The position numbers were made by a program, and so were the translations under genes. DNA of 64,000 bases, taken from assembly GCF_008831285.2 (NCBI RefSeq), contig NC_045143.1, positions 18,317,655 through 18,381,654 of the forward strand, written 5' to 3'. How positions within the stretch are numbered: position 1 is the stretch's first letter; every line of letters starts with the position of its first letter. Source of the DNA: Nymphaea colorata (lineage: Eukaryota; Streptophyta; Magnoliopsida; Nymphaeales; Nymphaeaceae). Shown here piece after piece: positions 1 through 64,000 of the stretch. The notes under the pieces were generated by a model that had not been told where the DNA came from, searched no databases, and worked only from the letters and a program-made list of their open reading frames with translations.

Positions 1-200
1 CAAAATCCTTGAGAATCTCAGATTTACTGTATTTAAAGGTCAGGACTGACATTACCAAAAAGATAAAGACTGTCTTGAAAGGTCGATTCTTCTTGAAAGG
101 TCAAGACTGTCTTGAAATCAGTACTTACCTTACCAAAAAGATAAATACTTTCTTTAAAGGTCAGGACTGATTCTTCTTGAAAGATGAAGACTGTTTTGAA
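1..200. repeat. Degenerate tandem repeat
   Basis: About three or four imperfect units rich in AAAGGTCARGACTG and TTACCAAAAAGATAAA, partly in alternating order. No reading frame spans it. Confidence 0.55.
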
Positions 201-292
201 AGGTCAAGACTCATTTGTATATGTCTTGATAGCATAATTCATGAATTTGAGAATCATCTTGCCAATGTGTTCATCAAACAGGTGACTATTAA
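198..292 (+). pseudogene. 3' remnant of an unidentified gene, copy 1
   Basis: The stretch to the TGA near 292 aligns with the last part of the coding remnant at 60413-60751. Both end in a run reading ..KQVTI(N/S)-stop, preceded by an IIH-FE block. Here a two-base insertion near 226-230 breaks the frame, so this copy is dead. Before it (1-200) lies a degenerate tandem repeat of AAAGGTCAGGACTG/ATTACCAAAAAGATAAAGAC-like units that may have grown from the same gene (its ITITKQQDKG part looks similar). The family is not recognised. Confidence 0.45.
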
Positions 293-991
293 TTGATGAA
301 AAGGTACTGCAATAAGATTTTTATTTTGCTTCTAATGGAAAATGTTTGCCCATTTTTGATGGATTGACAAACTAATCCGTATCGGAAGATTGCTAGAACA
401 AGTAAGCTGCTGGCATTCATATAGCCGTCAATCTATGAAGTCTTGTTTTTCAAATACATATATAGATCCTTACCAGTAAGTAATTTTTAATTTGCGTGTG
501 CCCATCTTACTTGACTTTGACAATCTGCTTTTGCTCTCGTACATAGACAAGTAGTGCTGATACTGCTGCTGAAGCGATTTAACATCTTTTGGTTGGTCGG
601 TACTATTTTTAAAATAATGCAGAAGCACTTGAAATTAAGAGTACTTGGGTTATAATAAAACTAGGATGGTGACTTTTTAGGAATCACTCTGAAGTTATTT
701 GTACTTTTGGGAAGTCATGTGGCCTCGACCAGTCTACACCGAAACATGGTTCTTCAATTGGTTAAATTAAGATGAATATCAGGTTGGTCCGGACGGACTT
801 TGTTAATATACCTGTGCACGGGAACACACGCAAGGCAAGAAATAGCTTTTTTGCTGAAAAGAACCGTCACAGGTCGTGACCAACAAAAGTAAATTCAAAT
901 TAACCTAAAAAAATGTTGATGGGGTTCCGTCACGATCTACATTGATCATATTCACTTGAGAACTTAATGTTTTCTAATATTGTCACAGAGA

Positions 992-995
<4 letters not shown>

Positions 996-1027
<32 letters not shown>

Positions 1028-1133
1028 AAAAGAGAGAGCCGATAAAATGGAAATATATAACAAAATCTGGGGACAAGAGGTCCCCTAAATACAAAAAGAA
1101 AGAGAGAGAAAGAGAAAGAGAGAGAGAGAGAGA
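996..1133. repeat. Two (GA)n microsatellites
   Basis: GA-rich runs at about 996-1038 and 1096-1133 in the distal promoter. The first corresponds to a short GA run near 61416-61429 in the second flank copy, so its length has changed since the duplication. Confidence 0.8.
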
Positions 1134-2447
1134 TTTATAAGTGAGAGGATTAACATAGGAACCATTGTTCTGCCATTTTCAGTAGAGTGGTTTTTTTCCT
1201 TTTTCTATAAGTCATCGTTTTGAATTTCATATTTACCCTTATAATGGGGGAGTCTTCTGTTTTACAATCAATCGTATTTGTGTCATTTCGGGTTTGTAAC
1301 TTGCAGTCTCATTTTAGGAGCCTAACATACAAAACGTTACCGCTAGGGTGCTATTATAGCCTGCACTCTACTTTTTAGGTAGAGAGTTGAAGGCAAAAGG
1401 TGTTTCATGTTCCTTTATCAATATCTACCATTTCATGTTTGCTTAAGGAAATTATTAGTACATTAGATTTTTTATGGAATCAAGCACACGAGAGCTCTCC
1501 TAGCCCTTACTTGGCAGCTTTCATGATAAATATAAGCAAGAATAATATGTGAATTATAGGTCAACAGACCGAGTAAGAGTGCTTGTTAACGACTGAAAAG
1601 CAAGCGATCAAGTCAAGTGATGCAGTGTAGCTTCCCATCAAGATATGGATGCCGAGAATTTGAGGAATCACTAAATGACATTCTCTATTTTTTCCCTATA
1701 AATTTTCAAATGTAGGAGGACTAGCTACATGTTTCCGTCTTTCAAAAGGAAGGCCACAAGTTCCCAAACTTAAAGGGAAGCTAACCCTCAAGATAAGAAA
1801 GGAGAGAATATAAGCATTCAAGAAATCCCAGGACTCATAATTCTTCTTCGATGTCTTTAAGTCAATTGATGCTTATCCATGCCCAGTAGGATAACTTGCG
1901 GAGAACCATTAAGTTAGAACGACCTGAAAATAGCTTTTAATTACCAGTTGAAATTAGTTGTTTATTGGGTACTTGTGTTTAATGCATATTAATATGGATC
2001 GGAATAAAACATCATACTTATTACATTAATTGGTCATGTACGTAGTTATTGAGCAATTAAAGTACATGTAACAACCATCCCCAGGGAATTTTAGAAAATA
2101 CAAATTTGATCTTCAAACGAAATGAACCTCATGAACTTCTGATAAGGCGTCTCATACCTATCTCAAAAGGGACGAAGAAAGAAATGCATAACAGTTGAAT
2201 TTAACAGACCTCTTGAGTGGAAAGAAATACATAACAGTTGGACATAATGAGAGAATGCACAAGCTCTGGCAAGCAAATAGCGCTAGTGAAAAGCATGAAA
2301 TTGATCCACCTCGAGTGGATTAATGCTCAAAGCTCTTTAACAGACCAAATCTAGCAGAACAGCAAATGGTGAACTTAGAATACCGAAGAGCTTCAAAACT
2401 ATTTCCTATAAGGAAATGAAACCTCTTCATATACACATATATGTATG

Positions 2448-2451
<4 letters not shown>

Positions 2452-2488
<37 letters not shown>
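2452..2488. repeat. (TA)n microsatellite
   Basis: Uninterrupted TA dinucleotides of about 37 bp. The corresponding place in the second flank copy (near 63350) has no such run. Confidence 0.85.
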
Positions 2489-2490
<2 letters not shown>

Positions 2491-3209
2491 AAACAGGTAG
2501 CCATCAAACTCTTACATGCTAGACAGAGTGTGAATAATATGGGCCACCGAAGCTGCGAAGGGAGATCGGATGATGGAATATAACCTTAAAAAAATACAAA
2601 GCACGTTGTATTTTCAAAAGACTAAAATACTGTACATACAAGGAGATAAAGAAGTTGCCTTAATGGAGATCCCTTTGTTTTCTTTGAGGGGTTTTTGGTC
2701 TCCCTTGAAAAGATCAAAATATTGCTTGATTTCTATTTTTTTTTTAACATAGTATCTACCATTCAATCTCCATAAAATCTGCAACAGCCCATATGATTCC
2801 TATCCAACCTGCTATAGAAGGGTTCCTAGCTAGAGGATTTGTATTGGAATGCTTTCATATTCAGGTGTCATATAAGGTGGCAGCACCTACAAAAGAAACA
2901 TTATTGCATCTTTATTTCGACGAATTTCCTTTTAATTGAATTATTAGGGCACATGACTGAGCAGAATAAGACGTAGTGCAAAAGATTATCAGATGATTCA
3001 TTATTCATGTTTCAGTAACTATGGACTGGTTCAAAAAGAGACGGCAAGATCCAGCTAAATAGAAGCTGGACTCATCTGTGCCACAGATATAATATTGAAT
3101 TTTAATGTATATAGTTTTGTTGTCCCGATCAAGTCCAAATGAAAATTTTTTCAAGTTTGATAAGGTAATTTTTTTACTTTTTGAAACTTAGGGGAGATAT
3201 CTACATTCA

Positions 3210-3217
3210 TGACGTCA
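3210..3217. promoter_or_regulatory. TGACGTCA palindrome (bZIP C-box type)
   Basis: A perfect TGACGTCA palindrome sits about 480 bp before the GH1 ATG. It is the core bound by TGA/bZIP factors in plants. Binding is inferred; an 8-mer can occur by chance. Confidence 0.35.
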
Positions 3218-3580
3218 CGCACCCAATTGCACGGCGTTCCTTGTAGATGACGAGATGGTGCTCTGACGAATTTATTGATGGTCATGGATTACATGGATGG
3301 AAGGAAAGTACTCTTTCTCCTTGAATAAGGTTGTAACTCATGGAGGTATATATTTGTAATGGCTTAATAGAAGCTTTTCAATTTGATTTTTGATGTACTG
3401 GCTGTTCTCACGAGTATTTCCATTGGGACGATTTTATTTTTGTCAGGAAGTGCATATTTCTTTTTCATCCTTTATTTTTAGCATTTCTCATATTTTAGAT
3501 GAGGAAGTTGTCCTTCAGCCGAAACAAAAGAAAAGGGAAAAAAAAAAAAAATGAGACCTAAGAGTTGTCTGATAGGTATC

Positions 3581-3586
3581 TTGACC
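3581..3586 (+). promoter_or_regulatory. W-box core TTGACC
   Basis: TTGACC, the WRKY-binding core, occurs 70 bp before the TATA box. Short motif, so weak evidence alone, but the position is proximal and GH1 genes are often defence-linked. Confidence 0.25.
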
Positions 3587-3650
3587 GTCACAGATGTCTG
3601 GCTGGAAAGCGTGGCGTAACCATTTACTGCTACCATCTACCGGAGAAGGC

Positions 3651-3657
3651 TATAAAT
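3651..3657 (+). promoter_or_regulatory. TATA box of the GH1 gene
   Basis: TATAAAT lies 45 bp before the chosen ATG. Usual TATA-to-start spacing would put transcription initiation near 3680-3685, so the 5' UTR would be very short. Inferred from spacing only. Confidence 0.55.
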
Positions 3658-3695
3658 CAATACGAAACACCGGTTTTCTACAACATGTTCCTAAA

Positions 3696-18750
<15,055 letters not shown>

Positions 18751-19065
18751 CTATAATTAGCTGCTAGCTAGTACAATTGTAGTGATAGTGCAGATTCCCT
18801 TTGGCTGTTACTGCAGCAATGTCATAATAAGGTTTGTTTTTAATTGATTACGAGAATGGACTCTTGTGCTATCTCAAGTATTTTACCTACCGGTACATAC
18901 CTCAAGCATTCTACCTACCGGTACTGAGAGTGAGAGTTCATGCCAAGCTATTGGCTACTTATATAACTGTAGCAATAGTGTTGATACTCTCTATCTACTA
19001 CTCTAATACCATAATAAGATCTGTAGTGCTATCATTCAATAAACAATCTTGAAAATGTATTTATG
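18751..19065 (+). terminator. 3' UTR and polyadenylation region of GH1
   Basis: Follows the TAG at 18748-18750. A canonical AATAAA is at 19038-19043, and ATAATAAG-like near-uppers occur at about 18826 and 19010. If the first is used the UTR ends before the duplicated tail; if AATAAA is used the tail duplicate is part of the UTR. Inferred from motif only. Confidence 0.5.
18841..19023 (+). pseudogene. Duplicated GH1 tail remnant
   Basis: Translates as IDYENGLLCYLKYFTYRY, against [17 protein letters not shown] in exon 13. The following bases also match the 3' flank of the real gene (ATGCCAAGCTAT.. against ATGCCTAGCTAT.., then CATAATAAG in both). So the last about 75 coding bases plus flank, 18675-18833, were tandemly duplicated; the copy is diverged and has an extra repeat of CTACCTACCGGTAC. 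Confidence 0.75.
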
Positions 19066-19662
19066 CTGGAGGTACTCAAATAAATCTGGGTTGACAATTT
19101 CTTATGGTACCAAGCACAAAGGGTATACAAGGATATACAATTTTGTCCTGAACCTCCCACCTAGATCCGAGGTTGATTTGAGGCCTATGTGGAGATGGTA
19201 CACCTTTAGCTTGGTGGCATGCTCCCTCCCCATAAGGTTGTTTACCCTTTGTCAAACATAGTGGTGCTTAATTTGTAAGAATTGGGTTGCACTACCCATG
19301 ACTCATGGCAGACAATGTGTAAGTTGCTATATTAGTCAAACAAGGACGACTTTTATGGAATGTTTGAAATAACAAAAGAAGCTTGCTCAACCTTAATAAC
19401 CAATAAAAAAACTGGCGTTTTCCTCTATTGTTTAAGGTAGTAATGAAAGCTTAAATATGTAGAAACGCCAGATGTTTGTTGAAAATCACAACAAAGTCAA
19501 CAATAAAATGAAGCACATTTTTGTGCATATTCAATAAAACCAATCAATTACACATCCCTAAAATGCAGTTGTTCCATGCAATCTAGTTTTAAGACATGCA
19601 TAAAAAAATGTTACAATTGTTGAGGGTCCACCATTAATTCAAGGCTAGTCACAAGCACCTTT

Positions 19663-19827
19663 AAGGCCCTTCGGTATTAGGAACAATGTGCAGCTGTTTC
19701 ATGCATATGCCTTAAAATTGTGGTATATTTGTGAAATACTCAAATAATTGTCCTGTGAATTTACAACAGTGTTGTGGTAGTTACATGAAACACTCACATG
19801 TTGTTTCTAGTGCCAAACAGTCTCCTT
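19663..19827. mobile_element. Small MITE, about 165 bp
   Basis: Left end AAGGCCCTTCGGTATTAGGA and the complement of the right end (AAGGAGACTGTTTGGCACTA) pair imperfectly over about 28 bp. No clear target duplication. Non-coding. Confidence 0.5.
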
Positions 19828-19939
19828 GTGCAGGATCTCCTAATTTTTTGATAGATGGGAAGGATCAGACTTAGTGTAACACTCGGTCTTGATGTTTGGG
19901 TAATTGTACAACACAACCTATTCATAAGGATAGAGAGTT

Positions 19940-20140
19940 AATCATGAGAGAATTTCGTTTCTCATTTTGGAATCAAAATTCCACCACAAACTGGAATTGG
20001 AATGAAAATTTCACTTCTAGTTTCTTGTGCCATTTGAAAGCATGGAATTTCAATTTTAGAATTACCAATAACATGTACGACGAAAGGAGAATTAGAATTT
20101 TTGAATTAAAATAAAGTTACTATTAGATTCCTTTCAAACT
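19940..20140. repeat. Dispersed AT-rich repeat, copy 2
   Basis: Partner of 6370-6660 in intron 4, same word order. Ends undefined. Confidence 0.5.
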
Positions 20141-20149
20141 CATAACTAT

Positions 20150-23020
20150 AGCCTTGCTGTCACTACAACAATATCTTGTTTAGGAAATGGTCCCCTGGTT
20201 TGTCGAACTAATCCTACTTCCGGTTTTCCTATATACCTTCTTCTCCCTGAAACTTACAAACACAAACTTGAGCGAATTTCTTCTTTGAAAAGCAACCATC
20301 AAACCCTCTATCTGACTATCCCTCTTCTTTCTTTCTGCATAAATACTAGACAACAGCGACCATCGTCGACTGATGTCTCTGGCACCAACCACCATCAAGC
20401 ATCCCCCAGTCATCGGCTCTATGACCTCCACCTTCAGGCTGCTCTCTCTTCACTTCCATTGCATTCTCTTGCTACCTCTGTCTTTCTCGGTCTCTCTTTC
20501 CCTTTACCCATTTCTGTTGATCTGTATCAGTCTCTTTATGGCTCTCTTCCTCATCCTGATACATTGGTTAAGTCATTGCCCCATGCCTTACTTGTTTATA
20601 ACTTGCTGTTGTAGGCACTCACACTCAGCCATAGGCACTAAAGTGTCTATCTCCACCTCATCAGGTGATGGAGAAGAGATTGAGCAAAAAGTCTCTCTCG
20701 TTCTTGTTGTTGCTTGCCCTAACTAGAGTATGTTCTCCATTCGACCAACTATAGAAGTGTAGGTCAAGGAAATTTAGTCTCTCTTCAAACTACTCAAGCA
20801 AAATTCTAACTAAATTAGGTAAATATTCTCTCCCTCAACTCAGTTTACACTATTGAACCACATGACACTTACTGCTTTTTTTACTTGCTTAGTAAAGTTA
20901 AATTTGTTTATTATTTATGTTGGTTTCTTTTCTACTTGGCTGGTCACAAGATTTATTTGTGGTCTTACAATAAATTTTCAGCATTCATCAATCTGGTTCT
21001 ACAAGCAAAAATTTCCTTTTGAAAAAGGATAAGAGAGGTTTCTAGGGTAACAGTCTGGTTCTAAGGGCAAACAAAAAAGGACAAACATTTCTTTTGAAAA
21101 GGTACTTCTTAGTTTCTATGCACAGGAACTAGAAGTTACCTAAGAGTCATCAACAGATCTTAACCTTTTGTATTCTCCATGATCTTCTATTCTTTTTTTT
21201 TTATTCTTGCAGTTTTTAGAAGAAGTTGTTGCTATGGTGCTATTTCTAGAAGTTTCCTTTAGCAACATTCCATGTGAAGGGCTTACCTTGGAAGGCCACT
21301 GAAGAAGATATAGATAAGATTTTTGTAAAAATCTTTTTGTTTCCTAAACCTCAATTTCTTTCTCATTTGAAACCTGCAATGTGAAAATATTGTTTTTTAT
21401 GTTTTAAAGTTTCTAATTGTGTTTTTCTCAACAGCAAATATAACTTGAATACACACACACACACACATATGTTAAATATCCTCTGTATCAGGTCAGAGAC
21501 TATTCTTAAAACTATATTTCATGCATACAAACTTAAGGTAACTAGTATGTCACTAAGCTTCTTAACTTTTATTGGTGGAAGCTTGATCATGTAAGTTTAA
21601 ACTCCAAAGGTAAAATGGCTTCATATCATAGTTTAGCATTAATGTTATTATGTTTTAAAGGTCTCCACATAGATGTTTTAGGCATATTTAAACCATCTTC
21701 ATATTTATGAACTATGAAGGACCAAATGTTCACTATCTTGAATGTTGAAACTCATGACACATGGGAGGTGGTGAAACTAGCTAACATGCAGAGTAAATCA
21801 TATTAATCAAATATGACATAGAACTGGGGTCAACTTTTGGTGCTTAATTGAATCCGTTATAGAGAGCCATTATAACTTCTAGTGATGCACTATGACATGC
21901 ATGTGTTTATTCAACAACCAGAAAGGGTCAAGGTTGATATAATTTTTTAGCATGATAAGTTTACTATTTTACATGTTTGACTCCCCAATGATGGCCTGGG
22001 CCATGTTTAACCAATTCATGAGTTGTGAGGTACGAAGTAACATAGACTATTCTTGAATGTTACACACTTTTAATACTTAAAAGTTGATTTGGCTGAAGCG
22101 AAGAAGTCTCTAGGATCTCAAAACAAGCAATTACATCAGCTATGGTATATTAATTTTCTCTTGTAGATCAAATAAGGAATGTTTCGAAGGTAAGTTGCAT
22201 ATATTTCTTATGCTTTCCTTTTGTCTTTTATGCTGAATTAAGGAATTTCTGGTTGGTTATTTGTGTTAGGGTTCTTCTCAAAAACAAAAGTTTATTGGTG
22301 AAAAGCAGTTGTCTACAGCTGTTTAATTGCTTGTGCAGTCAACGTTGATGTTTGAGAGAGAATGCCTCCAAGGGGTTATTCCACTCTTGCTTTGGTTGTT
22401 TTTCACAAAAGCGTTCGTTCACTTACAGGCATCTTGCTTTATAGCTTTTATGAGTAAACATTTAAACATAGTACAATCTAGGTAGTAGTACGTAATTATG
22501 GTTGTTGGATAAATGTTCTTATGTTGCATAGGCATTTCTATAATCTGAAGCTGGTTATATACACACCCTTAGTGCAGGAAAAAGAAATACATGTTGGCCA
22601 CCTATCTATCACGTGTCCAATCGACATAGAAGTCTGGGTCAATCATGTGAAAGCCGAATCAGTGTTCAGAGTTGATAAACAAGAATGCCCTAAAAAGAAA
22701 GGTGAGACTATTGGTGCCAGTCCATGTGGAAGGTCATTATAACTAATATACCCCTCTGAGTGGTAAAGAAGCATCTGTTGGATTTCAAATAGACGCACTG
22801 TGAAAGTAATCCATTGGAGAATAGGGAGAGCGAGTTGATACAGACATCATTAGTCAGAAAAGAGGGAGTGGAGGTGGTAAAGGTTGTCAGTTTGGGCAAG
22901 GCGAATGGATTCATCAATGACATCATCTTAGAAAAAAGAGTGGACGCGGTGCTAGTGAAGGTAATCAGTTAAAAGTGTGGATAGGTGGAGTCCACCAACT
23001 GGAAAAAGCATTGATTGTGA
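20150..23020. other. Stretch without a recognisable intact gene
   Basis: Contains overlapping Ser/Leu/Pro-rich ORFs (20285-20726) that I do not recognise, one RRM-like exon (21263-21324), an (AC)n run near 21450-21467 and an 73-residue ORF at 22521-22742 without known motifs. Stops in all frames elsewhere. Probably gene or transposon debris. Confidence 0.5.
21263..21324 (+). pseudogene. RRM-like exon fragment
   Basis: Reads FHVKGLPWKATEEDIDKIF, with CTTTAG before and GT after, as for an internal exon. The KGLPW..TEEDI pattern matches the start of an RNA-recognition motif (RNP2 and helix 1). I find no neighbouring exon completing the domain, so it looks like an isolated fragment. Confidence 0.45.
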
Positions 23021-23029
23021 TAGATTAAG

Positions 23030-23363
23030 GCGGTTTAAGTTAGATTCGTGTTCTGCCCCTTTTATTATCATGGTATAACACATGTTATCCAACATGGTAT
23101 AGCATGAAATATTGTAATGCGGTTTCAACCAGGTTGGTTTTCCACCCCTTCATTATCTTACGCAGTATATCATCCATTATCGAATACAGTATACACGGTT
23201 TCAGCAAGGTAGATTTTCTATCCATTTTGTTATCTTACACACTACAACACCCATGATCAAAGATGGTATAGCAGGCAATTTCAGCAAGTTAGGTTTTTTC
23301 GCCCCTTTCATTATCTTACAGCTATATCACCCATTATTGAAGACAATTAGATATTATAGCATG
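23030..23363. repeat. Minisatellite, about 80-bp unit, four copies
   Basis: Units start near 23030, 23119, 23196 and 23277. Each opens with a GGTTTCARC/ATTTCAGC word, then CCCCTTTCATTATCTTAC and TATATCACCCATTATCGAA. Divergence among units is clear, so the array is old. Confidence 0.75.
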
Positions 23364-26300
23364 ATTCTTTTGCTTGCTGCAAGTCAACCATGTCTACTTC
23401 ATCAAGCCATATGGCAAAGTATCACACCAAGCATTTGTTGTACCACACTTATTGGTGTGAAGTTGAATACTACTAGGACCAAATAGAGAGAGCCTGGTAA
23501 GAGATGTATTGATAACTGTCCACAATCAGTCAGGAGAACTGATAGTGGGTAGGATAGGTAAACCTACTGTTGCGGTAGAGGTGGGAAGGAGAATAATGAA
23601 AAATGAGAAGAAGCAAATCATGGAAGCAATCGAGAAGGTATGGAGGAGGAGGCAGAACATGAAATCGTAGAGGACAAGTGATTGTTTGAAGAGTTGGAAG
23701 AAGGGGAAGATAAAATGCAAGGAGGAGTCATAGCAATGAGAACAGAGGGTCGTCAGAGGTAGAAGATGAAGAAAATATCCAGCCGGAGGGGGAAGGGGTG
23801 GAGGATATCCTCCTCTCCTTAGCAATGCAATCGTGAGGAGAGAGGGAGTAGATGGAGAAGAAGTTGCGGGAGAGCAACATGACAGAGATGTCCAAAAGCC
23901 ATTTGCACAAAAAATTAGAGGTGTCAGGCAAAGGAAAATGAAGCAGCCCATTAATGAAGTGGGTGACGAAGGTGGGAAGAAATGGCAGCAAATGTGTGAC
24001 ATCGAGGTAAGTAATTTATGATGTTTTCCTTGTTGTTCGATAATGGATGTTTATTCAATAGTTTGTCATTATGAAAAGAGCATAGACGATAATACGTTTT
24101 GATATAACGTACAAAAGTTCTGTGTTTGATAATATGTGACATTGAATATAATGCATCTATTGTACTAGAGCATGTATGATAATGTCTTTGACAATGGTAT
24201 TGTGTTACAGAAATGTAAGTCAATGGCGAGCTATTGTTGAATGACATGAAATACTGAGCAACTTTCAAAAGAAGAGACTCAAAAAAATAAAATTCAAGCC
24301 CTTTGTAAAATCTTGGATTTGAGAATTTCAAGTCTTGAAGATCATTTTGAAATATGATTGAATGTTTATCACTTTGACATAAGTGAATGACCCAAATCTT
24401 CGTTGCAATATGGCTTGGTCCTGATTGCTACTTTGAATTGATTTACCTTGATCTTAGCAGTTATTGTTTTTGTGTGTTTCTTGTAGGGAGTGAATGCATG
24501 TTTGACGAAAGCAAACTACTTTCACCTCACCATGTGTAATTTATTGTATGTCGTTCATGAAGTCATGGTGGAATGGTTTTATAAAGTAGGACAACTTCTA
24601 GGCTCACTCTTGATATTCTGGATCAAGAAGCACAATCCATGAACTTGGTTTGATTTTGGAGATCAAAGTGTTTGACATTTTGAAATCTTTAACTTGAAAT
24701 AATTTGCACAGTTTAAAACTCTTGGGATTGACTTGATCAAGTTGATGTTTTGATATTGAAAATCTGGTTGATTTGACAAGCTTTTTGTTTGTCCAGAAAA
24801 GTTTATTTCAGATTTTTAAGCTGAAAGGTTGCCGGATTTCAGTTGAACTAAACATTAATATTGCTTAAAGCTAAGTTTTGAAAACTTTGAAGTGTTTTGG
24901 GCACTTTGGGTTTGTACTAAGTGGTTGAATACTTCATTTGAATATTTTGAACTTGAAGACATGAGTTTGAAATCTGGATTTTTAGATTTCATTGTTTTTG
25001 AAAAATTTCTTGACAAATCTCATTTTAGATGATCCGGTGTTCCAGCATCCAAGCTTTGGTGGTCTTGCCTTTTCTTGAAGCGGCTTATTGTGATTTTGAA
25101 AGTGTAATTTTGAACACATTTGGCTATTCATTTCAGCAAATTTATTTTGCAAAATTGGAGTAATTTCTAAAAAATTCAAAAAGAATGGGAATTTAAAGCA
25201 ACCTTAGTTTGATTTTTTTTTAGCCACATACAAGATGGACTGGGCTCCTTGTTTGAGCAAATCCAATCTTGGGTGGACCAAAATTAGTTGATTGAATATT
25301 CCATTTGGCTCGCGACACCATTGGGGCGGGAATATCAGGCATTCATCTCTCACCCCCTCCCCTATGCATCACATCAATATAAAATTGAAGAGAGAATATT
25401 TGCACTTATGTAATTGTACAAAACATTCTCTCTTGATATAGAGATTCTCTCACCATGGTTTCACACAATTTATGACTTTTTAAAATATATTTTTTGAGTC
25501 CGTAGATAGGCCATTTGAAAAATGCCATTTTTCTTGTTTAAAAAATGAGCTTTGGATGGGTGTTGTGCTGAAATCACTTACATGCATACATCAAGGCCTT
25601 AACATGTATATTTTCATGTCAGCAACCAGGTTGGACATCATTCTCAGCATTAATAAAATAATTTAAAATTCCACCCCTGCGTGGGCTCTTCTATTCATAT
25701 TCATCTCATGAAAGGAATGACATAAAATTGATTGTAGTGCCTACTCTACGTGAAGTCAAGCAAGCTGGGTGACAACATTAATGCACAATCCATGAAACTG
25801 CCATGAACGGTCACTCGAGCAAAGATAACTAAGTGAATCCAAGGTAGATACATAGTTTGATTGGGTGGTAACTACCAATTGGTTGCTGTGAGACCACTGT
25901 TTTTGTGGTTCTAACTGCTATAATCTGTGAGTGGGAAGGCTATTATAACAGTGAGTAGTAAAGTCACTGCTTTGATCCAAATGGATGTGGCTAGATACTG
26001 CAGCCATAGGCCGCAAGCTGCTATGGATTGGAAGCAACCCTGGCAGCCACAATCTAAGAACAGCTGGTCGAGTGCTGCAATAAGAGCAGCTGGTTGTGAC
26101 TGGCAGCTATGGATACTCATTGGGGTTAGCACAGGTGGCTGCATGCTAGGAACATCTAATTTGAGTGCCACGGATGAAATGGGCAGCAGATCAGCTGCTA
26201 TGGGTTAAGACGAGCAAATCGGCTACAACAATAGGAGCAGTTGGTCAAGTAGCCGTGGGTTGGAAAGAACTTGGCTGTGGACCCAAAGTAGCTTTGGACA

Positions 26301-28660
26301 GCCATAATAGGAACACAGTATAAGAAATGCAACCTTTATGTTTGCACCCCACCCCGTCCTCGGGGGCGTCGAATGCGAATAAGTAAAAGATTTTTTTAAA
26401 TTAGGATTTTGAGGAAAATTTTCAAGAGAAAGGGATCCACCCGTCGGTACGAGGACCAACCATTCATGCCACCATTAACAGGAGTAATTGGACCAATGAC
26501 TAAGGATCATTTGGATCATGTACGAGTTATTGATGCAAATCCTATATGCTTGTGCATTGAGGTTTTGGATTCAAGAATCACATTTCATCTTGAATAAGTG
26601 ACTTGTTCTTGAAAATAAATTCCTTGGAAAATGATTTGAAAAGTTATTTGAAGATTGGAGGGTTTTCAAATTGATTTGAAAACCTTTGTTTTGTCACTTG
26701 TTTTGAAATCCATGATTAGGAATTTTGAAGATTGAAATTGAGTTTTTTGTTGTCAACTCAAGATGATTTTTGAGTTAAAATGGTGATGATCAATTTTTTG
26801 GAAAATGGCTAAGTTACCTTAGCAAGCAAAATTGATTTTGAATTCTCCTTTGCCAAATCATATGATTTGGTCTAAGATATTATAAACTTGAGATTTGATT
26901 AAGTAGAGTTCATTCTTTTCATGAAACATTTTTTTCAAATTGTTAGAAAATATGTTGTTTTCTAAACATATTTTGGCGATGATTATGAGTGCATTGTTTG
27001 TTTTTTCTTTGGAAGTTAAGTGAAGTTTATAAATTCTTGTTGAAATATGACTTACTTTTTGCAACTCAAATTTAGATCACTTAATTTCTTGAGAAAGTGC
27101 ATGTGGTGCTATTGGCTTTGAGTGAGTGTGAATGTATGAAGTGAGAAAGAAAACTAGACGATACATACATGCTTCACTCTCTCATAGTCTCTCAAATTCA
27201 TTCACTTGGAACATTTATGCTTAACTCTCTTATGATCTCTCAAAGTTCATTACACATCATAGAAACTATACATAAAGATTGATTTTAATTAAAATGTAGG
27301 ACTTTCTCTAAATGTCCGTAGCATACTATTAAGCACATGAATTAGAGATGCGGTCCATAAGCTTGAGACTTAACATAAAATTATCAAAATGATGAAAAAT
27401 ATATAAATGATGTCAAAATCAGTTTTAAAATAGATGGGAGACGTGGATGACATCCACTTTTGTCTCAAAATTACCATAAAAATCGATTTTATTCTGATTT
27501 AATGGTTTAAAATTAAAATATTGATTCTAAGAGTGTTTGACTCTTAGAAAATGATGACATTTGGTTTGACTCCATATGAACTAAATATCCAAGTCGGCAA
27601 AAAGCATGTGCCATATACTTTCATTCATGTCATGGTTTGTCTACATAACACCTAAATCGGAAAAAAGAATGTGTTATGTGCTCTCATTCATGTCATAGAG
27701 TTCTAAGAACCTTTCTTTCTCTTCAAAATCAAACTAAATTCCAGATTCTTGTGCTAAAAGATCCATTTATTTCTTGGACTATTAAAACACTTTTGATCTT
27801 GTTTTTTTAGGGGATACAAAGATTAGGGTCTTAAGTATGATCTTAAATTGTTCTTGAGACTTTTGTGAATCTAAAAATTGATGAATGAAATCAAAAATTT
27901 CTAAAAGGCTTTTAGAGAGCTGATTAGGTAGGATTAGAATTTTTTTTTTTGTTCTACAAGACATAGCCACTTTATGGCTGAACATTAGTAAATCTTGTAA
28001 ACTTTGAAATTCTTAAATTATCTCTTGCAAAGTATGATCTAATTTCAGCAACTTGCATACACTTTACGTAAGAGTTGCTGGAATTAAACAATTTTCAGAT
28101 GAAAGAAAAGTGATTTCGTAGATTTGCACTATGAAATTGGGAAGAACACAAGTTGAGAGTGGTTGTCTCTTTAATCCATTGTAAAAGATTTGTACTTCTA
28201 CATATGCAAACTATTTAGGATTGTCTCTCACTTTACGTATCAGGATGACATTCACATATATATCAGCTAATCATCTTGATTTGATTTTACTTTGCTAGCA
28301 GTGGGTTTGATTACACACACATGCACACACACACACACATTTAACACAAAAGGATACTGCTCAGTATGATTGATTTGGCTTTAGTGATAAATTTTGATGT
28401 TTTCATTGTTATGTGTGGTATGAGCCTCTCAACTTTTTTCAGAAATTATTTATGTATGGTGCTTTGTATATTAATATGTTTAATTTTATTAGTTAGATAA
28501 TATATAAAAAAGAAAAATTATTGTTGACTATAGAAGATCAAAATTGGACAAATAAAGATAGGTAACCTTTTCCTTCATCTTACTACAGTATGGTACTATG
28601 TAATTAGATTTAATATTCTTGATAATTTATTGTTATTATTTTTATAAGTGTCGAATATGT
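23364..28660. other. Repeat-rich stretch, no intact gene
   Basis: 23540-24000 is purine-rich on the + strand; the long Ser/Pro-rich ORF opposite it is likely only its complement. 24360-27300 is rich in TTGAAAA/TTGATTTG words. 25870-26310 holds dispersed GCAGCTGGT/GCTATGG words. 26409-26597 is open but only faintly resembles a retroelement tail. (CA)n lies near 28314-28341. I cannot assign a family to the bulk. Confidence 0.45.
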
Positions 28661-28669
28661 GACAAGAGA

Positions 28670-31190
28670 TTTTTGCCATGTCAAATAGTGTGGTAATCAA
28701 TGGGAAAATAATGTGCACTTGCGTAAAGTGCAACAACTATGTATTTTAACCAACCAAAGATGTTTCAGATAACTGTGTATGCTTTGGTTCCGTCCAAAAT
28801 TATACTCATTGGCATTACCATGGTGAGCCATTATCGCCATAACAAAGTGATGACGATGAAGTTATAGAAGATGATGAAGGTGATATGTATGAGTTACTTA
28901 GAGATGCATTTGAAGTACATTCAGAAGATGTGCCACATGAAGATGAAGTAATGAATGCATGAAGTTGCTAAAAAAAAAGCTGCATAAGAACTATATCCTG
29001 GAAATCTCAAATTCTCAAAGCTAATTTTGTATAAAGTGCATGTGTGGATGGAGCAACAAATCATTTAATATGCTATTGGAATTATTACATGAAGCATTTC
29101 TTGAGGGTGTATAGATCCTAAAGTCATTTTATGAGACAAAGAAAGTTGTTGCTAAATTGGGTATGACTTATGATAAGATAGACGCATGTCCTCATAATTG
29201 CATGTTATTTTGGAAGGAATCTTTTGATAAAGAACAATGTCATATTTGTGGTGGTTCAAGATGGAGAAATGTGGAAAAACTCGAAAGAATCCTGCCAGGA
29301 TTGTGCGCCACTTTTCAGTAATACCAAGACTTCAGGGAATATACTTATCTTCGAAGATTGCTTCAGACATGAGATGGCATGATGAAGGGTGCATTAAAGA
29401 TAGTATACTAAGGCAACCTACTGATTCACTGGCTTAGAGATCATTTGATAAATTACATTCAATTTTTTCATTAGATAATTGTAATGTTGTCATGGTTTGG
29501 GAAGCGATGGGTTCAACCCTTTTTGTACTTTAAATACGTCGTACAATATATGACCAGTTGTGATTGTTATATATAACCTACCACCATGAATGTGTACGAA
29601 CCAACCCTATATGATCTTGTTGTTCTTAATTTTTGGGCCAAATTCTCTTTGAAAAAAATAGATGACTATTTGCAGCTGCTAATTGATAAATTGAAGTTAT
29701 TGCAAGATGTTGGTATAAAAACCTAGAATGCAAATAGAAATCAGTGTTTTCAAACGCATTCTGCATTGTTGTTGACAATTAATGATTTTCTGGCATATGG
29801 TGACTTATCAGAATGGAGTCAAAAGAGAAGTTAGCATGTCTCACATGTCATATGGATACATGTTCTTGTCAACTAAAAAATAATAGTGAAGAATGTTACA
29901 TGGGTCTGTGAAGATTTTTGCCCATTAATCATACATATAGACTGGATAACATTCATTTCATGGAACTGAAGAAATGAGAAGTGCTCCAACACCTCTTTTT
30001 GGAGTCAATGTAATGGAAGAAATGGAACAATGATAACTACCATAAAATTGGAAAAAAAACATATTTTTCACTTTGCCATACCAAAAGCACAACATATTAC
30101 ATCACAACCTTGATGTAAAGCATATAGAAAAAATTGTGTTACAACATGATTGATACATTGTTGAACTGGAAGGAAAGAAAATAGATTACTATCATTCTCG
30201 TATAGAATTGGAATCAATGAATATAAGGCAAGGACTTCATCCGTAGAATGAAATAGAACCGGTAAGATATTATTACCTACAATATGTTTTACCATGAGCA
30301 AAAAAGAAAAAACCATATTCTGTAAAATTTTAAAGAATTTAAAGGTTCCATATGGTTATGCATCAAATATCTCAAGCCATATGCATTGAGAGGGCTGTAC
30401 GAAGATCTTTACTAAAAAAAATAAGTGCAGTGTTGATTAAGTTGTATATCTTCTTCAAAGCATTATGTACTAAAGTTGGAAAACATGATGTATTGAAGAA
30501 TTTACAAGAAAAATTTGTATTGACTCTATGTTGCTTGCAAAAAAATTTCCTCCAACATTATTCAACATCATGCTTCATCTAACCGTTCACTTGGCTCACA
30601 AAGTTCTACTGGTGGACATGTAAAGTATCATTAGATGTATCCAATTGAAAGGTGAGCACAAACAATAATTTATGTTATTTCAATTTAGGACATGTAAAAT
30701 CATATGCATGTAATAAAAGTCAACTAGAATGGAGTATAGCCAAAAGGTATTTAGCATATGAAAGTCTAACTTTTTGCTCCAAGAACTTGAGCAGTATAGA
30801 AACACACTTCAATAGGCATGAAAAAAGTTATGAAGATGTCATAACAATATTTCACATTCTTGCAGAGAAGTCGTATTTTGGGAGCATATGAATTGATTAC
30901 TTTAGACAACCAAAAGCTCCAATAAGTACCTACATATATTTTGTTCTGCCAGACCTTAGTGGCACCATATCTTTAGTAAGATACCAATTTAATGTAATCT
31001 TTAATTTGAAATAATTATATATATTTACTTCATTTATAAGTTGTTTATTTAATGAGGAACTCGTTATAGCTGTTGATGAGGATGGTTGCTTCCATATATG
31101 ATATGGAAGGACTTTATGTTAAAGATGCTAACTACGATATAATATCTGCTGTTAAGATAAGTGATCTTATTAATTTTTGTTATAATGGTA
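28670..31190 (+). pseudogene. CACTA (En/Spm) transposase pseudogene
   Basis: Pieces appear in TNP2 order. First the transposase-associated domain (CTCVKCNNYV.. then HWHYHGEPLSP), then an acidic run, SFYETKKVVAKLG, KIDACPHNCMLFWKE and CHICGGSRW; then SSKIASDMRWHDEG with IKDSILRQPTDSLA, NLPP, LLTINDFLAYGDLSEWS, RAVLIKLYIFFKALC-like and LTFCSKNLSSIETHFNR. Frameshifts and stops break it throughout, including TGA where Trp is expected at 29551 and 29587. A short intron-like insert (about 30651-30686) interrupts the YPIE.. region. It cannot make a working transposase. Inverted CACTA ends were not found with confidence. Confidence 0.85.
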
Positions 31191-31299
31191 TTGTTATTTG
31201 TGTAAAAGCTTTCTTTGTACACCATTCATTCTAGACCTACTGAATAATTCTTTCGTTGGTAAACGAAAGGGCTGTCATCCGATGGGTACACAAAATTAC

Positions 31300-31412
31300 T
31301 TGTATATGTGCAAGAGGCAAAGGGCAGCTGATAACCCACCTTGCCCAACTCTCTTTGTTGCAAATCTAGGTCCAGCTTGTACTGAAAAGGAATTGGCTCA
31401 ATTATGTATGAG
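31300..31412 (+). pseudogene. RRM gene fragment beside the CACTA relic
   Basis: Encodes RAADNPPCPTLFVANLGPAC followed by TEKELAQL. NPPC.TLFVANLG..CTE.EL is the start of the RRM in a plant RNA-binding protein family (RNP2 = LFVANL). It ends at a potential donor (ATGAG then GTTTGC). RNP1 and the rest of the domain are not found nearby, so this is one exon. It lies just past the transposase relic, on the same strand. Confidence 0.6.
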
Positions 31413-32091
31413 GTTTGCCATAGCTAATCAGTGATGTTAGTTGTTTATTTTTACTTTTTATTACCTCTCCAATTTCTATAATTTGTGCTGATTATAATTC
31501 AAATATCTTGGTTGGAGAAGTTTGAGCTAGAAAGCACTAAAATGGCTGCACCTGCGCTACTGGCTCCATCTAAACAAGATTCAGTGGCCCTGAGAGGCCT
31601 TTGTCCAAAGGAAGCATTCTAAGTTCAGATGAGAGTGTTGAGAGTGTTGCTTTAGATACTTTTATGAAAAATGTAAAGCCATTAACATGTCAAACACCTC
31701 ACTGACCTCATGGAAGATGTATGACACGCGTAGCAGCTTGAATACAGACTTCGTTTAGGTTCACCCCCATTTGTGGTATGATATTAATCTTTGATTTAAT
31801 TTAGTTCCCTTCAATTGCTTCACTGGAGAATATAGATTTTTCTGATGGTTTGCCTAGCTTTATATGCATGTATTTGTCATATAACCATATATCATTCGCA
31901 TGTCACAACAACAAAATGTATTATTAACAACGGCCTTTCCCATTGCCAACAAAAGGTTCAGCCGTTGCTAATGATGCTACTGGCAACGCCCTCCACCCTA
32001 GTGGATAGATTGGGCCAGCCGTTGCCTTTTGCAGTGTCCGTATTGACTTGATGCGAGGGTGAGGACCATTACCAATTGCTTCATTAGCTAT
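31413..32091. other. Non-coding stretch, possible CACTA subterminal region
   Basis: No gene. 31905-32091 contains repeated CCGTTGC, TTGCCAA and GGCAACG words in both orientations, as in subterminal repeats of CACTA elements; a CACAACAACAAAATG end-like word is at 31905. Assignment tentative. Confidence 0.35.
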
Positions 32092-32396
32092 GGTCTCTTC
32101 AGCTATTGGCAACGGTAATAGCGGTTGCCAATAGCATCATTGGGAACAAGCATTACCGTTCCCACTGGTAGTAGCCAATCCAAGCTTGCATCTCTCTATC
32201 TCTATCTCTCTCTCAGAGAGAGATAGAGATAGAGAGATGCAAGCTTGGATTGGCTACTACCAGTGGGAACGGTGAGAGAGAGATAGAGATAGAGAGATGC
32301 AAGCTTGGATTGGCTACTACCAGTGGGAACGGTAATGCTTGTTCCCAATGATGCTATTGGCAACCGCTATTACCGTTGCCAATAGCTGAAGAGACC
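32092..32396. repeat. Perfect 123-bp inverted repeat (foldback)
   Basis: 32092-32214 is the reverse complement of 32274-32396, without a mismatch by eye. The 59-bp loop (32215-32273) is itself a shortened second copy of the inner right arm, so GAGAGATGCAAGCTTGGATT occurs twice in tandem. The arms contain a smaller palindrome, GCTATTGGCAACG facing its complement. A transcript would form a long, perfect hairpin. Confidence 0.88.
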
Positions 32397-32506
<110 letters not shown>

Positions 32507-33720
32507 ATTGAATAAAAAATACTCACAACCAAAATTTCATTGTTAAAGACTTGGAAAAAATAGATTGTGTTTGATCATATCGCAAATAAACAAAATCACA
32601 TAAGGAGACAAACGTTGTACACAATTTTTCAGAAATACATTGACAGACAAAGATCGACATTGACATCATTTCTAAGTTTCAAGTACACCTCAAACCACAA
32701 CAATAAAATATACACTGTCTCGAATTTCCTTTTTTCGACCTTTTCTTGACAAAAAATTTGCAGGAACAGTACACTCAAAACATGGTTCTTGAACTGTTTT
32801 ATTTCTAATTCTCTGCCATGGACATCTTGCAATATTAAAAGACAAAAAGAAAACAAGGTCAGGCCACCAAACTTTATCATAACAATGAAAGGTAACATTC
32901 AGTTGCTAAACAATAATCTAAATTCTACACTACTTTATGTTCAATTTAAATTACCAAGAACGATTAATAACTTGACATGCGGGATTCATTAAAACTCCTA
33001 AAACAGCCATTCCTTCTTCAACTTGATTGGTGGTAGCTCCATCGAGTTCTTCTATTCCCTGATATTTATGCTTTGTGTGATACAAACCTGCATTGCAGTC
33101 CAGGCAACTGTTTGAAACTTCAAATCAATCGACCAGATACATTTTCTTTTTTCTTTGAGATGACTTTGTAATCCAAACCTAAAGATCTCTTGGTTATGTA
33201 TAATAGTAAGACCCCAAGATCAAACACACTTTGTTCTCTTCAGTATTTTGTTTGATATCTTAAAAAGAATCTAACGCAGAGCAATGAATCACAGAACTGT
33301 GCCCTGAACACATGAAGAAGAAGTTTGGGGAGGCAAAAGCTGCTTAAAAGAATCAAGGTGGGGATTCGTAACACTGTAATATGATCAACTAATATGGGCA
33401 TTTGGCACCCCAAGATCAAATTTTTAACCAAAACATGGATTAATGTGCAATAAAAAAATATTCACATGTATATTCTACTTTTACAATGAAATTTGTTCCA
33501 ACCACCAGTCACTCAGTTATGGAGCTGGCTTATCAGAGAGCATAAAAAAAACTGGCAAGTGAACTTTTAGGATTGAAGCTTCTCTAAAATTTGGTCTACC
33601 TTAAAGCAACAAACCACAAGGTTTATTGGACGCAACATGCGTAATAAGTATTAATGGATGAAGCAGCTTATTGAATTATTAAGAAGCTGGTAAAATTGAT
33701 TGGCTTTCATGTTACCTATC

Positions 33721-33817
33721 TTATCTGTAGGACAAAAGAGCAGAACTCCAAAAGCAAACACATCAATTTAATCATTAGTGATAACATTCGTGAAGTACTC
33801 TGGTGCCAATTACCTAT
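33721..33817 (-). pseudogene. Receptor-like kinase fragment (subdomains VIII-IX)
   Basis: On the - strand: LAPEYFTNVITND, stop, IDVFAFGVLLF. This matches the APE motif and the D.(F/Y)(A/S)FGV.L block of plant receptor-like kinases. At least two stops interrupt about 30 codons, and no catalytic-loop or glycine-loop piece was found nearby. Confidence 0.65.
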
Positions 33818-34037
33818 ATCAGGTGCCCTTAGTCTTATATGGGAGAACAAGTGAGATTTCAACTTTCAAATATTACTCAACTAGTGTAGCTAAGGGGAAA
33901 TCAAATGGGAAATGAGATACAAACCAAATGTGCCTTCAACATGTGATATTATATGATGTGTCCCTTGATGAGGTAGCTATTTTGCTTGCCCACAGTCAGA
34001 TATCTGCACTAAGAAATCACATGGGCACTGACATTAA

Positions 34038-34040
<3 letters not shown>

Positions 34041-34101
<61 letters not shown>

Positions 34102-34280
34102 GAAAGCACTCTCGATTCTCATTCATAGTCTTCATCATCTTAATTCTCATCCTCATCTCCATCTTCTTCTTCATCTTCATATATATATATATATATATAA
34201 TGAAAGCACTCTCGACTCTCATTCATAGTCTTCATCATCTTAATTCTCATCCTCATCTCCATCTTCTTCTTCATCTTCAT
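34041..34280. repeat. (CT)n(AT)n followed by an 80-bp tandem duplication
   Basis: 34101-34180 recurs at 34201-34280 with one visible difference (GATTCTC/GACTCTC), period 100. Each copy is preceded by an AT tract, which probably mediated the duplication. On the - strand the unit codes for an acidic Glu/Asp-rich run. Confidence 0.85.
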
Positions 34281-34588
34281 CTTCATGAATTTGAAGATCC
34301 TCACCAACATACCCTGCATGCTCTCCTTCATCAGTGCTTTCTGTTGCTTCAGCTTCAAGGTTGAAGCATTGAAGATCATCATGATCAAATATTATAGTTA
34401 GTTCTTCTTCAATCCATGGTTCTAGATCTTCAAAGTTTTCTAAGCTGATAGGATCAAACTGAGATGTGTGCTTTCTTGCTTATTTTTTTGTAATTGTCTA
34501 TGTTAAATAAGAAAAAGCTTGTTAATAGATAATTATATATAAATATATTATAAAACAAATGTAAATATTAAGTTGTGTTACCTTTGCT

Positions 34589-34858
34589 TCAACCTTTTAT
34601 GTTCGAGCCTATTCCTTTATTATTGTGGATATGTTGGAAAACACTCCAATTCCTAGCACTGCATGGAGCTACATCAGAACGTGTCCCTACGAAATAGTGT
34701 TTCATGCTAATAATCCCTTCTAAAAATGTGTTCCCACAAAAGCTACATTTGTTTCTTATCCGGTCATTCTCCTTCACCCTTTCCAACCATTGCCATGTAT
34801 GATCAGACAAAGCCATATCTTCACACAAAAACAAAAACCTACAGTAAACAAAAAACAA
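34589..34858 (-). pseudogene. BED zinc finger relic of a hAT-type transposase
   Basis: 89 codons open on the - strand. RNKCSFCGNTF followed by MKHYFVGTRSDVAPC fits the plant BED finger consensus (C..C, then LKQHLAG.RG.V..C). The expected His is Tyr here, so the finger has lost a metal ligand. The acidic tail on the same strand (34140-34388) may be its continuation. The hAT catalytic and dimerisation regions are absent. Confidence 0.6.
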
Positions 34859-35149
34859 TCGAAATCTTTCAATTTACAGTAAACATATATGAATGTATGG
34901 TAAAAACAATAGATTTTATACCTTATAGAGAAGAAATCAAAAAAGCCCCTTTCTTGCCTATGTTGAATTATCCACCCACCCACAAATCCATGGTTTAATC
35001 GAGATATCACGATGAAAATCGATGATTTCATGGTGAAGGTCGATGATTTCCCTCCAAGGCGGCACAATGTCTAGGGTTAGAAACGAAGAAGGGGTGGTTT
35101 TTATAAAGGGAACGTGGAAAAGGGGGTTCATAACTCCCTTTTTTGAAAT

Positions 35150-35330
35150 CAGCCAGTATCATGTGATACGGGGCATATCCCACCGTATCGTATGGTACGG
35201 GGCATGTATCACAGTATACGTGTGATACAGGCACAATATATCACCTGTTTATGATACAAGTGGTGTCTCATATCGTATTTTGTAAATGATACGATACGTA
35301 CCATATCATATGATAGATACAACACTGCCT
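35150..35330. repeat. GATACGATAC-type degenerate repeat
   Basis: Many variants of GATACG, GTATCA and CGTATC in both orientations within 180 bp, making a self-complementary tract. No coding. Confidence 0.6.
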
Positions 35331-38300
35331 AGACTAACGTTCTTCGTTTAGAACAATAGAACAGTGCAAACACACTCAAGAGATAAAGGTCAACAAAGTT
35401 TAGAACTAAGATCCTAGATAGTACAGGTTGTACCATGGTTAAACGTGTGAAAATGATTAAAATAATAAAAGTTAACGGTAATAAAAATTAACACTTGGAC
35501 ACTCTTCAGGGTGGGGATACCCAACCAAACTATCCTCAAAAGTAGAAAACCAGCATCCACAGTTATTTCCCGTCCATAGAAGTAAAAAAATGCATAAAAA
35601 CCTTTAAGCCAAGGAAAGTAAACAAATCACATGTATAATCAATGTGCTTTATCAAAATCATAGTTCAGACATACAAAACAAAATGCTTGCTATTAAAAAG
35701 AAACCAGGGCTTTCGCTAGGACATCACACATTCACCATGATGAAGTTGGACCGAGGTTCAGCCACATACAGTGCCCACGCCAGAGCTCAGACAGGAACAA
35801 GGAGTAACAATTTTAACTTTGATTGTTCTGATCAGCTGCTCAGATATTTAGAGTAATTTCATCCCTTGGATTTCATTCATAGGTGATGAGCCCAAGAACC
35901 ATAGTTTGCCTTTCTTGTCAAATATCCATTTCTGCACGTGTGTCTCTAAAGCTATGAGAAAGTATTTCATCAGCTTCATCAAATAAAAAAATTCTGACCT
36001 TATTAGGTCAAAGAGATTACTTACGCAACATATGCCACATGCTAGAGTTCCCACAACAACATGAACCATCTTCATGTACACTTCTTCAACCAATGCTTAC
36101 GTGAACATCATTCATTAAGCAATGTGATGTATCAAAAGGTTCCAAAGGAAGAAATAGTAAGAAATTTCTTATTATTTCAAATTCAACAGAAATTATTGAA
36201 TGAAGTCACCTTGTCTCCAAGAGATTTGCCTCACTAATATGTTTTCATGCAAATTTCTGTTAGATAATTAAGTTGCAGATCGTAATAAAGGCATCTGAAA
36301 TATTCCTCGAAGAAAATGGCATATTATGTAACAAAAACGGACTACATAAAAATTTTTTGGAATAAGATTGTGTACATGCTCCAAATCAGACTTCTACAGA
36401 ATTAAAAAGACTAGCACAAAAGACAACCTTAACTAATAAAGAAAGCTGCAAACCAAGATCATTAACTAAAAGGTCAAATGCCTAATTGAAACTAAAGGTA
36501 ACTTTCCAATATATTCGCACTCTCAAGTCTATTGAATGCATGACTTGGGTTTGTTCCATCCATACTGATCAGTCTGAACTGAATTTATTTATCTTACCGC
36601 AAGGAACTTCTGCATAGGAAAAACCGCTTCTGGTAGAGTAATGAACAGAATATGACTGCGTCATGTAGGTGCAGGTTCAGCAAGCATCCAGAAAACCACC
36701 TCATTGACCTGCATAGTTGGTTTTGAGAAGAGCCAGGATCAACAAAATGATCCAAAGCGCTTTAAGGTACTAAAGACATAGTCCAGCTGGAAAACTGGAC
36801 GAAAATCAACATTGTGAAAGGTAGAAAAGCCTCGTTTGGTCAATCTTTGCTTTCTTCCATAGTTTCTGGCTCTACCTAACCATAGGAAAAAGCAACATGG
36901 TACCATGACTCCATGATTCAGAACTTATCCCACCACAAACAAGTCGATGGACCTGGTTAATTCAATGCACGTCTGTGCAACTTTTGATAGAACGTGGTTT
37001 CAAACAATCTCAAGTTAGCTACATTGCCAACTATTGCCCACAAAACCGTGGTTTTAGGCACATCAAATGCAACAAAAAGAATAGAAACCAGCCTTTTTTT
37101 GGCTTTTGCAAGGGACTGTCAGAAAGAACCTCTCTTACTTGAACTGGGACAAATAGCTTTCCGTTTAAACAAGAAGCCGGCATCTCTTTGGAAACTCAAA
37201 CATGAAGCGATGAAAAAGCAGTAACCTTTTCTAAAGTTGCAGCTCTACAATTCATCTAAATGTGCACTATGTACAAGCTAAACGAGGTGTGCATTACATG
37301 CTATGGCAGTGTCTCTTCGGAGACATCCAATAAAATTATAATGATATATGCTTGGCAACAATTTTTAGCATATTGTGGGACTAAAATTTCCTATTAGCAA
37401 TGGTCACCAAGCATGTTAGCATGCTCTAAGCAACCAGGGCCTCGAATTTAAGCAGAAATTCCAGCAATAAGTCTAGATTTTTGGTCAAGTAATGTCCCTG
37501 CTTCCTGTGGTTATGCGTGTACATGGAACAATAATTGCTTCCCGTGGTCTTATGTGTATAGCTGTTGTTCTTCGTTGAATTATGTGCCTTGGACATGTAA
37601 GCATAATTCTTTATGCATCCTCAATTATACAGAAAGATTTTAGTCCCTTTTAGTTGAGTACGTGTTCTTTGCAGTACTTGCCTACACATGCATTGATTGA
37701 GGATCATGTTGTAAGTGAATCATCTACATGTGAGCTTCCTCGCTCTGTTGCAAAATCACCTTCGGCATCTCTATCACAGATAATCAGTGTCGGGCAGTTG
37801 CTGGAATCATTACGTCTCTCTATCATAGATAATCAACGATATGCATCAGTTAATTCAGATGCACAAGAAAAGCCGCTGATGAAATTGCATAGAAGCAGTG
37901 AAAAGAATTACATATTCACAATGGTGTTAATTGCAGGAGAAATGTTGTACAAGATGTAGAAGAACCACTCCAAGAAAGAAAAAGGGTTGTTCTGCCTAAA
38001 TCTAACCTGAAAATTTTGGAGAAATAAATAAATGACTGTAGAAACAAAGCAATAGCTGCAATCTTCTTTTTCCTGCTCTTCCTGATAATCTTAATATATA
38101 TCAATCGTTGGCAAGTAATATTCATAAAGATGACAAGCAACACATTTGATATCAGGTATCCTTATGTATCCATATAAAATAGAATAGAAAACCACGTTAT
38201 ATCTAAAACCCCTACTCTGAGTTCACCAAATGTGCAGCTCGCTTGTATGCTTCTTCTACCTAGGCACTCTGAAGCCCTAGACACAAAGAATAGAAACGAT

Positions 38301-38559
38301 AAAATCGACCGTCCCTTGAATGCTTCTCAGAAACCGATCAAAAGGAAAAGGACCACACAGAAGAGAGAGAGAGAAAGAGAACACTTACATAAATGGAAAG
38401 AGGATTGAGAATAATTGGTGAGTAGGAGGATCAAGGAAGAGGATTAGGTAGTGCCTCTTCCTGTCTACAACGGTAGCAATGAATGGAGATTCCACCCCAT
38501 TTTATTTTTGAGAACAAATCTTCTCAAACCAAGGCCCCTACAATTGATTTTGTCCAGAT

Positions 38560-38910
38560 CGAGCGGAATCAGCCATGTCTTCAATTATCCTGATCAAGCA
38601 GATGCTTCTCCACTTTCACAAATCGACCGAAGAAATCACGCTTCTCCGCCTCTATACTCCCTGTAGCGATCTCAATCAGATGCTTCCAACAGTGAGATGC
38701 CGCTACACTCTCTGCCTCTATCAGATGCTCACAGTGGCATTGATTGAAGCTTTGAGAGCCTTTCCGTCTCAATCAGATGCTTCCAACAGCGTCGATTGAG
38801 GCTTCGAGACTCTTTGAGAGGTCCAAACGCTTCTCAAAGTTATATTGAGGAAATAGCTTTCGCGCGTTTTAAATTTTGCGGCGAAACAAATTTCGCGCGC
38901 TAGTCGATTC
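38560..38910. repeat. Short internal repeats and a CpG-rich patch
   Basis: TCTCAATCAGATGCTTCCAA occurs at about 38671 and 38768, with a related TCTATCAGATGCTCACA between. 38858-38902 carries TTTCGCGCG and its near-complement around GCGGCGAAA, unusual in this AT-rich context. Confidence 0.5.
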
Positions 38911-39811
38911 ATCATCCGCAACAACCCATGCCACAGACAGGGTACCTTGCGGATAAGCCATTTTGTTGTGTGTTTTTCCTTCGAGCAATGATATGACATG
39001 TTGCAAATGCTAAAACCCATGACTGAGGAAGTAAAACCCCTTTTCTAGCTGATTCATAACAGAATTCATGCTGCTCAAGAGAACACAAAATTAAAATGAC
39101 AATATGCAGACAGATTGATTATAGTTTTCAGGGAAAAAGAATCCCATTAGAGGACATGTATTGTCATTTGCTATGCAGATGCAGAAAAATTTGCCAAGTC
39201 TGCCTCAAGAGCAAATACTCTCCGCCAGTTTTTACCAGCTACTTTAGAATATAGTGGCAATTACTTGTCAATCCTTGGAAGATTTTTTTTTCTTAATGAA
39301 AGGAAGTTTGCAGAGTGTGTTGACGGAATACATCTTGTTCTCAAGCAAATGAATTTGGATTTTTCATCTTGTTGTAGCTTAGAACCATCTCCTTGTGTGT
39401 TTTTCTTTATAAAGTTGATAGTGTTTATTTGGCATGGCTATTTCATAGGTGGTCCAAACGGAAACTTTTTTACAGGTCTATTACATGCTGTGGAGTTTTA
39501 TAGTGCACAACATAGCATGTTAAATGCTAGTTTACTTTAACTTAATAACTTTTCATATGTCAACATAAATTCATGTAGTTCTGTTTCTGCAAAAAAAGAG
39601 TTGTGAATGAAGTAAATATTGACGGCATTATGGAAAATCATTAGTATGTCACCTGTTGCTTGCTTCCATAATGTTGAAACAATAAAGTTGATGTATTGGT
39701 GCTTTGATTGCCTTAAGAAGCAGATGAATACCATGTTTAGTTCCTTTGCACTTATGTTAGGTTGTTATCTGATATGATCAAAATTTTGGACTCATTTCTC
39801 TTATCCAGCAT

Positions 39812-39852
<41 letters not shown>

Positions 39853-40547
39853 GCTCATCTGCACGTGTGTGTAGTGATGTTTCTACAGTAAAGTTATATT
39901 AGATGCCTTTGCAAATTTAGGTGCAAGCTTTGCCATTTGAATACTTGAAGCCAGGGGAAGTAGAAATTTTGGTGCCTTCGTGGTTGAATGCTCTTGCAAG
40001 TGCAGCATCAGACTATATTTAGAATATAACCTCTTTTGCCGGGAAAAAAATCCATGGGCACAAACAAGGTAAAGGAGGAAAAAGACTAAAGCATATAATC
40101 AAAAACCTTGCTGACACACATCGGAATGTACCTACGTTGACCTGATCATGCATTTACCGCTCTTTGTAGAGTATTGGCATCACCAGTTGTGACGCACAGA
40201 GACTTATTGTCCTGTAATGAGAACTGTAAATGGAAAGTGCACTTGGAGCTTGATTTCTTGTTCATGGTCACTTCTGAGTTATAGGTTACTGTCATTTCTG
40301 AAACTAGGTGCTAGTCATCTGTTTTACTCATGTAAAGGACAAACAGAACTATCTCCTTGTGTGTTTTTCTTTATAAAGTCGATAGTCTTTATTTGGCATA
40401 TTATTAAAGTTGAGTCTTTATAAAAATATTTAGCTGCAAATAATTTTAGTGTAATTAAAAAAAAACAGAGTCAATGGTGTAAATATTGCACTACTGATAC
40501 CGAAGCAATTAGTAGTGCCCGTCTTTGGTCACTATTAAACTGGTTAT

Positions 40548-41001
40548 TGATAAAAATCTAGCACCAATATCTGTAACCAGAAAACAGCACTCACACAGGA
40601 AGATAGAGATAGAGAGAGAGAGAGAGGGAGAGAGAGAATGAAAACAAGAAGAAACTGAGGAGAAGAAGCCGTAGCCAAAATGCTTTGCACGGCCTCTATT
40701 TATAATCCCATTTCCGGAATTCTAAGAGTCTCCAATCGTAGAATCCTAGGAGATTTCACAAGCTCCAAGGACATTAATTACATCATAGAAACCTAAGAGA
40801 CTTCACATATTACAAGGATATTAACTACAACATAGAATCCTATGAGACTTCTCATATAACAAGGATATTAACTACAATATAGAATCCTAGGAGACTCTTC
40901 ACATGTTACAAGGACATTAAATATCTTAACACATTTTACAAGGAGGTGGAATCCTAAGAGACTCCTCTTCAACGTGTTGGTGAAGGATTTATATTTTAAC
41001 A
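40548..41001 (-). repeat. 3' LTR of the Copia element
   Basis: 454 bp, the right-hand LTR in element orientation. Contains internal repeats of AAGGATATTAACTACAACATAGAATCC-like words (period about 55) and a GA tract. Confidence 0.93.
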
Positions 41002-41072
41002 CCCTCCCTCAAGTTGTGCATGGTTTTGCACCATGTACAACTTGCCTTTTAGAAACCAGAATCGTTTCTTTG

Positions 41073-43020
41073 TTAATCCTTTTGTAAATAAGTTTGCAAC
41101 TTGTTATCTGTACGAACATAAATAGGCTGAATCTCCTTGTCTTCCACCTTTTGTCTAACAAAGTGTTGATCAATCTCAATGTGCTTTGTTCGACCACGTT
41201 GTACGGGATTAAAGGCAATGTTAATAGCGCTTTGATTATCGCACATTAACATTGATGTTTTAATCTTTTCTCCAATGTCTTCTAGCAAATATCTAACCCA
41301 TGTAACTTCAGCAGTACCTGCAGCCATGCATCTGTATTCAGCTTCAGTGCTGGATCTTGCTACTCCCTTTTGCTTTCGACAACTCCAAGACACAAGATTA
41401 CGTCCAATGAAAATACAAAAACCAGAAATGGACTTTCTTTGATCGGGATCTCCAGCCCAATCTGCATCTGTGAATGTCATAAGTTGATGTCCAGTAGTTA
41501 TATTTTTACTCTTACCATAAACTAAGCCATCTCCTGCTGTCCCTTTGAGATATCTTAATATTCTTTTAACAGCATCCATGTGAGTATCTCTAGGTGCATA
41601 CATAAATTGAGATACTTGATTCACAGCATATATAATATATGGTCTAGTAAATGTAAGATATTGAAGTGCCCCAACAATACTTCGATATTGCGTAGGATCT
41701 TCATATAACTCCCCATCTTGAGCACTTAGTCTTTGATTTAGAACACTAGGAGTTCCAACAGGCTTACAATCAGACATACCTGACTTTTTCAGCAGATCCA
41801 ACGTGTATTTCTGTTGTGTCAATGTGAGGCGATTATTGTGCCTATCAATCTCCACTCCAAGAAAGAATCGTAAATCACCAAGCTCTTTCATTTTGAAGTT
41901 TTGCATCATCAAAACTTTAGCTTCTTCTATATGTTTTTCTGAATTGCCTGTGATAACAATATCATCAACATATATAAGAAGTAAAGTAAATATATTTTCC
42001 TTTCGATAAATGAAAAGGGAGTGATCTAGAGGACATCTCCGAAAACCACATTCTTGAATCTTGCAAGAGAAACTGTCAAACCATGAACGTGAGGCCTGTT
42101 TAAGTCCATAAATAGATTTTATTAGTTTGCAAACCCATGCATGAGAGTCTCCTTTCGTGTATCTTGGAGGTTGTTCCATATATACTTCCTCCCTTAAATC
42201 ACCATGAAGAAAAGCATTCTTCACGTCCATTTGATGTAGTCTCCATCCATATTCAACTGCCAATGATATAATCACGCAAATTGTTCCCATTTTGATCACA
42301 GGGCTGAATGTCTCATCATAATCTTCTCCATATTGTTGTGTAAACCCTTTTGCTACTAACCTTGCTTTGTGTCTTTCTATGCTGCCGTCAGGTTTGTATT
42401 TAATTTTGTATACCCATTTGGAGCCCACTACGTTCTTTTCGTGTGGCCTCGGAACGATCTCCCATGTTCCACATTCATGCAAGGCATCCATTTCTTCTTT
42501 CATAGCCTTTCTCCAATGATGTGATTTTGATGCTTGATCAAATGAAGTAGGTTCTTCCTCCTTGCCAACTTTTGCCATGAATAACTGAAAATCAAGTGAT
42601 AAAGAATCATAGCTAACCCACCTGTGAATGGGATGACGAATGCGTTGGGATCTTCTAAGGTGGGGCATGTTGTCTTCTTCACTGTGAGCATCTTTGTCCC
42701 TTAGTCGTCGACTGTAGATAAGACCCGAATACCGATGTGCATCGTTGCTCTGTTCTTCATTATTGTTTTCGTGATGACTTGATGACTGTGTTGGATCTTC
42801 TTGATTTTCACTTTGAGCCATATCTGACGGTTGTATTGCTCTCTCTGAGTCTTCACTTTGAGGCACATCATTTTCTATAACAGGATCTGCATTGAATAAC
42901 TGTGTACTGGTCCAGGGATCATAAGATTCAATGGTCATAGGCATTTCATTTGTATTATCAAAACTATGTTCATCAAAAATGACATTTCTTGAAGTTTTGA
43001 TACGTTTAGTTGTTGGATCA
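41073..43020 (-). pseudogene. Copia reverse transcriptase and RNase H part of pol
   Basis: Follows the integrase part in the same frame after the TGA. RT blocks: VGSKWVYKIKYKPDGSIERH, ARLVAKGFTQ, QMDVKNAFLHGDL, YGLKQASRSWF and the catalytic YVDDIVITG. RNase H: TDADWAGDPDQRKS, SSTEAEYRCMA, CDNQSAI and RTKHIEIDQHFVR. A one-base slip near DNKL shifts the last codons; in the other frame the usual FTKGL tail follows to the polypurine tract. All RT and RNase H active-site residues survive. Confidence 0.88.
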
Positions 43021-43025
43021 TAGCA

Positions 43026-44009
43026 TCAAAAACCTTTATATTCATCAACATATCCAACGAATCTACATTGAATAGCTTTGTCTTGAAACTTGTTCCTCAA
43101 GGCAGCATCAACGTGAACATAGCATACATAACCAAAAACCTTCAAGTTCTTGTAATCAGGTTGTTTGCCTAAGAGTGTAAAATATGGCGATTTAGACATC
43201 AAGAGTGTCATAGGCAAACAATTTATTATGTATACAGCAGTATGGAAGGCTTCAGTCCACAAGGAAATGGGCACATTAGTATCATGCATCATGCTCATGG
43301 CGCTTTCAACTATATGTCGATGTTTCCGCTCAACTACACCATTTTGTTGTGGTGTGTAAGGGCAGGAAATTTGTCTAGTTATCCCTTTTTCACGTAGAAA
43401 TTCAATAAAATCAAGCGAGGAATATTCTCCCCCTCCATCACATTGAAAATACACCACATTGAATGAAAATTTAGTTTGAATCATGGCATAGAAGTTTCGA
43501 AATATGTGAGGTACTTCTGATTTGTGTTTCATGAAGTAAATCCAGGTGAAACGTGAGTAAGAGTCAATGAATAAGACATAATATCTTGACCCAGACATGG
43601 AATCAATAGGGGCTGGCCCCCATACATCAGAAAAAATAGTTTCAAAAGGTTTGGAAGCCCTTTGATTTATATTATGGAAAGGTAAAACATGACTCTTACA
43701 AAGTCCACAACTTGAACATTTTTTGACACTTGAAGTAAGAGGTAAACTTGATCTTGGAATGAGACTATCTGTGACAAGTTTTTCAATGAAATGTCGACCA
43801 CAGTGTCCTAGCCAACTATGACACAAATCAGACTCCAAAAATTGGTTAGGGCCCCTTACTTTTGATTGAAAATGGCAAGAACTTGGCACTGATGACGCAT
43901 TATGAGAAAGATAAAATGTCTTCAATCCTATATCAAAAGTGGATGAATTCTTGGGTAGACATTTCTTGAGGAAATACATATTCCCTTGACGCTCCTCTCT
44001 AGCGAACAT
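43026..44009 (-). pseudogene. Copia integrase part of pol
   Basis: Integrase with the HHCC zinc region (HSWLGH .. CSSCGLC), then the DDE core: FSDVWGP, FQCDGGGEYSS and TPQQNGVVERKHRH. It ends in an in-frame TGA (43026-43028) right after DEYKGF, where the family continues with an Arg codon, so CGA to TGA is likely. The frame is the same as the RT part downstream. Confidence 0.85.
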
Positions 44010-45412
44010 TTTCTTCGTTTGGAGATCCTTGGCATAGACAGAATAAGTGTGAATTCAACAGAAGAGCTTGTATCATCAATGAGTTTAGAAATGGATATGA
44101 TGTTCTTTTTGATATTGGGAGCAAGAACAACATTAGACAGCGATAGAGACGAGGATGACAATGGAATATGTGCATTTCCAATATGTGTAATAGGATGAGA
44201 TTTTCCATCACCTGTTATAATGCAACTTCTACCGTAATGAGGGGATAAGTTAGTCAATTTACCTGCATTTCCTGTCACATGGGTAGCTGCACCTGAATCC
44301 AAGAACCATTCTCCCTGCTCATTTTGCTTTATAGTCATCTTTGAGAATGCGGTCATCAATAGCTGTTGCATATCTTCAGCGGTGGATTTAGAACTTTGTC
44401 CTCCTTGTTTATAATCATGTCTTACCCCTTTGTTTTTATTTTGAGGATTAAACCAACATTGTGCCTTCATGTGTCCTTTCATGTTGCACTGAAAACAAAT
44501 TGGTATTTTTCTTGAAGTATCCAAAGGAGACATACCTTGGTTATGTGGTGTTGGTAGAATGCCACGACCACCATGGTTGGAGTTCCCATGGCTCTTACCA
44601 AACTTTGCATTCATAGCCAACACATTTTGGGAGTTCCCTTGATCAGTCATTTCAATGACTCTTTTCATATTCATTTCATGTTGGAGAAGTTTACCTTGTA
44701 GTTCGTTGAAGGAAGGCAGAACAGGAAGGACCTCAAGAGCTGTAATAAAAGCATGATAATCATGCCCAAGTCCATTCAAGGTTTGCTGCACCTTTTCCTT
44801 ATCAGAAATGTTATTCCATGAGGCTGCAAGTTGGTCTGCGACGGCCTTAATACGCCCCAAATAATCCATGATAGACGTTGAACCTTTGTTCAAATTCTGA
44901 AATTCTTTCTTTAAGTACATAATTCGAGCTTCTGATATTTGGGAAAAGGTATCAGCAAGGGTTTCCCATAATTCTTCTGCAGTACAATCATCAGAAACTG
45001 AAAGTAACACTTGTTGAGATAAAATTGACAAAATATATGCAACCAGACTTTGATCACGTCTCATCCACATAGCATGTTCAGGATTGTTGTCTTCATGAAC
45101 AGCAGTAACTTCTCCTGCCTCATTTTTTATTTCCTGTAAGACGGATATTGGTGGAGCCTTTGTTGAACCATCGAGATGTCCAAAGAGGCCTTGACTTCTT
45201 ATGAAAGGCATGATTTGCCTTTTCCAGATCAGATAATTCTCATGGTTGAGTTTTTCGGTAATAAGGTGAGGAAGAAAACTTGAGGACATGCCAGAATGCG
45301 AAAGGTTTTCCATGATAGCAGAAAGGAATGGTATATAGGTAGAAGATGAGAGGGAAAGAAGACACGATATAACAAGATGTGTCCTTGGGTAAGCAAGAAG
45401 AAAAAGGAACAA
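43928..45412 (-). CDS. Copia gag and protease ORF
   Basis: 494 codons from this ATG; the natural start is probably the later Met (MENLSHSGMSS..) about 33 codons in. Contains a UBN2-type gag domain (NYLIWKRQIMPFIRSQGLFG.., then ALEVLPVLPSF), the zinc knuckle CFQCNMKGHMKAQC (CX2CX4HX4C) and the protease motif WFLDSGAATHVTG. The last about 35 codons are out of frame: near 44045 the frame slips and the polyprotein continues in the frame of 43026-44009. Confidence 0.85.
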   Translation of the reverse strand: MFLFLLAYPRTHLVISCLLSLSSSTYIPFLSAIMENLSHSGMSSSFLPHLITEKLNHENYLIWKRQIMPFIRSQGLFGHLDGSTKAPPISVLQEIKNEAGEVTAVHEDNNPEHAMWMRRDQSLVAYILSILSQQVLLSVSDDCTAEELWETLADTFSQISEARIMYLKKEFQNLNKGSTSIMDYLGRIKAVADQLAASWNNISDKEKVQQTLNGLGHDYHAFITALEVLPVLPSFNELQGKLLQHEMNMKRVIEMTDQGNSQNVLAMNAKFGKSHGNSNHGGRGILPTPHNQGMSPLDTSRKIPICFQCNMKGHMKAQCWFNPQNKNKGVRHDYKQGGQSSKSTAEDMQQLLMTAFSKMTIKQNEQGEWFLDSGAATHVTGNAGKLTNLSPHYGRSCIITGDGKSHPITHIGNAHIPLSSSSLSLSNVVLAPNIKKNIISISKLIDDTSSSVEFTLILSMPRISKRRKCSLERSVKGICISSRNVYPRIHPLLI

Positions 45413-45534
45413 GAATTGCGCAAGAGAAAAGTAAATTCAGGATAGAGACAAGATGAGAAAAGAGTTCTAACCAGATCAGACCTGTTTGGGCATTTCGTTT
45501 GGTAGAGATAACGTAACCTGGTGCTCTGATACCA

Positions 45535-45984
45535 TGATAGAAATCTAGCACCAATATCTATAACCAGAAAACAGCACTCACGCAGGAAGATAGAGAGAGA
45601 AAGAGAGAGAGAAAAAAAAAATAAAAACAAGAAGAAAGTGAGGAGAAGAAGCCGTAGCCAAAATGGTTTGCACGGCCTCTATTTATAATCCCATTTCCAG
45701 AATTCTAAGAGTCTCCAATCGTAGAATCCTAAGAGATTTCACAAGCTCCAAGGACATTAATTACATCATAGAAACCTAAGAGACTTCACATATTACAAGG
45801 ATATTAACTACAACATAAAATCCTAGGAGACTTCTCATATAACAAAGATATTAACTACAACATAGAATCCTAGGAGACTCTTCACATGTTACAAAGACAT
45901 TAAATATCTTAACACATTCTACAAGGAGGTGGAATCCTAAGAGACTCCTCTTCAACGTGCTGGTGAAGGATTTATATTTTAACA
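45535..45984 (-). repeat. 5' LTR of the Copia element
   Basis: 450 bp, about 97% like the other LTR outside the GA tract. Should carry the promoter. The primer-binding site abuts it at about 45523-45534. Confidence 0.93.
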
Positions 45985-46671
45985 GTTATGTCTGGTTCCT
46001 TGACCACTTTAGTGGTGAGATTATGATCTTCCACAGTGCAAAAGAACTTGACTGAAAGATTTTCAGTGACGAAACTAGAGCGCTACAAAAAATATTCAAC
46101 AGCACATATGTAACATCACTAATAACTGTAGATGACACATAAACTTTCTGTCACTTTTTTTTTCAATGGCAGGACCTGCAATAACTTGCTTAGTGGTGCA
46201 CCAATTTTTTCAATGAAAAGTTTTAGTCACTCACCATTTGTGCCACTAAATGTCATCCCCATTGTACTGGCAGCAGGGCCACTATTTTCTTTGACACAAA
46301 ATTGTAGGGACGAACCCTTTTGAATTGGCAGGGAACAACAGTTATTTCTGTTACCAAGTTTACTCAAGCCATTAACGACCAGTTAAACATTGAAGCTACA
46401 GTTAGGGATAACCAGTACCATAGGCCATTGTGTCTAGAATTAGGGAAATGACATGATTGTTGTTCTAAGAATTGACGATAGATAGCCATCGACTAGAAGC
46501 AGCAAGGCTTATGAAACAAAGAATGAGCAACTTGGGTTGTTGTCATGAAAATGACAATCTATTAAAAATAAATATTGTGGCTAGGAAAGGAGGGCTAACC
46601 TGAGTAGGAAAGTGACTGGACCAAATGCTGGTTGATGAAGAACCATAGATTAGAGCTGCTTCAGTTGAAGG
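45985..46671. other. Old repeat split by the Copia insertion
   Basis: Joining 40478-40547 with 45990 onward gives a sequence with recurrent CACTAC, TTTAGTGGTG and GCGCTACAAAAAA words, resembling CACTA or related DNA-transposon ends. No coding region. Confidence 0.4.
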
Positions 46672-47486
46672 TGTTGGAGTGTGGAGCCTAATCCATACTT
46701 CCTACTCAACCCTAATTTTCGAGGTCATTTTCTATAAGGGCATTTATGATATTTTTCTGGTTTTATCCTAATCTCATGTTTATGAGGCGCTATTTTAGCT
46801 TGTATTATGAATTCTAATGTGATAGTGAAACAGTGCTTTGTGTAGCAGCCCATGGACATAGGAGAACATTGTTTCTAGACCAATTAAATCTTTGTGTGTT
46901 CTTCATCTTTTTCTTCTTTTGTTTTCTTATTCTCTTAGTGCATTAAAAGAATGTGAAAGAATCACATTCCTTACAATTGGTATCAGAGTTTAGTTTATGC
47001 TCGAGAGGAACAATGGGAGCAATGACAATGGAAAAAGGAAATGTTTGATCAAGAAGTCCGATGGCAATGCTTTTTGGATTTTGAAGGATGCAGATCGAAG
47101 ACTATATGCATAAGAAGAAACTGCATCAACCCTAGATTGGAGTGAAGCTAACAGCAAAAGATTGGCAGTTGCTAGATGGACAGGCACTCAGAGTTGTTGT
47201 TTTGACACTAGTCAAGAACATCCCTTCTCGTCAATGATAAGAAAACTACAAACCTGATGAAGGCACTAAAAGATATATATGAAAGACACTCCACCTCAAA
47301 TAAAGTTTATTTGATGTGGTGTTTATTTAATTTGAAAATGGCTGAAGGGGCTTCTTCTACTGATCATATAAATGAGTTTAATTATATTACATCTTAATTG
47401 AGTCCTGTGAACATTATATTTGATGATGAAGTTAGAGCCTTGGTTCTTTTGTCATCATTGCCTGAGAGTTGGGGTGAACTTGTGAC

Positions 47487-47711
47487 TAAGGGTGGATCTA
47501 GGGCTGGGCGCCCATCCAGCTGGGCCCTGGCCTAGGTTGAATCACCTCACGCTGGCCCAGGCCTACCGTAGGTAGAATCAGGCCGAGTTGGAGCCAAGCT
47601 GGGGTTGGGGCCGGGGCCGAGCCTAGGCCACCAAAATGGGCTTCGTGGCTGGCCTGGGCCTGACTTCAAATTAGACCATCCCTACCTGGCCCAGCCCAAT
47701 GCCCACCCTTA
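47487..47711. mobile_element. GC-rich MITE inside the Copia gag
   Basis: Left end TAAGGGTGGATCTAGGGCTG, right end complement TAAGGGTGGGCATTGGGCTG. The interior is far richer in GGCC/GGGCC words than its surroundings, and further GGGCCC-rich sequence runs to about 47765. TAAGGGTGG resembles hAT ends, but no convincing target duplication is visible. Confidence 0.55.
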
Positions 47712-48341
47712 ACTGCCACTAAGCCTGGGCATCGGGCCCAGGTCGACGGGTACCCGGACTCGGGATTGGTTTTGAGAAGAAATCTGATTTCTGTAGGTCA
47801 GGTTGATGATGAGGGGTATGTCACCACGTTTCCTGGAGGATGTTGAATGATATCTATAGGTACGATTATTATAACAAGAGGAAACAAATCGAGTAATTTG
47901 TATATGACTGTAAACATTAAGGACATAGTGGCTGCAACAATGTGATGATAAAAATCTGAAAGTTTAGAAGATCCATCAGCCAATATAGTGCATCAACAGA
48001 ATTTCGAGATCACAACTACCAGGGAAACATTGAGCAGCAAAGAGGGCATTTAGGAAGCCGTCTTCAGGATAAAATGCTTACTTGTCATGCTTGTGACAAT
48101 CGTTGACACTTTGCTTCTCAATGTCGAACTGTATGTCAAGCTTGTAGGAAAACACGATATGGTGCATTGAACTACAAAATATACAAATGTCAAAAGGAAC
48201 CATCTTCTCCAGAGGCTTATCACATGGAATATGCCTCAAACTGATGAAGGATTTTGGTGTCTAGACACCGGTTCTACCCATCATGTGACTACAGACCTAA
48301 ACAATTTATCCATGCACTCAGAATATCATGGGTAAGATCAG

Positions 48342-48827
48342 TTGAGAGTTGGAAATGGTGTTGGCCTTCAAATCAAGAATGTTGGTAATTTTTTTATCTA
48401 TAGCTCAGACTCAAAAAATTTTATAAATAATGTGCTGCATGTTCCTACTATTTCCAAGAATCTACTATCTGTGCATAAATTTGCCCATGATAATAATGTT
48501 GTCTTTGAATTTGATGCAAATCGTTGCTATGTTAAGAATCGAACAACAAGAGAGAAACTTCTGGAAGGAGCAAATAAAGAACGTTTATATCACCTAAAGT
48601 TACAACAAGTTAAGCAGTGTGATGAAACTCGTCAGAAAGCAGCACTTATAGGAGAATGGGCCTCAGTTGATGATTGGCATAACCTGATGAGACAACTTGA
48701 CTTTAGAATTGTGATGCATGTGTTAAATAAATTTGACTTACCATTGGCAGCAAGGCTTGCAATAAGATATGCGATGCATGTCAAAAAAGGAAAAGCATGC
48801 TCTTACTTTTGCACCGACACAAAATAA
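48342..48827 (+). pseudogene. Copia protease end and pre-integrase fragment
   Basis: Reads NFINNVLHVPTISKNLLSVH and later NKERLYHL, the usual link between protease and the integrase zinc region. Shifts out of frame after about 48620. The integrase core (FTDVWGP at about 48857, PPANQQNGIIES at 49120) lies in other frames. Confidence 0.75.
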
Positions 48828-49185
48828 GATTGATGCTCTACTTGATTTCATTTTTACTGATGTTTGGGGACCATCAACTACTTCATCTTTACATGGTTAT
48901 AGTTACTATGTCAATTTTATAGTTGCATTCTCTTGATTTTCTTGGATATATATTATCAAAAATAGATCAGACGTGCTCTCTATTTTTAAAACTTTTCAAG
49001 TCATGGTAGAGCGGGCAATTTGATAGAAAAATTAAGGCCGTTCAGGTGATTGGGGAGGAGAGTATGAAATTGTTTCTAACTATCTCAAACAGATTGGCAT
49101 TGTTCATAGAGTTATTTGTCCACCTGCTAATCAACAAAATGGTATCATAGAAAGCAAAAATAGGCACATAGTTGACACAGGGCTG

Positions 49186-50619
49186 GTGCTTGTCACATAT
49201 GCTAATTTACCTTATACATATCAGGATTTTGCTTTTAAAATTGTTGTGTTCCTGATTAAGAGAATGCCAACTTGGGTTCTTCATATGAAGTCACCATATC
49301 AAGTCATGTTCAACAAATCCCCATATTATAAATTTTTAAAGGTCTTTGGATGTGCCTGCTGTCCATGTCTACGTGATTTCAACTCTCATAAATTGCAGTT
49401 TTGCAGCAAGCAATATGTCTTTTTTGGGTACAGCAACCAGCACAAAGGGTATATTTTCTTTGATCTGGGCACAAGCAAACTTCCTATTAGTAAACTTGTG
49501 GTATTTGATGAAAATTTATATCCCTTCAAAACCACGACATCAATAGCCAAACCCACCCACAATGAACTTACACCTAGACTACCCTTGGTCATAACTATGC
49601 CAACCCAAGCCGTGCCAGATCCACCCAACTTGACTCGTCTTTCAACCCAACCAACTTCTCCCATTCCTTCCTCATATCCCACCTTCCCCTGTACCCATGA
49701 TCCACCAATAGAACCTACACTACCAATAGCACCTGACCCTTCTATCGTCCCTTCACAACCACACCGCTCCCACACCATGCTCACTCGTTCCCAAACTGGT
49801 TCTCTGAAGCCCAAAACATATACCATCTCCAAATATCCTATTCCTGAAATCCATCTCACTCATCTAAACCTTGAAACCGAACCTCATAGTGTGTCTCAAG
49901 CTTTGAAACATATTCAGTGGGTCAACGCCATGAAAACAGAACTTGTAACTCTCACCAACAATAAAACATGGACTCTTGTCCTGAAGCCGTCCTCTGCTAA
50001 CATCATTGGTTCCAAATGTGTCTTTCGTATTAAGAGGAAAGCTAATGGCACACTTGAACGGTACAAGGCTCGCTTAGTCGCCAAGGGCTACACCCAAGAG
50101 CATGGTATTGACTACTTCAAAACCTTCAGTCTAGTAGTCAAACACACATCTATACGAGCCCTCCTCACGATTGTCATCACCTATGGATGGACTGTTCGTC
50201 AACTTGATGTTTACAGTGCATTCCTTCATGGAGTTCTCATTGAGAAGGTATATATGGCTCAACCCCCTGACTTCATTAATGACAAATTTCCCCACCACGT
50301 TTGTCAGTTGCATAAGGCCATTTATGGTTTAAAACAGTCTCCTTGTGTCTGGTTCCATCGCCTCACCACTTTTTTGGTCTCTTTGGGTTTCGTTGGGTCT
50401 AAGGTTGATCCTTCTCTCTTTATGCGGTTTTGGCAAGATTCTATGCTACATATTTTGATTTACATTGATGACATCATTATTACGTGCAACCATGCTACTA
50501 TGATTGAGTCCATTATTCATATTCTAGATCAAGAATTCGGCATCAAAGATCTTGGACTCCTTCACTATTTTTTGGGTATACAGGTGTTGTTCTCTTCCAA
50601 AGGTTGTTTCCTTCTCTAG
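49186..50619 (+). pseudogene. Copia integrase C-term and reverse transcriptase
   Basis: 477 codons open. Integrase C-terminal part (SPYQVMFNKSPYYKFLKVFG, VFFGYSNQHKGY), a Pro/Thr-rich linker (residues about 125-205), then RT: NIIGSKCVFRIKRKANG, RYKARLVAKGYTQEHG, RQLDVYSAFLHG, YGLKQSPCVWF and catalytic YIDDIIITC. It stops at the KGCFLL point where the family continues; the next RT part resumes in another frame. The Gly after the usual IIT is Cys. Confidence 0.85.
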
Positions 50620-50828
50620 AAAAATACATTCTTGATCTCCTCAGGAAAGCTAACATGGTTGATGCAAAGCCACACTTGACGCGTACGTCGACTTCCTTCA
50701 AACTGTCCAAACATGCTGGGGAACCCTTACTAGATCCTACTCCCTATTAGGAACTTGGTGGTGCATTACAGTATCTCACTCTTACACGACCTGAGCTCTC
50801 CTTTGCTGTTAACAAAGTTTGTCAATAT

Positions 50829-51436
50829 GTGCAGCATCCCACTATAGTCCACATGACTATGGTCAAACGTATTTTACGTTATGTTAAGGAAACATTATCC
50901 TCTGGTCTTTTCTTACAACCAGCCACCAATTTTCAAATTCATGCTTACACTAATGCAGATTGGGATGTTGATGATCGAAAGTCTACTAGAGGATTTGCTA
51001 TCTTCATGGGTTCGTCTCTTATCTCATGGTCTGCTCACAAACAGCCTACTATTGCTCGATCTAGTATCGAGGCAGAATATCGTGCTTTAGCTTCTTGTTC
51101 CTTTGAGGTGTAATGCTCACCTATTTACTTCAGGAATTGCACATCACCATGCCGCATGTTCCACATTTATGGTGTGATAATATAAGTGCATCCACCCTCT
51201 CTGCTAATCCTATGTTTCATAATAGAAGCAAGCACATTGAGATCGACGTCCATTTTTTTTTGGATCATATTGCGAAGAATCATCTTGAAGTTCACTATAT
51301 TCCTGGCACTGATCAATTGGTTGACATTCTTACAAAGCCTCTCACTCAAATTGCTTTTGAAAGCCTCCGCTTCAAACTAAACACTCTCTCTCGAGCGTTC
51401 ATCTTGCAGGGGGATAATAAGACACACAACAACTAA
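50829..51436 (+). pseudogene. Copia RNase H region
   Basis: Two frames: 50829-51113 (KRILRYVKETLSSGLFL, TNADWDVDDRKSTRGFAI, ARSSIEAEYRAL) and 51113-51436 (LWCDNISASTLSANP, HIEIDVHFFLDH, DQLVDILTKPL). They overlap at a frameshift and both belong to one RNase H domain. A CAGGGGG polypurine-like tract follows at 51407. Confidence 0.8.
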
Positions 51437-51720
51437 CTCGGCGACAACAAAATCAGATCCAACAGTGTCGTTGAAGATAACGTTCGTGCCATTGAAGGAA
51501 AGATTGACGATGATAAAAACAATCTCAGTTTCGTAATTATTCCACAAAATGAGGAAACCCACGATTGTGTAAATCAAGTGAATCCCAAGAATTGGGGTGT
51601 TAATAAATGTGTAAACTGAGTATATAATGAAATCTCCTGACTTGTGAAAATAACAAGCAAGAGAACAAATTCTTCTGTGGATATAGACCTAAAGGTTGAA
51701 CCATGTTAAATCTTGCCTTC

Positions 51721-54610
51721 TCTATTCTAGTACAAGTTTTTGCACCATGTATCCATATTGATGGACCTATGGTTATGGAAGATGAAAACAAAGGTCTATT
51801 GGAGTCTATAATAGAGGATGAAATTAAAGAAGCTGTCATGGGTGCTGATGGTGATTCGGCTCCAAGGCCGGATGGCTTTAATTTCAGATTTTACCAGTCT
51901 AACTAGGAAGTGGTCAAAGGAGACATTTGAAATGTTGTTAGGGATTTCATTGTAAAACGCAGGCTGGTCCATAAAGCTAACCAGACGCACTTGGTACTCG
52001 TCCCCACGACGCCAAGAAATTCCCATATTTCAAATTTCAAGCCTATTTCTTTTTGAGTAATTGCTTGGTTAAAATTATTAATAGGGTGACGGTCAACAAG
52101 ATACAACTGATCCTTGGGAGGATGATTTCAGCCGACCAACATGCATTCCTTAAAGGTTGCAACATTCAAGAATGTTTTTTATTGGGCCAATGAAGTCATT
52201 CATTCCCTTGCCACTAGGGAAGGAAAGGCTTTGTGTTATAATCTTGATCTAAGTGAAGCTTATGATAAAGTTAGTTTGAATTTCCTAGAATTAGCTCTTC
52301 ACCAACTTGGGTTTGACAACAAGTAGATTGACAGGATTATGAATATTGTTAGTTTTGTGTCCATGGCAGTATTGGTTAATGGTAGGGAAGGACCCTGGTT
52401 TCAAGTGAAAAGGGAGCTTCGACAGGGTGTCCCGCTCTCTCCATACTTTTTTTTAGTGTTAGCAAAGATGATTAGTAGGAGCTTCAAGTAAGCTGTCCTA
52501 TGTAAGCAAGTTAGATTGCCACAAGCAGGAAAATTGAGAAACCCCATTTCATCTATCATGTTTGTTGTTGACTTCTTGTTTTTTTCAGCATATCATTGGC
52601 CATCCGTAAATTCAAAAAGCTGCCTTGGGAGACCGAAGTTAATTTGGGGTTGGTAGTTAGCCCAGAAAAAAGCCAGATGGTGGGGTTTAATGTTAGTAAA
52701 TTAGAGACCCAACAAGTGCCAAATGAGTTACAGTGAGCAGTTGGACCTACGCAGCTCAAGTAGTTGGGTTTACCACATCAAGTGGAGAATCTTTCCACTA
52801 GCCAGTGTCATGTCTTGCTGATTAAGATGGAAAGCAAACTAGCTGCCTGGAAGCAAAAAATCTTATCTTATTCGGGTTGATTGTGCATTGTTAAAAGCAT
52901 CTTGTCTATGATTTGCAACTACTAGAGTATGGTTCTCCGAATATTTAGTAGCACTATCAAACAGATTGAATGCTTATGCTCCAAATTTTTGTGGGTGATG
53001 ATGTTCAGAAGAGACACTTCCATCTAATCTGATGGTCCAAAGCTTGCTTTACGAAATCTGAAGGTGGCTTGGCCATTAGATGCCACAGGAAAGTCAATTA
53101 TGTGGCCTTTTAGCATTCACAGTTGTTCGAGCGCTATCTATCTACTGATTTGGCATGGGGTACTTATGTCAAGGGTAAGTATCTTAACAACTCAATTTTA
53201 TGGGACATAAACACAAACGCTTTGTATCTAATTGTTGGAAGGGTATGTTTAGAGTATGAAAACTCATTAGGGAGGATGTTGGCTGAAAAGTCAAGAGTGG
53301 ATCAATAGTCAAGTTTTGGAAAGACCAATGGTTGGAACGCCCACTTAACAGAAGTCCTAATTTACTTGCGGTGAACATGCAAGTGGCTCGGCCTAATGTT
53401 ATGGTCTACCAAATGGTGACCACATTGTACAATCAAGTGGAAGCTTTAATACAGTGTATGTTTCCCGACACACACTTTCCTTCCCCTGAATCTTTGGTTG
53501 AAGAAGTAGCAGATGAAATTGTTTGGAAAGGGAAAGGAAATGTTGTTGCTTCTAGGCACGAAATCTAGCAATATCTATACTCCAAAAGTCAGGTTGACCA
53601 TTCGAGGAAGACCATTTGGGTCGGGTTTGGGCCTCCTCGCTATATCTAGCATCAAAGAGAAGTTGCTAACAGATAATAACCTGCAGAAGAGGGGAATTAC
53701 TTTGGCATCCATGTGCTCCCTTTGTCAAGATGCAGGGGAATCAGTCACCCATTTGATTACTGGTTGCGAAGTGGTGAAGAGTGTGTGTAAGGTTTTGGCT
53801 TCTCGATGTGGCTCATGGCCTCTCCCTAGAGGATCCACTCAAGAAGCCTTCAAGGTTTGGGGGAAGAAGAAGAAATGTTACAAGCTTCTACATAAATGCA
53901 GATTAATTGTCTTCCATATTTTGGTTTGGTGTATGTGGCAACTGAGAAAGCAGTTAAGGCATGACACCAAACAATCAGAGGATCTATTGCAAAATGGGTA
54001 TGGGAACGGTGCATGGATTTTGTTTTCAACATGGAGGTAGATGGTCACTCTATGAAATGTTAGAAAATGTGGTCTCTTATAGGAATATGGATGGAAGGTT
54101 CGAGCCATAAGAGGGACAGTTGTGCGATAATTCTGATTATCATGTGGGAGAGGAACAACACTATGGGGTTAGCTGCTATGGTTAAATTGAGAAATGGTTC
54201 CATTCCTCTTGCAGTAGTCAAGTGGTCCAAGCCCTCAACCTCTATGGGTGAAACTTGGCTGTTGAATTTTTGTCTTGAGGTGGTCACTCAAGAGCATAAG
54301 CCGACTGTTGTCCAGGCCAATAACATGCGATGGCTGCAAGGGATCAACAGAGCTGCAAGAAGATACCTTAGGTTGATTGCTAAATACAACATGATTGGAC
54401 ATAATCTTGAATCATTACAGATTGACAACATGTACCCAGCCAATTGGGTTGGCCCATTTTTCTTGGCAGATGAAGGTAACCACTTTCAAGAGTGGAAGGA
54501 CCTCCCTGCAGATTGGGATGTAGTTGCAGTTTGCAAATGTTTAATGAGTCTCCATCCCCTTCTTGGGATACTATAATTTTTGCTGTAAATATATCATTTC
54601 TTATCAATAA
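51721..54610 (+). pseudogene. LINE (L1-type) pseudogene, 5'-truncated
   Basis: RT blocks in order: SAPRPDGFNFRFYQ (normally APGPDGF), SNFKPIS, LDLSEAYDKVSLNFLELAL, VLVNGREGPWF, RELRQGVPLSPYFF, then FVVDFLFF where the catalytic FADD is expected, SYSG..LCIVKSILS, and a zf-RVT region (KEKLLTDNNLQKRGI..SMCSLC..ESVTHLI..C) at 53640-53775. A diverged RNase H-like region follows to 54576 (QANNMRWLQGINRAARRYLR). AATAAA lies near 54606; no poly-A tail is clear. The endonuclease is missing and stops are frequent. Confidence 0.85.
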
Positions 54611-54699
54611 AGGTTGAGGGCCTAACCCTCTGCATGCACTTTCCGGAATTGAGTTACCTTTGATTTATTCTTGAATTTATTCAAGAGTATTTTCAGGAG

Positions 54700-55290
54700 G
54701 TGGAGCAAAGGAGAGAATGCTAAAATGGAATGCTCCTTAACTGCATTTTAAAAATAGATTAACTTTAATTCAACTGATCTTGTTTTAATTTGCAATCTTT
54801 GAAAATTATTTGAAATGATCAAAGAAAGCACGCCTAAATGTGCTGCTCTAATCTTTTTTTCTTTTTCTTTTTTTGAGAAAATGCAGCATTAACCAAGCTC
54901 GTTTGGAAATCATTGTGAATTATTTGAAAAGAGGGCTGCATCCAAAAGGAAGCTGCTCTCTTTAGTATTTTGAAAATATTACAGCTTAATGAAGCTGGTT
55001 TTGGGATTTTGATAATTTTCACAAATGATTTTGAAAATGAGATGAATAGAGTTAGAGGCAAGTGAGCTACTCCTTGATTGAATTTTGAAAACATTTCAAC
55101 TTTAACTATATTGGTTCTGTGTTTCAATTAAAATCATTCAAATTGGTTTTAAAGGAAAGCAAGAGAGAGCCACACATAAAATGTGGTTTCTCTTTTAAAT
55201 TGCTTTGGTTCTTAATTATAATCACTTAAAATGATTCTAAAGAAGAGAGAGAGATAGATGCCCAAGTGATGTCCTCTCTAATTGAATTGG
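54700..55290. repeat. Degenerate satellite, about 120-bp unit
   Basis: Four to five diverged units, each a TTTTGAAAA/AATTATTTGAAA stretch followed by a purine run and a word like GTGCTGCTCT, GAAGCTGCTCTC, GTGAGCTACTCC or GTGGTTTCTCT. No coding. Confidence 0.5.
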
Positions 55291-55671
55291 CTTCATTTTT
55301 AAGTGAAACCCTTTTTGTAGACTCAACTTTAGCTTCTCTCTTAATTATTTTCTTAGTTGGAATTTGATCATACTAAATAAAATTCTAATTTCCACCTTGA
55401 AATTTCTTGATTAATGATTTAGCAAGAGAATTAGATTCTCTTTAAAATTTTGAAATTCATTGACCTTCCTAGTCACACATGAGCTAGTTGAGTTTGGCAT
55501 CAGTCAAAGTCCCCCATGGCTTTGACTAGATTTCAATTTTTTATAATTTTCATTCTAGAACATAGATTTCTATTTAATTATAGTTGGAATCGCATTCTTG
55601 GTATTTTTCCAATTTTGAATACTCCTTTGATGGATGTGCATTAATCTAGTTGACTTTTTATAGAGCGTAGT

Positions 55672-56127
55672 TGTAACATCTAAAAAATTATCCCCTTATT
55701 AAAGATTGTGAGGGATCTTTGAAGACTTATAAATGAGGTTATTAAATAGTTGATTGTCCTGGTATTTAGCCTTCTTGGAGCTGGAGCTGCAACTACGAGA
55801 GGTTGGGTTCAGATCTACTAGACCAAGGGCCTTAGTCAGAGAGTGGGTTCGGTCGTTACAGTGATATCAGAACATGGTTCAACACTCAAACCTTGGGTCT
55901 CACACGCCCGAACGTGTGTGCCTTCAGATGAGTAGACTGTAACATCTCAAAAATTTGGTTTCATATTGAAGATTATGAGAGATCTTCAAGAGCTTATAAA
56001 GGGAGTTGTTAAATAGTTGGTTGCCTTAGTTTCTAACCTTTTTGGGGCTAGAAGTGAAACTGTTAGAGGGTGGATTGGGATCTGTCGGACCAAGGGTCCA
56101 AGCTTAGGAGTGGGTCAGGTCATTACA
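55672..56127 (+). mobile_element. TRIM element (miniature LTR retrotransposon)
   Basis: Two direct repeats of about 190 bp, 55672-55860 and 55938-56127. Both start TGTAACATCT and end TTACA. Right behind the first is GTGATATCAGAACATGG, two transitions from the Met-tRNA primer site TGGTATCAGAGC. The inner part is only 77 bp and codes for nothing. GTAGT before and ATAGT after are a 5-bp target duplication with one change. This fits a TRIM: short LTRs, primer site, no genes. No clear polypurine tract. Confidence 0.8.
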
Positions 56128-58510
56128 ATAGTTCATTTGCTTAATAAATCCAATTCTTTTGGCTTGTATGAATCAGATAATGCAATCACGTACTATGAAT
56201 TAACGTTTTAAATTCTTAACTTAGTTGAGATTAGGATTTTAAATCTCAACTGAAATTGAATTTAGATTTAACTCCTTGGTTTTGGTCCCAATTGATTTTT
56301 AGAGTTCTATTTTAGCTTGGGTTGAAATTGAATTTTAACTCTTGTAATCGTAATTGATTCACTCAAGTTCAGGATTGAATTGAGGGACATTGTGCTGCAA
56401 AATTTCCTAAATTGCCATTGAAATTTTTTTAAAAAAGTTTGGGGTGTTAACAATGTAGCATCAAACTGATAAGATGCCTCTATTGATTCAGCAAAGTAGT
56501 ATGGTTTCCCTAGTGGTCAGTAGAATTTTTAGTGATATGTTTCATTGTTCAGATGTTCAATGTCACGGCTATCATGTGCCAATCTCATTATTGACATTGA
56601 ATCCCTATGTTGCTAGAATGTAAGTTTAAATTCAATTTGGTTGAATCATGTGATGATTCAATGGACTAATATGAGAAAAGTTGCATAGAAACATTGACAA
56701 ACAAAAATGGTCAGATGTGTAAAATAAATATGATAATTTTCATTCTATTCTTTTATAATAGTTCATTAGTCACATCCTTGTTTGGGAATTATAAAACTGT
56801 CTATGTACATCTCTCTGTCTTTTGGGTAAGATCAAGTGGGAAATATTGAGGATATGAGTTTGACAATGATAATTGGTTCAACTTGTTTGTCTTTTTGGCA
56901 TTTCTCTAAGATATCACTTAACACTCATCAAAGAACTTTTTATTCTGTGTCTTTAGATGGTAAAACTGTTTTTTGGCATTTAGTCCCTGAAGTTATTTGT
57001 AGAGTGCGGCTTGTAAGAATTGATTTAAGTACCAGCAGACTCTAAGATGTGCATACACGTTTATAGAACATATCTAGAGAATATTAGCTTTTTTGCTATT
57101 TAAAAACACTTGGGCTCATTTTAAGGGAGTATAAGAAGTTTGAAATGAGATATTTTCTTACTTATTTCCTTTGTTTCCTGCTTTATTTATAGCTTTCGTT
57201 TCTTGTCACTTATTTTCAGCCCTTATTTTCTCGCTTTTCCTTCATTGCAGTTGAATTTAATATTTTTAATTAGTTAATATCAACAACAAACTTTTTGTTT
57301 CAGTACTTTGATTAGATTTTTGCAGTTTTTTATGTAAATACCTCTATAAAAGTTCACATTGAAAATGGTCTTTTTTCATAAATGACGGACATAATGGTGA
57401 CCAGTTTCACCACATTAGATGAACTGGTAAATTAAACTGGTCTCAATGACAGTGAAAACGACCACCAGTTTATATCGACGGCTTCCTTCTCCGATTTAAC
57501 AGTAGGTGAGGCTTGTACAGGTGAAAATAGCAATGGAAATTAATTCACCGGTACGACCGCTGTTAGCTATACATGATATCAAATCACCACTATAGGTTCT
57601 TGCAATATTATCTATAGCAGTGACTTCAGCAATGATTTCACACCACTGTATATCTTGCGTATACCGGTGAAAATCGATCACCGGTATAGGTTCTTTAAAT
57701 AATGGCCAATGTAAGATGAAAAACAAGAAAACGAGATAGATTATTATCGTCTTCCTATCCATGGTTTTTTTGCAATTCTTAATTGTTAATCGATTGCTCA
57801 CTCTAGTCTTGACATGAATTCTTGTGTCACCTTGTTTTTACTTGGAGGGCACTGCTGCACTTTGTCATCCTTGCAAAATACATGTAAGAGGATGTTAAAA
57901 AATCAAAGAATACCACAGCTCATTTTACGGAACAGGGTTATGGGTTAAAAAGGGTGTGACGCATCTTTCTTTGGACGTTTCATTTGAAAACTGCTTCCCC
58001 ACCTTCCCCGCACCACCCCCACCCCCTCCTAAAAAAAACACACACACACACACAATTTCTAGTATTTCTAAGAGCTTTTGATGAGGGTTTTTGTTGGTTT
58101 TTGAGAGAAATGTGGGTTCTGTAGTATGAAGACAAAATAGAAACAATTTATTTTTCTTTCACAGTTTATTTTGCATACATGGCAAAACAGAATTATCCAA
58201 TAACCAGCGATATTGTTAAAAAGGAATTTATCGTAAGAACAGATAGAGTCGTCAATTAAGAATAAGAATAAGAAAACTAAATATGGGAAGGAGGGCCATG
58301 ATTATTTTTTCTACTTCTTTTCCTTTTTCTTGTTCCTCTCACATCGTATAATACATATCATGTATGTTAAGGTGACCTATAATATATGCCTAAGATACAC
58401 TTTTTATGTGCATATCATAAGTGTATTGGGCATATCAGTTTTTTATTATTACCGTTGCAGTTGTCTTTTTTTTTTTTGGTTTATGCATGTTGCTTGCATG
58501 ATATCTAGAA
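56128..58510. other. Stretch without a recognisable gene
   Basis: Contains AT-rich non-coding sequence, an unassigned ORF at 56836-57045, repeated CACCGGT words with an inverted pair TACCGGTGA/TCACCGGTA near 57660-57685 (perhaps the end of a DNA transposon, 57370-57700), and a C-rich plus (AC)n tract at 58010-58053. Confidence 0.45.
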
Positions 58511-58625
58511 GTGCGTTTCTGTTGATGGAAGCACTCAAGGACCAATTCAGAGCATCTTTGCTACCTAGGTAGGAAAACCAACTTGCTTTACGTACTTATA
58601 AAGGACAATTAGCCCAACCCAAGTG
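58511..58625 (+). pseudogene. GH1 exon 12 / intron 12 relic
   Basis: CTGTTGATGGAAGCACTCAA followed by GGACCAA, then CATCTTTGCTACCT and GGTAGGAAAACCAACTTGC, matches exon 12 and the start of intron 12 of the intact gene (17825-17920). About 22 bp of the middle of the exon are missing, and the end of the exon is lost. Similarity may continue weakly into 58640-58760. It shows a former GH1 copy between the intact gene and the second promoter. Confidence 0.72.
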
Positions 58626-60412
58626 ATGTAATGTTTTTTATAATTCCCTTTCTTTAGTGGTCATCCGTATCTCCAAAACATCCTTTTAATAAAATATCTC
58701 AAATAATGCTCGCTTTTATTCTTGTAGAAATTTGGTAGGTTGAATAAAACAAAACAAAACCTTGATTAATTAAGTGCCTCTCTTTGGAGGTCTTCATTAT
58801 TTGGACAATGAAGTGGATACGATATATATAGTTATGCATGGCATTTGATTGATCAAGGAAGGTGAGAAAAAACCAAACACCAGACTAAAGAAAAGGAAGA
58901 TAATTATAACAACGCGTCACCCCTTATTAATAGGTGGGGCACGTGGGAAGGAAAGCTATGAAAAACATTTCTTCATATGAAGTAAGATGTGATGGCAATA
59001 TGTTTGAGAATTTCACCTTATGCTTCCACACAGACGTATGTATACATGTGCTTCAAGGCCGCTGGATTGGCAGTTTTATCAAAGTGTTTGGCTCGTATTA
59101 ATTATGCAAGCAAGAATGATCTCCCCTTTTCTTTTTGGATGTTAGGACGCATTTTTCCGTGTAATTTTCTTCCAATTCCTTTTTCCTTTCACAGATGTTA
59201 GGATGTCAGGCCACGGGAGCACATCTTTATACTCATGCCAAAGTGCTTCGCCACATATAGGGAGAGATGGGATGCCGTTTTCACAAGAAAGCAAAGGGAT
59301 TTCGCCCTCAATGACAAGCCAGTACCATAACTTTCACAATTTTAGCCTTCTTTGTCTATTGTTAGAAACAAGAAAACGCCTTCAAAGTGGCTAAAAACGG
59401 TAACCGTCCATATCATTCTGCACCTTGTGAATTCGTGGTCTCCATGACAGTAAAAAGAAAGAGAAAAAAAGAAGAAGAATAAGAAGGAAAGAAATATATT
59501 GGTAGTTGAAGATGAAACTTTATTAATCAGATGACACGATGAGCAAAAAGGAAGGCAAAATTATTTTGGGAAAAAAAGTGATTGATTTGATTGATTTGAT
59601 CTATAAAGATACTATATACAGTGCATTGCAGTGGAATCCTTTTTTGTAAAAAAAAAAAGTATGAATAAAGTAAAAAAGGAGGCTCTATTTGGTAATCCCC
59701 CAAAGACTGAGGCCAAAAGTGTAATAAGGTGGAGGACGTGGGAGAAATTTAATTATAAAGTCAAGGTAGACTAGTAGTTTGCTAATGAAACTAAACTGGA
59801 TCAACGGTCATTTAACTACAAAGAATGATAGAATAAAGAAGTTCAAGATTAAATGTTCCTCAATTAGCAGTTAATAATTGATTAAGTCTGGTGATAACTC
59901 TTCCCATTTTGGTCTTGAATATAATTGATATTATTTATTTGATTGCTTGCAAAAAATGATACGGTCAAAATCCACGACAATTTCACAATAAAAAGGTTAA
60001 TGACAATTTCACAATAAACTATTTTCACTACTTTTAAGTGGCAAATTAAAAAGTTTCATAACTTTCGCCCTCAATGACAAGCTAGATGATGCAACTGGGG
60101 TGAAATATCACTAGCCAAGGTTGGAAATTGAGCCCAGTTTGTTGGACCCACCTAATTGATCTATAAACGTCATGGTGGTATTACATCTACTGGCTTCCCA
60201 ACTTCATCCAACCCACTTATTAAATAGGTGCTTAATGGCTCCCACCTACATCACTCTCTAGCTACCAAACACTTTATGCTTGTGGTAGAGGAAACAGTGT
60301 TTGATTCGTGGAATAATTTGAAAACGTTTGGTTAATAGATTGTGACGGAGCAATTGTGGAAGTCTGACCTATTGCAAGTGATTGCTGCTTCCCGCTTCTG
60401 GGGGGAGAGACA
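58626..60412. other. Non-coding stretch before the unknown gene remnant
   Basis: No gene recognised. TTTCGCCCTCAATGACAAGC occurs twice (about 59301 and 60065), suggesting a small local duplication. Confidence 0.5.
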
Positions 60413-60751
60413 ATGATGACCATGAATTTGAAGAAAAAGGAAAAACCATGTTGCACTCCGTCAGGTGATCGTGTCACCCAATATTTAAAGGAACAATTGC
60501 AAGAGCTCCAGCACTAGAACCAGATCAAGTTTTTTGCGAAACTTCACTTTTTAGGAGGGACATCAATCAAAGAAATTGAACAAGAAATTCGCAATTTTGA
60601 TCTACCCAGAGTGAAGGAAGCACTGGACAAAGGAAGCGCAATAACCATTACCAAGCAACAGGATAAAGGGGCATTATATCTCGGGAACATAATCCATCAA
60701 TTTGAGGATTATCCTGCCAATCTGTTCATGAAGCAGGTTACTATTAGTTGA
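60413..60751 (+). pseudogene. Unidentified coding remnant, copy 2
   Basis: From ATG 60413 the frame runs 34 codons to TAG (60515-60517) and then, in the same frame, another 77 codons to TGA (60749-60751). The part after the TAG looks protein-like: FFAKLHFLGGTSIKEIEQEI, later LPRVKEALDKGSAITITKQ and GALYLGNIIHQFEDYPANLF. Composition is charged, no membrane segment, no motif I know. The other copy (198-292) keeps the last about 25 codons. It may be the 3' part of a larger gene truncated at 5', with the TAG a nonsense mutation, or the TAG may lie in an intron. Function unknown. Confidence 0.5.
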
Positions 60752-61492
60752 TGAAAAGGTGTTGCAATAAGATTTTTTTTTTTTTTCTTGGCTTCTTATG
60801 GAACGTGTTTGTCCCATTGGAGATGGATTGACAAACTAATCCTTATGGGAAGACTGCTGGAACAGGTACGTTGCTGGCAATTATATAACCCCAATCATAT
60901 TACCCTTAGTCCATGCAGTCCTGTTTTTCAAATACATATATATATATGCATGTAGTGCTGAAACTGTTGCTGAAGCGATTTGACAACAATTGTTGGTTGG
61001 TACTATTAATGTTGAAGCAGAGCACCATGACAAGTGCACTAGATCTCATTAGAACTCCCAAGATAAGCATGTAGTGAGAACAGCTGGAGTGGGGTGACCT
61101 TTTTGGAAGTCTTATGATCCGCCAGAAGTTAATTTACACCCAATAAATGGTTGTTTCATTGTAGTTAAAATTAAGATCAATATCGTCCTCGTCAGGACTG
61201 ACATTGTTAATACACTTGTGGGCGCACAAGCAAGACAAGAAATTATTAGCTTGCTTGAAAAAAAAAAAAAAATGTGGACGGCCGTGGCCAACAAAAGTAA
61301 AATGGAACAAAGCACTCATTCCAATTAAACTAAAACATACATTGGTTGGGTTTCGTCACGTCCTACATTGGTCATATCCAGTTGACAACTTAAAGTTTCT
61401 AATGATGCCAGCTTGAGAGAGAGAGAGAGGCCGATTTCTGGGTGACGTGGTCAATAGAGGGACATGAGTGAAGCTGGTTATATACGTCATCC

Positions 61493-61650
61493 TCATGCAC
61501 GAAATTTCATGCACCATTTTAATAATAACAAAAAATAAAATGTTCATTCATGTACGAAATTTCATGCACCATTTTAATAATAACCAAAAATGCTCATTCA
61601 TGTACGAAATTTCATTCACCATTTTAATAATGACAAAAAATGCTCATGAT
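61493..61650. repeat. Minisatellite, 50-55-bp unit, three copies
   Basis: GTACGAAATTTCATGCACCA with TTTTAATAATAAC follows in units starting near 61497, 61552 and 61602. Absent from the other flank copy. Confidence 0.85.
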
Positions 61651-61734
61651 TAATACAAAAAGAATAAAATGACAAAAAGAATCGATAAAAGTAAAATTAT
61701 ACCTATCGTTATATTTAATATACAGTAAAAAAAT

Positions 61735-62145
61735 GTTTTCATTTTTTTTATTTTGCTCATAACGTTATCTCATTATTTCATACATATTTTATTATCTCAT
61801 AAACATTATCTTATGTTTAGAGTTATCTCATACATCCACCTGTTAACTCATTGTTCATAAATATTTTATTATTTCATAAACATTATCTTATGTTTAGCAT
61901 TATCTCATACGTCCATCCGTTAACTCACTATTCATAAATACTTTATTATATCATAAACATTACCTCATACATCAGTCCATTACCTCATTATCTTGTACTT
62001 ATGTTTAGCATTATCTCATATATCTGTTTGTTATCTCATTATCTCATAAATCTATTATTATCTCATACTTATTTGTTATTTCATACTTATTTGTTATCTC
62101 ATGCACATGCATATGCAATATTTGGGCATAAAAAAATATGCATAT
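61735..62145. repeat. TTATCTCATA-based tandem repeat
   Basis: About a dozen variants of TTATCTCATA, partly organised in a higher unit of roughly 95 bp (CATAAACATTATCTTATG, TTAGCATTATCTCATAC, CCGTTAACTCA). Absent from the other flank copy. Confidence 0.75.
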
Positions 62146-64000
62146 TAATAATAGGGTACCTGAACTCACAGGTTTTGCTATTTCAATAGAGGGGAATTTT
62201 TTTTTTCGTATAAGAACTAGGAGAAGTAGCTCTTTTGAATTTCATTTTTATCCTTGTAGAGGGGAGTCTTCTTTTTAACAATCAACGGTGTTTTTGTCAT
62301 TTAGGGTCCCCAACACAATGTCTCATTAATTTAGGAGGCTAACATATATCGTGTCTTATTAAAGTCCGCACTCTACTTTTCTAGGCAGAGAGTTGAACGT
62401 TTCATGTTCCTTCAACATTTACCACTTCACGCTTGTTTAAGGAAATTATTAGTACGTTAATTTTTTTTTTTAAAAAAAAAAATAGAATGAAGCAAACGAC
62501 AACTCTCCAAGTCATTATTTGGCGGCTTTCATGAGAAATATAGCCCGGGTGCCTTGTAACGACTGAAAAGCAAGCAAGTCAAGTCAAGCACCATCTCACC
62601 ATCAATGCATGGATGCTGAGAATTTGAGGACTCATTAAATGACATTTTTTTATACGCATAAATTTTCAAATAAATGGAGGACGAGCTACAGTTTCCGTCT
62701 TTGAAAAGGAAGGCCACAAGTTCCCAAATTCAAAGGGAAGCTCGCCCTCATGACTAGGAAGGAGATAATTTGAGGACTTATCCAAAAAAAAAAAAAATAC
62801 TAGGACTTGCAATTCTTCTTCCATACCTTTAAGTCAATTGATGCTTATCCATGCCCACTATGATAACTTGTGGGGAACCATAGTTCAGCAAGTAGAACGG
62901 CCTGAAAATAGTATTTAACTACCAGTAGTTAAAAAACGGCTTTTTCTTGGGTACATATGGCTAATGCATACTAAATATGGATCAGAATAAAACATCATAC
63001 TTGTTACATTAATTGGTCTTGTACGTAGTTATTCTCAGCGATTAAAGTATTTGTAACTAGCATCGCCTGGAAATTTAGAAAATACAAATTTTACCTTCAA
63101 ACGAAATGAACCGCATGAACTTCTGATAAGACATTTCACACCTATCTCAAAAGAGATTAAGAAATAAATATATTTAGCAGTTGAACTTTAACAGTGAAAA
63201 GCATGAACATGATCCACCCCTTGAGTGGATTAACGCTCAAACTTCTTTAGCAGACCAATGTAGCAGCATAATAAATGGTGAACTTAGATTCAAGTGCTTC
63301 CAAACTATTTCCTATAAGGAAATGAAAATGCAATTATTATGATTAATTACCATCGTTATTATAATTATATCCATATGGAAAATTAGTAGAAATCAAACTC
63401 TTATATGCTAGAGTGGCTGGGAATAATATGGTGTATCGATTTTAGGGAGATTGGATAATGGAAAACATCCCTAAAAGGGTAGAAAGCAGGCTGTATTTTC
63501 AAATGATTCCAATACCCCACATATGAGGAAATAAATAAGTTTTCTTAATTAAGATCCCTTGTCTTTTTTCCGGGTATTTAGTCTTTCTTGAAAATACAGT
63601 TTGGTTTCCATTCTTTTTAAACCATCCAATCTCCTTAAAGTCTGCGGCCATATGATTTCATATGATGGAATGCTTTCATACGAAGGTGCCATACAAGGTG
63701 GCAGACAATATCGTTGCATCTTCGTTGCAGCTTTCCTTTCAATTGAATTATTAGTGCACAAGAGTGAGCAGAACGAGACTTGTAGCACAAAGATTACGAG
63801 ATGAAACACGTTTTATGGCCCACCACCAAACTATGAAATGATTTAAAAAGAGACGACAAGATTCAGCTCAATAGAAGCTGGACGCCTAGGTGCCAAAGAA
63901 ATAATATTGAAGATTAACGGTTATGTTTGGTTGTCTTGATCAAGAACAAATGAAAACTTTGTTAAAACTTTTATGGTAAATTTTTATTTTTTGAAACTTA

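Follow-up and report, generated by a model that had tools for sequence, protein, structure and literature searches.

What does a second, partial copy of the region in front of a gene announce when it runs off the end of a sequence window: another gene just out of sight, or merely a remnant of one; and is the likeness of the two regions that of a promoter being conserved or that of a flank having been duplicated? These questions are raised by the last 3.3 kb of a 64,000-nucleotide stretch of Nymphaea colorata DNA (the whole of which is hereafter called the window), from which a sequence-only reading had predicted that a glycoside hydrolase family 1 (GH1) gene starts outside the window. The window was placed at C6:18317655-18381654 by a whole-genome search, and sequence was fetched both past its end (C6:18380655-18580654, 200 kb, the first 1,000 bases of which exactly repeat the window end, extending the window by 199 kb) and for 10 kb before it; coordinates above 64000 continue those of the window, and sequence preceding it carries negative numbers. 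With this sequence at hand, four intact GH1 beta-glucosidase genes (copies A to D hereafter) are seen to lie in tandem, and the window almost certainly ends in the 5' flank of the second one.

The two regions in question are the one upstream of copy A (1-3695, + strand) and the one upstream of copy B (60083-64000 within the window and on to 64736, + strand), both delimited by self-comparison and by alignment to one another. That the end of the window is collinear with the region before its GH1 gene is borne out by four blocks of the self-comparison (220-467/60675-60945 at 76%, 540-1010/60941-61429 at 67%, 1218-2207/62233-63194 at 74% and 2285-3190/63193-64000 at 69% identity; E-values from 2.5e-27 to 0), and the likeness does continue down to the last bases, as had been noticed: TTTTTGAAACTTA occurs twice in the window, at 3178 and 63988, the latter occurrence ending at 64000 as described and the former at 3190 instead of 3193. 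Global alignment of both regions up to their respective ATGs (including the last 736 bp of the copy B region, which lie outside the window) gave 76.2% identity over 3,138 columns, compared with 43-44% for three unrelated window stretches subjected to the same procedure. Copy B carries about 800 bp (61430-62232) opposite 207 bp in copy A. The start of the shared block, previously put at 60663, had to be moved, as a match between 60083-60654 and -922 to -333 (85% identical) precedes that point; the block only appears to start near 60663 because the window itself begins there, and it extends before the window to at least -922 when compared with copy B and to -2270 when compared with copy C, the flank of which is 79% identical over -2270 to -573. 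A neighbouring gene upstream of copy B, suggested by a stretch near 60440-60750 that looks open, was considered and rejected, given a stop in B, frame shifts between A and B and nothing found there by Pfam.

Copy A (3696-18750, + strand) consists of 13 exons, the first seven at 3696-3857, 3966-4035, 4196-4254, 4577-4652, 9393-9470, 10048-10135 and 11723-11975, and the remaining six at 13226-13341, 13940-14160, 16604-16635, 17581-17683, 17787-17895 and 18582-18750, which together encode 511 aa. Copy B (64737-76708, 510 aa) is the gene whose existence beyond the window had been foretold, although its ATG lies 737 bp past position 64000, not the roughly 500 bp that had been estimated; exons 1 and 2 (64737-64895 and 64975-65044, + strand) are both present within the next 1.5 kb, where they had been expected, and exon 1 ends in TASASYQ, the exon end having been anticipated as TASSSYQ-like. 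An unseen gene was, in other words, correctly predicted from raw sequence. It is followed by copy C (119127-134585, 13 exons, 510 residues) and copy D (188835-200364, 13 exons, 512 residues), all four sharing the + strand of one contig, twelve common intron positions with AG/GT intron ends and, exon 1 excepted, equal exon lengths, with no internal stop in any of them. Pairwise, the proteins are 88-92% identical (dN 0.037-0.057, dS 0.22-0.31, dN/dS 0.15-0.24). The start codons are 61,041 (A-B), 54,390 (B-C) and 69,708 bp (C-D) apart, which agrees with the proposal of a tandem array with a unit of about 60 kb, and the duplicated flanks are collinear for A-B and partly so for A-C and B-C, this not being the case upstream of D.

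A whole-genome DNA search with window positions 3000-4000 returned six matches, all of them on copies A-D. The wider GH1 family search of the genome found at least 95 matches (93 of 150 first-look candidates having been scored, such counts are lower bounds), among them further GH1 genes on C1, C2, C5, C6 (near 15.3 Mb), C8, C10 and C11; a fifth copy adjoining the array was not seen among the matches listed. When last exons are measured by hand, clustered genes on C5, C10 and C11 turn out to be spaced 7-11 kb apart, as opposed to 58-66 kb here, and it is this long spacing that distinguishes the array from them.

How much of the shared upstream sequence, then, has to be regarded as promoter? To speak of a second "promoter of the same type", as the sequence-only reading did, is correct insofar as the two regions share their descent; over its full length, however, the block shows no better conservation than the introns do, and copy D has only its last 85 bp in common with A. 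The A-B introns are 79.5% identical (6,184 columns from 11 of the 12 introns, with intron 4, at 58%, left out), and both this value and the 76.2% of the upstream alignment fit a synonymous distance of 0.22. In copy D, the gene of which is intact, homology to the A upstream region starts at 188749, i.e., 86 bp before the ATG, and a search for the A upstream region across the 54-kb C-D interval returned nothing beyond the 85 bp before the D ATG. Because the block decays as introns do, and because only these 85 bp are common to A and D, it is best read, as far as sequence comparison can tell, as having been carried along in the duplication. That the whole of it is instead a promoter maintained by selection in each copy seems improbable to us: it would account for the 92% A-B identity of the 85 bp adjoining the ATG (a value reached by 2 of 615 overlapping upstream windows of that size, the median of which is 71%, and by none of the 1,576 windows taken from introns other than intron 4) and for windows starting at 1965-1995 being about equally conserved, yet it sits poorly with the block as a whole being no more conserved than the introns and with copy D having stayed intact with no more than 85 bp of it. 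A long upstream sequence common to tandem copies need not, therefore, imply a conserved promoter, and the array is useful in that it lets intron, upstream and synonymous divergence be compared. The windows starting at 1965-1995 are 89-93% identical between A and B, and the stretch they cover (1965-2085), about as conserved as the core promoter, is a possible regulatory element.

While the long block seems to have been inherited together with the gene, the short proximal core (3611-3695 in copy A, + strand, with TATAAAT at 3651), the sole upstream part common to A and D, may be under constraint. TATAAAT is found 45-47 bp before the ATG in all four copies, and the proximal 85 bp are 94% identical for B-D, 91% for A-B, 88% for A-D, 86% for B-C, 83% for C-D and 80% for A-C, the values for A-C and C-D being no better than neutral. 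In the other GH1 loci fetched (C8, C11 and three pieces of the C2 locus), no more than 17 bp of the core promoter could be aligned, in a comparison where exon 1 was recognised in the C11 gene alone and the start regions of the C8 and C2 genes may lie outside the sequence compared; the GH1 proteins of these loci are about 39-79% identical to those of the array per exon (a few weak off-frame matches being ignored).

The other two alternatives fare worse. That the second upstream region is an orphan which no working gene follows, be it a duplicated flank or a decayed pseudogene, was conceivable from the window alone, which ends before any exon of copy B, and a truncated GH1 copy (exons 5-6 only) is indeed located at 184969-185875, between C and D; copy B, however, with its 13 exons, AG/GT intron ends, uninterrupted frame and a dN/dS of 0.15-0.23 against the other three copies, refutes this at the level of sequence and leaves it next to no probability. 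A duplication produced by the assembly (unmerged haplotypes or misjoined contigs) is, in our estimation, just as improbable, considering that a dS of 0.22-0.31 and spacer differences of tens of kb far exceed ordinary allelic difference, and that the 200 kb of continued sequence are without N.

The spacing itself had been ascribed to a unit "mostly inflated by transposons", a statement that is partly substantiated for the A-B spacer and not for the B-C one. Downstream of copy A, the flank at 19945-22504 (+ strand) has a collinear counterpart behind copy B (82013-84316), after which the A-B spacer contains a 31-kb block (22505-53519, with no strand assigned) that is absent from the corresponding place between B and C. 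It harbours a structurally complete Ty1/copia LTR retrotransposon (40548-45984, - strand) with TG..CA ends and a 5-bp target-site duplication, GTTAT (ends and duplication read by eye), gag, integrase and reverse transcriptase domains over three open frames, with integrase before reverse transcriptase, and LTRs that are 94.5% identical. The divergence of these LTRs (K 0.057), set against the dS of 0.22, makes this insertion younger than the duplications. A decayed copia element follows (48336-51433, + strand; Pfam domains at 48336-50616, the last 0.8 kb recognised by eye), and at the right edge of the block lies a fragment with a zf-RVT domain (53510-54037, + strand), probably a piece of a LINE. 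Altogether, of the 41 kb at 18751-60082, only about 8 kb are recognised as copia sequence, in addition to the probable LINE fragment, with most of 22.5-40.5 kb assigned to no element, and the A-B spacer is likely to be mostly transposon-inflated. Open frames of at least 200 codons are absent from the B-C spacer: all ten that were found beyond the A-B spacer are located elsewhere, and six of the nine that were scanned have copia-type domains, one at a distance of 1.7 kb in front of D and the other five past it.

The idea that 22505-53519 came in as one clean insertion of 31 kb was also considered and rejected: the junction has a 6-bp overlap in which no convincing target-site duplication was seen; with zf-RVT retrotransposon sequence on its right side, it may just as well mark where a LINE copy ends, and what we claim for the block is limited to its absence from the B-C spacer. 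Also lying within this A-specific block, beside AT repeats, is a perfect 124-nt inverted repeat (32092-32215/32273-32396) with a 57-nt gap. Further along, the spacer part at 53520-58909 is 85-89% alike to 84311-96741 of the continued sequence, which is above the 74-79% of the flanks and is thus not explained by a single duplication age; it may represent either a repeat family or later homogenisation.

No consistent grouping of the copies by introns was found, and over all 13 exons the informative sites favour A+D at 23 positions, A+B at 10 and A+C at 7. Of the 17 informative sites in exons 1 and 9, 16 group A+D vs B+C, whereas in exon 7 six of nine sites group A+C vs B+D; all six lie within 51 bp (11789-11839 in the window) that coincide with the catalytic TLNEP and closely follow it, and three of them are on adjacent bases. 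Fisher's test for this contrast (exon 7 vs exons 1 and 9) gives p 7e-5, a value to be read with the exons having been picked post hoc and adjacent sites being non-independent, and the A+C vs B+D pattern is not continued in the flanks of exon 7. That the copies swap short exon patches by gene conversion is a tentative idea and, in our estimation, an unlikely one; convergent selection is another reading of the exon 7 pattern. If gene conversion were nevertheless at work, the array would be reshuffling part of the active-site region between paralogues that have one core promoter in common.

As for what the genes encode, the two copies scanned match the Pfam family Glyco_hydro_1 (PF00232) nearly end to end (E 4.4e-161 for A and 1.1e-161 for B; profile positions 3-448 of 453). 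GH1 enzymes carry their acid/base Glu in T(L/F)NEP and their nucleophile Glu in ITENG, and both TLNEP and ITENG are intact in all four copies, each of which also has a hydrophobic N-terminus. Among solved structures, the best relative of copy B is rice Os4BGlu12 (PDB 3ptk; E 1.5e-225, residues 32-508, 753 bits), followed by beta-primeverosidase (PDB 3wq4; E 1.4e-215, 720 bits), which is a disaccharide-releasing enzyme, a 994-residue chain named Beta-Glucosidase (704 bits) and a cyanogenic beta-glucosidase (686 bits). Identity as a strictosidine glucosidase found no support, the two such enzymes among the structures listed scoring 614 and 533 bits against copy B vs the 753 of Os4BGlu12. The products are, judging by these relatives, most likely secreted enzymes freeing aglycones from glucosides, be it for hormone activation or for defence.

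The history of the locus that best fits these findings begins with a unit comprising the gene and several kb of flank on each side, duplicated more than once, most likely through unequal crossing-over. The copies then drifted to their present synonymous distance of 0.22-0.31, with purifying selection keeping all four proteins intact, and the spacers and introns grew later by insertions, LTR retrotransposons included, up to the present 54-70 kb spacing. Each gene is probably transcribed from a core whose TATA box precedes the ATG by 45-47 bp, and its product would be a retaining beta-glucosidase similar in type to Os4BGlu12, secreted and presumably freeing aglycones from glucosides.

None of this makes the array exceptional as such: it is ordinary tandem growth of the GH1 family, and clustered GH1 genes are already well known. 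No title on this array is found among the literature matches listed for Nymphaea and GH1. To GH1 biology, the array adds a further case in which genes of the Os4BGlu12 type have expanded locally. In rice, the Os4BGlu9-13 genes on chromosome 4 are likewise clustered locally and closely resemble one another, and two of them, Os4BGlu12 and Os4BGlu13, are described as the most active towards abscisic acid glucose ester (PMC8303963), whereas copies A-D are only predicted enzymes. The 13-exon, 12-intron structure seen in all four of them is the one reported as the commonest among rice GH1 genes (22 genes) and as probably ancestral, and the same account has closely related rice GH1 genes sitting on the same chromosomes and very long rice GH1 introns mostly containing retrotransposon-like sequence (PMC1781453). 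Brassica rapa, with 64 GH1 (BGLU) genes and ten tandem clusters, has tandem GH1 arrays as well, but of other subgroups, and the commonest structure there has 11 exons (PMC6480273).
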